Of a DNA stretch of 53,032 bases, positions 1 through 53,032 are shown in pieces. The stretch covers positions 1 through 53,032 of the forward strand of contig JAFMVE010000042.1 in assembly GCA_025499705.1 (NCBI GenBank), given 5' to 3'. The stretch's first letter is position 1. Every line of letters starts with the position of its first letter. The DNA comes from Carboxylicivirga caseinilyticus. Its GTDB lineage: Bacteria; Bacteroidota; Bacteroidia; Bacteroidales; Marinilabiliaceae. The notes under the pieces are model-generated. The model saw only the letters and a program-made list of their open reading frames with translations. It made no database searches and was not told the DNA's origin. Both the position numbers and the translations under genes were made by a program.

Positions 1-39
1 AAAACAGAACTGGGGAGGTCGCATCTTACGTTTGGTAAG

Positions 40-1335
40 ATGTCTCTTCAAGAAGCCAACTTAAGATTGAAAACAGCTGAGGAATCTGAATTTCCTCTGA
101 GTATATTTCCGAAGTTTATCCAGGATACCATTATTGAATTGTACGACAATGGAAATTATAATATCGATTATACAGCTGTAAGCATTTTTACAGCTTTAGC
201 CAGTATCATTGGTAATTCGTATCATTTGCGCAAACATATTGAGTGGATAGAAAATCCATCTATGTGGGTAGTATTGGTCGGCAAGTCAGGACAAAATAAA
301 AGTGCTCCTTTAAAAACAGCCTTTAAAGCCATTAAGAATTTACAAAAGCAATACGACCAGGAATATGAAGCAGCCATAGCCAACTATGATCCGGATTTGG
401 GTGAAAAGAAACCGACCAAGAAAAAGCTGTATTCTACCGACCCGACATTTGAGGCCTTGATAAATATGCACAAACAAAACCCCAATGGATTAATCTTAAT
501 GCCTGATGAGTTTAAGAGCTTTATATTGAATCTGATTGGTTATAGTGGAACCTCAAAACAAAGTCAGTTTTTATCCATTTGGGATGGGGCTCCAATTTCT
601 CTGGATCGTAAAGAAGCAGAAAGCTCTTCGTTAAGTATGCCCTGTGTTTCTATTATCGGAAGTATTCAGGATGATGTGATTGCATCCTTTAAGGCCAAGG
701 ATATAAAGGACGGTTTTTTTGAACGTATTCTGTTCGCCATTCCTTTAAAAATGGAAAAGAAATATATAAGGAGAAAGAATCCGGATGATTATCTGGTTGA
801 AAAATTTCATTCAAGGATGAAAGAATTGATGGATAAAGTATATGAGAATGCAAGTACACAAGAGTTACTATTATCAGAAAAGGCAGAGGACTTATTTATT
901 GAAGAAGTAAACAAGCACGTAAAGCCCTCTAATAAAGATGCCACCATATCCGGCATATTGTCAAAATTGGATCGATATATATTACGATTTGCCTTGGTTT
1001 TGGAAGTGTCTACCTGCTTTTTTGAAGAGAGACCAATAAAGCAAGTAAGTCATGATTCAATGAAGAAAGCCATAATGCTAAAGGATTATTTCTTTGCTAA
1101 TGCATTAAAGCTAAATAATATGGTTTTAAATGTTTACGAAGATAATTCAAAGGAAGGCAAGGTGTTTCAGGTTTTAAAGAAGATTGGCAAACGGGAATTT
1201 ACCAATAAAGAGTTTATGGATATGGCTATTAAACTGAATATAGCCAAAGAGTCATATGCATACCAATTGCTTAGTAATACAAAGTTGGCCCATAAGGTTC
1301 AGAAGGGCCTGTATGAGACCGATGTTTTCAACTAG
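40..1335 (+). CDS. DUF3987-family ATPase-like protein of a mobile element (5' end uncertain)
   Basis: This 431-residue protein resembles the DUF3987 proteins found beside primase-like genes in Bacteroidota integrative elements. They are presumed to be ATPases serving element replication. A P-loop-like GKSGQNKS lies at residues 81-88 after a hydrophobic strand, and an acidic LILMPDE segment at 151-157 could be the Walker B strand. The ATG at 40 is only one possible start. The reading frame has no stop back to base 1, and family members are often longer, so the gene may begin outside the window. Bases 22-29 and 35-42 form an 8-bp inverted repeat whose right arm contains this ATG. The gene is followed by an iteron-like repeat array and then a Toprim-type gene. 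The family call is fairly secure; the biochemical role is inference. Confidence 0.7.
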   Translation: MSLQEANLRLKTAEESEFPLSIFPKFIQDTIIELYDNGNYNIDYTAVSIFTALASIIGNSYHLRKHIEWIENPSMWVVLVGKSGQNKSAPLKTAFKAIKNLQKQYDQEYEAAIANYDPDLGEKKPTKKKLYSTDPTFEALINMHKQNPNGLILMPDEFKSFILNLIGYSGTSKQSQFLSIWDGAPISLDRKEAESSSLSMPCVSIIGSIQDDVIASFKAKDIKDGFFERILFAIPLKMEKKYIRRKNPDDYLVEKFHSRMKELMDKVYENASTQELLLSEKAEDLFIEEVNKHVKPSNKDATISGILSKLDRYILRFALVLEVSTCFFEERPIKQVSHDSMKKAIMLKDYFFANALKLNNMVLNVYEDNSKEGKVFQVLKKIGKREFTNKEFMDMAIKLNIAKESYAYQLLSNTKLAHKVQKGLYETDVFN

Positions 1336-1374
1336 TTATAAGAGCAACGTGGGAAGGAAAAAGTAGGGTATTCT

Positions 1375-1574
1375 GTGGAGTTTGTGGAGTTGTGGAGTTT
1401 GATTGATTAACAGTGAATTACGTGTGGAGTTTGTGTGGAGTTTGTGTGGAGTACGGAATCCGGAGAAATGATTCATTGTCACCTTAAAATTGATAAAACT
1501 GTGGAGTGAGTGGAGTACTGTGGAGTAGTAAGTGCTTGAAAAACAACGATCCTCCACAACTCCACAAACTCCAC
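1375..1574. repeat. Iteron-like array of GTGGAGT repeats
   Basis: Nine exact GTGGAGT copies read on the + strand at 1375, 1384, 1392, 1424, 1435, 1446, 1501, 1510 and 1520. Three copies in the opposite orientation follow at 1551 (one mismatch), 1559 and 1568. Many are preceded by T or TT, giving a 9-11 bp period inside three clusters of three. The array fills the gap between the DUF3987 gene and the Toprim/zinc-finger gene and ends 22 bases before the latter's start. Clustered short repeats beside a replication gene resemble iterons of a replication origin, or an operator array for an element-encoded protein. No function has been shown. Confidence 0.75.
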
Positions 1575-1596
1575 TAAAACAAGAAAAGTCTCTTTT

Positions 1597-2574
1597 ATGT
1601 CAGAAATTCGTTATTCTTTAGAAAAATATAAAGGACGATCAACCAGGTATCATTGTCCAGGGTGTCATCAAAGGACTTTTACCAGGTATATCGATAATCG
1701 TACCAGAAAGTATTTATCTGATAATACCGGAAGGTGTAACAGGGTAGAAAAATGTGGTTACCATTTTACCCCTAAGATGTACTTTGAGAAAAACGGATAC
1801 GAACCGGATGATTATTATACATTGACGCCTAAATCAAAAACAATTGTAAAACCACCTTCATGTATTAACCCAAAGTTAATGCTAGCCTCTCTTGCCAATT
1901 ATCACCAAAACAACTTTGCAATAGGATTGAGTAAATATTTTCCGGAACGTATGGTTTGGGAGGTATTACAGAGGTATTACGTTGGTACTGCCAAAGGAAA
2001 CAAAACTATTTTCTGGCAAGTCAATCGATTAGGACAAATACGAACAGGTAAAGTAATGCAATATGATGTTCATACATTAAAACGTAATGGATATATAAAT
2101 TGGGTGCATCATATTACTAATCAAAAGTACTTCAATCTAAAACAAGTATTTTTTGGTGCACATCTACTTACCAATAAAACAACGCCAGTGGCCATTGCAG
2201 AAGGTGAAAAGAATGCCATTTTCGGAGCGTTGTATTATCCACAATATAATTGGATTGCTGTAGGCTCCATTGAAATGCTGAATGTACAAAAGCTTAATGC
2301 ACTCAGTGGTTATCAAGTCACTTTATTTCCTGACAAAGGAAAGGCATTTGAGAAATGGAGTAAGATAGCAGAAAGCACTTGCTTTAATATTCATGTAAAT
2401 TCTGTTCTGGAGAATACAGATATAAATGAAGGCGATGATATTGCAGATTTAGTTATATCCATCAAAAAGGATCAGTATAAGACAAGCCCGGAAGCTGTCA
2501 TTGATAGATTCAAAAAGAGGAACAAATATTTAAATCTATTGATAGAGAAATTTGATTTAATTATGTCTTTTTAA
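1597..2574 (+). CDS. Zinc-finger/Toprim (DUF6371-like) primase-related protein
   Basis: This 325-residue protein has a CHC2-like zinc ribbon near its N-terminus, with C20-x2-C23 and C47-x5-C53. A Toprim-like strand follows at 198-206 with the acidic AEGEKNA motif (E202, E204), and LFPDKG at 243-248 may be the second acidic motif. This is the arrangement of the DUF6371/Toprim proteins that accompany DUF3987 genes in Bacteroidota mobile elements, where they are thought to act in primase-like replication. The gene lies 261 bases after the DUF3987 gene, separated by the GTGGAGT array. No helicase domain is present, so it probably works with a partner. The fold is well supported; the role is inferred. 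Confidence 0.72.
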   Translation: MSEIRYSLEKYKGRSTRYHCPGCHQRTFTRYIDNRTRKYLSDNTGRCNRVEKCGYHFTPKMYFEKNGYEPDDYYTLTPKSKTIVKPPSCINPKLMLASLANYHQNNFAIGLSKYFPERMVWEVLQRYYVGTAKGNKTIFWQVNRLGQIRTGKVMQYDVHTLKRNGYINWVHHITNQKYFNLKQVFFGAHLLTNKTTPVAIAEGEKNAIFGALYYPQYNWIAVGSIEMLNVQKLNALSGYQVTLFPDKGKAFEKWSKIAESTCFNIHVNSVLENTDINEGDDIADLVISIKKDQYKTSPEAVIDRFKKRNKYLNLLIEKFDLIMSF

Positions 2575-2718
2575 ATCGAAGTATTTGGATAATTCAAAGG
2601 ATCAATTAGCTACCCTTTGCTAAGACAAATCCCCCTTCAACATCCCAAGCCGGCTTTGACAGCCTCAAAAACTGGTTTTATTAATGTATCTCATGGTTTA
2701 ACCTTAAAAGAGACAGAT

Positions 2719-3058
2719 ATGAAAATTGGTTATGCAAGGGTATCTACTAAAGATCAGAATTTGAAGCATTGAATAAAATAGGTAATATCAAAATTTTTAA
2801 GGAAACTAAAAGTGCAGTAAAAGAACAACCGGAATTGGAAAAATTGATGGAGCATACCCATGAAGAGGACATTGTTGTAGCATGGAATTGGATCGCCTTG
2901 GAAGATCTCTAAAGCACCTCATTTAAATGGTTTCAGGTTATAAGGAAATGGGTGTTGAGTTTATCAGTTTAAATGATAGTATTGACACGACTACAGCACA
3001 GGGTCGATTAACCTTTAATATTTATGCAAGCTTTGCGGAGTTTGAAAGAGAGCTAATG
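2719..3058 (+). pseudogene. Broken serine recombinase (resolvase/invertase)
   Basis: The translation opens with MKIGYARVSTKDQN, the conserved N-terminus of resolvase/invertase serine recombinases, including the catalytic serine. Just after it the frame is lost. The homologous continuation (EALNKIGNIKIFKETKS, later EDIVVAW) lies in another frame. A second shift near 2890 moves the LDRLGRSLKHLI segment into a third frame. An in-frame TAA near 2931 then interrupts before GVEFISLNDSIDT and FAEFERELM. The C-terminal DNA-binding helix-turn-helix is missing, and after 3058 the frame runs into unrelated residues and stops at 3091. At least three lesions plus truncation make this a decayed gene, probably left from an earlier mobile element. 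Confidence 0.85.
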
Positions 3059-3112
3059 TTCTACTCCTTAAATTTTATTAGAAATATTTAAATACTGTTC
3101 TTCAATTCAATA

Positions 3113-3201
3113 ATGTTACATAGGTATAAATCATGTAACATGTGTTGTAAATACTGTAAACATTGGATAAGATGTACTTATATTTATAGTTATTGTAACA
3201 T
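3113..3201 (+). promoter_or_regulatory. Repeated ATGTAACAT-type operator sites upstream of the fructan locus
   Basis: ATGTTACAT at 3113-3121 and ATGTAACAT at 3133-3141 form a perfect inverted repeat. TGTAAACAT follows at 3155-3163 and TGTAACAT at 3194-3201. The three same-strand copies begin 21 and 39 bases apart, close to two and four helical turns, so they would lie on one face of the helix. This suits a dimeric AraC-type activator such as the HTCS at 15894. The last copy ends 30 bases before a -7 box at 3231. The motif is visible; its binding protein is inferred. Confidence 0.55.
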
Positions 3202-3230
3202 AATTGCAAGGCCTGCTGTGTGCATGGATA

Positions 3231-3238
3231 TACATTTG
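3231..3238 (+). promoter_or_regulatory. Bacteroidota-type -7 box (TACATTTG), fructan locus promoter
   Basis: TACATTTG matches the TAnnTTTG -7 consensus of the Bacteroidota primary sigma factor. The usual -33 TTG is not at the expected 18-20 base spacing; the nearest TTG lies 24 bases upstream. A weak -33 together with upstream repeated sites is what an activator-dependent promoter looks like. It lies 60 bases ahead of the MFS gene. Confidence 0.5.
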
Positions 3239-3298
3239 TTAAGAGATTTTTATAATCCATTACAAATAAAACTCGTGACGAATTAATTTAATATTATA

Positions 3299-4639
3299 AT
3301 GAAAGCAAATAAATATTTATACTGGATCACATTTATAGCAGTGCTGAGCGGATTAATATTCGGATTAAATATGGCAGGAATATCAGGTGCGGTTCCTTTT
3401 ATTCGTGAATACTTTTCTTTAAGTGACTTTAGTTTGGGAGCAGCTGTTAGTTCAATAATGATTGGTTGTTTGTTTGGGGCCTTAATGATTGGTTCCTTAA
3501 GTGATAAATATGGAAGACGATCAATGATGATTATTGCAGCTTTCTTATTTATTGTTTCATCTATAGGATGTGCTCTTTCAGAATCTATAATACTCTTTAT
3601 TGGAAGTCGATTTATCGCTGGCTTAGGAGTTGGTGCTGTATCAGTTTTAGCTCCTACTTATATTTCAGAGATTGCGCCGGCTAATAAACGGGGAACTTTG
3701 GTTGCCAATAACCAATTTGCAATTGTAATTGGTATTTTATTAGCCTATGTGATTGATTATGGATTTGTTGATGTTGAAGATGGTTGGAGATATATGATGG
3801 CCATACCGTTTGTGTTTGGAATTCTTTTTTTAATCCTTTTACTGGTTTCTTTTCCTGAAAGTCCAAGATGGTTGGCAAAGGAAGGCAAATATGAAGAGGC
3901 TCGATCTGTATTAAATAATATTGGGGGAGAATTGTACGGGGAACAAGAATTAGACACAATTAGGCAAAACATCATTAGCTCAGTGAATAGTTCTAGGGTA
4001 AGGTTTAAGGAGCTATTCAAAGGAAAAGCTGCTAAAGTCGTTCTGTTGGGCACTCTTCTTGCCGTATTTCAGCAAATTACAGGTATTAATGCGGTGATTA
4101 GTTTTGCACCAACTATTTTTAGTCAGGCAGGAGTTGGAGAAGATATGGCCTTGTTACAATCGATATTAGTGGGTGTAGTTAATTTTATATTTACAATTGT
4201 TGCTTTATGGTTAGTGGACAAAAAAGGTCGCAAAATCCTATTGTTATGGGGAACAATGGGGATGACTATATCTTTGGCTTATATGGTTTATGCTTTTGTT
4301 TCAGGAGCTTCGAATAGCATTGGTATCTTGATCTCCTTGTTGGGATATATCGGTTTTTTTGCTGCCTCCTTAGCTCCGGTTATGTGGGTGGTAACCTCTG
4401 AGATTTATCCAAATCGTATTAGAGGACTGGCTATGTCGTTTTCAACTGCAATAAGTTGGGTGTGTACCTTTTTAACCGTACAATTTTTCCCATGGATGCT
4501 TAATAATCTGGGGGGATCTATCACATTCGGGTTATTTGGAGTGTTCAGTTTATTAGCCTTCTTATTTATTTTTAAATACATCCCTGAAACAAAAGGTAAG
4601 TCATTAGAACAAATTGAAATGGAACTAGCGCGCAATTGA
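3299..4639 (+). CDS. MFS sugar:proton symporter (probable fructose importer)
   Basis: This 446-residue inner-membrane protein has about twelve hydrophobic segments and the sugar-porter family signatures: motif A GSLSDKYGRR at 65-74, PESPRWLAKEGK at 186-197, QQITGIN at 257-263, and PETKGKSLEQIE near the C-terminus. It should carry a hexose across the inner membrane with protons. It is the first gene after the operator-like repeats, and a PfkB fructokinase starts 79 bases after its stop. This matches the transporter-fructokinase pair of Bacteroides levan loci, so fructose is the likely substrate. Substrate assignment is by context; the family is clear. Confidence 0.85.
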   Translation: MKANKYLYWITFIAVLSGLIFGLNMAGISGAVPFIREYFSLSDFSLGAAVSSIMIGCLFGALMIGSLSDKYGRRSMMIIAAFLFIVSSIGCALSESIILFIGSRFIAGLGVGAVSVLAPTYISEIAPANKRGTLVANNQFAIVIGILLAYVIDYGFVDVEDGWRYMMAIPFVFGILFLILLLVSFPESPRWLAKEGKYEEARSVLNNIGGELYGEQELDTIRQNIISSVNSSRVRFKELFKGKAAKVVLLGTLLAVFQQITGINAVISFAPTIFSQAGVGEDMALLQSILVGVVNFIFTIVALWLVDKKGRKILLLWGTMGMTISLAYMVYAFVSGASNSIGILISLLGYIGFFAASLAPVMWVVTSEIYPNRIRGLAMSFSTAISWVCTFLTVQFFPWMLNNLGGSITFGLFGVFSLLAFLFIFKYIPETKGKSLEQIEMELARN

Positions 4640-4718
4640 TAATCATTTCAAATTATTATAGCAGATGAATTGCTCCTTGGAGTTTGAGTTATTAAAAGAG
4701 ATCAACTAACAAATCAGT

Positions 4719-5597
4719 ATGAAAAAAATATTATGCATAGGTGAAGTGCTTTGGGATAAGCTGCCATCTGGTCCGAAACCTGGAGGAGCACCAATGAATG
4801 TTGCTTTGCACCTAAAAAATATTGGACTTGATGTTAAGATAGCTAGTCGGGTAGGAAATGATGAGCAAGGGCGTAAACTGATGGATTTTCTCCATAAGTC
4901 AGGATTATCAACCGATTTAATTCAGGTGGATGAAAAACTACCTACTAGCGAAGTATTAGTCAATATTGACAATAAAGATCAAGCTTCTTATACAATCTGT
5001 GAACCAGTGGCCTGGGATGCCATTGAATTCACTTCTGAATTAAAGAAGGCAGCGGATGAGGCAGATGCTATAGTATACGGTACCCTGGCATCGCGTAATC
5101 CAATAACACGTGATACTGTTTATCAATGCATTGATCGTGTTCAGTTCAAAATAATTGATGTGAATCTTCGCCCTCCATATGATATTCAGGAAGTTGTTGA
5201 ACCTTTGATAGCAAAGGCCGGATTTGTTAAGCTAAACGATGATGAAATGAGGTGCTTAGGTCAATGGAATAATTTGGCAGGCCAGGATGAAGAGCTGTTA
5301 ATGAGTTGGATGGAGAGACAATTTGGTATCAATCTTATTTGTATGACTAAAGGTCAGGAAGGCTCAGTTTTATTAAATAATGGAGCGTTTCTAATACACA
5401 AAGGTTACAAGGTGAAAACGGTTGATTCGGTTGGTGCAGGTGATGCTTTTTTGGCAGGTTTTTTATCTTCCTATTTACAAGATGAAGATGCAAAAAAAGC
5501 TTTGGATTTTGCTTCTGCAACAGGAGCTTATGTAGCTACCAAAGAAGGTGCAAATCCAGAATATCATCTGGATGAAATTAAAAGTTTATTAGTGTAA
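4719..5597 (+). CDS. PfkB-family fructokinase
   Basis: This 292-residue cytoplasmic kinase has the ribokinase/PfkB layout: an N-terminal strand KILCIGEVLWDKL, the substrate-binding GGAPMNVA at 22-29, and the C-terminal anion-hole motif DSVGAGDAF at 236-244, where D242 is the expected catalytic base. The short form and the GGAPMN variant are typical of bacterial fructokinases, which make fructose 6-phosphate from fructose and ATP. It lies between the MFS importer and SusC (20 bases before SusC), so its job is very probably to trap imported fructose released from fructans. Other PfkB sugars cannot be excluded by sequence alone. Confidence 0.87.
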   Translation: MKKILCIGEVLWDKLPSGPKPGGAPMNVALHLKNIGLDVKIASRVGNDEQGRKLMDFLHKSGLSTDLIQVDEKLPTSEVLVNIDNKDQASYTICEPVAWDAIEFTSELKKAADEADAIVYGTLASRNPITRDTVYQCIDRVQFKIIDVNLRPPYDIQEVVEPLIAKAGFVKLNDDEMRCLGQWNNLAGQDEELLMSWMERQFGINLICMTKGQEGSVLLNNGAFLIHKGYKVKTVDSVGAGDAFLAGFLSSYLQDEDAKKALDFASATGAYVATKEGANPEYHLDEIKSLLV

Positions 5598-5616
5598 AAA
5601 AGCAAACTATCAAGCT

Positions 5617-8600
5617 ATGAAAAAATCAATGAATTGGAAATTTATTACAGGATCGGTACTGATACTGTTTTTATCATTGTTTTCAATTGAAACATTTGCA
5701 CAACAACTAAATGCAAATGGAAAGGTTACTGATAATAAAGGAGAACCGTTGACTGGTGTAAATATCATCCAGAAAGGAACAACAAATGGAACAATAACTG
5801 ATATTAATGGAGCTTACAATCTAATGGTTCCTAATGATGCTGTTTTGGTATTTAAATTTATTGGGATGAAAACTTATGAAACCCCTGTAAATGGACAATC
5901 AATAATTAATGTAACACTTCAAAATGAATCAATAGATCTTGATCAGTTAATTGTAGTTGGGTATCAAAGTCAGCGAAAGGCTGATTTAACAGGTGCTGTT
6001 TCTGTTGTTGAGGTTGATGAAATTATGAAGCAGGGAGAGAATAATCCTATAAAAGCATTACAAGGAAGAATACCAGGTGTCAATGTCATTGCTGATGGAA
6101 ATCCTAGTGGAGCTTCAACCGTTCGTATCAGGGGGATAGGAACATTAAATAATAATGATCCCCTTTATGTGATTGACGGTGTACCGACAAAAGGAGGTAT
6201 GCATGAGTTAAATCCGTCAGATATTCAGAGTATTCAGGTACTAAGAGATGCCTCGGCAGCTAGTATTTATGGTTCAAGAGCCGGAAACGGAGTGATTATT
6301 ATAACCACTAAACAAGGAAAGGATGGGAAGCCAAAAGTGAATTTTGATACCTTCCATACCTTCTCGCAATATGGAGAAGTCATTGATATGATGAACTCCA
6401 GGGAATTTGGGCAAGCACAGTGGCAGGCTATGATCAATAGCGGAGTAGATCCAAACACCAATCAAATAGGATATTTGTATGATTATGAATATGGTAATGA
6501 TGGTAATCCGATTCTGAATGGAATGAAACTTCCTAAGTATATTGATGCAAGGGATGGAACAAATACAATGTTATCTTCAGATACAGATTGGTTTAATGCC
6601 ATTACCCGTCCGGGTTTTGCACAATCCTATAATTTATCAATTAGTAACGGAACAGATAAATCCAATACATTTTTCTCGTTGGGTTATTACGACAATTCGG
6701 GTACGGTAAAAGAATCGTGGTTTAAGCGTTACTCAGCACGTGTAAATTCTTCAAGGAAAATTTTAGGTGATATCATTAGTGTTGGTGAAAACTTGACAAT
6801 TAATAATACATCAGAATTGCAGGCTCCTGGCGGTGTACTTGACTTGGCTATATTGTCCTTGCCGGTAATGCCACTAAAAACCGTTGATGGGGACTGGGGG
6901 AGTGTTACTTCAGGAATGCGTGATCGAGATAATCCGGCTCGTATATTGGATGCCAATAAGGATAATCCATACAATTATTGGCGAATATTTGGTAATACAT
7001 TTATTGACATACAACCCATTAAAAATCTGCATATAAAAAGTAATTTTGGTGTTGATTATTCAAACTATTATCAACGCGTTCTTACCTATAGTTTTGGTGG
7101 CAGGTTGGGGTCAGATCTCACTTCCTCGAAAATAATTCAGAGCCATTCGTTAAAGTGGAACTGGACCAACACCATGAATTACGATTTTCAGATTGATAAA
7201 AACAAATTTAGTTTGCTTTTGGGAACAGAAATGATCGACCATTCTGATATTAATTTTTCAACCGAAAGACGAACATACGAAGTTGAAGATCCTGATTATA
7301 TGTGGCCGTCGGCGGGAGTTGGAGAAATGTATTCAACAGGCGGAGCAACAGGGTATAAGCTTAATTCATTTTTTGGCAAGGTTGACTATGTCTATGCAGA
7401 TAAATATTTGGCATCGGTTACGCTAAGGCGCGACGGTTCTTCTAGGTTTGGTAAAGAGAATAGGTATGCAACTTTTCCTGCCTATTCAGCCGGATGGCGT
7501 ATTGATCAGGAAAGTTTCATGGAAGGAACAAAGGGAGTGTTGTCAAATCTGAAACTGAGAGTAGGTTGGGGCCAGACTGGTAATCAGGAGATAGATAATT
7601 ATGCAAACCGAACTTTGATCATTGCCAACTATATTGGTGAAACTGGAGCTGGAATAAATACAGGAACAGCTTATGATATCAATGGAGATAATTCAGGTTT
7701 GTTACCTTCGGGTTATCAGCTGGTACAGCGTGCCAATGATGAAATAAAATGGGAAACAACCACTCAAACAAATATTGGTGTTGATTTTGGTTTCTTTAAT
7801 CAGAATTTGACAGGTAGTATTGAATTTTATTTAAAAGATACTGAAGATATTCTAGTAAAACCACCTTATCTGGGAGCTATTGGAGAAGGAGGCGATCATT
7901 GGTTGAATGGTGCTTCGATGGAAAATAAAGGAGTTGAATTTTCACTTGGTTACAGAAGCAAGACGTCTTATGGATTGTCTTATGATATTACTGCCAATAT
8001 TTCAGGAAACCGAAATAAGATTACTAAATTACCGGAAAGTGTTGTTAATAGTTATGGGGGTAACGGCACAACAGATAATATCCTCGGAAAACCAATCAAT
8101 TCATATTATGGATATGTGGCAGACGGTTTATTTCAATCCCAAGATGAGGTCGATAATTATGTGAGTCAAACAGGTAAAGGTTTGGGACGAATCAGGTATG
8201 CTAATCTAAATGATGATGATGTTATTGATGAAAATGATAGAACATGGATTGGAAATCCCCATCCTGATTTTGAATATGGTTTGAATATTGGGTTGGGTTA
8301 TAAAGGATTTGATTTTACTGCTTTCATTCAAGGGGTATATGGAAATGACGTCTATAATTCAGTGAAGCGATTTACAGATTTTTGGGCTGTTGATGAATTA
8401 GGTTCTAATAAGGGAACACGAGTATTGAATGCCTGGAGTCCCACAAATAAAGGTTCTGATATTCCGGCTTTATCCTATAGTGATTTAAATAACGAAAAAC
8501 GAACATCCTCATATTATGTAGAGTCAGGATCATACCTGAAATTAAGGATGTTGCAATTAGGTTATTCTCTTCCGGATGTGCTGTTGACAAAGCTAAGGAT

Positions 8601-8742
8601 GGGTAAGGCCCGTTTGTACGTAAGTGGTCAAAATCTTTTAACAATAAAAAGTAAAGATTTTACTGGTTTAGATCCTGAGAATCCTCATTTGGCCTATCCT
8701 ATTTCAACCTCATTTACAGTTGGGATGAATGTATCCTTTTAA
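5617..8742 (+). CDS. SusC-like TonB-dependent receptor, fructan locus
   Basis: This 1041-residue outer-membrane protein has a signal peptide ending near FAQQ. A carboxypeptidase-regulatory-like domain follows (about 31-105, with GVNIIQKGTTNGTITDINGAY), then a TonB plug (about 120-235) with the SusC hallmarks IRGIGTLNNNDPLYVIDG and DASAASIYGSR. The rest is the beta-barrel, ending in an aromatic residue (FTVGMNVSF). SusC proteins import oligosaccharides under TonB energy with a SusD lid, which here is the next gene, 17 bases downstream. Fructan specificity is inferred from the neighbouring GH32 enzymes and fructokinase. Confidence 0.93.
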   Translation: MKKSMNWKFITGSVLILFLSLFSIETFAQQLNANGKVTDNKGEPLTGVNIIQKGTTNGTITDINGAYNLMVPNDAVLVFKFIGMKTYETPVNGQSIINVTLQNESIDLDQLIVVGYQSQRKADLTGAVSVVEVDEIMKQGENNPIKALQGRIPGVNVIADGNPSGASTVRIRGIGTLNNNDPLYVIDGVPTKGGMHELNPSDIQSIQVLRDASAASIYGSRAGNGVIIITTKQGKDGKPKVNFDTFHTFSQYGEVIDMMNSREFGQAQWQAMINSGVDPNTNQIGYLYDYEYGNDGNPILNGMKLPKYIDARDGTNTMLSSDTDWFNAITRPGFAQSYNLSISNGTDKSNTFFSLGYYDNSGTVKESWFKRYSARVNSSRKILGDIISVGENLTINNTSELQAPGGVLDLAILSLPVMPLKTVDGDWGSVTSGMRDRDNPARILDANKDNPYNYWRIFGNTFIDIQPIKNLHIKSNFGVDYSNYYQRVLTYSFGGRLGSDLTSSKIIQSHSLKWNWTNTMNYDFQIDKNKFSLLLGTEMIDHSDINFSTERRTYEVEDPDYMWPSAGVGEMYSTGGATGYKLNSFFGKVDYVYADKYLASVTLRRDGSSRFGKENRYATFPAYSAGWRIDQESFMEGTKGVLSNLKLRVGWGQTGNQEIDNYANRTLIIANYIGETGAGINTGTAYDINGDNSGLLPSGYQLVQRANDEIKWETTTQTNIGVDFGFFNQNLTGSIEFYLKDTEDILVKPPYLGAIGEGGDHWLNGASMENKGVEFSLGYRSKTSYGLSYDITANISGNRNKITKLPESVVNSYGGNGTTDNILGKPINSYYGYVADGLFQSQDEVDNYVSQTGKGLGRIRYANLNDDDVIDENDRTWIGNPHPDFEYGLNIGLGYKGFDFTAFIQGVYGNDVYNSVKRFTDFWAVDELGSNKGTRVLNAWSPTNKGSDIPALSYSDLNNEKRTSSYYVESGSYLKLRMLQLGYSLPDVLLTKLRMGKARLYVSGQNLLTIKSKDFTGLDPENPHLAYPISTSFTVGMNVSF

Positions 8743-8759
8743 GCACTTAATCTAAAAAA

Positions 8760-10445
8760 ATGGAAATCATGAAAACATATAAATTGTTGTTCCTTATACT
8801 AATTTCTGTTCATCTTATTTCCTGTGAGGATTTTTTGGATGTACCTTCATATGGAACATTGACAGAAGATAACCTTACCGGGGTTAAGCAAATAGAAAAT
8901 CAAGTCATTTCTGCCTACGCTGCAATCGGAAACGATGAAATTAACCGTCCTTTGAGTCTTTGGAACTATGGAAATGTTAGAGCCGATGATGCATATAAAG
9001 GCGGTAATGATCAAAATGATGGTGATTTTTTGCATTTTCTTGAAATATCCTCACCTGCGGTTGGTAACGAGACCTGGTATACCGATGTATTTTGGTACCG
9101 AAACTATGTGGCAATCTCCAGAGCTAATTTTGCACTTAATTTATTGGCAAAAATAAGTGTAGAAGAAATGCCAAATAAAGAAATAAGAACTGCTGAAATG
9201 CGTTTTCTGCGTGCGCACATGCATTTTATCCAGAAAATCATATTCAAAATGGTACCTTTTGTTGATGAAACAATGTCGGCAGAAGATATCTCCAACCTTT
9301 CGAATGTAGCCCTTACAAATGATGAGTTGTGGCAGAAGATAGCTGACGATTTCGAATATGCTTATGAACACTTACCTGAAATACAAGAGGAAGTTGGAAG
9401 AGCAAATAAATATGCAGCAGCAGCCTACCTGGCTAAAGTATATCTTTATAAAGCCTACAGGCAGGATGAAATGCATAATGTGGTCTCCATTGATCAGGAT
9501 GATTTACAAAAAGTTATTGATTTAACCGGATTTGTGATAACATCACCCTATAAGCTGGAGAATGATTTTGCTTATAATTTTCTACCTGGAAACTATGAAA
9601 ATGGGCAGGAATCATTATTTGCCATACAATACTCACAAGATGATGGCACAACTTTCGGTAGATTGAATATGGGGAATGCTCTTACTACCCCAACCCCAGG
9701 AGGTGATTTTAATAAACCAAGTCAGAATTTGGTAAACGCCTTTAAAACACAAAATGGTTTACCAATGTTTGACACTTTCAATGATGTAAACTATAGTGAG
9801 AGTACAGATAAAGTTGATCCAAGACTTTTTCATACCGTTGCTATTGCCGGAAAGCCATATAAATATACTGATATAAATTACGAAGAAAACCAATCTCGTA
9901 ATCCTAATATGTATGGTTATTATTCCTCATTAAAAGAGAATGTTGATCCTGCAAGTGAATATTATATTAAAACAGGCCCTTGGTATGCCAATTCCAAAAA
10001 TAGTATAATCATTCGTTATGCAGATGTGTTATTAATGAGAGCTGAAGCATTGATTGAAATGGGAGATTATGCCGCTGCACTACCTTTAATAAACCAGGTG
10101 AGAACAAGAGCAAAAGTGAGTACCTCACAAATCAGTTTTGCTACTAATCTTGACATTCAAACTTATCAGGACGGAGTGAATTGTGTATGGACTGAGGACT
10201 TTGCCCGCCAAGCTTTGAGGTGGGAGCGTCGTCTTGAACTGGCCATGGAAGGCAGCAGATTCTTTGACCTGGTTCGTTGGGGTATCGCTGATGAAGTAAT
10301 GAATGCTTATTATTTGGGCGAAGCTACTGACCATACTTACTATCAGGGAGCAGAATTTGAGAAAAATAAGAATGAGTATGTGCCTGTACCTATTCAGCAA
10401 ATTAATTATAGTAAAGGAAGTTATAAGCAAAATTATGGATTTTAA
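8760..10445 (+). CDS. SusD-like substrate-binding lipoprotein, fructan locus
   Basis: This 561-residue lipoprotein has a hydrophobic leader and a lipobox LISC (Cys22), followed by the SusD opening EDFLDVPSYGTLTEDNL. Further SusD hallmarks are RAEALIEMGDY with NQVRTRA, and the late RWERRLELAMEGSRFFDLVRWG motif. SusD forms the lid over its SusC barrel at the cell surface. The ATG at 8769 (MKTYKLL) is an equally good start; the first ATG is listed. It is translationally close to SusC and lies 14 bases ahead of the next lipoprotein gene. The family is certain; the ligand is inferred from context. Confidence 0.92.
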   Translation: MEIMKTYKLLFLILISVHLISCEDFLDVPSYGTLTEDNLTGVKQIENQVISAYAAIGNDEINRPLSLWNYGNVRADDAYKGGNDQNDGDFLHFLEISSPAVGNETWYTDVFWYRNYVAISRANFALNLLAKISVEEMPNKEIRTAEMRFLRAHMHFIQKIIFKMVPFVDETMSAEDISNLSNVALTNDELWQKIADDFEYAYEHLPEIQEEVGRANKYAAAAYLAKVYLYKAYRQDEMHNVVSIDQDDLQKVIDLTGFVITSPYKLENDFAYNFLPGNYENGQESLFAIQYSQDDGTTFGRLNMGNALTTPTPGGDFNKPSQNLVNAFKTQNGLPMFDTFNDVNYSESTDKVDPRLFHTVAIAGKPYKYTDINYEENQSRNPNMYGYYSSLKENVDPASEYYIKTGPWYANSKNSIIIRYADVLLMRAEALIEMGDYAAALPLINQVRTRAKVSTSQISFATNLDIQTYQDGVNCVWTEDFARQALRWERRLELAMEGSRFFDLVRWGIADEVMNAYYLGEATDHTYYQGAEFEKNKNEYVPVPIQQINYSKGSYKQNYGF

Positions 10446-10459
10446 TTACGGAGATTATT

Positions 10460-11566
10460 ATGAAAATCAACATTTATAAATTTATCATTATCCTGTTATC
10501 AGTAGCTTTATTTTCTTGCGAAGAGGATTCCAAAGATAGTCTTGATTTTACAGGAGATACAAGTATTCATTCATTTGTTGTGAATGGAGTAGAGGGTACA
10601 ATACATGAAGAGAACTCAACTATTTCAGTAATTCTTCCTTCGGGTTCTGATCTTACGAGATTATCACCGGAAGTAACTATTGCCAATGGAGCAGAAGTGA
10701 CACCTATTAGTGGTGAGACTGTTGATTTTGCGGATGCAAACGGAAATTTAATTGATGTAACTTATACAGTTACCAATTCAGATTTATATCAAAAATATAC
10801 TGTAAATGTTGATGTTGCCAGGGCTAGGATTTTGAGTTTTAAAATAGGATCGGTTGAAGGTAAAATCGATGAGTCAAATAAAACCATTGTAATCTATTTG
10901 CCTGATGGCACTGATGTTACTTCTTTAATTCCAATAGTAGAATATACAGAGGGTGCAACTATTACACCGGAAGCAGGTACATCAGTTGATTTTACTACCC
11001 CGGTAACTTATTCATTGGATTATCTTGGTTCTGTGTTTAATTATGAAGTTACTGTCATTGTGGGAGATGAACCTACGCCAATTCTTGTGCTTTACAATGG
11101 AGAGGACGTTTCTCCAACATGGGAATCTATTGCTAGTTCTGTTAATAATGGAACAGTAAATCCAGTAACAGATGGTATTAATTCAACATCGACTTGCGTA
11201 TCGCTTCTTCGCACAAATACAGGTAATGATGATGGAGGAAGACCATGGACAAGTGGTGTGTTATGGAATGCGAATCAGGTAAATGTTGATCCAGCCATTT
11301 ATGGAAGTATAACAGTTATGGTATTGAAAGATGTAGCTGGAGATGTACAGCTCGAAATCCAGGAAGCAGGTGAACTTAATAAGGATTGGTTGCATGCTGA
11401 CTATTCTGCTGATCACGTGGGCGAATGGCAAGAGCTAACCTTTGTAATTCCAGAGAGTCGTACTGCTGTGATTAATAATATTCTTGTTATGCCACATACT
11501 CCTGAGACAGGTTTTGAAACACAAACCATGTATTGGGATGAGGTAAAAGCACATCCAATAGAGTAA
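10460..11566 (+). CDS. DUF5018-type surface glycan-binding lipoprotein, fructan locus
   Basis: This 368-residue predicted lipoprotein (lipobox FSC, Cys20) occupies the third position after SusCD, where surface glycan-binding proteins usually sit. Two tandem beta-domains cover about 27-118 and 121-205. Both have the pattern SF-x-(V/I)-G-x-(V/I)-EG-x-I-(H/D)-E, a later LPxGxD(L/V)T, and a closing YTV or YEVTV, as in DUF5018-like domains. The remaining part (about 210-368) looks like a carbohydrate-binding beta-sandwich, ending in an aromatic-rich strand TMYWDEVKAHP. It has no catalytic motif. It probably holds fructan at the surface for the GH32 enzyme and SusCD. Confidence 0.7.
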   Translation: MKINIYKFIIILLSVALFSCEEDSKDSLDFTGDTSIHSFVVNGVEGTIHEENSTISVILPSGSDLTRLSPEVTIANGAEVTPISGETVDFADANGNLIDVTYTVTNSDLYQKYTVNVDVARARILSFKIGSVEGKIDESNKTIVIYLPDGTDVTSLIPIVEYTEGATITPEAGTSVDFTTPVTYSLDYLGSVFNYEVTVIVGDEPTPILVLYNGEDVSPTWESIASSVNNGTVNPVTDGINSTSTCVSLLRTNTGNDDGGRPWTSGVLWNANQVNVDPAIYGSITVMVLKDVAGDVQLEIQEAGELNKDWLHADYSADHVGEWQELTFVIPESRTAVINNILVMPHTPETGFETQTMYWDEVKAHPIE

Positions 11567-11615
11567 TGATCTTAATTCTTAAAAATAATCTAATTAAGGT
11601 TAGTAATTGAAATAT

Positions 11616-11637
11616 GCGGATGGGATTTCCCGTCCGC
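11616..11637 (+). other. Short GC-rich hairpin between binding lipoprotein and GH32 genes
   Basis: GCGGATGGGA at 11616-11625 pairs with TCCCGTCCGC at 11628-11637 (one G-U wobble, 2-base nominal loop). No T-run follows, so this is more likely an mRNA-stability or attenuation element inside the operon than a full terminator. Confidence 0.5.
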
Positions 11638-11661
11638 TAATCAAACAAAATTATAGAGTAT

Positions 11662-13248
11662 ATGAAGATTCTACCACTATTATTAATGCAGCTCATTCTA
11701 TTCTTAAACACAAGTTGTTCTAAAAACGAGAATGATGATATAGAGGAGATTCCGGTAGTTGTAGACACGACAACAACATGCAGGTCAGTTGTTGAAAGCG
11801 GTGGTTATTCAACCTTTTACAAACCTCAAATCGGGTATGTTGGAGATCCGATGCCTTATTATAATTCGGATGATAGTAAGTATTATTTGTTTTATTTACA
11901 AGATTGGAGAAATGGTTCACCTACAGAACATCCAATATATTGTACAACAACAAGTGATTATAGCACTTTTACAGGTTTTACAGAAGCAATACCTACAGAA
12001 ACAGCCGATTCACAGGAAGCTTATTTGGGAACAGGAAGCTTTATAAAAAATGCTGCTGGTAAGTTATATGGTTTTTATACCGGCCACAATGGGAGCTTAT
12101 ATCCTGCAGAGAAGATAATGCTGGCTACTTCAAATGACATGAAGACATTTACAAAAGTTCCTTCATTTACATTTGAAGCCCCTGATGGATATGATAAAAA
12201 TAATTTTCGAGATCCATGTGTGTATTACGATCCAACCAGATCGGCCTATGTTATGTTGGTAACTTCCATAAAGGATGGAAAAGGAGTATTGGTTCGATAT
12301 TCATCATCAGACCTTGAAAATTGGGATTTAATTTCTCCTTTAACGGATTTCAATTCGGATGCTGAAATTCTGGAATGCCCGGATATTTTTAAAATGGGTG
12401 ATAAATGGTACCTGTTATTTTCCAGAATTAACAGGGATGAACACAGAAAGACATTTTACAGGGTATCGGATAGTCCTGATGGACCATGGTTACGTTGTGA
12501 AGATGCAAGCGGTCACCATGAAACTATAGACGGATTGTATTTCTATGCCGGAAAAACAGCTTCTAATGGTACTGATCGATATATCTCGGGATGGTGTTCA
12601 ACAGGTCAGGAAGTAAATGGTAATAACGAATTGGATTGGGCCGGAAGTTTAATTACCCATAAACTGGTTCAACAACCTAGTGGAAAGTTATATCCAATGA
12701 TTCCTGAAGCTGTGGATTATAAATTTAACACGCCGACTCAATATTCAATGTTAAAGTCTCAGGGTGATGTAACGGGAGATGAGGGTTCCTATGTTCTCAA
12801 CTATCAGAATGAGAGATCATATGCATTATTTAATAGGAATACAGTCCCTGTAAAGATTGAATTAACCATTGATGCATCACAATCTACTGGTTTTGGATTT
12901 TCTTTTGGTGCATGTGATGATATGTCCGAAGTATATTCTGTTGCTTTTGATCTGACTTCTTCCAACAGGTGGTCAATGCCAAGTCTGTTTATGAATAAAG
13001 AGTCAAATTATTCAACAGGTTCATATACAGCAGAATTAAATTTTACTCCCCTTATTGTTCCGGATGATAAGGTTTTCGATATAAAGATTGTTATTGAAAA
13101 GTCAATTTGTGTGGTTTATGTTAATGATAATGTTGCCTTTACCAACCGTATTTACAAAATGGATAAGAATCCATGGACCATTTTTGTAGATGATGGAATA
13201 ATCGACGTTTCAAATCTCTCTGTATACAAAATAGGAGATAAGTTATAA
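11662..13248 (+). CDS. Divergent GH32-family lipoprotein (levanase-like)
   Basis: This 528-residue lipoprotein (lipobox TSC, Cys19) has a five-bladed propeller of the GH32 type followed by a C-terminal beta-sandwich. The three GH32 acidic positions are visible: D62 in YVGDPMPYY (nucleophile position), D184 in FRDPCVYYD (transition-state stabiliser) and E238 in ECPDIFK (acid/base). The first motif differs from the classical WMNDPNG, so this belongs to a divergent branch common in Bacteroidota fructan loci. A surface endo- or exo-acting fructanase is the likely role. Its place next to SusCD and a binding lipoprotein supports surface action. Whether it prefers levan or inulin cannot be read from the sequence. 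Confidence 0.78.
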   Translation: MKILPLLLMQLILFLNTSCSKNENDDIEEIPVVVDTTTTCRSVVESGGYSTFYKPQIGYVGDPMPYYNSDDSKYYLFYLQDWRNGSPTEHPIYCTTTSDYSTFTGFTEAIPTETADSQEAYLGTGSFIKNAAGKLYGFYTGHNGSLYPAEKIMLATSNDMKTFTKVPSFTFEAPDGYDKNNFRDPCVYYDPTRSAYVMLVTSIKDGKGVLVRYSSSDLENWDLISPLTDFNSDAEILECPDIFKMGDKWYLLFSRINRDEHRKTFYRVSDSPDGPWLRCEDASGHHETIDGLYFYAGKTASNGTDRYISGWCSTGQEVNGNNELDWAGSLITHKLVQQPSGKLYPMIPEAVDYKFNTPTQYSMLKSQGDVTGDEGSYVLNYQNERSYALFNRNTVPVKIELTIDASQSTGFGFSFGACDDMSEVYSVAFDLTSSNRWSMPSLFMNKESNYSTGSYTAELNFTPLIVPDDKVFDIKIVIEKSICVVYVNDNVAFTNRIYKMDKNPWTIFVDDGIIDVSNLSVYKIGDKL

Positions 13249-13307
13249 GTATAAAAAAGTAGCTAGCTAATATCAATATCTATGTTTAATTTTTTAAGTA
13301 AAGAAAA

Positions 13308-14003
13308 ATGAAAAATCTAATATTTACTCTTGTCTTTATTGTTTTAAGTCTTGTTGTCAATGCACAACCTTATAATGTTACCATTTCAATAGATATGACA
13401 TCTTATTCTGGTTCTGATTATGATGCCGTAGTAATTGGAGGAGGCATCAATGGATGGAATGGAGCACTAACGTTAACAAATGAACCTGGAACAAATATTT
13501 GGTCAACAACAGTTCAAAAAGAAGGCTGGATTGATTACCGGTTTGAAGTTACTGGAGGTGTAGTAGGATGGAATTGCGAATTTCGTAATGAAGCTAATGG
13601 AGAAGAAGGAGCAGGAACAGGATCTTGTTTTACAAATCCATGGGAAGGTACCCAAACAAACGTGCATTGGTTCGAAGTTACAGAAGATATAGTATTGCCA
13701 ACTATTAGCTGGGAATCTTGCGAATGTATTAGTTGTACACCAACAAGTGCTAAATCTATGGAGATAGATAATGCTGAGATTTTTGTTAATCCGTCAAATG
13801 TATTAATAATAAGAGGATTGGAGTCAGGAGGTGTGACTGTGAGTATCTATGATATTCAAGGTAACCTGAAAGTCTTTGAGACAATTGAGAGTATTGGAAG
13901 TGAACAAAGTATGGATGACCCTCAATCCTTATGTAGTGGATTATATATTATTAAAGTTGAAACTGATAAGGGTAATATCATTAAAAAAATAATGATACAC
14001 TAG
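13308..14003 (+). CDS. Secreted T9SS-tailed carbohydrate-binding-like protein
   Basis: This 231-residue protein has a signal peptide ending VNAQ. A small beta-domain (about 22-135) contains VVIGGGINGWNG and repeated tryptophans, similar in style to starch-binding or SusF-like modules. The C-terminal 70 residues show the type A T9SS sorting-tail pattern: an IFVNPSNVLIIRG strand, VSIYDIQGNLK, SGLYIIKVETDKG and a basic-hydrophobic end KKIMIH. It has no catalytic motif. It lies between the two GH32 genes, 59 bases after the first. It is probably a surface-attached or released fructan-binding accessory protein. Ligand and function are inferred. Confidence 0.6.
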   Translation: MKNLIFTLVFIVLSLVVNAQPYNVTISIDMTSYSGSDYDAVVIGGGINGWNGALTLTNEPGTNIWSTTVQKEGWIDYRFEVTGGVVGWNCEFRNEANGEEGAGTGSCFTNPWEGTQTNVHWFEVTEDIVLPTISWESCECISCTPTSAKSMEIDNAEIFVNPSNVLIIRGLESGGVTVSIYDIQGNLKVFETIESIGSEQSMDDPQSLCSGLYIIKVETDKGNIIKKIMIH

Positions 14004-14088
14004 ATTTTATAGAAGTGTAATATTTGCTCTGAAAGCTTTTAGTTACGGAAGTTTTAGGTTTTGATACTGATTCCTTTAAATCTATTTA

Positions 14089-14127
14089 ATAACCTGAATT
14101 CAAATCATTTTTTTGAATTCAGGTTAT
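14089..14127 (+). terminator. Strong 16-bp hairpin after the SusCD part of the fructan operon
   Basis: The arms 14089-14104 (core AACCTGAATTCAAA) and 14112-14127 pair perfectly over 16 bases around a 7-base loop. There is no downstream T-run, so termination efficiency is uncertain. It may instead protect the 3' end of the upstream message or lower expression of the following GH32 gene. Confidence 0.65.
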
Positions 14128-14171
14128 ACAGATAGTGTTTTAGTTTAAGTGAAAGATAAAAATGCAATAGA

Positions 14172-15752
14172 ATGATAAAGAGAAATAAAATAGCATATAT
14201 AATAGTCGTCTTCTTAATTGTTTTTTTACAAATTAGTTGTAAGAACTCTGAAACTTCAGATGAGACTATGAGAAAGGAAAAGTTTCGGCCTCAATTTCAT
14301 TTCACGCCTCAGGCTAATTGGATGAATGATCCTAATGGGATGGTGTATTACGAAGGGGAATATCACTTGTTTTATCAATATCATCCACAAAGTACGGTTT
14401 GGGGTCCTATGCACTGGGGCCATGCCGTAAGTACCGACCTAATTCATTGGAATCACTTACCTATTGCCCTGTATCCTGATAGTCTAGGCTATATCTTTTC
14501 TGGTAGTGCTGTTGTTGATTGGAAAAATACTAGTGGTCTTGGTACAAGGGAAAATCCACCTTTGGTTGCTATTTACACATATCACAATATTGAAGGGGAA
14601 AAAGCTGGAAGAAACGATTATCAAAGTCAGGCCTTAGCCTTCAGTTTGGATAAAGGAAGAACATGGAGTAAATATGAAAAGAATCCTGTTCTGCCAAATC
14701 CAGGTATTAGGGATTTTCGAGACCCAAAGGTATTTTGGTATAATGAAACAAATAAATGGGTAATGATTTTAGCTGTGCAAAATCGTGTACAGATATATTC
14801 TTCAAGTAACCTTAAAGAATGGTCTTTTGAGAGTGAATTTGGAGTAGATAGAGGGGCTCATGGAGGTGTTTGGGAATGTCCTGACTTATTTCCATTGGAA
14901 GTTGAAGGAAGTACTATTAAAAAATGGGTAATGTTAGTGAGTATCAATCCCGGAGGGCCTAATGGAGGATCTGCTACTCAATATTTTATTGGCGATTTTG
15001 ATGGTAAATCATTTCACTCGGATGTTGACACTACTAAATGGTTAGATTGGGGAATGGATAATTATGCAGGAGTGACCTGGTCTGACATCCCCGAAGAAGA
15101 TGGAAGAAGATTACTTATAGGGTGGATGAGTAACTGGCAATACGCACAGGAAGTTCCTACAGAAAGTTGGAGAAGTGCAATGACCTTACCAAGAGAGTTA
15201 AAACTAGTACAAGAGAAGGATGATATTATTATTGTCTCCAATCCGATTAAGGAATTTGAAGTACTTAAAGAACAACATCAAAAGGATAGCGAAACCTTAT
15301 TGTCAGGTGAAGTTCCTATTGATATAAAAGAGTTGGATTTGAAAAGCTGTGAATTAAACTTTGTCTTCGAGCCGCAAGAAGCATCTCAAAATGGTCATAC
15401 TACAGCATATGGAATACTGCTTAGAAATGACAAGGAAGAAGTATTGAAGTTGGGATATAATATGTTGTCAAAGAAATTCTTTATGGATCGTACCAATGTT
15501 TACAAAGCCTTTTCAAACTCTCATTACCTGAGTCTTGTAACAGGTGATTATGACATACAGAATCAGGTTAAAATGAAAATTATTATCGATGCTGCTTCAA
15601 TTGAACTTTTTGTAGATGATGGTAAATTTGTAATGACGAATACTGTTTTCCCTCAAGAACCATTTAACCAGTTGTCATTGTTTTCAAGTCTTGGAAGTGT
15701 TAAAATTCTGGAGGCAGAATTTTATAATATTAAAAGTATTAGGGCAAAATAA
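14172..15752 (+). CDS. GH32 exo-fructosidase (levanase/inulinase/invertase type), lipoprotein
   Basis: This 526-residue lipoprotein (lipobox ISC, Cys23) has the complete canonical GH32 signature. WMNDPNG at 50-56 holds the nucleophile D53, FRDPK contains stabiliser D184, and WECPDLF contains acid/base E235. The segment SGSAVVDW at 110-117 is also typical. The C-terminal beta-sandwich (about 350-520) is present. Such enzymes release fructose from the non-reducing ends of levan, inulin or sucrose. It follows a strong hairpin and precedes a T-tailed terminator, so it may have its own transcription unit. It lies 142 bases before the HTCS. Linkage preference is not determinable here. Confidence 0.93.
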   Translation: MIKRNKIAYIIVVFLIVFLQISCKNSETSDETMRKEKFRPQFHFTPQANWMNDPNGMVYYEGEYHLFYQYHPQSTVWGPMHWGHAVSTDLIHWNHLPIALYPDSLGYIFSGSAVVDWKNTSGLGTRENPPLVAIYTYHNIEGEKAGRNDYQSQALAFSLDKGRTWSKYEKNPVLPNPGIRDFRDPKVFWYNETNKWVMILAVQNRVQIYSSSNLKEWSFESEFGVDRGAHGGVWECPDLFPLEVEGSTIKKWVMLVSINPGGPNGGSATQYFIGDFDGKSFHSDVDTTKWLDWGMDNYAGVTWSDIPEEDGRRLLIGWMSNWQYAQEVPTESWRSAMTLPRELKLVQEKDDIIIVSNPIKEFEVLKEQHQKDSETLLSGEVPIDIKELDLKSCELNFVFEPQEASQNGHTTAYGILLRNDKEEVLKLGYNMLSKKFFMDRTNVYKAFSNSHYLSLVTGDYDIQNQVKMKIIIDAASIELFVDDGKFVMTNTVFPQEPFNQLSLFSSLGSVKILEAEFYNIKSIRAK

Positions 15753-15773
15753 AAAATGAAATAAATAGTTGCA

Positions 15774-15808
15774 TAAAGTGCAGTAAGGGTTTCTTGCTGC
15801 ATTTTTTT
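15774..15808 (+). terminator. Rho-independent terminator after the exo-GH32 gene
   Basis: TGCAGTAAG at 15779-15787 pairs with CTTGCTGCA at 15793-15801 (one G-U wobble) around a 5-base loop, and seven T residues follow directly. This is a textbook intrinsic terminator and separates the GH32 gene from the regulator gene. Confidence 0.88.
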
Positions 15809-15893
15809 ATATTAGATGAAGTTTATAAAAATGACCTGATGATGCCCTTAGTAAAAATGTATTTCAATCATTTAATGGTTTAAATTGCCTGTT

Positions 15894-18647
15894 ATGAATA
15901 CATTAAAGTATAAAAGTCTTTTTCTTTTGATTGCTTTATTGTTCTCTTTGTCAATATTTGCAAATCAGGAGTATTTGATTGGTTTTTCTCAATGTTCTTC
16001 CGGTGATTGGCGCGCCCAGATGGAAAGTGAAATGTATCGTGAACTGATGTTTCACAATGATATGAAGATGATCATTAAGAATGCAGAAGATGATGCTGAT
16101 CTGCAAATTAAACAAATACGGGAATTAGTAGCAGAGGGTATTGATTTATTGATTGTTGCTCCAATAGAAATTGATGCAATTGAACCTTTGTTAGAAGAAG
16201 TTTATCAAAGTGGACTTCCTGTAATTTTAATTGACAGAAAGATTAATTCAGACAATTACACGACTTATGTTGGTGGTGATAATGTATTAATCGGAAATAC
16301 TGCAGGTACTTATTTGGTAGATAAGTTGAAAGGGCAAGGTGAGATAATTGAAATACTTGGTTCGTTGAATTCTTCACCAGCAATTGAAAGGATGGTTGGA
16401 TTTGATAATGTAATTTCAAGATATCCTGGTATAAAGGTTATTGATAAAATATATACTAATTGGAACAATAAGGTGGTATTAGATAGTTTACCATCAATTT
16501 TGCAAAGTCATTCGAACATTCGAGCCATTTATGCTCACACTGATTTTTTAGCTGCCGCAGCAAGTGAAGTAGTCAGGAATGTATTACCTGACAAAGATGT
16601 TATTATTGTAGGTATTGATGGTTCACCAGAAGTAGGGGGCGGAATAGAATTGGTTGAGAAGAATATCATTGATGCAACACTTATATATCCTACCGGAGGA
16701 AAAGAGTCTATTGTATTAGCATCCCGCATAATTACTAATCAGCCGATTAAAAAAGTTAATTTGTTACAGACAACTCTGATCAATGCTCAGAATGTGAAAA
16801 TTACCCGTCTACAGTACAATACAATTCAAAATCTTCAGAATGACATAGTCCGATCTAAAGATATGTTGGATTTGTTGGGTGGAAGATATAAGACTCAGCG
16901 CTTGTTGCTTTTTGTATTGTTGTTCTTTTTGATTCTGGTTATTGTATTGGTTATTTTACTTTTTATAGCATTTAAAAACACAAATATTGCCAAGTTTAGG
17001 TTAGAGAAACAAAAAGAGGCTATCTCAAAACAGAATGTTGAACTTAAAAGAATGTCGGAACAGTTAGAGGATGTGACACAGTCCAGAATGCATTTTTACA
17101 CCAATATCTCACATGAATTCAGAACTCCTCTAACACTGATCATTGGACCTCTTGAGAATTTGATCAATAAAATAGACTCAAAATCAGAATTAAATAAAGA
17201 ACTATCAATTATATACCGGAATGCTGTTCGACTTTTAAGATTGGTGAATCAGTTAATGGATTTCAGGAAAATAGAAACCAATAAAATGCAATTAATGGCA
17301 GGACAGTATGATATATTGGTATTCATGAACGGTATTAAGGAATCCTTTTCAGAAGTTTTGCAGCACAAACAAATTAGTTTAGAAATTACCTGTGATAATC
17401 CGGAAATAAAAGTATGGTTCGATTGGGATAAGATGGATAAGGTTATGTTTAATCTTCTTTCAAATGCGATAAAAGCGTCTCAGAAAGAAGAAAGCATTCA
17501 TATTAATATGAGCACAGAAAAAGATTTTGTCATAATTGAGGTAAAGGATGAAGGAGAAGGAATTCCTCAGAATGAAGTTGAAAGAATTTTTGATCGCTTC
17601 TATCAGGTAAATAAGAGCTCTTCATACCATGGTACAGGTATAGGTTTGTCATTAACCAAGGAATTAATCCTACTGCATAGTGGTGAAATTACAGTAGAAA
17701 GTGAATTAAATTTTGGGACATCATTCTTCATAAAGCTACCACTTGGAAATTTTCATTTAAAGGAGGATGAAATGATTTCCGCCAATAAGCAAATACAGGA
17801 TTCTATTGCGCCAATTTACGCCGAGTTCCAGGAACCCGATGCAAATGAGAACCATAAAAAAGAGAAAGCTGTAGAGCTGAATATTGAGGAAAAATCAGTT
17901 TTGCTAATAGTGGAAGACGAGCCGGATGTAAGAAATTACATCAAATCTTGTTTTGATTTGAACTATTATTCAATATTTGAAGCGGAGAATGGAGTTGAAG
18001 CTTTAAAATTAATTGAAGAAGAAGGTCCGGATATTATTATCAGTGATGTAATGATGCCCAAAATGGATGGACTTGAACTTACCAAAAAAATAAAGGGGGA
18101 TTTAAGATATTGTCATATTCCTATTATACTTCTTACTGCCAAATCATCACTTGAGCATTTGTTAGAAGGATTGGAAGAAGGTGCTGATAGTTACATTCCC
18201 AAGCCATTTAATAAACAACATCTAATATTAAGAGTTAAAAAACTAATTGAAGCTCAACGAAAAATTCAAGAAAAATATCAAGCTACCTTGCTAAATCCCA
18301 AGGAAGAGAGAGGAATGAGCCGAATGGATAAGAAATTGCTTCAAAGGATTAGTGATTTGGTACTGGAAAATGAATACAGTGAAAAAATAAATGTTGAAGA
18401 TCTGAGTAGCCAATTAGGCATATCTAGGGTTCATTTATATCGAAAAATTAAGAAAATTACTGGTTTGTCCATTAGTGAATTTATTACCCAAATAAGACTT
18501 AAGCAAGCTTTAGTATTATTAAGAAATAGTGATAATACTATTTCCGAAATTGCCTATCAGGTTGGGTTTTCAACACCGTCTTATTTTACCAAATGTTTTA
18601 AGGAACAAATTAAAATGTCACCAACTGAATTTAGAAATAAAATATAG
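15894..18647 (+). CDS. Hybrid two-component regulator with periplasmic sugar-binding sensor (BT1754-like)
   Basis: This single-chain sensor and activator is 917 residues from the ATG at 15894. An in-frame TTG three codons earlier is a poorer start. Order: signal peptide; type I periplasmic-binding-protein sensor (about 25-300, starting YLIGFSQCSSGDW, as in ribose/fructose binders); membrane helix near 336-360; coiled linker; histidine kinase with SHEFRTP (H407) and ATP-binding GTGIGLSL; receiver with phospho-acceptor D718 in SDVMMPKMDG; and a C-terminal AraC helix-turn-helix ending FTKCFKEQIKMSPTEFR. Sensors with this PBP domain include Bacteroides BT1754, which binds fructose and activates the levan locus. 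Its likely target is the repeated site at 3113-3201. Confidence 0.92.
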   Translation: MNTLKYKSLFLLIALLFSLSIFANQEYLIGFSQCSSGDWRAQMESEMYRELMFHNDMKMIIKNAEDDADLQIKQIRELVAEGIDLLIVAPIEIDAIEPLLEEVYQSGLPVILIDRKINSDNYTTYVGGDNVLIGNTAGTYLVDKLKGQGEIIEILGSLNSSPAIERMVGFDNVISRYPGIKVIDKIYTNWNNKVVLDSLPSILQSHSNIRAIYAHTDFLAAAASEVVRNVLPDKDVIIVGIDGSPEVGGGIELVEKNIIDATLIYPTGGKESIVLASRIITNQPIKKVNLLQTTLINAQNVKITRLQYNTIQNLQNDIVRSKDMLDLLGGRYKTQRLLLFVLLFFLILVIVLVILLFIAFKNTNIAKFRLEKQKEAISKQNVELKRMSEQLEDVTQSRMHFYTNISHEFRTPLTLIIGPLENLINKIDSKSELNKELSIIYRNAVRLLRLVNQLMDFRKIETNKMQLMAGQYDILVFMNGIKESFSEVLQHKQISLEITCDNPEIKVWFDWDKMDKVMFNLLSNAIKASQKEESIHINMSTEKDFVIIEVKDEGEGIPQNEVERIFDRFYQVNKSSSYHGTGIGLSLTKELILLHSGEITVESELNFGTSFFIKLPLGNFHLKEDEMISANKQIQDSIAPIYAEFQEPDANENHKKEKAVELNIEEKSVLLIVEDEPDVRNYIKSCFDLNYYSIFEAENGVEALKLIEEEGPDIIISDVMMPKMDGLELTKKIKGDLRYCHIPIILLTAKSSLEHLLEGLEEGADSYIPKPFNKQHLILRVKKLIEAQRKIQEKYQATLLNPKEERGMSRMDKKLLQRISDLVLENEYSEKINVEDLSSQLGISRVHLYRKIKKITGLSISEFITQIRLKQALVLLRNSDNTISEIAYQVGFSTPSYFTKCFKEQIKMSPTEFRNKI

Positions 18648-18968
18648 GGTTAATAGTTCTACCTATACATAATATGAAAACAAAAAAGATTAAAAGAAAC
18701 ATGAAGTATCTTTATTAATTTACTATTGATAGTGGCCAAATATTTTCCATGTCTTTCAGTTAACCAATGAAACACTCCAAAATTTAAATTTTTAAGTGTT
18801 TTGTTTTGAAGTACTGATATCCGGATGCGTTTAAAAATCATAAAATAATATCGAATACTGGATAGATATGATATTTGTTTGAATAGAATGCTTTAGTTTT
18901 ATACAATCTTGATTCTTTTATAGTAAGGTACAATACGCCTTGTTTTTGTTAATTAAAGTTGAATATTT
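18648..18968. other. AT-rich intergenic region between the fructan and dextran loci
   Basis: No coding region is convincing here. It holds a hairpin at 18770-18801: AAACACT pairs with AGTGTTT, with an inner AAAATTT/AAATTTT stem, and a T-rich stretch follows, so it could end transcription from the HTCS gene. The 3' half presumably carries the promoter of the SusR-like gene. TAGTTTTA at 18894-18901 is only a weak -7 match. Confidence 0.5.
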
Positions 18969-20615
18969 ATGAAATATATACTTCTGGTTATTTTAATGTC
19001 ATTTTCGACATTAGATATATTTTCAAACTCATCGAAAGACACTATTCTTTATAAACTTTTAGAACTCATCGAGAGTAAAGATTCTTATCAGATAGAAAAA
19101 GATAAGAGGGTGGCAGATTTAAAACAAATGCTTAATGTTCCTAATGTCACACCAAGGCAATATTATGAAATACATTATAAGTTATATAATGAGTATAAAA
19201 CCTATATTTCGGATTCTGCGATTTATTATACGAAGCAAAATCTAGAAATTGCCAAAGAACTGCAAGACTCTATATGGATTAGTGAATCAAAACTTGATTT
19301 GGTTTCTCATTATGTAGTAGCTGGAATGTATATAGATGCTCTGGAAATACTAAATTCTATACAAAATAAGTATCTCCCAGATTGGTTACAAGTCAAATAT
19401 TATGAATGCTATAAACAATTTTATGACTATTATTCCAGGAATAATCCTTATACACTCATTTATTTAGAAAAAAGTCAGCAGTATAGAGATTCCTTATTAA
19501 ATATATTAGACGAACAATCTAATCATTACAAAATAGTATATGCCGAAAAATTGTATGATGAATTCAGGTTAGATGAATCCAAACAAATATTGCAACAACT
19601 CATAGATCAAACGAAGTCTGATACTCATGAAAAAGCGGTATTATCATATGCTTTGGCAAATATTTACATGAAAGAAGGGAATGTACAATTGCAAAAGCAT
19701 AACTATGCTATATCTGCAATTTGTGATATCAAGAATGTAATAAAGGAGAATGCTTCTATGCAGGCCCTCGCCTATGTTTTGTATAATGCCGGTGAGGTTG
19801 AAAGTGCTTATTATTGTATAAAATCTTCAATGGAAGATGCAATGTTTTGTAATGCACGATTAAGAACATACGAAGTTTCACAAATATTGCCAATAATAGA
19901 CTCTGCTTTTCAGGAGACTATAATAAAGAAGAAATCTGAGCTTTTGTATTTTTTAATATTTGTGAGTATTCTCTCTTTTTTTCTCATAATAGCAATAGTA
20001 TATGTTTATAGACAAATGAAACGAGTCACGAGTATACGTAAGGAATTATACCAAACTAATGTAAAATTAAATGGGCTTAATGAAGACTTGCAGTCGAGTA
20101 ATAATCAACTGAATGATGTAAATAAACAGCTAGTAGAAGCAAATCAAATAAAAGAGGCATATATTGGACATTTTCTCGATTTATGTTCCACCTATATCGA
20201 CAAGTTGGAAAAGTATCAGAACACTCTGAATAAAAAGGCAGCAGAAAAAAAGCTTGACGAATTGTATAAAATGTTAAAGTCACGCGATATGATTAATAAT
20301 GAAATAAAGGAACTGTATGAAAACTTTGACAACATATTCTTACACTTATATCCCAACTTTGTTGAAGAATTCAATTCTCTTCTATTAAAGGACCAAAAGT
20401 TTATATTAAAACCTAATGAATTACTTAATGTTGAGCTACGGATGTTTGCATTGATACGTTTAGGTATTAGTGATAGTTCCAAGATTGCTAATTTTCTTCA
20501 TTATTCTGCAAATACTATTTACAGTTATCGTACAAGGGTACGTAATAAAGCAGCTGTTCCTCGTGAAAAATTTGAATCAATGGTTATGAAAATAGGTGCT
20601 TTTAAGAAAAGCTAA
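18969..20615 (+). CDS. SusR-like membrane-bound transcriptional regulator
   Basis: This 548-residue protein has the SusR layout: an N-terminal leader; a large helical, TPR-like periplasmic region (about 25-320); one strong membrane helix at about 325-347; a coiled coil (about 350-395, rich in N, L, E and Q); and a C-terminal region ending in a LuxR-like helix-turn-helix (about 500-527, SSKIANFLHYSANTIYSYRTR). SusR of Bacteroides thetaiotaomicron activates the starch operon on sensing maltose, and the known dextran locus of that species uses a SusR homologue. It lies directly upstream of the second SusC, so it very probably activates the dextran locus. The inducer, perhaps an isomalto-oligosaccharide, is inferred. 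Confidence 0.82.
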   Translation: MKYILLVILMSFSTLDIFSNSSKDTILYKLLELIESKDSYQIEKDKRVADLKQMLNVPNVTPRQYYEIHYKLYNEYKTYISDSAIYYTKQNLEIAKELQDSIWISESKLDLVSHYVVAGMYIDALEILNSIQNKYLPDWLQVKYYECYKQFYDYYSRNNPYTLIYLEKSQQYRDSLLNILDEQSNHYKIVYAEKLYDEFRLDESKQILQQLIDQTKSDTHEKAVLSYALANIYMKEGNVQLQKHNYAISAICDIKNVIKENASMQALAYVLYNAGEVESAYYCIKSSMEDAMFCNARLRTYEVSQILPIIDSAFQETIIKKKSELLYFLIFVSILSFFLIIAIVYVYRQMKRVTSIRKELYQTNVKLNGLNEDLQSSNNQLNDVNKQLVEANQIKEAYIGHFLDLCSTYIDKLEKYQNTLNKKAAEKKLDELYKMLKSRDMINNEIKELYENFDNIFLHLYPNFVEEFNSLLLKDQKFILKPNELLNVELRMFALIRLGISDSSKIANFLHYSANTIYSYRTRVRNKAAVPREKFESMVMKIGAFKKS

Positions 20616-20716
20616 CATTTATTTCATCTATATTTTTAGTCATTTTGAAGTTGAGTAATGTATTGTAAATAAACTATATGTATTCTTTTTGATGCTATAT
20701 TTCATCAATGTTAATT

Positions 20717-20746
20717 TTTGTTAATTATTCCCTGATCATATTTTTG
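20717..20746 (+). promoter_or_regulatory. Bacteroidota promoter of the dextran locus SusC operon
   Basis: TTTG at 20717-20720 and TATTTTTG at 20739-20746 are spaced by 18 bases, matching the -33/-7 consensus of Bacteroidota promoters. The predicted start leaves a 5' leader of about 85-90 bases before the SusC ATG at 20842. It is the best consensus promoter in the window. Confidence 0.65.
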
Positions 20747-20841
20747 TACTGAGGGTTATGCTCTTTTTGGCTTTGTATGTTCTATAAGCCAAACATGTTT
20801 AACCAGAAGTAAAAAATTATGAAAATTCTAATCAGTTAACG

Positions 20842-23800
20842 ATGAAAAGAGATCAAAAAAGGAAATGGGTTTATGTAGGTAGATTATATCTACTTTTATT
20901 GACTTTGACTTTGAGTTTCACCTTATCTGCTCAAAACCAAAAAACTATTTCAGGAGTAGTTATTGATAATAAGGGGGAGAGTATTATTGGTGCATCCATC
21001 TTGGAGAATGGTACTCAAAATGGAACTATTACGGATATAGACGGTAAATTTTCATTAAATGTATCCGAAGATGCTGTTATAACAGTTTCTTTTATTGGTA
21101 TGGCTTCGCAGGAAGTACCCGTAGGAGCAGAAATTTTTTTTAATATTACTCTAAAAGAAGATGTAATTGGACTTGAAGAGGTGGTTGCTATCGGCTATGG
21201 AGCGGTTAAGAAGAAGGATTTAACGGGGTCTGTAGTGTCAATAAATACTGATGATTTTAAATCGTTACCTACTCCAAGTGTAGGAAATGCGATGCAGGGT
21301 AAAGCTTCTGGAGTGCAAGTGGTTGGTTCAGGAACTCCAGGCAGTGATCCAACATTCCGGATCAGGGGTACTGGAACCATTAATAACAATAACCCGTTGT
21401 ATGTAATTGATGGTGTACCTACTGATGGAGGGTTAAACCAATTAAATATGGATGATGTAGAGGGTATTCAAATCTTAAAAGATGCGTCTGCAACTGCAAT
21501 ATATGGGTCAAGAGGTGCTAACGGGGTTGTAATTATTACTACAAAAAAGGGTAAAAAAGGAGAAGGCGTTATTAATTTCAACTGTTATTATGGAGTTCAG
21601 CAAGCTACAAATATGGTTGAAGTGTTAAATGCTTCGGAGTTTGCAGAGTTGCATAATGAGATGATGCTGGCTGCTGGGAAGGATTTAAATCCAGCTTTTG
21701 CTGATCCTTCAAGTTTAGGAAAAGGAACTGATTGGGTGGGTGAGTTGTTCTCAGTTGCTCCAGTACAAAATTATTCGTTGTCATATTCAGGAGGAAATGA
21801 TAAGAACACTTACTATGTTTCTGGAAATTATTTTAACCAGGAAGGGATAGTTGAAAATACAGGCTTTAAAAGATATACAGTAAAATTCAATTCAGAAACG
21901 CAAGTAAATACAAAAGTAAAGTTTGGCAACATGCTTTCTTTGAATCATGATGATAAGTATAATGGTGATTATAGCATTATTAATACTTTAAGAGCATTAC
22001 CTACCCAGGCTATTTACAATACAGACGGTACCTATTCGGGACCAGAAGGAAGGCCTGATTGGAATGGGGATATTGGCAACCCTATTGGACGAGCAAGAGT
22101 AATTGACAACAGGACGCTTGGTTATAACCTATTAGGTTCAGTTTTTGGAGAAGTTGAAATTATTAAGGGATTAAAATTTAAAACTTCTGCAGGTTTAAAA
22201 GCTAACTTTTGGCATGGCCGAACATGGTCTCCAAAATATGATTGGAAGCCCACACCACAAGAGGAATCATACCTTGGTGAAGGATGGAATAAAGCTATCA
22301 CATGGAACTGGGACAATACCTTAACTTATGACAAAACATTTAATGAGTTGCATAAGTTTACTGCCCTAGTGGGTACCAGTGCTCAGGAGAGTAAATTCAA
22401 AAGTATAAATGGTTCTATTCAGGAGTTTGCCAGTGATGCTACACAACAGCTGAGTAATGGATTAAGTCAAGTAGTACTAGGAGGCGGTGCCAATGATTGG
22501 GCACTATTATCCTATATGGGGCGAATCAACTATGCTTTTGCTGATAAGTATTTAGTAACAGGAACAATACGTCGTGATGGTTCATCTAGGTTTGGCGAAA
22601 ATAATAAATGGGGATTATTTCCCTCGGGATCTTTGGCATGGAGAGTATCGGAAGAGTCTTTTATGCAAAATATGGAAGCTATTGATAACTTGAAACTGAG
22701 GGCCGGGTTTGGTATCACAGGTAACCAGGAAATTGGAAATTATGCTTATGCTTCAGAGTTGGACATTGTTAAATATAATTTTAATAATAACCTTGTGAAT
22801 GCTGTTGTTGCCAACCGTATGCCTAATCCTAATGTACAGTGGGAGTCGCAACAACAAGTTAACCTTGGTATTGATGTAACCGCATTTCAGCAAATCGTTG
22901 ATATTACTGTTGATGCTTACCTTAAAAAAACAAAAGATATGTTGGTGCCTATGGATGTGCCGATTGTCTCAGGTTATTCAGATGTATATGTGCCAATGAT
23001 TAATGCAGGGGAGATAGAAAATAAAGGTATTGAGCTTAGCGTTACTACTCACAACATGAAAGGGGAATTTAATTGGGATACCGATTTTAATATCTCTTTT
23101 AACCGAAACAAAGTGATTGATTTAAATGATACCATTCCAATGGTTAGAGGTGATGTTGGTTTTAACCAGCAAATTGCACGCCTGGAAGTCGGAAAACCGG
23201 TGGATGTATTTTATGGTTTCGTCACAGATGGAGTTTTTCAAACGCAACAAGATGTAGATAATCATGCGATACAGGTTCCTGGAGATGATATTTATGCAAG
23301 AACTTCTGCAGGAGACATCCGTTTTAAAGATCTTAACAGCGATGGGGTTATTAATGATGATGATCGTACTATTATTGGCGATCCTAACCCTGATTTTATC
23401 TTTGCAATTAATAATAGGTTAAGTTATAAAGGATTTGATTTAAATGTTTTTATACAAGGGGTTTATGGTAACGATATTTATAATGCTAACCGTATTACAA
23501 ATGAAGGCATGGCGGTAGCTTATAATCAAAGTAAAGAAACCCTGAAAAGGTGGAATGGGGAAGGAACTAGCAACTCAATACCACGAGCGGTGTTTAACGA
23601 TCCAAATAAAAATATCAGACCTTCTGACAGGTTTATTGAAGATGGTTCATATATCAGACTTAAAAGTGTTGTTCTAGGTTATTCTTTTCCTAAAAAGTGG
23701 ATTGAAAAAGCAGGTATGTCATCAGCCAGGCTTTATGTTTCCGGCACCAATCTTTTAACATTTACCAGCTACAGCGGTTTTGATCCCGAAGTAGGGATTA

Positions 23801-23868
23801 ACGGTATAGATAATAGTACATATCCTTTAACACGTACGGTGAGTGTAGGTGCAAATATTAGTTTCTAA
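20842..23868 (+). CDS. SusC-like TonB-dependent receptor, dextran locus
   Basis: This 1008-residue outer-membrane transporter has a signal peptide ending LSAQ after a basic N-terminus. A regulatory-like domain (GASILENGTQNGTITDIDG) and a plug with IRGTGTINNNNPLYVIDG and DASATAIYGSRGANG follow, then a beta-barrel ending VSVGANISF. It is paired with a SusD gene that begins right after its stop. It is distinct in sequence from the first SusC. The downstream GH66 and GH31 genes indicate alpha-1,6-glucan (dextran) oligosaccharides as the substrate. The family is certain and the substrate is inferred. Confidence 0.93.
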   Translation: MKRDQKRKWVYVGRLYLLLLTLTLSFTLSAQNQKTISGVVIDNKGESIIGASILENGTQNGTITDIDGKFSLNVSEDAVITVSFIGMASQEVPVGAEIFFNITLKEDVIGLEEVVAIGYGAVKKKDLTGSVVSINTDDFKSLPTPSVGNAMQGKASGVQVVGSGTPGSDPTFRIRGTGTINNNNPLYVIDGVPTDGGLNQLNMDDVEGIQILKDASATAIYGSRGANGVVIITTKKGKKGEGVINFNCYYGVQQATNMVEVLNASEFAELHNEMMLAAGKDLNPAFADPSSLGKGTDWVGELFSVAPVQNYSLSYSGGNDKNTYYVSGNYFNQEGIVENTGFKRYTVKFNSETQVNTKVKFGNMLSLNHDDKYNGDYSIINTLRALPTQAIYNTDGTYSGPEGRPDWNGDIGNPIGRARVIDNRTLGYNLLGSVFGEVEIIKGLKFKTSAGLKANFWHGRTWSPKYDWKPTPQEESYLGEGWNKAITWNWDNTLTYDKTFNELHKFTALVGTSAQESKFKSINGSIQEFASDATQQLSNGLSQVVLGGGANDWALLSYMGRINYAFADKYLVTGTIRRDGSSRFGENNKWGLFPSGSLAWRVSEESFMQNMEAIDNLKLRAGFGITGNQEIGNYAYASELDIVKYNFNNNLVNAVVANRMPNPNVQWESQQQVNLGIDVTAFQQIVDITVDAYLKKTKDMLVPMDVPIVSGYSDVYVPMINAGEIENKGIELSVTTHNMKGEFNWDTDFNISFNRNKVIDLNDTIPMVRGDVGFNQQIARLEVGKPVDVFYGFVTDGVFQTQQDVDNHAIQVPGDDIYARTSAGDIRFKDLNSDGVINDDDRTIIGDPNPDFIFAINNRLSYKGFDLNVFIQGVYGNDIYNANRITNEGMAVAYNQSKETLKRWNGEGTSNSIPRAVFNDPNKNIRPSDRFIEDGSYIRLKSVVLGYSFPKKWIEKAGMSSARLYVSGTNLLTFTSYSGFDPEVGINGIDNSTYPLTRTVSVGANISF

Positions 23869-23886
23869 TTGAAAAAATATAAGATT

Positions 23887-25365
23887 ATGAAGATTTTAAA
23901 ATATATAGCTTATTCACTGGTGGCAATAGCATTCAGCTCATGTAATGAAGATTTCCTAGATAGAGCGCCAATGGATACCATAAATACTAGTAATTTTTAT
24001 CAGACAGAATCAGACGCCATATTAGCTATTAATGGAGCCTACCAGCCATTACAATGGCCAAAGTTGTACAACATGCGAATGTGGACAACCGATATTATGG
24101 CTGGCAATAGTATTGTAGGTGCCGGTGGTGGTGATGATGGTAGAGAGACTCAGGATTTAGCTAATTTTGTAACAGCAACTGACAACCCTGGGGTACTAGA
24201 TCTTTTCAGGGGTCCTTCACCTGGTATTTTAAGAGCTAACCTGGTGTTAGAAAATGTGGCAGGTATGGATATAGATGAAAACTTGAAAAAAAGAATCTTG
24301 GGAGAAGCTCATTTCTTACGTGGATTCTACTATTTTCTTCTCGTACGTTTTTTTGGCGATGTACCATTGGTTACTACACCTGTTGAACCGGGAGGAGATT
24401 TACGTCCATCAAGGGATTCCAAAGGTGATATTTATGCTTTAGTTATCCAGGATCTTAAGGATGCTATGGATTTGTTACCGACAAAGTCATCATACGGCTC
24501 TACCGATCTGGGACGCGCAACAAAAGGAGCTGCCGCCGGTTTGTTGGCAAAAGTTTATCTTACATTAGAGGAGTGGGACAATGCAGTGAAGATGGCTGAT
24601 GAAGTAGCTATCCTTGGTTATGATTTGAATCCTGAATATGGCGATAATTTCGATGTGAATAACGAGAACTCAATAGAATCACTTTTTGAAGTGCAATATG
24701 TTGGCGATGGAGGAGAGGATTTCTGGGCGAATGAGAACCAGGCTTCATGGTTAAGTACCTTTACAGGCCCACGTAACTCCAATATGGTTGCAGGAGGCTG
24801 GGGCTGGAACCAGCCAACAGAAGAGTTTGTTGATGCTTATGAAGATGGCGACAAGCGTAAAGATGTGACTGTTTTTTATGATGGTTGCCCACAATTTGAT
24901 GGCATGGATTATGATGCAGCCTACTCTACTACGGGTTATAACCTTCGTAAATTTTTAGTTACAAAAGAAGTGTCTGCAACTTATGACAATAGCCCTATGA
25001 ACTTTCCTGTATTGCGCTATGCAGATGTATTATTGATAAAAGCAGAGGCATTGACCAACCTTGGGAAGATTGCTGATGCCGAAACGCCATTAAACAGAGT
25101 AAGGGCGAGGGCAGGATTAGGAAATATTTCGGGACTTAGTCAAGTTGAGATGAGAGAGGTAATTCTTCATGAGCGCCGTATGGAGTTGGCTTTTGAAGGG
25201 CAACGTTGGTTTGATTTAATTCGTGTGGATGGTGGTCAGTGGGGGCTTAATTTCCTTCACTCTATAGGTAAAACGAACGCTGCTACCAAGCACTTGCTAT
25301 TGCCTATACCGCTTTCAGAGACAGATAGTAACCCTAATTTATTACCAAATAATCCAGGGTATTAA
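23887..25365 (+). CDS. SusD-like lipoprotein, dextran locus
   Basis: This SusD-family lid protein is 492 residues from the ATG at 23887. An in-frame TTG immediately after the SusC stop would add six residues. The ATG gives a compact leader, MKILKYIAYS, and a lipobox SSC at Cys19. Hallmarks are NEDFLDRAPMDTI, the TPR-like helices with LGEAHFLRGFYYF, ADVLLIKAEALTNLG, and ERRMELAFEGQRWFDLIR. It should bind dextran oligosaccharides at the cell surface and cap the upstream SusC. It is followed by the SusE-like lipoprotein gene. Confidence 0.92.
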   Translation: MKILKYIAYSLVAIAFSSCNEDFLDRAPMDTINTSNFYQTESDAILAINGAYQPLQWPKLYNMRMWTTDIMAGNSIVGAGGGDDGRETQDLANFVTATDNPGVLDLFRGPSPGILRANLVLENVAGMDIDENLKKRILGEAHFLRGFYYFLLVRFFGDVPLVTTPVEPGGDLRPSRDSKGDIYALVIQDLKDAMDLLPTKSSYGSTDLGRATKGAAAGLLAKVYLTLEEWDNAVKMADEVAILGYDLNPEYGDNFDVNNENSIESLFEVQYVGDGGEDFWANENQASWLSTFTGPRNSNMVAGGWGWNQPTEEFVDAYEDGDKRKDVTVFYDGCPQFDGMDYDAAYSTTGYNLRKFLVTKEVSATYDNSPMNFPVLRYADVLLIKAEALTNLGKIADAETPLNRVRARAGLGNISGLSQVEMREVILHERRMELAFEGQRWFDLIRVDGGQWGLNFLHSIGKTNAATKHLLLPIPLSETDSNPNLLPNNPGY

Positions 25366-25445
25366 TCCATTTCGACAGTTGATTTATGATGAAGCAAAAT
25401 TTGGGTATGTGTTCAGTTTTGCTTCCTAAACTAAATTCTACAAAA

Positions 25446-26921
25446 ATGAATACAAAATATTTCAATAAAATAAAAAGACTGCCCGCTCTTGGGCTAATGC
25501 TTGGGTTCATTATGGCAGGAATGTTAATTTCATGTGAAGATAACCAGGAAATTACTGTAACAATGGGCGAACCTATTGAGTTATCAGTTTCAAACAATGA
25601 AGTTGCATTATCACCTAAAGATTCATATAACGACGTTTTAGAGTTTGCCTGGACAAGTGGTACGAATCAAGGAACAGGTGCTTCTATTGCATATCAGTTC
25701 GAGATGGATCTTGAGGGCAATAATTTTTCGCAGAAACAGGTAGTGAATTATAATCCTGGTACATATGCATCCGCTATGACTGCTGAAGGCATAAACGCCT
25801 TAATGCTTGATACCTGGGGTGTAACTGCCGGACAACAAATTAACCTGGAAATCAGGATAATTGCAATGGTGAATAATGAAAATGTGTTGCCTGATACTTC
25901 TGATGTGGTATCGGTGGGTATTACAACGTATGAGCCTTTAACACCAACATTATATATTATTGGTGATGCCACTACAGCAGGTTGGGATGCCAGTAATGCA
26001 ACTGCCTTGGAAAGGGATAGTAAAGATCCAACAGTATTTACCTATGTAGGGGCACTCTCTACTGGTAATTATAAGTTTATTGCTTCTCAAGGTGATCTAT
26101 TACCTTCATATAACATGAATCCTGCTACAGGTGGACTCTATTATAGATTAAGTGAAAGTGATCCAGATGATCAATTTTCAATCAATGAGAGTGCAAAATA
26201 TAAAATTTCTATTGATTTGTTTGATTTGTCTATTGTTGTAGAGCAGCTTGTTGGACCAGCTTATGATGTGTTGTATTTAATAGGAGATGCCACTACAAAT
26301 GGTTGGGATATGCCAAGTAATTTGCCTTTTACACAGAATCCTGACAACTTGTTTGAATTTACATATAAAGGTGTGTTAGAGCCGGGTAACATGAAGATAG
26401 CTACTTATTCTGGTGGCTGGTGTGGTGGTGATGAGATAAGGGCTACTGTTGCTAATCAGACTGATTTAACGCAATCAGGTTTTATAATAGAGGCTGGTTG
26501 TTCAGGCGATGACAATCAATGGGCAATCACAGAGGAAACACAAGGCTTGTACACCATAACCGTTAATATTGATGCTAATACAATCACTTTTGAACCATTT
26601 AGGTTATTTATGGTTGGTTCAGCTACACCTAATGGATGGGATATAAGCTCGGCCGTTGAGTTAGTTAAGGATGCTACCAGCTGGAATATATTTACTTATA
26701 CAGGGCCGTTGGTTGAGGGTGAGTTTAAGCTTCCGGTTAACCGAAATTCAGATTGGGGTCAGGACATGTATATGAAGGATCCTAATGATGCATCAAAAAT
26801 GTACCTACATAATGGAGGTGATGATGATGATGAAAAATGGAGTATTTCTGCAACTGAAGCTGGTGATTATATTATCACAGTAGATATTCTGAATTTGACT
26901 ATAGATTTACAAAAACAGTAA
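25446..26921 (+). CDS. SusE/SusF-like multi-module glycan-binding lipoprotein
   Basis: This protein is 491 residues from the ATG at 25446, which gives a proper lipoprotein signal (MLISC, Cys30). An upstream in-frame ATG at 25386 would add a non-signal extension. It has a SusE-type N-terminal beta-domain (about 31-165), then three repeated starch-binding-like modules near 170-275, 276-385 and 386-491. Each opens with a GDATTxGWD or GSATPNGWD strand and closes with a (T/S)xDxxxxT(I/L) strand. It is the surface glycan-binding lipoprotein of the locus and presumably holds dextran for the SusCD pair and the GH66 enzyme. No catalytic motif is seen. Confidence 0.85.
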   Translation: MNTKYFNKIKRLPALGLMLGFIMAGMLISCEDNQEITVTMGEPIELSVSNNEVALSPKDSYNDVLEFAWTSGTNQGTGASIAYQFEMDLEGNNFSQKQVVNYNPGTYASAMTAEGINALMLDTWGVTAGQQINLEIRIIAMVNNENVLPDTSDVVSVGITTYEPLTPTLYIIGDATTAGWDASNATALERDSKDPTVFTYVGALSTGNYKFIASQGDLLPSYNMNPATGGLYYRLSESDPDDQFSINESAKYKISIDLFDLSIVVEQLVGPAYDVLYLIGDATTNGWDMPSNLPFTQNPDNLFEFTYKGVLEPGNMKIATYSGGWCGGDEIRATVANQTDLTQSGFIIEAGCSGDDNQWAITEETQGLYTITVNIDANTITFEPFRLFMVGSATPNGWDISSAVELVKDATSWNIFTYTGPLVEGEFKLPVNRNSDWGQDMYMKDPNDASKMYLHNGGDDDDEKWSISATEAGDYIITVDILNLTIDLQKQ

Positions 26922-26931
26922 TTTGATTCCA

Positions 26932-26963
26932 TGCTGTTGGAATGAATCAACATTCCAACAGCA
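26932..26963 (+). other. Perfect 13-bp intercistronic hairpin before the GH66 gene
   Basis: TGCTGTTGGAATG at 26932-26944 and CATTCCAACAGCA at 26951-26963 pair perfectly around a 6-base loop, ending 20 bases before the GH66 start codon. No T-run follows. Likely roles are partial attenuation or 3'-end protection that sets the SusCDE to enzyme ratio. Confidence 0.7.
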
Positions 26964-26983
26964 CTAATTAATAAAAAAAGAAG

Positions 26984-28759
26984 ATGAGGGGATTAAAAAA
27001 TATATTGGTAATAACTTTAGTGTTATTGGTGGGGTGTAAAGACAATGAAAGTGTACAAGGTGGTAATGTCCCGGAGGTACCATCAAATCCTGAAATGCCA
27101 GCATATAGTAATGTTTTCATTTCAACAGATAAGGCAGCCTATGCCCCTGGAGATAAAGTTCTTTTTACAATAGAAGGTTCAAGTTTGCCGGCAGGAGCTA
27201 TGGTGCGATACAAACATTTAAATGATGTTATTAGGGAGGAAACTATTTCTGGTGTCAATTGGGAATGGAGTACCCCAACTAATGACTTCAAAGGTTATGT
27301 TGCTGAAGTGTTTAGTTTTGAGGGTGATCAAGAAACTATCCTTGCAACTATAGGCATTGATGTATCTTCTGACTGGACAAAGTTTCCTCGTTATGGTTTT
27401 CTATCTGATTATGGCATTAAAAGTGATGCAGAAATCCAAAGCGTTATAGATAACTTGCAGAGACATCATATAAACGGTCTACAGTTTTACGATTGGCATA
27501 ATAAGCATCACAAGCCATTGCCGATAGTTAATGGAAAGCCTGCTTCTCAATGGAAAGATATTATTAATAAGGATGTTTATTTATCAACAGTAGAGAGTTA
27601 CATTGATGCTGCCCATGCAGCTAATATGAAAGCCATGTTTTACAATCTTATTTTTGGAGCATGGGACGATGCAGAAGCAGATGGGGTTGGTAAAGAATGG
27701 TTTGTGTATAAAGACAACACCCATTCAAACAGAGATTTTCACCCTCTAGGAGCACCTTTTCTAAGCAATCTTTATCTTTTGGATCCTTCTAATCCTTTAT
27801 GGCAAGCATATATTGCTGTTGAAAATGATGTTGTATACCAGAACCTTGCTTTTGATGGGTATCATATGGATCAGCTTGGGGACAGGGGAGATACTTATAA
27901 ATATGATGGCTCAAGGTTATACTTGAACCAATCATATCAGTCTTTTATCGAGGCCATGAAACAAGCTGCACCAGAAAAAGATGTAGTTATGAATGCCGTG
28001 AGCCAGTATGGGCAGCAGAATATTGCCCAGGCGAGCCCTGATTTTTTATATACAGAAGTTTGGACATGGAGTTATAAGTCATACAATGATTTGGCCGGTA
28101 TAATTAAGCAAAACAATGTTTATTCAAATTATAAAAAGAATACTGTATTGGCAGCTTATATGAATTATGATTTGGCTGACAATAAAGGATATTTTAATAC
28201 TCCGGCAGTGTTAATGACTAATGCAGTAATTTTTGCTCACGGTGGTGCTCATCTCGAATTGGGAGAACATATGTTAGGAAAGGAGTATTTTCCAAACAGC
28301 AACCTGGCTATGAGGCCTGACTTAAAATCAGCAATGGTTGAGTACTATGATTTTCTCGTAGGATATGAAAATGTATTACGGGATGGTGGTGAATTTAATA
28401 CAGTTGACGTTACTTCTATAGATGGAAAGTTACCGGTTAGCAAGGTTGTTGGAACTACAGGTACCGTTAGTGTAATAGGAAGAGAATTTGAAGGATCACA
28501 GATAATTCATTTTATTAATTTTAAAGATGCTAACTCTTCTGAATGGCGAGATGATACAGGTAGTCAGTCAGTTCCTGGGCTTATTTCAGATGCAAAAGTT
28601 TCGGTAGCAGTGGAAAATACAGTTTCGAAAATATGGGTGGCTTCACCTGATATAATTGGGGGAGCTTCATGGGAATTAAATTTCAATCAAGGAAACGGAG
28701 TTGTGACTTTTACCTTACCCAGACTTAAATACTGGAGTATGGTGGTCATCGAGTATTAA
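26984..28759 (+). CDS. GH66 endo-dextranase, lipoprotein
   Basis: This 591-residue lipoprotein (lipobox VGC, Cys18) has an N-terminal beta-sandwich (about 40-125), a TIM-barrel core and a C-terminal beta-domain, the GH66 layout. The catalytic pair is visible: nucleophile D296 in GYHMDQLG and acid/base E358 in LYTEVW. FPRYGFLSDY and the QFYDWHNKHHKPLP segment at 167-180 are also typical. GH66 enzymes cut internal alpha-1,6 bonds of dextran, and some also make cyclo-isomaltooligosaccharides. The length fits a plain dextranase without a large insert. The lipobox suggests the cell surface. It is the main evidence that this locus targets dextran. Confidence 0.9.
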   Translation: MRGLKNILVITLVLLVGCKDNESVQGGNVPEVPSNPEMPAYSNVFISTDKAAYAPGDKVLFTIEGSSLPAGAMVRYKHLNDVIREETISGVNWEWSTPTNDFKGYVAEVFSFEGDQETILATIGIDVSSDWTKFPRYGFLSDYGIKSDAEIQSVIDNLQRHHINGLQFYDWHNKHHKPLPIVNGKPASQWKDIINKDVYLSTVESYIDAAHAANMKAMFYNLIFGAWDDAEADGVGKEWFVYKDNTHSNRDFHPLGAPFLSNLYLLDPSNPLWQAYIAVENDVVYQNLAFDGYHMDQLGDRGDTYKYDGSRLYLNQSYQSFIEAMKQAAPEKDVVMNAVSQYGQQNIAQASPDFLYTEVWTWSYKSYNDLAGIIKQNNVYSNYKKNTVLAAYMNYDLADNKGYFNTPAVLMTNAVIFAHGGAHLELGEHMLGKEYFPNSNLAMRPDLKSAMVEYYDFLVGYENVLRDGGEFNTVDVTSIDGKLPVSKVVGTTGTVSVIGREFEGSQIIHFINFKDANSSEWRDDTGSQSVPGLISDAKVSVAVENTVSKIWVASPDIIGGASWELNFNQGNGVVTFTLPRLKYWSMVVIEY

Positions 28760-28923
28760 TGATTGAAAAAGAATAGAGTACTAAATTAAAATCACTAACA
28801 GATATATCCAACATTATAAATAATTAATCATGTTAACCAACATTTATTATAGTGTTGAAAGCTATAATTGTTTCTATACGTTGTGTATTATGTTAACTAT
28901 AAATCGCTTTAAAATCTTCAATT

Positions 28924-29916
28924 ATGAAAAAGAGTGTACGTATAATTAGTTTCCTAATATTAGGATTAGTTTCAATTTCGAGCGCATTTGCACAATATGA
29001 TTATGTATCGATAGTAGGAGATGCTTGTTCTGTAGGGTATGATCCTGTGGGAATTCCGCTTGAGAAAAATGAGAATGTTTTCACATTTAATGGAGTATTA
29101 AAAGCTGGTAATTTTAAGTTTCATACATTTAATGGCGATTGGTGTGATGGTGATTGGATTAACTCATCGGTAGCAGACCAAGATTTAACCGGAACGACCT
29201 ATATTATTACGACCGGATGTGATGGACCAGATAATAAATGGAGTGTAACCACACCAGGAAGCTATTCAATTACAATTGATTTAGATGCTTCGACCATTCA
29301 AATTGAGGAGCTTACCTATTATGCTAATCTCTATTTAGTTGGGGATGCGACTCCCGGAAGTTGGGATTTGAACATGGCAAGCGAAATGACTGTTGATGGT
29401 TCAAATCCTGCACTTTTCACATGGTCAGGGGATTTGGTAGCAGGTAATTTTAAAATAGCCACAGCAAAAACCTTTGATGATGGATGGGATTGGATTATGC
29501 CATTAGCAACAGGTCAGGATTTTAGTTTGTCTGACTACCAGGTTGTTTTATCTGGGGGGGGTATAGATAATAGTTGGACTATAGATGCACTTACGGAAGG
29601 TAAATATGATATTTCTGTAGACCTTCAGGCCGAAACTATAAATATCAGTGAATCTACGGCTACAGGGATTTCAAATTCTGATTTGTCACAAGTTCAGGCA
29701 TTTCTCAATGAACTTTCTGGTCAGTTGAACATAGATTTAGGTATCCAAAAGATAGCCACAGTTTCTGTTTATTCGATCACAGGCCATATTATTTATCAAA
29801 CAGATATGACTGAATCTATTGTTTTGGATGCTTCATTATTAGGAGGTCCTGGACTTAAATTGGTACAAGTGTCTAATAATAATTTTAAAAAAGTTTTTAA
29901 AATTTTAGTTCAATAA
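28924..29916 (+). CDS. T9SS-tailed SusF-like binding protein A
   Basis: This 330-residue protein has a signal peptide ending AFAQ and no lipobox. Two SusF-like modules follow (about 24-133 and 134-245, the second opening LYLVGDATPGSWDL). The C-terminal T9SS-like tail (about 255-330) includes ATVSVYSITGHIIYQT and GLKLVQVSNNNFKK. Module two is very like that of protein B at 32717: both share KTF-x-DGW and MPLA and then an SG-x-G stretch, which indicates duplication. It precedes the first GH31 gene. It probably binds alpha-glucan at or outside the cell surface after T9SS export. It is not an enzyme by any visible motif. Confidence 0.72.
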   Translation: MKKSVRIISFLILGLVSISSAFAQYDYVSIVGDACSVGYDPVGIPLEKNENVFTFNGVLKAGNFKFHTFNGDWCDGDWINSSVADQDLTGTTYIITTGCDGPDNKWSVTTPGSYSITIDLDASTIQIEELTYYANLYLVGDATPGSWDLNMASEMTVDGSNPALFTWSGDLVAGNFKIATAKTFDDGWDWIMPLATGQDFSLSDYQVVLSGGGIDNSWTIDALTEGKYDISVDLQAETINISESTATGISNSDLSQVQAFLNELSGQLNIDLGIQKIATVSVYSITGHIIYQTDMTESIVLDASLLGGPGLKLVQVSNNNFKKVFKILVQ

Positions 29917-29927
29917 TTTATAAATAG

Positions 29928-29955
29928 AGATGATCAGAACTGGTTTTGGTCATCT
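29928..29955 (+). terminator. Intercistronic hairpin after SusF-like gene A
   Basis: AGATGATCAGAA at 29928-29939 pairs with TTTTGGTCATCT at 29944-29955, with two G-U wobbles and a 4-base loop. No T-run follows, so it is at best a weak terminator or a stability element. Confidence 0.45.
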
Positions 29956-30026
29956 TATAATTTAATGGATAGATTAAGGAAAAGTGTGATTAAAATCTTA
30001 ATGGCGTAGAAGTAGATTTAGAGGAA

Positions 30027-32519
30027 ATGGTTAAAATGAAAAAGATAATCTCCTGGGTTTTAGGAATCATCATTATTCCGTTTTCAATAACGGGCCAGAA
30101 TAAAATAAACACAGGTAATTGTTCAGGATATCAATTAAATGGAAATAGAGTTGTTTTTAATTGTGAAAACATAAATGTTCAATTGGAACAAATCAGTTCG
30201 GGTATTATCAAAATATGGTATGATACTGATGGATTTAAACGTAATAATGAATCATTTGCTGTCATTTTAAAAGGTAATGCAGAGGAGGATCTTAACCTGA
30301 CAGAACAATCCGGAAGCTTTGAGATATATACCAGTGAACTGATTGTTCGTATCACTAAAGCTCCATTTAAGATTCGAATTTACGATAAGTGGCAGAAATT
30401 ATTAATGGAAGATTATCAAGATTTTGGATTTGTATCAGATTCTGTAAAGATGAGTAGTTACAAAACATTAAAGCCCGGTGAACGAATTTATGGTTTGGGT
30501 GAACAAAATGGAAATATAAACCGCATTGGTAGTTCGTTTAAAATGTGGAATAGTGATAAGCCTTGTTATCAGGTTAATGAAGGTCCTCTTTATAAAAGTA
30601 TTCCATTTTTTATGAGTAGTGAGGGCTATGGTATTTACTTTGATAACACATTTAAGACTGAATATGATTTTGGAACAGAATCTGAATCTTATTATTCTTT
30701 TTCTGCACCGGGAGGTGAGATGATCTATTACTTTATTTTCGGACCTACATATAAACAAATTATCAGTAGATATACTGAGTTAACAGGTAAACCTATTATG
30801 CCTCCTGCATGGGGATTAGGGTTTGCTCAATGTCGTGGAATGCTAACCAATGAATCTTTAACAAGAGAAATTGCAAAAGGGTACAGAGATCGACAAATAC
30901 CTTGTGATATAATTTATCAGGATATTGGTTGGACCAATAATTTGCAGGATTTTGAATGGCGTGATGGTAATTATGATGATCCTCAAAAGATGCTGTCTGA
31001 TTTAGAATCTGAAGGTTTTAAAGTGATTGTTTCTCAGGATCCTGTGATTTCACAAACTAATAAGACACAATGGAGTGAAGCAGATTCCTTGGGTTATTTT
31101 ACCATTGATTCGAGAACCGGAGAAACTTATGACATGCCATGGCCTTGGGGAGGTAATTGTGGCGTTGTAGATTTTACTAATCCGGATGTTGCCGATTGGT
31201 GGGGTAATTACCAGCAAAAAGTATTGGATGATGGAGTACGTGGTTTTTGGACAGATATGGGAGAGCCGGCATGGAGTAATGAGGAGAGTATAGATCGTTT
31301 ATTTATGCAACACCATCGGGGAAGACATGCTGAAATACATAATGTATATGGTTTTACCTGGGATAAAGTAGTAACAGAACAATTTGAAAAGTACAACCCT
31401 AATACACGTATTTTCCAGATGACAAGGGCTGCTTTTGCTGGTATGCAACGTTACACCTTTGGCTGGTCTGGAGATTCAGGTAATGGCAATGATGTAACAC
31501 AAGGTTGGGAGCAATTAGAAGCCCAGATGCCTTTAATGATGTCAGCAGGTATGGGCTTGATACCTTTCTGGAGTTGTGATATTTCAGGTTATTGCGGCGA
31601 TATCAAGGATTACGATGAGTTAAGTGAGTTATATGTTCGCTGGATACAGTTTGGGGCATTTAATCCGCTTAGCCGAATTCATCACGAGGGCAATAATGCC
31701 GTGGAGCCATGGTTATTTGGCACAGAGGCGGAAGCCCTTTGTAAGGAAGCTATTGAGATGAAGTACCAGCTCTTTCCATATATCTATACCTATGCACGTG
31801 AAGCCTATGACACTGGGTTGCCTATAACAAGGGCGTTAATATTAGAATATCCTGATGATAAAGAAGCTTATGAGTTGAATAGCCAGTTTATGTTTGGGCA
31901 AGAGATGATTGTGGCACCTGTTGTTGAAGAAGGCGCTGCTTTTAAACGTGTTTATCTGCCTAAAGGCAAGTGGTTTGACTATAATAGTAAGCAAGATCCT
32001 TTTGAAGGAGGACAATGGATTGAATATCCTGTTAAATTGTCAACCATCCCTGTGTTTGTAAAACAAGGGTCTATCATTCCCCATATGCCGGTGATGCAAT
32101 ATATAAATGAAAGAGCCAACTATCCTTTGTTGGTTGATGTGGTGCCGGCGGGAATTAATAAAAAGGCCTCTTTTGAAGTATATGAAGATGATGGCGAAAC
32201 CAATAATTATAAAAAAGATGTTTTTGGCAAACGCAAGATAAGTTGTAAAACAACACGTGGTGCCTATGAATTATCCTATAAAGAAGAGGCGAGTGGCGAT
32301 TATGAGTTGAGGCCAAGGAATATTTGCTACAACTTTTTTCTTGAGGGTCAGCCTGCCATAATAAGCCTTGATGGGCAAAAAATAAAATCGGGCAAAATAC
32401 CTGAAAACCTTTTTGATACTATTAAAAAGCCTTTTTACAAGTGGGATGAAACGGCTAAAGTATTAAAAGTAGTTATTCCTGCAGGGCAGGAAACCTATAA
32501 AATTCAAATTGAAAACTAA
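30027..32519 (+). CDS. GH31 alpha-glucosidase/dextran-active enzyme 1
   Basis: This 830-residue protein has a signal peptide ending ITGQ. The ATG at 30036 is an alternative start, but GAGG lies just upstream of 30027. It has the GH31 order: N-terminal beta-sandwich (galactose-mutarotase-like, to about 250), TIM barrel with nucleophile D410 in GFWTDMGEPAW and acid/base D483 in GWSGDSG, then proximal and distal beta-domains with LPKGKWFDYNS near 650. The length fits family GH31. In dextran loci, GH31 enzymes release glucose from isomalto-oligosaccharides produced by GH66, probably in the periplasm. No lipobox or T9SS tail is seen. Bond specificity is inferred. Confidence 0.88.
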   Translation: MVKMKKIISWVLGIIIIPFSITGQNKINTGNCSGYQLNGNRVVFNCENINVQLEQISSGIIKIWYDTDGFKRNNESFAVILKGNAEEDLNLTEQSGSFEIYTSELIVRITKAPFKIRIYDKWQKLLMEDYQDFGFVSDSVKMSSYKTLKPGERIYGLGEQNGNINRIGSSFKMWNSDKPCYQVNEGPLYKSIPFFMSSEGYGIYFDNTFKTEYDFGTESESYYSFSAPGGEMIYYFIFGPTYKQIISRYTELTGKPIMPPAWGLGFAQCRGMLTNESLTREIAKGYRDRQIPCDIIYQDIGWTNNLQDFEWRDGNYDDPQKMLSDLESEGFKVIVSQDPVISQTNKTQWSEADSLGYFTIDSRTGETYDMPWPWGGNCGVVDFTNPDVADWWGNYQQKVLDDGVRGFWTDMGEPAWSNEESIDRLFMQHHRGRHAEIHNVYGFTWDKVVTEQFEKYNPNTRIFQMTRAAFAGMQRYTFGWSGDSGNGNDVTQGWEQLEAQMPLMMSAGMGLIPFWSCDISGYCGDIKDYDELSELYVRWIQFGAFNPLSRIHHEGNNAVEPWLFGTEAEALCKEAIEMKYQLFPYIYTYAREAYDTGLPITRALILEYPDDKEAYELNSQFMFGQEMIVAPVVEEGAAFKRVYLPKGKWFDYNSKQDPFEGGQWIEYPVKLSTIPVFVKQGSIIPHMPVMQYINERANYPLLVDVVPAGINKKASFEVYEDDGETNNYKKDVFGKRKISCKTTRGAYELSYKEEASGDYELRPRNICYNFFLEGQPAIISLDGQKIKSGKIPENLFDTIKKPFYKWDETAKVLKVVIPAGQETYKIQIEN

Positions 32520-32716
32520 ATTTTAGACTTAATGAACTAGTCCTATATCACATAAGCTTTTTGCCTCCACTTATTTGCCTCTTTTGAGGGGTACCTGAAT
32601 TCATTTCTCTAAAAAGGAGCCCCTGCGCAAGGCTACCTATAGGGAAACAAAGGGAGTGGGGAGGGGGAGTTAAGAAGTTGATTAGCTATGCACCAAATTC
32701 AAAAAAACTAATTATT

Positions 32717-33718
32717 ATGAAAAAACTATCTACACTAGTGCTATCATGTTTTATGCTTTGCTCTTTAAACCTAATGGGGCAATACACCAACCTTTATTTA
32801 GTTGGATCTGCAACACCCGCTGGTTGGGATGCTAGTGGTTATGCTATGGAACAAAGCAATTCGAACGGTAATTTATTTACCTACTCAGGGCCTTTAAAAG
32901 CTGGGGAGTTTAAGGTTCATACCGAGGCGTCTGGTGACTTTTGCGCCGGTAATTGGCTGATGCCCATTGATGAAACACAGAATACCGCTTTAACAACTTC
33001 AGCGCCGCTTTCTTACAGGGATGGGGCTGGCTGTTCTGCTGCTGACACTAAATGGGTAATTGAGGCTGATGGAATTTATACCATCACTGTTGATCAAACT
33101 TCTGGTACTGAATCTATCAGTTTAACAGTACTTTCTTCATATGCTCAACTTTATATGGTTGGCGATGCTACACCTAATGGATGGGATTTGAATAATGCCA
33201 CTTTGTTGTCAAAAGAATCCGAGGGGGTATACTCATGGTCAGGCGAGTTATTGTCAGGCGAATTTAAAATAACATCAGTAAAAACATTTAATGATGGCTG
33301 GGCATGGTATATGCCATTGGCACAAGGACAAAGCCTGGCGCTTACTAGTTGCCAGGAAGTGGTTTCGGGAAGCGGAACTGACTTAAAATGGGTGGTGGAT
33401 GCTGTTACTGCAGGCAACTATGATATTACAGTTAACTTATCAGCCCCTTCTGTTTCAATAGTGGAGTCAAATGCTACGGGCATAGAAAACTCAGGTATGG
33501 ATAAAGGAGGCATCTCCGTTGATTTAAAAGCAGGTACTGTTTCAGTAACCAATATCACCAGTGGTGTTTATACTATTTACAATATTTCAGGTAGCCAAGA
33601 ATTCAGTGGTAGCCTTGGTGGGAATTCAATTGATATTTCAGGGCTTAATAGTGGGCTGTATATTATTCAAGTTACTGGCAACGATGGTTTGCAGTTGGTT
33701 TCAAAATTTTTAAAGTAA
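32717..33718 (+). CDS. T9SS-tailed SusF-like binding protein B
   Basis: This protein is 333 residues from the ATG at 32717; an earlier in-frame ATG at 32678 would put a non-signal stretch in front. Signal peptide ends NLMGQ. Two SusF-like modules start LYLVGSATPAGWD and LYMVGDATPNGWDL, and the tail has SVTNITSGVYTIYNISGSQ and SGLYIIQVTGNDG, matching a type A T9SS sorting tail. The second module is a close paralogue of the one in protein A. It sits between the two GH31 genes and is probably a secreted glucan-binding partner. No catalytic residues are recognised. Confidence 0.72.
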   Translation: MKKLSTLVLSCFMLCSLNLMGQYTNLYLVGSATPAGWDASGYAMEQSNSNGNLFTYSGPLKAGEFKVHTEASGDFCAGNWLMPIDETQNTALTTSAPLSYRDGAGCSAADTKWVIEADGIYTITVDQTSGTESISLTVLSSYAQLYMVGDATPNGWDLNNATLLSKESEGVYSWSGELLSGEFKITSVKTFNDGWAWYMPLAQGQSLALTSCQEVVSGSGTDLKWVVDAVTAGNYDITVNLSAPSVSIVESNATGIENSGMDKGGISVDLKAGTVSVTNITSGVYTIYNISGSQEFSGSLGGNSIDISGLNSGLYIIQVTGNDGLQLVSKFLK

Positions 33719-33730
33719 GTAATGAAGCTC

Positions 33731-33757
33731 AATGCAAGGGTATTGCTCCCTTGCATT
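33731..33757 (+). terminator. Perfect 10-bp hairpin with GCAAGGG core (copy 1)
   Basis: AATGCAAGGG at 33731-33740 and CCCTTGCATT at 33748-33757 are perfectly complementary around a 7-base loop. A short T-rich stretch follows. It probably ends or attenuates transcription after SusF-like gene B. The hairpin at 37884 shares the same GCAAGGG core and loop length. Confidence 0.7.
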
Positions 33758-34006
33758 TCTACTAATTGCATGATGAGTGAATGGGGCTGTAATATAGGTT
33801 TTATTCGCAGGTGCATATTGCGCGTAAATTTATCAACTACCCATGAATATTATAGCTATTTGCCTGCCGGGCAAATGAGCCCAAAGGGCACATCTCAATA
33901 TGGTGTTTTACCATGATAGAGGGAAAAAATTAACAAGATTACAATAAGAAACAGTTCGTTGTAGGTTTTATAATGACTGTAAATAGGGATGATAATTTAA
34001 TTACTT

Positions 34007-34031
34007 CCTAATCCCCAATATGGGGCTTAGG
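34007..34031 (+). other. Hairpin in the leader of GH31 gene 2
   Basis: CCTAATCCCC at 34007-34016 pairs with GGGGCTTAGG at 34022-34031, with one internal mismatch and a 5-base loop, ending 17 bases before the ATG at 34049. It could lower translation initiation or protect a processed 5' end. Confidence 0.55.
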
Positions 34032-34048
34032 GCAACAAATATTTAAAA

Positions 34049-36322
34049 ATGAGAAAACTACTTACAGCTGCTTTTTGCCTTGTTTTAGTTATAAATGCGG
34101 TAATAGCACAAACGAACAATCCAGTAGCGAATTCAGAGGCTATTGTTACTTCTGGTACGATGCGGTTTACAGTATTAACACCAGAAATGATACGTATTGA
34201 GCAAAGCGATTCTCTGGAATTTGAAGACCGGGCATCGTTTGTCGTCGTAAACCGTAATTTACCAGTGCCTAATTATAGTACAAGGACTGAAGACGGGTGC
34301 TTGTATATTTTAACAGATAAGCTGGAGCTCAGGTATAATATAGGTTCGGACCCTATGGAGAATGATCCTTGTGCTCCAAATTTGCAAATTACCTTTGATG
34401 TAGATGGGGCATCAGAAACATGGTTTCCTACAAAAGTGGACCCATACAACCTGAAAGGGACTTGCCGTACTTTAGATGGCGTTAAAGGTGATGGTCGTAA
34501 GAGGCTTGAGGATGGGCTTATTTCGCGCTCTGGCTGGGCCGTAATTGATGAGCAAAAAGCACGGAATGATGGTAGTTTTAGCCTAATGTTTGATGGAAGT
34601 GATACTGTCGATTGGGTGGCTCAACGAGTTGACCCTAATTCGATGGATATGTACTTTATGGGCTATGGGCATGATTATAAAAAGGCACTTTACGATTTTA
34701 CACTTATAGCAGGTAAAATACCATTGCCTCCGCAATATGTTTTTGGTTATTGGTATTCAAAATATCAGCGTTATTCAGAGCAAGATTTTAGGGACATTGT
34801 AGGTGATATTCAAAGCAATGATATCCCAATGGATGTACTGGTCGTTGATATGGATTGGCATATGGATGGTTACAACAACCGCACCGATCAAACTCAATGG
34901 ACCGGCTGGACCTGGAATAATGAATTATTTCCCGATCCTCAGGGCTTCATTGATTGGATACATAGCCAAAACCTGAAAACAACACTTAATCTTCACCCTG
35001 CTGATGGGATTGGTATTTATGAGGATAATTTTACACAGCTAGCGAGTGATTTGGGTGTTTCTGCCAGTGAAACAATACCTTGGAATATTGAGAATAAAGA
35101 CTTTTATAAAGCATTTTTTAAGAATATTTTGCGCCCGCATGAAAACATGGGGGTTGACTTTTGGTGGCTGGACTGGCAACAATGGATGCTTGCCCCCAAT
35201 GAACCTAAACTTGGGAATACCTTTTGGTTGAACCATGTTTTCTTCAATGATATGAAATTTCAAGGAAATGATAGGCCATTGATATTTCACCGTTGGGGAG
35301 GATTAGGCAACCATCGATATCAAATAGGTTTTTCTGGTGATGCCTATAGTACATTCCCAACCTTAGCATTTCAACCTTATTTCACCTCTACTGCCAGTAA
35401 CGTGTGTTATGGATACTGGAGCCATGATATTGGTGGGCATGTGCAACCTGATGATAATAACCCTGAACTATACTTGCGATGGATTCAATACGGGGTGTTT
35501 TCTCCAATTTTACGAACACATTCGACCAATGCCGATAATATTGAACGACGCATATGGATGTATGATAACTTCCTGGCAATGCGCGATGCCATTGAGCTTC
35601 GTTATGCTTTAATACCATATATCTACACCTATGCACGATATGCCTATGATACTGGTGTTTCACTTTGCAGGCCTATGTATTATGACTATCCAGAAGCAGA
35701 AGAGGCCTATACTTTTGAAGGGGAATACATGTTTGGCAATGACATTCTTGCGGCTCCTATTTGTAAATCAAATAATGGCGAGCCAACAGTTGATCAAACC
35801 ATCTGGTTGCCTGAAGGGAAGTGGTTTGAAGTAGCTACAGGCGAGCTGTTAGAAGGAAATCAAGTTGTTACACGTGCATTTACAGCGGAACAGATTCCAT
35901 ATTATTATCGTGAAGGTGCGGTTATACCGCTTTATCCTGCAATAAGGCATTTAAATGACAGGCCTGATACAATTATTGTACAATTTGCCCCGGGGGTAAC
36001 AGGCGAATGTTCATTATACGAAGACGAGAATAACAATAATAACTATGAGACAGGAAGCTTTACCAATACGCTTATAACACAAGCTACAGTAGAGGGCATT
36101 AGTACATATACTGTAAATGCACGAACCGGTTCATTTACTGGAATGCCTGATACACGTTCGTTCCAATTTGAAATGCTAGATAAGAATGAACCCGCAAGTG
36201 TAAAGGTAAATGGTAATTCTGCAGCGTACACCTACGATCAGGATAATCGAAAAATTATTATAAATGTTGATGATGTGTCATATAGTTCATTGCCATTAAG
36301 CATTGTTGTGGCCAATAACTAA
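34049..36322 (+). CDS. GH31 alpha-glucosidase-family enzyme 2
   Basis: This 757-residue protein has a signal peptide ending VIAQ. It has the GH31 layout, but its catalytic motif differs from enzyme 1: nucleophile D375 lies in FWWLDWQQW and the acid/base is D431 in GFSGDAYSTF. YWYSKYQRYSEQDF and VDMDWH mark the barrel, and the distal domain ends LPLSIVVANN without a T9SS tail or lipobox. The LDWQQ type of GH31 differs in specificity from the TDMGEP type, so the two enzymes probably handle different bonds, such as branch alpha-1,3 or alpha-1,2 glucosyl units of dextran against the main alpha-1,6 chain. That division is inference. Confidence 0.85.
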   Translation: MRKLLTAAFCLVLVINAVIAQTNNPVANSEAIVTSGTMRFTVLTPEMIRIEQSDSLEFEDRASFVVVNRNLPVPNYSTRTEDGCLYILTDKLELRYNIGSDPMENDPCAPNLQITFDVDGASETWFPTKVDPYNLKGTCRTLDGVKGDGRKRLEDGLISRSGWAVIDEQKARNDGSFSLMFDGSDTVDWVAQRVDPNSMDMYFMGYGHDYKKALYDFTLIAGKIPLPPQYVFGYWYSKYQRYSEQDFRDIVGDIQSNDIPMDVLVVDMDWHMDGYNNRTDQTQWTGWTWNNELFPDPQGFIDWIHSQNLKTTLNLHPADGIGIYEDNFTQLASDLGVSASETIPWNIENKDFYKAFFKNILRPHENMGVDFWWLDWQQWMLAPNEPKLGNTFWLNHVFFNDMKFQGNDRPLIFHRWGGLGNHRYQIGFSGDAYSTFPTLAFQPYFTSTASNVCYGYWSHDIGGHVQPDDNNPELYLRWIQYGVFSPILRTHSTNADNIERRIWMYDNFLAMRDAIELRYALIPYIYTYARYAYDTGVSLCRPMYYDYPEAEEAYTFEGEYMFGNDILAAPICKSNNGEPTVDQTIWLPEGKWFEVATGELLEGNQVVTRAFTAEQIPYYYREGAVIPLYPAIRHLNDRPDTIIVQFAPGVTGECSLYEDENNNNNYETGSFTNTLITQATVEGISTYTVNARTGSFTGMPDTRSFQFEMLDKNEPASVKVNGNSAAYTYDQDNRKIIINVDDVSYSSLPLSIVVANN

Positions 36323-36355
36323 TTAAGCAGAAGTGAATTTTAAAACAATCCATGA

Positions 36356-36385
36356 GCAACTTGGCGCAATTAGCAGCCAAGTTGC
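36356..36385 (+). terminator. Perfect 10-bp hairpin after GH31 gene 2
   Basis: GCAACTTGGC at 36356-36365 and GCCAAGTTGC at 36376-36385 pair perfectly around a 10-base loop. No immediate T-run is present. It is another of the intercistronic stems of this locus. Confidence 0.6.
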
Positions 36386-36438
36386 AAATGGTAATTTTCC
36401 CTCCAGAATAAGGGGTAAATGAAATAAAATTTAAACAG

Positions 36439-37779
36439 ATGAAGCGAATTATATTATTTCTATTGGCGATTTATGCATTTTCAACCTTGCAGGCTAAGGA
36501 TTGGGCTATTATTGGAGATGCATTAGAAAATGATACCACCTATTTAGGCCAGGATCCATCAAATTCCAATGTGTATAAATATGTGGGAGAAATTACAACA
36601 GGTGAATTTAAACTTTGGGATGGGACAGATAACTATATTCCTGTTTGCGGCATGAATGACCCAATGGGGCAGGAAATAGGTATGGAAGCCCAGGCAATTG
36701 AAGGGCAAACCAGTTTTGGACTTAAGTATGTTAAGGATGCCCAGATGTATGTTATTACTCTAGTTGATGGAGCCAGCCCTACCATAAAAGTTGAATTGGC
36801 TGATGTATTTGAGCATGTGTATCTAATTGGAGGGCCTGTAAGTACCACAGGCAGCAATTGGCAACTTAGTGATGCAAGGGAATTAAAGCGTGATGCTGAT
36901 AACCAGTTTATCTTTTATTACCGTGGTTTTTTAATCTATAATAATTCAGGAGATGAGCCGGGTGCTTTTAAATTTCTTTCATCAAATAGTAACTGGGAAA
37001 CTTCATTTCATCCGGTTGGCCCTGCTAACGTACTTTTAAGCCAAGCTTCAACAATGCGCGTTAATGGAGATGATACCAAGTGGGAATTGCCGGCTGATGG
37101 AAGTGAAAACGGGTATTATACCATTAAGCTTAATACGCTTGAACAAACCATTGAAGTATTAGAGTTCACTCCATCAAATGTTGCATATCCTGAGAAAGTA
37201 TATCTTACTGGCGATGCAATGCCATGTGGCTGGGTGAATGATAATCCTGAAGTAATGATAACTACTAATATTATAGAAGGAAAATACATGTGGAGTGGAA
37301 ACGTTGTTCCCGGACAATTCAAATTTTTAAAAGTGAAAAATTATTGGGGAAGTTGTTATGTGTCAACAATTGAAGATCAGTTAATTGAGAATGGGGGATC
37401 ATATACTGTCATATACGAAGGTTGGGGTGAAACATCTGTGAACGATTTTAAGTTTGTATTCTCCGAATCAAAAGAATGTACTATTTCTTTGGATTTATCT
37501 ACTATGAGTTTAGAGGTTAGAGAAGGGATTGTGAATAGTATAGTTAATGTTGACAATCAAGAAGAAAAATATTTCATTACAGGATTAAATGGAATTTTAA
37601 AAGCGGGTAGTCATGATCCAACACCTATGGAACTTTCAGTATACGATTTACTTGGGCACGAGATATATAAGAATAATTTTGTGTCCAAAACCCAAGTTAC
37701 AGTCAGTAAAGGCTTCTACATTGTAGTTCTAAGCGACCAGAAAAATCAAGTTTGTAAAACAGTTAAGTATGTTTACTAG
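36439..37779 (+). CDS. T9SS-tailed SusF-like binding protein C (three modules)
   Basis: This 446-residue protein has a short signal peptide ending LQAK. Three beta-modules follow, near 20-125, 126-250 and 250-365; the latter two open VYLIGGPVS and VYLTGDAMPCGWV. A T9SS-like tail (about 375-446) includes MELSVYDLLGHEIYKNN and KGFYIVVLSDQKN. The modules are more diverged than those of proteins A and B. It lies directly ahead of the GH27-like gene, continuing the pattern of a binding protein before each enzyme. The role as a secreted alpha-glucan-binding accessory is inferred from module type and context. Confidence 0.7.
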   Translation: MKRIILFLLAIYAFSTLQAKDWAIIGDALENDTTYLGQDPSNSNVYKYVGEITTGEFKLWDGTDNYIPVCGMNDPMGQEIGMEAQAIEGQTSFGLKYVKDAQMYVITLVDGASPTIKVELADVFEHVYLIGGPVSTTGSNWQLSDARELKRDADNQFIFYYRGFLIYNNSGDEPGAFKFLSSNSNWETSFHPVGPANVLLSQASTMRVNGDDTKWELPADGSENGYYTIKLNTLEQTIEVLEFTPSNVAYPEKVYLTGDAMPCGWVNDNPEVMITTNIIEGKYMWSGNVVPGQFKFLKVKNYWGSCYVSTIEDQLIENGGSYTVIYEGWGETSVNDFKFVFSESKECTISLDLSTMSLEVREGIVNSIVNVDNQEEKYFITGLNGILKAGSHDPTPMELSVYDLLGHEIYKNNFVSKTQVTVSKGFYIVVLSDQKNQVCKTVKYVY

Positions 37780-37883
37780 GATTTACTGGACTTCATAATC
37801 AAAATCCAAAAAAATGTATAGGTATTGGTTCAGAATATGTGAAATGAGAATTGTATTTGGAGCTATTTTTATTATAAAATTCA

Positions 37884-37910
37884 AAAGCAAGGGAGTAATA
37901 CCCTTGCTTT
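37884..37910 (+). terminator. Perfect 10-bp hairpin with GCAAGGG core (copy 2)
   Basis: AAAGCAAGGG at 37884-37893 and CCCTTGCTTT at 37901-37910 pair perfectly around a 7-base loop, ending 15 bases before the GH27-like start codon. The core and loop length match the hairpin at 33731. Its closeness to the next ATG suggests attenuation or processing rather than simple termination. Confidence 0.68.
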
Positions 37911-37925
37911 AAGAAAAATATTTTT

Positions 37926-39878
37926 ATGAAAAGAAGTAAAGTTTTAGGGTTACTCTTAGGTGTGATTATTGGGATTAATACATATTCACAAAGGCAAAAA
38001 GCTCCTATGTATATTAGCGCCTATGCATATTTGTATATTGAAAATAATAACCAGAATACAACTATTCCAATGCCTGAGAATATGTGGCAAAACAATATTG
38101 ATTATATGTCGGAAAATCTTGCGCCACTTGGTTTTGATATGATTTGTACTGATGGCTGGGGTGAAGATATAAGAAATAGTGATGGTTTTAGGATAAAGCA
38201 TCATTCAAGTTGGGAAAATGAATTCTCAAATTGGGCTAATTATGCAGAACAAAAAGGCGTTAAATTGGGCTTGTATGAGAATCCTCTTTGGATTAATGAA
38301 TATATAAGTGCAACATCAGGCCTTTACAATCCCAATGAGAATGCCATGTGGTTTAACTGGCTGCAGGTAGGTAATGTAGGTGCAGAGGATTATTTAAAAA
38401 GGTATATTGAGTATTATGCATCCTTTGGCGTTGATTTCCTCAGGGTTGATTTTTTATCATGGTACGAAGATGGAATAGACAAATTAGAATCTTTAACGGC
38501 AGAGCATGGAAGGGATGCGGCAGATTATCAAACAGCACTTTCATGGCTAAACAAGTATTGTGATGCCAATGATATTCAATTGAGCTTGGTGATGCCTCAT
38601 TTATATAATGATGGGGCTAATGAAAGGGCATATGCGCCAGGAAGTATGATAAGGGTGAATGAAGATGCCTGTGATGGTGGTTGGTACAGGTTTAGCGAGA
38701 TTGAAAGAGGGGAGGTACACCCTATCTGGAGCAAGTATCACAATGCCTTTGATGGCTTGGTGTATTGGTCTCGTTTTTCTGGTTTTGATGATTCGCAAAA
38801 ACAAATGATTCTGGATGGTGATTTTATATGGTTATCTTCTTTTGATAATGATGAGGAGAAGAAGTCTGTACTATCATTAAACCTTATGGCTGGTGGTGCT
38901 ATTGCTCTTACTGAGTATGATATAAATGATTTTCAGAAAAGTATTCATCTACTTCAAAATCGTGAAATATTTGAACTAAATAATGATGGTTTTGTGGGAA
39001 AACCATTGTCCAATGATCCAACTAATATACAAAGTCAGGTTTGGCATGGGCGGATGTCTGATGGTGATTATGTACTTGCCCTTTTTAACAGAGAAAATAC
39101 TGCACAGGCCAGAAGTTTTAGTTTTTCATCGCTTGAAGGGAACCCTGCAAGTTTATATACCCGCGACTTATGGGAACGTGAAAACATAGGCTTAAAATCT
39201 TCTATAAACATTAGTTTGGCAGCCCATGCCTGCAAAGTTTATAGGTTGAGTACTGAAGAAAGTGAGTTGGGTAACCTTGGCTCAATAGAACCTGTGCAAA
39301 TGATTCAGAATAGCCAAATGTATATTGGTGGAAGTTTTAATAGTTGGACTCCAGGTACACTTCAGATGGAAGATGTTGATGGAGTTTGGACGGTCTCTGG
39401 ACTTTCATTGGAAGCAGGTAATTATGAAATGAAATTTGTAAATACTTCAGATTGGAGTGGTGATGATTGGGGTAATTCTACTGGCTTGTCTGGTTCAGTA
39501 ACGCTTTCAACAGGCGGTTTGCCTAACCTTTCTTTCTCACTTTCAGAATCCGGTTTGTATGATATTTACTTCAATGATATGCAAATGGAATATAATATTA
39601 TACCACAAAAGGCTACTTCATTATGGAAGAATCAAATTAAACAAATAAAACTAAGCCCGAACCCGGCAACTGAAATTTTAAATATTAGTGGAGTAGAAGG
39701 AATTATAAAAGTTTCAATTTATAGTTTACAAGGAAAGAAAGTCTTAGAAAAAAGTGGATTTGCAGAAGCGGGTTCTTTTTGTTTGAATATTTCGGATGTG
39801 CTTACTGGAGCCTATGTTGCTATAGTAAATGATGAGCAGCAGAATTTTTATTGTGATAAAGTAGTGATTGTAGAATAG
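37926..39878 (+). CDS. GH27-like enzyme with SusF-type module and T9SS tail (candidate isomalto-dextranase)
   Basis: This 650-residue protein has a signal peptide ending TYSQ. The barrel (about 28-330) has clan GH-D features: CTDGWGED, nucleophile candidate D175 in FLRVDFLSW, and R243 with D247 (R-x3-D, as in alpha-galactosidase A) in RVNEDACDGGW. An anti-parallel beta-domain follows. A SusF-like module then opens MYIGGSFNSWTPG (about 467-565), and the end is a T9SS tail (KLSPNPATEILNISG, SIYSLQGKKVLEKSG). GH27 contains alpha-galactosidases and also isomalto-dextranase. The setting among GH66 and GH31 dextran enzymes favours the latter. An alpha-galactosidase or another clan GH-D activity remains possible. 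Confidence 0.68.
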   Translation: MKRSKVLGLLLGVIIGINTYSQRQKAPMYISAYAYLYIENNNQNTTIPMPENMWQNNIDYMSENLAPLGFDMICTDGWGEDIRNSDGFRIKHHSSWENEFSNWANYAEQKGVKLGLYENPLWINEYISATSGLYNPNENAMWFNWLQVGNVGAEDYLKRYIEYYASFGVDFLRVDFLSWYEDGIDKLESLTAEHGRDAADYQTALSWLNKYCDANDIQLSLVMPHLYNDGANERAYAPGSMIRVNEDACDGGWYRFSEIERGEVHPIWSKYHNAFDGLVYWSRFSGFDDSQKQMILDGDFIWLSSFDNDEEKKSVLSLNLMAGGAIALTEYDINDFQKSIHLLQNREIFELNNDGFVGKPLSNDPTNIQSQVWHGRMSDGDYVLALFNRENTAQARSFSFSSLEGNPASLYTRDLWERENIGLKSSINISLAAHACKVYRLSTEESELGNLGSIEPVQMIQNSQMYIGGSFNSWTPGTLQMEDVDGVWTVSGLSLEAGNYEMKFVNTSDWSGDDWGNSTGLSGSVTLSTGGLPNLSFSLSESGLYDIYFNDMQMEYNIIPQKATSLWKNQIKQIKLSPNPATEILNISGVEGIIKVSIYSLQGKKVLEKSGFAEAGSFCLNISDVLTGAYVAIVNDEQQNFYCDKVVIVE

Positions 39879-39905
39879 GGTAATTACTAAATAAAAGTAT
39901 TAAAT

Positions 39906-42554
39906 ATGAAGAGGTTAATAGTGTTGATTTGTGTGGGTATCGCAGTTTGGGGTTGTCAAAATAATCAAAATATACTTTACGAGAACAGTAAGTTTTCTGT
40001 TTTGAATGATGGAGTGATTCAGGGTAATTACAGAGCAACTGTTATTTCTCCAGTTCATATTAGTTCCAACTATCAAAGTTTGGTTCATGAAGATTATTCT
40101 AGGTTAATAACTTTTAAATTCAGTATTAATGAAAAGGATAATGAAAAAGAAAGTGGTACTGATCATTGGATAATAGTTGGCGATGAACATGAATCACCTG
40201 TTATAAAATTTGGTGGTACTAATACTCCAGTACCTGCTGATCCAGGGACAAAATTACCACCAAATTACGAATATACTTTCAAACTAGATATGAGGGAAGT
40301 ATTCAGTCAGTTTGAAGAGAAAGGGTATTATGAAGTATATGATGGCAGCCGTGTGGCTAAAGACGATTTCAAGGCAGTTTATCTTGCTGGGGGCGCTGCT
40401 CCTTTATCCTGGGATTTCTCAAATCTTGATGAAAATGGCTTGGCTTTAAAGGATGATGATGGAGATGGTATATATGAATTACAAGTTATTCTAAATCCTT
40501 TTGATGAAAATAGTTTACAAGAAAAAACATGGGAAGCTAGTATTGATGTTTCTGATAAAACTGTTTATCATTCAGAACAGCCAATTGTAGATGCTCTTTT
40601 TAATATGTCATTGGAAGAGGCTAAGTTAAATATAGAAGCCGATAGTACTTTACGGACAGGTGCTAAATGGGGTGGTGTATGGACTAGGGATGTAAATTAC
40701 AGTACACTTTTGGCTTTTGCTTACCATGAGCCTGAAGTGGCAAAAAACAGCCTTCGTAAAAAGGTGAAAAGAGGCCGTATTATCCAGGACACGGGCTCGG
40801 GTGGAGCATGGCCTGTATCTTCCGACCGAACTACATGGGCATTGGGTGCTTGGGAAATTTTTAAGGTAACAGGAGATCGGGAGTGGCTAAAAGAGGCATA
40901 TGCTGTTATTAAGAGTTCCCTTGATGATGATTACATGACATTGCGAAATTCAGAAACAGGCATGTATTGTGGAGAGTCTTCGTTTTTAGATTGGCGTGAG
41001 CAAACCTATCCCAAATGGATGGAGAATATGGATATCTATGTTTCGGAGAACCTGGGCACCAATGCAGTGCATTATAGGGCGCATAAGATATTGGTTGAGA
41101 TGGCCAAGTTGTTGGAAGAGCCATATGAGGTTTATGAACAGAGGGCTGAAGCAATTAAAGCAGGCGTGAACAAGTACCTTTGGATGCAGGATAAAGGTTA
41201 CTATGGGCAATATTTATACGGCCGTTCATCACAAGTGTTGTCGCCTCGATTCGAAGCTTTGGGAGAAGCACTGGCTATCTTATTTGATGTGGCTGACGAG
41301 CGACAGGCTAAATCAATTATCTCTAAATCCCCGGTTACAGCATATGGTACAACTTGCATTTATCCTCAAATACCTGGTATTCCACCATACCATAACAATG
41401 GCATATGGCCTTTCGTGCAGTCGTATTGGAATTTAGCAGCCGCAAAAGTTGGTAATGAAGAGGCTTTGTTACATGGCTTGGCATCTATTTATAGGGCAGG
41501 TGGTTTATTTCTGACCAACTACGAAAACTTTGTGGCTGAAAACGGCGATTATGTAGGCACCGAAATTAATTCACACCGCATGTTGTGGAGTATGGCTGGT
41601 AACCTGGCTATGGTTCATCGTGTATTTATTGGGATGGATTTTGCTGTTGATGGCGTTTACTTTAATCCGGTGATTCCTAAAGTATATGGGGGAGTGAGAA
41701 CCTTATCTAATTTTAAATACAGAGATGCAATCTTAAATATTAAGGTTGAAGGTTATGGAAATAAGATAGAATCTTTCATGCTGGATAATGAAAAGCGAGC
41801 TTTGGCATTTATACCATCAACATTAAAAGGAGAACATTCTATTGTTATTAAAATGGCCAATAATCCATTTGAGAAAGCCGGGACTCATCTGGTTGAAAAT
41901 CGTTTTTCTACCTCAAATCCACATGTAAAGCTAAGTGAAACGTCGATTAATTGGGAACCAGTTGAAGGTGCCGAAAAATACAATGTGTATAAAAATGGCG
42001 AGTTGTTAAAAACTGGTGACTTTTTGAGTATGCAAATTGCTGTCGATCATTTTGCTGAATATGCAGTAACTGCCATCAATGGTTATGGTGATGAATCATT
42101 TAGTAGTGAGCCCGTTAAAGTGATACCTGTTGAAACCATTCTTGAAATAGAACAGTTTTATCCAAAATCATCCTTGCCTTATACCAATTATACGGGTCAG
42201 GGTTTTATTAAAATCAGTACTAATGAAAATGTTGATCTTAATTTAAAGGTTAGTGTTGAGGAGGATGGCGAATATATCATTGATTGTCGTTATGCGAATG
42301 GAACAGGCCCCTGGAACACTGATAATAATTGTTGTATCCGAAGCCTTTACGTAAATAATGATTACGAAGGAGTGTTGGTAATGCCTCAAAGAGGAAAAGG
42401 TGAGTGGTCAGATTGGGGATATTCAAATGCAGTTAAAGTACATTTATTAAAGGGTAATATCAACTTGAAAATTGTACTTGAAGTATGGAATACTAATATG
42501 GATGAAGAAATAAATGAAGCTTTAATAGATTTCATAAGAATAATTAAGGTATGA
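39906..42554 (+). CDS. (Alpha/alpha)6-barrel glycosidase lipoprotein with CBM35/CBM6-like C-terminus
   Basis: This 882-residue lipoprotein (lipobox WGC, Cys17) starts with a beta-rich region (to about 190) holding a degraded SusF-like stretch (VYLAGGAAPLSWDF). A six-hairpin helical barrel (about 215-600) contains WGGVWTRDVNYS, GGAWPVSSDRTTWALGAWEI, SSFLDWREQ and NNGIWPFVQSYW. It resembles the MGH1-like/GH63-like and glucodextranase-type (alpha/alpha)6 enzymes. A fibronectin-III-like segment (about 650-710) and a CBM35/CBM6-like end (about 745-882) follow. It probably attacks glucan ends at the cell surface, but I cannot assign a GH family by eye. It closes the dextran operon, followed by a terminator at 42589. 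Confidence 0.65.
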   Translation: MKRLIVLICVGIAVWGCQNNQNILYENSKFSVLNDGVIQGNYRATVISPVHISSNYQSLVHEDYSRLITFKFSINEKDNEKESGTDHWIIVGDEHESPVIKFGGTNTPVPADPGTKLPPNYEYTFKLDMREVFSQFEEKGYYEVYDGSRVAKDDFKAVYLAGGAAPLSWDFSNLDENGLALKDDDGDGIYELQVILNPFDENSLQEKTWEASIDVSDKTVYHSEQPIVDALFNMSLEEAKLNIEADSTLRTGAKWGGVWTRDVNYSTLLAFAYHEPEVAKNSLRKKVKRGRIIQDTGSGGAWPVSSDRTTWALGAWEIFKVTGDREWLKEAYAVIKSSLDDDYMTLRNSETGMYCGESSFLDWREQTYPKWMENMDIYVSENLGTNAVHYRAHKILVEMAKLLEEPYEVYEQRAEAIKAGVNKYLWMQDKGYYGQYLYGRSSQVLSPRFEALGEALAILFDVADERQAKSIISKSPVTAYGTTCIYPQIPGIPPYHNNGIWPFVQSYWNLAAAKVGNEEALLHGLASIYRAGGLFLTNYENFVAENGDYVGTEINSHRMLWSMAGNLAMVHRVFIGMDFAVDGVYFNPVIPKVYGGVRTLSNFKYRDAILNIKVEGYGNKIESFMLDNEKRALAFIPSTLKGEHSIVIKMANNPFEKAGTHLVENRFSTSNPHVKLSETSINWEPVEGAEKYNVYKNGELLKTGDFLSMQIAVDHFAEYAVTAINGYGDESFSSEPVKVIPVETILEIEQFYPKSSLPYTNYTGQGFIKISTNENVDLNLKVSVEEDGEYIIDCRYANGTGPWNTDNNCCIRSLYVNNDYEGVLVMPQRGKGEWSDWGYSNAVKVHLLKGNINLKIVLEVWNTNMDEEINEALIDFIRIIKV

Positions 42555-42588
42555 GATAAACGCAAGTAGTATTACTACATTTTTTTTT

Positions 42589-42623
42589 AAGCGGTTGAAT
42601 TCATGAACTTGATTCAACCGTTT
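42589..42623 (+). terminator. Terminator at the end of the dextran locus
   Basis: AAGCGGTTGAAT at 42589-42600 pairs with ATTCAACCGTTT at 42612-42623 (one G-U wobble) around an 11-base loop. Four T residues end the stem and eight precede it, so it may work in both directions. A second small stem, GTAGT/ACTAC at 42566-42578 followed by T-rich sequence, lies just upstream. Confidence 0.75.
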
Positions 42624-42967
42624 TAATAGATTCTTATATGCCAATCCTTTATATTAAAATTGAAAACACTTAAATCATCTCATAAAATCCAGGTTTTATT
42701 TTTCTAATAATTCATCAAATCCATATATCTAAATTCATGATTTGGTATGGTTTTAATTTTCTGACTATTTATGATTTTATATCTATTCTCTGAATGTTCA
42801 TTGAATTCAATATGAGATAAGTGTTAAATATATTAAATGGTCAAGTGAAAATGTTTACCCGCATTTACATTTCATCAATATAAATCTTCAAAAAGCAAGT
42901 GAATTTGAAGCATGAGTATATAGAATGTGATCAATAGGATTAGGTTTGTTCTAATGAAAACAATTTT

Positions 42968-43045
42968 TCAGTTGAGGTGCTCAGCATCCCAACTGAGTTA
43001 TATTAGATTTCTTTCAACTAGAGTGCTGAGCACTTCGGTTGAAAG
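42968..43045. repeat. Pair of long palindromes with TGCTSAGCA core
   Basis: Palindrome 1 (42968-42996, centre 42982) has outer arms TCAGTTG and CAACTGA and core TGCTCAGCA. Palindrome 2 (43011-43045, centre 43028) has outer arms CTTTCAAC and GTTGAAAG and core AGTGCTGAGCACT. Each pairs along nearly its whole length with one mismatch and one or two G-U wobbles. The shared core and near-identical layout suggest two copies of one REP-like element. They lie between the dextran terminator and the antitoxin promoter. Confidence 0.65.
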
Positions 43046-43151
43046 AGCTGATGAAATTCAAGTAATTCTAAAAAGCAAATTTTTGGTTTAGAACCACAGG
43101 CCTCCAACTGATATAATGTACCTAATAAATGTCATTTTGTAATATAGTGGT

Positions 43152-43208
43152 TAATATATTAGCTATAGGATAAGGATATGGCTGTATTTGTCTAATATAT
43201 TATCTATA
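43152..43208 (+). promoter_or_regulatory. Two direct repeats, probable HipB autoregulatory operator
   Basis: TAATATATTAGCTATA at 43152-43167 and TAATATATTATCTATA at 43193-43208 differ at one position and start 41 bases apart, about four helical turns. The second ends on the A of the antitoxin ATG. HipB-type antitoxins bind repeated sites at their own promoters, so these are good operator candidates. Confidence 0.55.
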
Positions 43209-43483
43209 TGTACTCAATTAATCCAACACCTCATGAAATTGGTAAGGAACTGGCCAAACGCCACAAAGCCTTGCGTAAACAATTAAAGTTATCTCAATCA
43301 GATATGGCAGAGAGATCTGGAGTCTCTTTAGGTAGCTTAAAGCGTTTTGAAACTACCGGACAAATATCTTTGGAATCATTGCTTAAGTTAGCTCACCTTC
43401 TTGATAGACTCGAAGATTTTAAACTAGTTTTCCAACCCAAAGAAGACTTAGGCAATATTGAGGATCTTTTTTTGACTAAATAG
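43208..43483 (+). CDS. HipB-like XRE-family antitoxin
   Basis: This 91-residue protein is almost entirely an XRE/Cro helix-turn-helix (about 12-72): GKELAKRHKALRKQLKLSQ, then SDMAERSGVSLGSLKRFE and a closing helix SLESLLKLAHLL. This is the type encoded directly upstream of HipA kinases. The start overlaps the second of two direct repeats. The next gene, 17 bases downstream, is a truncated HipA-like stub, so this looks like an antitoxin that has lost its toxin. It may still repress its own promoter. Confidence 0.78.
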   Translation: MYSINPTPHEIGKELAKRHKALRKQLKLSQSDMAERSGVSLGSLKRFETTGQISLESLLKLAHLLDRLEDFKLVFQPKEDLGNIEDLFLTK

Positions 43484-43500
43484 TAGGTAAAGAAACTGTT

Positions 43501-43701
43501 ATGGAAAACATCAAAAATATTTTAGTGTCTTTGGAGCTTGAGGGCCAAAGTTATGCTGTAGGGGAAATGGTAAGGGATAATCGAATAATCTACTTTCGCT
43601 ATAATGCTGATTTTTTGGACTGTGGTCTCAATATTTCACCAATTAAGCTGCCTTATAATAATGAAATTAATTCCGGCTCATGTTGTTATATTCATAAATG
43701 A
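43501..43701 (+). pseudogene. Truncated HipA-like kinase (N-terminal stub)
   Basis: The 66-residue product contains only the N-terminal HipA subdomain (VGEMVRDNRIIYFRYNADFL, then GLNISPIKLPYNNEINSG). Homology then ends and the frame stops within a few unrelated residues (SCCYIHK). HipA toxins are normally over 400 residues with a kinase core, all of which is missing. Only 25 bases separate the end from the convergent LacI gene, so the rest was deleted rather than displaced nearby. It is probably non-functional as a toxin. Confidence 0.82.
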
Positions 43702-43726
43702 ACGTATTTTTAATAACTAAGATGAA

Positions 43727-44737
43727 TTATGTCGAACCATTAATCACCAATTCCCCGGAAAGAAGAATTTGTTTAATAGAATTTTGAGATTCTTCATTGT
43801 CGATACGATCAAGTAATAATTGAGCGGCTTTTTTTCCTATTTTTTTACCTAAAGGATTAATATAGGATAATGTTGGTTGATACATTTTGGAGAATATCGA
43901 CTCACAAAAACCAATAACAGCAATCTTATCAGGTACTTGAATATTATTCTTATATATAGCTTGCATTACACCCGACATGGTTAAATCACTAATTGCAAAA
44001 ATGGAATCAGTTTTATGAGAGCTGTTAATAAGATCATCTGTTGCTTTGTAGGCTTCAAGTGTCGATTCTCCTGAAATGACAAGATTATCATCGAAAGGTA
44101 ATGCATAATCGTTAAGTGCTTTTTTATAGGCTTCAAGTCTGTTTTGGCTGATTAATAAATTGGGATTACCAATACATATCGATATTTTTTTACGTCCTGT
44201 TTTAATCAAATGTTCAACTGCCCGATATGCACCATCAAAATCATCAATTAATACACAATCGGCCTTAATGTTTTTAGGTATTCGATCGAAAAAAACAATT
44301 GGGATATGTTCCTCAATGAGCGATTCGAAATGATCAAAATTCTGGGTCTTACGACTTACAGATGCCAGTATGCCATCAACATTATTGTGTAATAATATTT
44401 CCAGATTATCACGCTCTCTTTTTTCCGATTCTCCGGATTGCAAAATCATAAGATTATATCCCCTTTTATGAACTTCTTTTTCAACTGCTTTAATGATTGA
44501 AGGAAAAAAGAAAGGAGAAATTTGTGGTACTATTAATCCGATTATCCTGCTTCGTTGTTGTCGGAAAGATATCGCAGTTGCATTAGGTTTGTATTTAAGT
44601 TTCTTTGCCAATGCATTAACCCTGTCTTTAGTTGCTTTACTAATATCAGGATGATCTTTTAATGCCCGACTCACTGTTGATTTTGAAACTCCCAGCTGTT
44701 TTGCTATATCTATTATTGTAATGTTTTTATCCTTCAT
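43727..44737 (-). CDS. LacI-family transcriptional regulator
   Basis: This 336-residue repressor has an N-terminal helix-turn-helix (TIIDIAKQLG followed by VSKSTVSRAL), a hinge helix and a type I periplasmic-binding-like sugar domain (about 62-330). The motif SRIIGLIVPQISPFFFPSI marks the start of the sensor. It is divergent from the TonB receptor at 45016, and tandem operator-like sites GCAACTGGTTGC and CAACCGGTTG lie between them. It most likely represses itself and the receptor-kinase-phosphorylase-MFS operon until a sugar or sugar phosphate binds. The ligand is unknown. Confidence 0.9.
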   Translation of the reverse strand: MKDKNITIIDIAKQLGVSKSTVSRALKDHPDISKATKDRVNALAKKLKYKPNATAISFRQQRSRIIGLIVPQISPFFFPSIIKAVEKEVHKRGYNLMILQSGESEKRERDNLEILLHNNVDGILASVSRKTQNFDHFESLIEEHIPIVFFDRIPKNIKADCVLIDDFDGAYRAVEHLIKTGRKKISICIGNPNLLISQNRLEAYKKALNDYALPFDDNLVISGESTLEAYKATDDLINSSHKTDSIFAISDLTMSGVMQAIYKNNIQVPDKIAVIGFCESIFSKMYQPTLSYINPLGKKIGKKAAQLLLDRIDNEESQNSIKQILLSGELVINGST

Positions 44738-44757
44738 CAGGTATTAATGTAAATTAA

Positions 44758-44765
44758 CAAAGTTA
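44758..44765 (-). promoter_or_regulatory. Predicted -7 box of the LacI gene (TAACTTTG on the minus strand)
   Basis: Read on the minus strand this is TAACTTTG, a match to the TAnnTTTG consensus, about 20 bases upstream of the LacI ATG. The tandem operator begins 24 bases further upstream, where a -33 element would lie, consistent with autorepression. Confidence 0.45.
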
Positions 44766-44788
44766 ATAAATGTTAAATGTACTTTAAT

Positions 44789-44814
44789 GCAACTGGTTGC
44801 ACAACCGGTTGCGC
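44789..44814. promoter_or_regulatory. Tandem LacI-type operators
   Basis: GCAACTGGTTGC at 44789-44800 (symmetric apart from the central two bases) and CAACCGGTTG at 44802-44811 (perfect palindrome) are adjacent, with GC extensions on both sides. CAACCGGTTG is typical of LacI-family operators with a central CG step. Centres are about 12 bases apart, so the two sites could not easily be filled by two dimers on the same face at once. The site lies in the divergent promoter region. Confidence 0.72.
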
Positions 44815-45015
44815 TTCTATGTAGTTGATAGAAAGGCTTTAGGGATGTTGTTTTTTGGCTGGTCATTACTTATTTTTACATCAGTTTACTTAGCTAAGGT
44901 ATCAATAAATGTGAAAAAATGCGAAGTGTTGTTTGGTGTTGTTTTTTAATTATCGACAAAGAACATGGTAAGTTGAAAAGTATTTAAAGAAAAAGTGATC
45001 TAAAGTTACAGTTTT

Positions 45016-47679
45016 ATGAAAAAGAAAGTATTAATATCAGTTCTGATGAGCCTTATTTTTACCGGCTATCTATATGCACAGGAAGGTGTATTAAAAGGGA
45101 ACATAACAGATGCGGCTAACGGAGATGTATTAATCGGTGCATCCATATTAATTAAAGGAACTACAATTGGTACTATAACCGATTTAGACGGTAATTATAT
45201 TATCGAAAATTTACCAACAGGAAGTCAAATGATAGTTGCTTCATTTGTAGGGTATTCCAAAAAAGAATTAAGTGTTGATATAAAATCAGAAGGTGAAACC
45301 GTATTGGATTTGCAACTGGCTCCTGACTTAATTGGTTTAGATCAGGTAGTAATAACAGGAGTAGTTAATCAAAAAGCTGCAATTGAATCTAGTGTGGCAA
45401 TGACTACTTTGAAGCCTAAGTCAGTTGAACAATTTGGAGCAACTACTACTGCCGAATTATTTAAAGCTATTCCGGGTATTCGTTCCGAATCATCAGGTGG
45501 TGAAGGTAATGCTAATATTGCAGTACGGGGTATTCCGGTGGCTTCCGGTGGATCAAAATTTTTGCAGCTACACGAGGATGGTTTGCCCGTTATGCAATTC
45601 GGTGATATTTCTTTTGGGAATGCTGATATATTTGTCAGATCGGATCGTACCATTGGGCGCATTGAAGCTATTAAAGGAGGTAGTGCATCAACATTTGCAA
45701 GTAATTCACCTGCCGGTATTATTAACTTTATCAGTAAAACAGGGGCTACAGAAGGAGGAAGTGTAGGTATGACATTAGGAGCTGATTATAAATCTTTCAG
45801 AACAGATTTTGAATACGGATCTCCGATAGCTGATGGATTCCGTTTTCATGTAGGAGGATTCTTTCGTCAGGGACAAGGACCTCGTAATCCCGGATACAAT
45901 GCGAATAATGGAGGTCAGATAAAAGCCAATATAACTAAGGATTTTGAAAAAGGCTACGCTCGTTTATACTTTAAATATTTAGATGATAAAACCATTTCTT
46001 ATATGCCAATGCCGGTTAAAGTTACGGGTACAAGTGACAATCCTACTTATGAATCAGTTCCCGGTTTTGATTTGACCAATAGTTCGTTACAAAGTCCGTA
46101 TTTTAATCATATGCTAAGCGTTGATGGACAGGGTAATTCACGAGTTAGTGATATGTCAGAAGGAATGCATCCTAAAAGTATAGCTGTTGGTGGAGAATTT
46201 TCATTTGATTTAGGAAGTGGCTGGAATCTGAAAGAGCGTTTCCGTTATGCGAAAAACCACGGAAAATTTGTATCGCCATTCCCGGCTCAGGTTGCCGGTG
46301 CAGATGATATAGCAACAAGTATTGCAGGTTCGGGATATAGCTTAAGTTACGCCAACGGGGCAAATGCCGGTGTTGCCTTATCTGAATCAGAAATTAATAA
46401 TCTGAATGACAATGGTTTGTTAATGCGCATACATACATTTGATGTTGACATTAACAACTTGGATAATTTTACCAACGACATCTATTTGACTCGTTCATTT
46501 GATAAATGGAACGTAACAGCTGGTTATTATAAGGCCATGCAAAACATTGGCATGACATGGTTGTGGCAAAGTTATCTTACTGATGTTAGTTCTGATAATG
46601 GTCCTCGATTGATGAATCTGGAAGGAGCAGACGGAACACAATATACCAGTACCGGTTTATTAGCTCACGGAGTACCTTATTGGGGGAATTGTTGTACACG
46701 TGGATATGATATGAATTATATTATTGACGCAGTATATGCCAATGTTGGAGTAGAGTTAACTGATGATCTTAATATGGAAGCCAGTATGAGATATGATATG
46801 GGTGATGTTTCTGGATATTATCTAAATAATTATCAGGCTCCTGTTGATGTTGATAATAATGGTGATATTTCATATGTAGAACAGGAAGTAACTGTTTTGG
46901 ATAATGCCAATCCTAATGTTGTAAATTACGATTATAGTTATTTGTCTTATTCAATTGGTGCAAATTATCAGATAAACAACGATCAGGCTGTTTATACTCG
47001 TTATAGTAAGGGAGGAAGAGCCAATGCTGATCGTTTATTGTATACTCCGTTTATTGATGATGAAGGAAAGACCATTGATGGATTGGATGCTGATGAGATT
47101 GGGCAGTTAGAGCTGGGGTATAAATATAAGTCGCCTTCATTAGCTGTAATTGTTACCGGTTTTTTAACCAATATCAAAGAGCAGAACGAGGAATTTGGCA
47201 GAATACTCAATAAGGAATTCAGAACTTATGGAGCTGAATTTGAGGGAATATATTCACTGAAAGAATTTAATCTGGCAGTTGGCGCTACCTATACTAAGGC
47301 TGAAATTACCAAGAGTTTGAACGAAGATGAAGAAGGAAATGAACCACGTCGTGTACCAAGTTTACTTTATAACGTTTCTCCTTCGTACGATTTGTTCAAC
47401 AAAAGATCATCTATCGGTTTTAGTGTTGTGGGTACAACAAAAGTGTATGCACAAGATGATAACGCCATTGTATTACCTGGTTATGCATATGTAAATGCAT
47501 TTTTATCCTACAATATTATCAAAGGTTTAAATGCAAGAGCTAATGTAAATAACTTGTTCAATACTTTAGGTTTTACTGAAATGGAAGGGGATACATTTGT
47601 TGAAAACAGTACCAATTATTTACGAGCTCGACCAATTACAGGCAGAGCTACCACAGTTAGTTTAACGTATACATTTTAA
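45016..47679 (+). CDS. TonB-dependent receptor without SusD partner
   Basis: This 887-residue outer-membrane receptor has a signal peptide ending LYAQ. A carboxypeptidase-regulatory-like domain (about 25-100, GASILIKGTTIGTITDLDG) follows, then a plug with ELFKAIPGIRSESSGGEG and VRGIPV, and a 22-strand-type barrel ending VSLTYTF. It is shorter than SusC proteins and no SusD gene adjoins, so it belongs with the classical TonB receptors that take small ligands. It heads the LacI-controlled operon and presumably imports the substrate of the GH13_18 phosphorylase, perhaps sucrose or another small glucoside. The ligand is inferred from neighbours only. Confidence 0.88.
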   Translation: MKKKVLISVLMSLIFTGYLYAQEGVLKGNITDAANGDVLIGASILIKGTTIGTITDLDGNYIIENLPTGSQMIVASFVGYSKKELSVDIKSEGETVLDLQLAPDLIGLDQVVITGVVNQKAAIESSVAMTTLKPKSVEQFGATTTAELFKAIPGIRSESSGGEGNANIAVRGIPVASGGSKFLQLHEDGLPVMQFGDISFGNADIFVRSDRTIGRIEAIKGGSASTFASNSPAGIINFISKTGATEGGSVGMTLGADYKSFRTDFEYGSPIADGFRFHVGGFFRQGQGPRNPGYNANNGGQIKANITKDFEKGYARLYFKYLDDKTISYMPMPVKVTGTSDNPTYESVPGFDLTNSSLQSPYFNHMLSVDGQGNSRVSDMSEGMHPKSIAVGGEFSFDLGSGWNLKERFRYAKNHGKFVSPFPAQVAGADDIATSIAGSGYSLSYANGANAGVALSESEINNLNDNGLLMRIHTFDVDINNLDNFTNDIYLTRSFDKWNVTAGYYKAMQNIGMTWLWQSYLTDVSSDNGPRLMNLEGADGTQYTSTGLLAHGVPYWGNCCTRGYDMNYIIDAVYANVGVELTDDLNMEASMRYDMGDVSGYYLNNYQAPVDVDNNGDISYVEQEVTVLDNANPNVVNYDYSYLSYSIGANYQINNDQAVYTRYSKGGRANADRLLYTPFIDDEGKTIDGLDADEIGQLELGYKYKSPSLAVIVTGFLTNIKEQNEEFGRILNKEFRTYGAEFEGIYSLKEFNLAVGATYTKAEITKSLNEDEEGNEPRRVPSLLYNVSPSYDLFNKRSSIGFSVVGTTKVYAQDDNAIVLPGYAYVNAFLSYNIIKGLNARANVNNLFNTLGFTEMEGDTFVENSTNYLRARPITGRATTVSLTYTF

Positions 47680-47693
47680 TCGGAGTGGATTGG

Positions 47694-47765
47694 AGCAGGT
47701 TGTTTAAGCCATTCAGAGGAAAGATAACAGAAGCAGAGCGATAGAAACGGTTTAAACAACCTGCT
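47694..47765 (+). other. Long-stem intercistronic RNA structure (17-bp stem, 38-base loop)
   Basis: AGCAGGTTGTTTAAGCC at 47694-47710 pairs with GGTTTAAACAACCTGCT at 47749-47765 (one G-U wobble), enclosing a purine-rich 38-base loop. A weak stem followed by seven T residues lies at about 47776-47799. This sits between the receptor and kinase genes and could be an attenuator, a processing site or a small-RNA element. Confidence 0.55.
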
Positions 47766-47881
47766 TATTTCAACAAAAGCTTGTGCTGATTTTTTTGATC
47801 AAAACATTGTTTTAATAAATTATTTATCAGTCAATAATCATCATCTGTTGGATGTGGATTGGGACATAAAGTGTTTGAGTT

Positions 47882-48532
47882 TTGAAGGGAGATAATATTA
47901 TAATAGATGACAATAATATACAATTGGCAAAAGAGATAATACCTCATATTATTGATCGAATTAAAGCTAAAGATGGCAGATATATTATATCTGTTGCAGG
48001 TGAGTCGGGGAGTGGTAAATCAACTAATGGAAAAGCGTTGGAGCAAATACTTTCTTCCATGGGAATAAAAAGTAAATTGATAGGGCAGGATGATTATTTT
48101 GTATTACCACCGAAGTCGAATGATGCCCGACGAAGAGAAGATTCAGAATGGTTAGGCCCGCATGTTGAAGTTAATATGCTTTTAATGGATCGTCATTTAG
48201 TACAGGCTATAAGTGGTGTAAACACGTTTGTTAAACCGTTGGTTGATTATTATGCAAACAGTGTTGAAGACGAAACTGTTGATTTGACGGATGTTAAAGT
48301 GATATTGGCCGAAGGTACGTATACTTCTTTACTTAAGCATGTTGATACTCGCATTTTTATGGCAGGTACCAGAGTTGATACACTGCAGTTACGTAAAAAC
48401 AGAAATAGGGGTTCCGAAGCGAATGATCCGTTTGTAGAAGAGATTTTAAAAACGGAACACAAAATAATTGCAGGTCATGCTTTGCTCGCCGATATTGTTG
48501 TTACAAAGGATTTTGAGGTTGTTGTAAAATAA
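47882..48532 (+). CDS. P-loop kinase of the uridine kinase/phosphoribulokinase superfamily (TTG start)
   Basis: This 216-residue cytoplasmic protein has a Walker A motif GESGSGKS at 40-47 after the strand YIISVA. DDYF follows near 70-73 and EGTYTSLL near 144-151, as in uridine-kinase-like small-molecule kinases. It must start at the TTG at 47882: a stop lies two codons upstream and the next in-frame ATG comes after the Walker A motif. It lies 14 bases ahead of the phosphorylase gene, so the two should act in one pathway. Possible substrates are the sugar to be cleaved, the released fructose, or glycerate if the phosphorylase acts on glucosylglycerate. Ordinary uridine salvage would be odd here. 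Confidence 0.68.
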   Translation: MKGDNIIIDDNNIQLAKEIIPHIIDRIKAKDGRYIISVAGESGSGKSTNGKALEQILSSMGIKSKLIGQDDYFVLPPKSNDARRREDSEWLGPHVEVNMLLMDRHLVQAISGVNTFVKPLVDYYANSVEDETVDLTDVKVILAEGTYTSLLKHVDTRIFMAGTRVDTLQLRKNRNRGSEANDPFVEEILKTEHKIIAGHALLADIVVTKDFEVVVK

Positions 48533-48545
48533 GAAAATCAGAATT

Positions 48546-50015
48546 ATGGCAGTTAAAAATAAAGTTCAGTTGATTACTTATCCCGATTCGTTGGGAGGCA
48601 ATCTGAAAACTCTCAATAAAACTTTGGAGACTCACTTTAAAGGTCTGTTTGAGGGCGGAATACATATATTACCACCTTATCCGTCGTCAGGCGACAGAGG
48701 ATTTGCACCGCTAACCTATCTTGAAATAGATTCTGCTTTTGGTGATTGGAATGATATCAGAACAATTGGGCAAAAGCACGATGTTTTGCTCGATCTAATG
48801 GTGAATCATATATCTCAGCAATCTCCTTTTTTTCAGGAATTCCTGGAGAAAGGAAAAGAATCGGAATTTGCTGATCTTTTTATCACTTTAAATAAAATAT
48901 GGAAAGATGGAGAACCTGTTCAAAAGGACATTGATAAAATGTTTCTGCGCCGTAAGGTACCCTATTCCGAATTTGAAATTAAGTCTACAGGCCAAAAAGA
49001 ACGGGTTTGGACAACATTCGGAAAAACAAATCCTTCGGAACAAATAGACCTTGATATTCATTCGCAGGCAACCAAGGATTTATTAGAAAAATTCCTGACA
49101 AATTTTAAGGCGCAAGGGATTAAGATTGTACGATTGGATGCTGTAGGTTATGTGATTAAAAAACTAGGAACAAGTTGTTTTTTTGTAGAGCCTGAAATAT
49201 ACCAGTTTCTGGACTGGATATCTTATTTGGCTAAATCACTTGATCTGGAATTATTGCCCGAAGTGCATTCGCATTATTCAATACAATACAAACTGGCTGA
49301 ACATGGTCATTGGATTTACGATTTTATATTACCATACCGTATTCTTGAATTCTTTATTAATAAATCATCTGCTAATCTCAAAGAGTACTTAAAAAATCGT
49401 CCTGAGAAGCAATTCACAATGCTTGACTGTCATGATGGAGTACCGGTAAAACCTGATCTGGATGAATTAATTAATACCGATGAAGCTCGAAAAATAGTAG
49501 ATGTATGTGTTGACAGGGGAGCTAATTTAAGTTTGATTGTGTCAGATGATCATAAAGCACCTGATGGTTTTGACGTTCATCAAATAAGATGCTCTTATTA
49601 TTCAGTACTTAATTCCGATGATAATGCTTATCTGGCTGCAAGAGCCATTCAGTTTTTTGTGCCTGGAGTACCACAAGTTTATTATGTTGGCATGCTTGCC
49701 GGTGAAAACGATACAGAAGCAGTTAAAAGTACAGGTGAAGGACGTGAAATAAACCGTCATAACTTCTCAATGGACGAGATAGACGTTTGTATGAAAAAAG
49801 AGGTAGTGCAGCGTCTGCAAAAACTTATTAGGTTCAGGAACAACCATGAAGCTTTTGATGGAACATTTAGTGTGGTAGAAAGCAATGATGATGAATTATG
49901 TCTGTTGTGGACGAGAGGGAAAGTATATTGCCGCTTAAGTGTTGATCTGAACGATAAAAAGAGTGTAATCCACTTTTCTGATAAAGACAATAATGAGTCA
50001 GTATATTTAATATAA
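48546..50015 (+). CDS. GH13_18 glucoside phosphorylase (sucrose phosphorylase family)
   Basis: This 489-residue enzyme is a clear relative of sucrose phosphorylases, opening KVQLITYPDSLGGNLKTL and HILPPYPSSGDRGF. The catalytic triad is present: nucleophile D198 in VRLDAVGY, acid/base E239 in PEVHSHY, and D297 in LDCHDG. The family splits into sucrose, sucrose 6'-phosphate, glucosylglycerol and glucosylglycerate phosphorylases. At positions I align with Pro134 and Tyr344 of the Bifidobacterium adolescentis enzyme this protein has R135 and H345. From memory that pair favours a negatively charged acceptor such as fructose 6-phosphate. It makes alpha-glucose 1-phosphate in any case. Family is very likely; exact acceptor is open. 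Confidence 0.85.
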   Translation: MAVKNKVQLITYPDSLGGNLKTLNKTLETHFKGLFEGGIHILPPYPSSGDRGFAPLTYLEIDSAFGDWNDIRTIGQKHDVLLDLMVNHISQQSPFFQEFLEKGKESEFADLFITLNKIWKDGEPVQKDIDKMFLRRKVPYSEFEIKSTGQKERVWTTFGKTNPSEQIDLDIHSQATKDLLEKFLTNFKAQGIKIVRLDAVGYVIKKLGTSCFFVEPEIYQFLDWISYLAKSLDLELLPEVHSHYSIQYKLAEHGHWIYDFILPYRILEFFINKSSANLKEYLKNRPEKQFTMLDCHDGVPVKPDLDELINTDEARKIVDVCVDRGANLSLIVSDDHKAPDGFDVHQIRCSYYSVLNSDDNAYLAARAIQFFVPGVPQVYYVGMLAGENDTEAVKSTGEGREINRHNFSMDEIDVCMKKEVVQRLQKLIRFRNNHEAFDGTFSVVESNDDELCLLWTRGKVYCRLSVDLNDKKSVIHFSDKDNNESVYLI

Positions 50016-50083
50016 AAATAGCTCTGTATATAATCTGATTCATCGCGGTTAGAAAAAAATAAATCAGCTTTAAAAATAATGCA

Positions 50084-51295
50084 ATGCATAATCGAAATAT
50101 AAAATCAATAAAATGGCTTACATACATGATGTTTCTAATGTTTGCCATGACAACCGATGCTGTCGGAGTTATCATCCCCGAAGTAATGAAAGCCTTTGAT
50201 TTAAGCATGACTGCTGCAGGTCTGCTGCATTACGGACCAATGACAGCTATTGCTTTAGCAGGTATGTTTTTGGGCTTTCTGGCTGATCGACTTGGACGAA
50301 AGCGAACCATTATATTAGGTTTGGTGCTGTTTGTTGTAAACTCATATTTATTTATTGTTGGCAATAGCTTTGTCTATTATCTTACTTTGATGATTGTTTC
50401 AGGAGCAGCTATAGGAATTTTTAAAACAGCAGCATTGGCACTTATTGGCGATATATCCCAATCATCAAGAGATCATACTTCTACTATGAATACTGTGGAA
50501 GGCTTTTTTGGTGTTGGTGCTATTATCGGACCTTTTGTAATCAGTTATTTATTAACACAAGGAGTGGCCTGGAAATGGTTGTTTGTTATTGCAGCTACTC
50601 TATGTGTGATGTTAATTGTTTTGGCATTGTTAGTCAAATATCCTTCTACAGTGAATAATACTGAAGAGCCTATTAATATGAGACAGACATTTGCTATGCT
50701 CAGGGATCCATACGCATTAGGATTTTCTTTAGCCAGTTTTTTTTATGTTTCGGTTGAAGCTGCTATTTATGTTTGGATGCCTACATTGATAAAAGATTAT
50801 GATGGTAATTTACTTCTTTTGGCCACCTATGCTTTACCGGTTTTTTTTATTTTAAGAGCAGGTGGACGTTTTATCGGAGCCTGGATGATGGCTCGTTTTG
50901 ATTGGTCAGTTATTCTATTCTTTTTTACAGGAGCTATCTTTATATGTTTTGCAGGTAGTATGATCCTAGGTCGGGAATTTACAGTTATTCTGTTGCCTTT
51001 GTCAGGTTTATTTATGTCAGTAGTTTATCCAACAATAAATTCGAAAGGGATTAGTTGCTTTCCTAAGGCTAACCATGGAGCCGTAGCCGGGGTAATATTG
51101 TTTTTTACAGCCGCAGGTGCTGCCTTTGGCCCTTTAGCAATGGGGGCTGTCAGTGATGCTTTTAATAGTGATCCGAAAGTGGGGTTTATGCTGGCTACCG
51201 TATTTGCACTGATACTATTTAGTGGCGCTGTTTTAAACCTTATAGTTAAACCAACACAAAAAAGACTTAGTCGTTTGGAAGAAAGTGAGTATTGA
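50084..51295 (+). CDS. MFS transporter of the LacI-controlled locus
   Basis: This 403-residue inner-membrane protein has about twelve hydrophobic helices, a charged motif A FLADRLGRKRT after helix 2, and a central cytoplasmic loop near 185-200. It lacks the sugar-porter PESPR and PETKG signatures of the MFS protein at 3299, so it belongs to another MFS branch. It is the last gene of the operon, 68 bases after the phosphorylase, and should carry the periplasmic substrate into the cytoplasm for phosphorolysis. Its substrate is inferred from its neighbours. Confidence 0.82.
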   Translation: MHNRNIKSIKWLTYMMFLMFAMTTDAVGVIIPEVMKAFDLSMTAAGLLHYGPMTAIALAGMFLGFLADRLGRKRTIILGLVLFVVNSYLFIVGNSFVYYLTLMIVSGAAIGIFKTAALALIGDISQSSRDHTSTMNTVEGFFGVGAIIGPFVISYLLTQGVAWKWLFVIAATLCVMLIVLALLVKYPSTVNNTEEPINMRQTFAMLRDPYALGFSLASFFYVSVEAAIYVWMPTLIKDYDGNLLLLATYALPVFFILRAGGRFIGAWMMARFDWSVILFFFTGAIFICFAGSMILGREFTVILLPLSGLFMSVVYPTINSKGISCFPKANHGAVAGVILFFTAAGAAFGPLAMGAVSDAFNSDPKVGFMLATVFALILFSGAVLNLIVKPTQKRLSRLEESEY

Positions 51296-51446
51296 TGGAT
51301 TTAAATGATAATAAGATTATTTGATGTTGATATCTTTTAGGAGGGGTGAATGATATTATTAATATATCTAATACATTAATTCTAGTGTCGATTATTAGCA
51401 AGCTTAGAATAGGAATTTATTATAATTAATACATATTAGAAACGGT

Positions 51447-51482
51447 TGTAAATATCGCATATAGCAATATGCGATATTTACA
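51447..51482. terminator. Perfect 16-bp hairpin between convergent MFS and integrase genes
   Basis: The arms 51447-51462 and 51467-51482 (core TAAATATCGCATAT) pair perfectly around a 4-base loop (AGCA), ending 17 bases from the integrase stop codon. Placed between convergent genes it is a natural two-way terminator, though it has no long T-run. A protein-binding palindrome for the element is another possibility. Confidence 0.6.
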
Positions 51483-51498
51483 TTAAGGATGTTAATTC

Positions 51499-52713
51499 TT
51501 AATACAAATCCTTAATCTTCTCCATATTCTTTTTAATCAAAGTCTCTGTTGTTCTTGCATAACGTTGAGTCATTTTTGTATTGGAATGGCCTAAAGTTTT
51601 TGATACAACCTCTAAAGGCATATTATTCTCTAATGCAACCGTTGTTGCAAAAGTGTGACGTGCTGTATGTGTTGATATAGGTTTATCAATGCCGCATATG
51701 GTCCCGATTTCTTTCAAATAGGCGTTCATTTTTTGATTGCTTAAAACAGGTAGGAGAGCACCTTTTTCAATTAATTCCGGCTCGTGTTGATATTTGGCGA
51801 TTAGCTTTTTTGCACCCTCAATTACAAAAATGGTACTAATTTGATCTGTTTTAGTTCTTTTTTTATGAATCCATGTAATGCCATCATTATCTTTTGTGAT
51901 ATGTTCACGTTTTAAAGATTTCAAATCAGAGAAAGCTAACCCCGTAAAACAGCAAAATACAAAAGCATCCCTAACCTGTTGTAGGCGGTCAATTCCTATG
52001 CTTTTATTAATAATGGTATCCAGTTCTTCTTTTGTAAGATAAACCGCATCAACTGGTTTTAACCGGAGCTTTATAGTTGCAAAAGGGTCTTTCTTTATCC
52101 AACCATTAGCTAAGGCAATTCTAACAATCTTCTTAAAGTTCTTAATGTATTTGATTGTAGTGTTATGACTACAATTGCGAACTGTCTTAAAATAGAACTC
52201 GTAGTTATTTATAAATTGTTGGTTGAGTTCTTCTAAAGCCATGTCCTCACGTTTATATTGCCAACGAATAAAATCCCTGGTATGCATATAAGATGTTTCA
52301 TAGCGTTGAACGGTGTCAGCCGAAAAATCCACACCGATCAGCTTTCTGGCTTTATCATTATGGTCTTTATAGATTTTTAAAATAGTCCTTCTGTCTTCCT
52401 TTTTACCAACAAGCTTTTCCTGAATAATACGTGCAGATACTGGTTGGTTATCCAATGTGAGGAAATCTATATAAGAGAATATCTTCTTTTGATATTGGTC
52501 GATGAAATTATTTGTTTCGATTCCCTCTGCAGTTAACCCATTTGTTCTTTCCGCTTTATCATCCCATATTTCAGGAGAAACTTTCTTTCGGGTTGTAAAT
52601 TCAGTTCTTTCCTTGTTAATAGTAATTCTAACAAAGATAGTAGCCATACCATTCTTGGTTACTTTGGTTCTTTTAATGAAAAACAAGATTTTGACATTTG
52701 TAAGTCCACTCAT
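51499..52713 (-). CDS. int: Tyrosine recombinase/integrase
   Basis: This 404-residue integrase has an N-terminal arm-binding domain, a SAM-like core-binding domain (about 110-215) and a C-terminal catalytic domain. HTARH gives H349 and R352, LGHSN gives H376, and Y385 in RYARTT is the nucleophile. The usual first arginine (TG-x-R) is absent: box I reads TGLAFSDL at 257-264, as in the IntDOT-type integrases of Bacteroides elements. A weak promoter (TTTG, 17-base gap, TAATTTTA on the minus strand, 52732-52760) precedes it. It sits 246 bases from the 3' end of a tRNA-Ser gene, the classic position of an element integrated at a tRNA. Intact and probably functional. Confidence 0.92.
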   Translation of the reverse strand: MSGLTNVKILFFIKRTKVTKNGMATIFVRITINKERTEFTTRKKVSPEIWDDKAERTNGLTAEGIETNNFIDQYQKKIFSYIDFLTLDNQPVSARIIQEKLVGKKEDRRTILKIYKDHNDKARKLIGVDFSADTVQRYETSYMHTRDFIRWQYKREDMALEELNQQFINNYEFYFKTVRNCSHNTTIKYIKNFKKIVRIALANGWIKKDPFATIKLRLKPVDAVYLTKEELDTIINKSIGIDRLQQVRDAFVFCCFTGLAFSDLKSLKREHITKDNDGITWIHKKRTKTDQISTIFVIEGAKKLIAKYQHEPELIEKGALLPVLSNQKMNAYLKEIGTICGIDKPISTHTARHTFATTVALENNMPLEVVSKTLGHSNTKMTQRYARTTETLIKKNMEKIKDLY

Positions 52714-52812
52714 AATAATAAATTTTGATGTTAAAATTATTCTTATGAGATCATTTCAAAGGCATCTAAAACCGAGTAATAGAGCGCAATGTAGCGTTAT
52801 TGGAACGATCAA

Positions 52813-52896
52813 TCGAGGACTTTTTTGAGGGAATTTTAGTCCTCGATAAGTCCTCTGAAAAATTGCGTTTTACTGCTTTTTACTGCAAAATATTGC
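52813..52896. repeat. Repeat cluster between integrase and tRNA-Ser (candidate att/arm sites)
   Basis: TCGAGGACT at 52813-52821 and AGTCCTCGA at 52838-52846 form a perfect 9-bp inverted repeat, and a third half-site AGTCCTC follows at 52849-52855. Then TTTTACTGC at 52868-52876 is directly repeated as TTTTACTGC at 52878-52886, followed by AATATTGC at 52889-52896. Integrases of this class bind several short arm sites beside the crossover, so this dense cluster between int and the tRNA is a good candidate for the att region. Confidence 0.5.
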
Positions 52897-52903
52897 ACAT
52901 TAA

Positions 52904-52935
52904 AAAACCCTGTAAGTGTTGACTTACAGGGTTTT
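52904..52935 (-). terminator. Terminator of the tRNA-Ser gene
   Basis: A 13-bp stem (AAAACCCTGTAAG at 52904-52916 with CTTACAGGGTTTT at 52923-52935, 6-base loop) is followed on the minus strand by two further T residues, giving a run of six. It lies 25 bases beyond the 3' end of the minus-strand tRNA, as expected for its intrinsic terminator. Confidence 0.85.
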
Positions 52936-52959
52936 GTTTTAAATTGCTTTCGCTTTCAG

Positions 52960-53032
52960 CGGAGAGAGAGGGATTCGAACCCCCGGTACCTCGCGGTACA
53001 ACGGTTTTCAAGACCGCCGCATTCGACCACTC
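52960..53032 (-). tRNA. tRNA-Ser (anticodon UGA), 5' end cut by the window
   Basis: Read on the minus strand this gives the anticodon loop CTTGAAA (anticodon TGA), a long variable arm with paired GGTACC-type bases as in class II serine tRNAs, a T loop TTCGAAT, the acceptor strand TCTCTCC and discriminator G. CCA is not encoded. The acceptor 5' strand and part of the D arm lie beyond base 53032. It is the likely attachment site for the neighbouring integrase. Confidence 0.93.

Follow-up and report, generated by a model that had tools for sequence, protein, structure and literature searches.

Predicted type IX-exported SusF-type binding proteins in an extended dextran utilisation locus of Carboxylicivirga caseinilyticus

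What do three additional SusF-type genes contribute to a dextran locus that already has a SusE lipoprotein, and does each of them belong with the enzyme gene that follows it? The question arises from the 53,032-nucleotide stretch of DNA analysed here (the window), in which the genes run SusE-GH66-SusF A-GH31a-SusF B-GH31b-SusF C-GH27. This order, with SusE before GH66 and one SusF before each of the two GH31 genes and GH27, had been proposed in an earlier note and was borne out, together with the positions, by our check of the open reading frames. Our best reading, to which we assign a probability of roughly two in three, is a Bacteroidota dextran utilisation locus of canonical make-up (SusC, the SusD, SusE and GH66 lipoproteins, and GH31a) that has been extended with non-lipidated binding proteins exported through the type IX secretion system (T9SS), an exported GH27 and an acquired GH31b-SusF C cassette.

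All genes described here lie on the forward strand. The core starts with a SusC-like TonB-dependent transporter (20842..23868), which has 48-71% homologues in the dextran loci of relatives, a SusD-like lipoprotein (23869..25365; PF07980, 145 bits) and a SusE-like lipoprotein (25386..26921; lipobox ..MLISC-EDN) with an N-terminal SusE Ig domain (PF14292, 66.4 bits) and three SusF_SusE modules (PF16411, 112.1 bits). The GH66 endo-dextranase lipoprotein of the BT3087 type (26984..28759; lipobox ..LLVGC-KDNE) passes the NCBIfam equivalog EndoDexBT3087 (NF052487) with 831 bits against a cut-off of 730, and GH31a (30027..32519), with a type I-looking signal peptide, is a dextranase of the FjDex31A type (6jr6, 1154 bits). 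Downstream of GH27 is an 882-aa lipoprotein (39906..42554), a predicted (alpha/alpha)6-type glycosidase (Bac_rhamnosid6H, 41.9 bits) whose top PDB match reaches only E 0.0045 and which has relatives at 15 of the 26 loci collected from related genomes. The same order of SusC, SusD, SusE/F, GH66 and GH31 dextranase is described for FjDexUL of Flavobacterium johnsoniae (PMC10316084). FjDexUL differs in having GH97 and GH65 among its eight genes and a single SusE/F with a type II signal peptide, and the eight-gene list of that paper includes no further SusF, GH27 or GH31b; FjDusE is reported there to bind dextran in gels. In the dextran utilisome of B. thetaiotaomicron, the surface glycan-binding protein BT3088 (SGBPdex; PDB 9sje, 9sji) is among the lipoproteins found together with SusCD (PMC7618045). 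The Sus-type binding protein is described as a lipoprotein in both dextran systems compared (PMC7618045, PMC10316084).

SusF A (28924..29916) and SusF B (32717..33718, taken from the ATG at 32717; the ORF list has an upstream TTG at 32678) each consist of a signal peptide, two SusF modules and a T9SS tail, and SusF C (36439..37779) has three SusF-type modules between signal peptide and tail. All three exceed the PF16411 SusF_SusE cut-off of 27.5 bits (70.1, 76.3 and 40.4 bits for A, B and C), and the top PDB sequence match of each is BT3088 (E 1.1e-22 for SusF A and 2.5e-26 for SusF B), whose locus shares GH66 with ours. BT3088 is a lipoprotein (PMC7618045), whereas the three SusF proteins carry the tail and lack both a canonical lipobox and the SusE Ig domain (no PF14292 match at E up to 1), and the nearer architectural counterpart of BT3088 in the window is SusE. 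Signal peptides and lipoboxes were assessed by eye; no canonical lipobox was seen in SusF A, SusF C or GH27, and the cysteines in the leader of SusF B (LVLSCFMLC) follow a stretch that seems too short for a lipoprotein signal, which agrees with the earlier description of signal peptides without lipoboxes. In the whole genome, PF16411 matches are confined to this locus and one other, C80, where neither of the two PF16411 proteins has a match in the genome-wide tail search. In the window, SusF-type modules are predicted to take the type IX route as well, beside the lipoprotein version. Since both versions share one locus, two anchoring strategies would become comparable on one substrate. T9SS-exported carbohydrate-active enzymes are known from F. 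johnsoniae ChiA, whose gene lies inside a PUL (PMC5127042), and from Ca. Paraporphyromonas polyenzymogenes (PMC5831590); the tail is described there on catalytic proteins, whereas in the window it is also found on stand-alone SusF-type binders. BACON-domain PUL proteins with a Por_Secre_tail (PMC11216935) likewise place spacer or binding-type modules before a T9SS tail, but their modules are BACON rather than SusF_SusE, and that paper does not describe them as part of a dextran locus.

It could be argued that SusF A, B and C are a redundant expansion, that is, SusE/F modules that arose by duplication or transfer, raise avidity alone and have no role beyond that of the SusE of the utilisome. 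The patchy distribution of such genes fits this idea: extra SusF are found at 6/26 relative loci and in five of the nine dextran loci of the family, and are not seen at the other 20/26 (the 26 include several contig fragments) and 4/9; the 41% identity of SusF A to SusF B fits as well. We nevertheless regard it as unlikely, considering that A-type SusF are kept in other genera (best identity 45% in L106 and 64% in L107), that 14 or 15 of the 16 SusF A/B-type domains share a Trp at each of three columns, and that SusF C forms a lineage of its own with GH31b. Several genes of L107 are frame-broken. As the extra SusF recur in other dextran loci, a point the earlier survey question had left to be settled, the arrangement is not that of a single strain. 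The search of the phylum with A1 undercounts because five candidates were scored per genome. The Trp at column 69 sets SusF A/B-type domains, 15/16 of which have it, apart from the nine SusF C domains and the eight GH31b-fused domains, none of which does, but it is no marker of dextran binding, since SusE, the presumed dextran binder, has it in just 7/20 domains.

The earlier note had proposed that each GH31 or GH27 enzyme is preceded by its own SusF and that the two form dedicated units, possibly acting away from the SusCD complex or secreted as partners. We consider such secreted or surface enzyme-binder units, each SusF being the dedicated partner of the next-encoded enzyme, quite improbable. 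The strict alternation of SusF and enzyme genes in the window speaks for them; however, three SusF and four GH genes in random order alternate strictly with probability 1/35, so that the alternation alone is weak evidence. Also on their side are the fusions of GH31 with SusF modules in L113, L114 and L116 and the GH27 protein (37926..39878), which has a tail of its own (TIGR04183, 30.5 bits; Pfam, 38.9 bits) and a SusF-like module. The tail had been claimed before and stands, while the module is weak: at about residues 463-562, it scores 16.1 bits for SusF_SusE and 16.6 bits for AMPK1_CBM, a CBM48-like match, both below cut-off. The catalytic domain of GH27 is isomaltodextranase-like (5awo, 272 bits; two aligned stretches, residues 24-125 and 143-443). 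Against dedicated pairs is the survey of neighbours, which covered 12 extra SusF in ten GH31a-type loci (A, B and C of the window; L001, L009, L011, L016, L017, L024, L106, L107 and L108). The gene on the 3' side is GH31a three times, GH27 three times, and GH31b, the 882-aa lipoprotein enzyme and GH66 once each, with no co-oriented gene in three cases, and a fixed pairing with the next enzyme was rejected. Furthermore, neither GH31a nor GH31b has a tail match at E up to 1 with TIGR04183 or Pfam, and FjDex31A, a close relative of GH31a, was judged likely periplasmic (PMC10316084). Both GH31 enzymes are thus probably periplasmic, going by their sequences, which makes surface complexes with exported SusF unlikely, barring export that is invisible in the sequence.

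The one constant partnership points upstream. In each of the three loci with a SusF C gene, GH31b lies upstream of it (L108 is not counted as independent). In three other genomes (L113, L114, L116), four genes encode GH31b homologues fused, in the same order, to a pair of modules whose best match is SusF C: against the fused parts SusF C scores 52-67 bits, SusF A 41-49, SusE 40-46 and SusF B 30-36, and SusF B, the lowest of these, was ruled out as the fusion partner. The domain tree places SusF C in its own lineage with the GH31b-fused modules, the D1 grouping being on long branches flagged by the program and the D2 domains not being resolved. A palindrome with the core GCAAGGG-N7-CCCTTGC occurs at only two places in the whole genome and brackets GH31b-SusF C, one copy directly 3' of SusF B (33731..33757) and the other, with inverted loop, 5' of GH27 (37884..37910); L108 has a similar palindrome separating SusF C from GH27, and none was found in L001. 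Synteny, fusions and palindrome together indicate that the unit is GH31b-SusF C, rather than SusF B-GH31b or SusF C-GH27. GH31b (34049..36322) is missing from all 13 other genomes of the genus. It has a type I-looking signal peptide and is predicted to be alpha-1,3-glucosidase-like, matching LlGH31_u1 (7wj9) with 451 bits and keeping both catalytic Asp, nucleophile and acid/base, as named in PMC9061262. The L. lactis gene adjoins ABC-transporter genes according to that paper, whereas GH31b sits in a Sus-type locus. From these comparisons SusF C appears to be the binding part of the upstream GH31b, encoded as a separate protein.

The fused and split forms provide a natural experiment on joining and separating enzymes and binding modules. 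GH31b is without a tail in all three split loci, and L113B is the only fused gene out of four above the TIGR04183 cut-off (34.0 bits), L114 being just below (20.9 bits). SusF C could, in principle, bind GH31b in the periplasm and ferry the tailless enzyme through the T9SS translocon by non-covalent hitchhiking, and the other SusF proteins might do likewise for GH31a. This would account for the coexistence of fused and split forms among species, and these forms allow a direct test of whether T9SS moves a tailless partner, but we hold it to be very improbable.

The predicted export of the SusF proteins rests on their tails. TIGR04183, the NCBIfam T9SS tail model (cut-off 23 bits), is passed by SusF A (24.3 bits), SusF B (32.0 bits), SusF C (24.0 bits) and GH27, SusF A and C by about 1 bit, whereas the Pfam tail model (cut-off 27) is passed by GH27 only, with SusF B at 22.2, SusF C at 16.9 and SusF A at 11.7 bits. 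The earlier assignment of T9SS tails accordingly holds for all four proteins by the first model and for GH27 alone by the second. With a limit of E 0.001, the 5.65 Mb genome has 99 tail matches, of which 97 exceed the cut-off, and the four tails within 12.9 kb compare with 0.23 expected (Poisson P 9e-5). The genome also encodes SprA (2633 bits) and three PorV-family proteins above cut-off. Tail counts were taken from TIGR04183 where it was run, because a custom tail HMM missed SusF B of the window and the SusF of L016 and L024. The SusF A structure model (mean pLDDT 82.7) has SusF 4fe9 as its top fold match (E 6e-6). Further matches are the mirolase CTD and the translocon-bound T9SS substrates 8gl8_D, 8glk_D and 8gl6_D (E 0.004-0.009, TMt 0.77-0.79, prob 1.00); the T9SS tails are outranked by the DUF3244 proteins 4g5a and 3sd2, a prob of 1.00 is also attained by designed Ig-like proteins, and the assignment to the tail rests on length because the fold output gives no aligned range. 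For SusF C (mean pLDDT 46.8, poor outside the tail), T9SS CTDs are likewise among the matches, with DUF3244 and Ig-like proteins scoring alike. The predicted folds are therefore consistent with a T9SS tail but not exclusive to it. In relatives, SusF tails reach 36.4 (L009), 42.5 (L016), 33.3 (L024) and 26.7 bits (L106) with TIGR04183; of the SusF C orthologues, L001 is below cut-off (19.7 bits) and L108 has no match. That the tails are no export signals and SusF A-C are periplasmic glucan binders beside the GH31 enzymes would suit the borderline TIGR04183 and sub-threshold Pfam scores of SusF A and C, the non-exclusive fold search and the probable periplasmic location of the GH31 neighbours, but the TIGR04183 scores of SusF B and of the four relatives leave this reading little chance.

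Returning to the extended dextran locus, we suggest that a second, non-lipidated surface layer, exported via the type IX system, would be added to the lipoprotein layer. SusF A and B would be BT3088-like module pairs placed on a T9SS tail in place of the SusE Ig domain and lipid anchor; they would exit through SprA, be either surface-attached or shed, and keep dextran close to the cell. GH66 would cleave within the chains at the surface and the tailed GH27 would probably release isomaltose from chain ends outside, after which SusCD would import the products and GH31a and GH31b would complete the breakdown in the periplasm. GH31b-SusF C would be a separately acquired cassette, a single polypeptide in other species, in which SusF C is the split binding part with an export tail of its own. 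SusF C probably recognises a linkage pattern other than that of SusF A and B, perhaps alpha-1,3-branched glucan.

A scan for promoters and terminators gave no signals in excess of shuffled sequence. Hairpins specific to the binding-protein genes were considered and rejected, as one follows GH31b and no perfect one follows SusF A: the gap 3' of SusF A has no perfect 10-bp stem, only a weaker structure (z -2.5, equalled by 4/200 shuffles). Whole-gap z values are -0.88 after SusF B and -1.31 after SusF C, and no stems of at least 9 bp were found around SusF in L009, L024 and L106. A 13-bp perfect hairpin lies 3' of SusE (26932..26963; gap z -7.45) and another hairpin between GH31b and SusF C (36356..36385; gap z -5.09), the latter being present in L108 as well.

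The dextran utilisation locus spans about 19.0-42.6 kb of the window, with every gene on the + strand in the order DUF6377 protein, SusC, SusD, SusE, GH66, SusF A, GH31a, SusF B, GH31b, SusF C, GH27 and an 882-aa lipoprotein enzyme. By its match to the NCBIfam profile (831 bits, cut-off 730) the GH66 is an endo-dextranase of the BT3087 type; GH31a has the close relative FjDex31A (6jr6, 1154 bits) and GH27 resembles isomaltodextranase (5awo, 272 bits). GH31b is of the GH31_u1 type, with 451 bits to LlGH31_u1 (7wj9), which PMC9061262 describes as the most nigerose-specific among characterised GH31 enzymes; the two catalytic aspartates are kept in the alignment to 7wj9, whose chain numbering runs 20 ahead of that in the paper. 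Both GH31 enzymes lack a tail, and their signal peptides look like type I. With a threshold of E 1e-100, none of the 13 other genomes in the genus has GH31b and 12 of them lack GH66, which makes the locus an accessory one.

SusF A and SusF B, the first two of the SusF-like binding proteins beyond SusE, hold two SusF-type modules each and SusF C holds three. The SusE Ig domain was not found in any of them by Pfam search, and the top PDB sequence match of all three is BT3088, the dextran-binding protein of B. thetaiotaomicron. As for the T9SS tails assigned to them in the earlier note, TIGR04183 (cut-off 23) recognises a C-terminal T9SS signal in all three, A and C only just over, and Pfam's own tail cut-off (27) is missed by each. 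For SusF A as modelled by AlphaFold (mean pLDDT 82.7), the best PDB fold match is SusF 4fe9 (E 6e-6). The model also matches the translocon-held T9SS substrates 8gl8_D, 8glk_D and 8gl6_D (E 0.004-0.009, probability 1.00) and the mirolase CTD, at low overall TM-scores, with the DUF3244 proteins 4g5a and 3sd2 outranking the substrates and designed Ig-like proteins likewise at probability 1.00. The search output gives no aligned model range, and it is from the alignment length of about 77 columns that we take the substrate matches to concern the tail. For SusF C the model is poor (mean pLDDT 46.8), its confident part being the tail region (residues 381-440, block means 73 to 87); its matches again include 8gl8_D and 8gl6_D, and none is as good as E 0.001. 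Besides SprA, the genome encodes three PorV-family members above cut-off, and it has 99 T9SS tail matches with E of 0.001 or better, of which 97 pass the cut-off. Searches of the open-licence PMC literature listed no paper describing T9SS-tailed SusF proteins; published work mentions Por_Secre_tail on BACON-domain proteins (PMC11216935) and T9SS enzymes within PULs or gene clusters as already known (PMC5127042; PMC5831590).

The extra SusF proteins are not unique to one strain. A GH31a scan of one-per-species genomes gave 26 loci, several being contig fragments or stopping at GH31a, and SusF beyond SusE occurs in 6 of them (L001 from Mangrovibacterium marinum, L009, L011, L016, L017 and L024). 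These were counted as five independent cases because the GH31b of L016 and L017 are near-identical. Within the window's family, BT3087-type GH66 (E up to 1e-100) was found in 9 of 71 genomes; extra SusF is present in five of these loci (G000, the window's own genome, with three, and, by presumed matches, G417 = L108, G433 = L024, G432 = L106 and G415 = L107) and absent from the other four (L003, L023, L125, L123). The tail is over cut-off in G000, G433 and G432. When TIGR04183 was run on seven stand-alone relatives, a set that leaves out L017 and the frame-broken L107, four were over cut-off (L009, L016, L024, L106), two were below it (L001 19.7, L011 21.0) and the L108 protein gave no match. 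Three such SusF proteins together were found in the window only, among the loci examined.

In the phylum sample, BT3087-type GH66 is present in 14 of 395 genomes, our own included. Five of the other 13 loci have SusCD-SusE with no extra SusF, four have neither SusCD-SusE nor a tailed GH66, and four (L166-L169) carry a tailed GH66 (12 to 34 bits, custom tail HMM) with no SusCD in the stretch examined. The stand-alone tailed protein adjoining the GH66 of L169 has one weak SusF-type module. These four genomes are distant, and a second tailed protein adjoins the tailed GH66 in L167, L168 and L169.

On the other hand, the proposal that each GH31/GH27 enzyme is preceded by its own SusF does not agree with a count over 10 GH31a-type loci. 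After the 12 extra SusF proteins found there, the next gene differs: GH31a (3), GH27 (3), GH31b, the 882-aa enzyme or GH66 (1 each), and no co-oriented gene (3). The gene before is GH66 (4), GH31b (3), GH31a (2), GH97 (2; tested in L016 and extended to L017 by equal length) or SusE (1). Since the neighbours vary, SusF A is considered to go with the dextran core and not with a single enzyme. Three loci lacking GH31a were left out of this count: L169, L112, where a 224-aa tailed SusF-type protein lies outside any dextran locus, and L115, where GH27 and an 882-aa-type enzyme flank a tailed four-module protein of 589 aa.

GH31b and SusF C form a closer association. GH31b directly precedes SusF C in the window, L108 and L001, the last without GH27. 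In two genes of L113 and one each of L114 and L147, a GH31b homologue (58-63% identical) is joined in one protein with a pair of SusF-type modules. By TIGR04183 the tail scores 34.0 bits in L113B and 20.9, below cut-off, in L114; L113A has no Pfam tail match and 3.9 bits by the custom tail HMM. In L147 an insert interrupts the fusion gene, whose downstream piece has the second module and a tail (22 bits, custom tail HMM); the interrupted gene lies at about 5.9-11.8 kb, and the insert contains two opposite-strand ORFs of 245 and 533 aa. Against the fused parts SusF C scores highest (66.5, 54.5 and 52.2 bits; SusF A reaches 40.9-49.2, SusE 39.5-46.2 and SusF B 30.0-36.0), and it aligns collinearly over the first and second modules (D1-D2). 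In the domain tree, fused D1 and SusF C D1 make up one starred side of a branch (97/98), in a tree with long branches (program warning), few columns, an unsettled bootstrap and no supported D2 grouping. The enzyme tree places split and fused GH31b in two clades within a starred group of nine that includes L016 and L017, and because both lie inside one group no age order is assigned to the two forms. A tryptophan at column 69 is present in 15 of 16 SusF A/B-type domains, in none of nine SusF C domains and in none of eight fused modules. Its absence hints at another ligand for SusF C and the fused modules, and it proves no ligand because only 7 of 20 SusE domains carry it. In L116, a different GH31 with 28% identity to GH31a carries four fused modules, which SusF A matches best among nine queries (241 bits), and a tail that scores 38.8 bits in Pfam (cut-off 27). 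Fusion with SusF modules plus a T9SS tail thus occurs in at least two different GH31 types. The L116 enzyme (8107-12216) is 1369 aa long, and three more tailed proteins follow it.

Traces of a cassette surround GH31b-SusF C. The 5.65-Mb genome has exactly two copies of a palindrome with the core GCAAGGG-N(5-9)-CCCTTGC, at 33734-33754 (3' of SusF B) and 37887-37907 (5' of GH27), one on either side of the pair. Among 170 loci it was seen only in L108, between SusF C and GH27, and in L126, the window's own copy; it was not found in L001, though that locus has GH31b-SusF C. Window positions 33881-37385 are common to L108 at 97.4% DNA identity (98.5-100% in 14 of 17 200-base steps), whereas the flanking homologues are far more diverged (GH27 83%, GH31a 70%), and the block stops within susF C. 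This pattern of identity makes a recent transfer likely. A chimera of the metagenome assembly is possible, and for this reason the L108 GH31b was not counted as independent. Directly before the block, L108 (reverse strand) 10315-10438 is identical over 124 bases to window 20754-20877, the susC leader and first codons, by possible promoter capture or assembly chimera.

We propose that GH66 and SusE would work at SusCD, by analogy with the dextran utilisome described in PMC7618045, while T9SS-exported SusF A and B are predicted to add dextran capture outside the lipoprotein layer and exported GH27 to free isomaltose extracellularly. GH31a and GH31b are most likely periplasmic because of their type I-looking signal peptides and missing tails; FjDex31A was judged likely periplasmic in PMC10316084. 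SusF C would retain its tie to GH31b by descent or function. Physical enzyme-binder units, as the earlier note suggested, would require export of GH31b as well, of which its sequence gives no sign.

Nine perfect stems of at least 10 bp (loop 3-12) occur in the window, seven of them intergenic, compared with a random expectation of 0.05 on average (first-order Markov versions of intergenic stretches over 40 bases, 20 trials). Four lie in operon gaps, 3' of SusE, SusF B, GH31b and SusF C. By whole-gap folding energy, the gaps after SusE (z -7.45) and GH31b (-5.09) are exceptional and the one after SusF A is moderate (-2.50), whereas those after SusF B (-0.88), SusF C (-1.31), GH66 (-0.55) and GH31a (0.15) are unexceptional. 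The hairpins may cause the genes of the operon to be expressed at different levels.

Relatives of the 882-aa lipoprotein enzyme (39906-42554) were observed in 15 of the 26 GH31a loci. Its family matches are weak (Bac_rhamnosid6H 41.9 bits; best PDB E 0.0045), and it may belong to a family of glycosidases in dextran loci that is as yet unclassified. Upstream, in a fructan locus, a 231-aa protein (13308-14003) between two GH32 genes combines a signal peptide and a front part of no assigned family with a T9SS tail that scores 35.3 bits in Pfam against a cut-off of 27. It may represent the same approach applied to a different sugar. Other intergenic perfect hairpins, with stems of 14-16 bp, are located at 14089-14127, 51447-51482 and 52904-52935.
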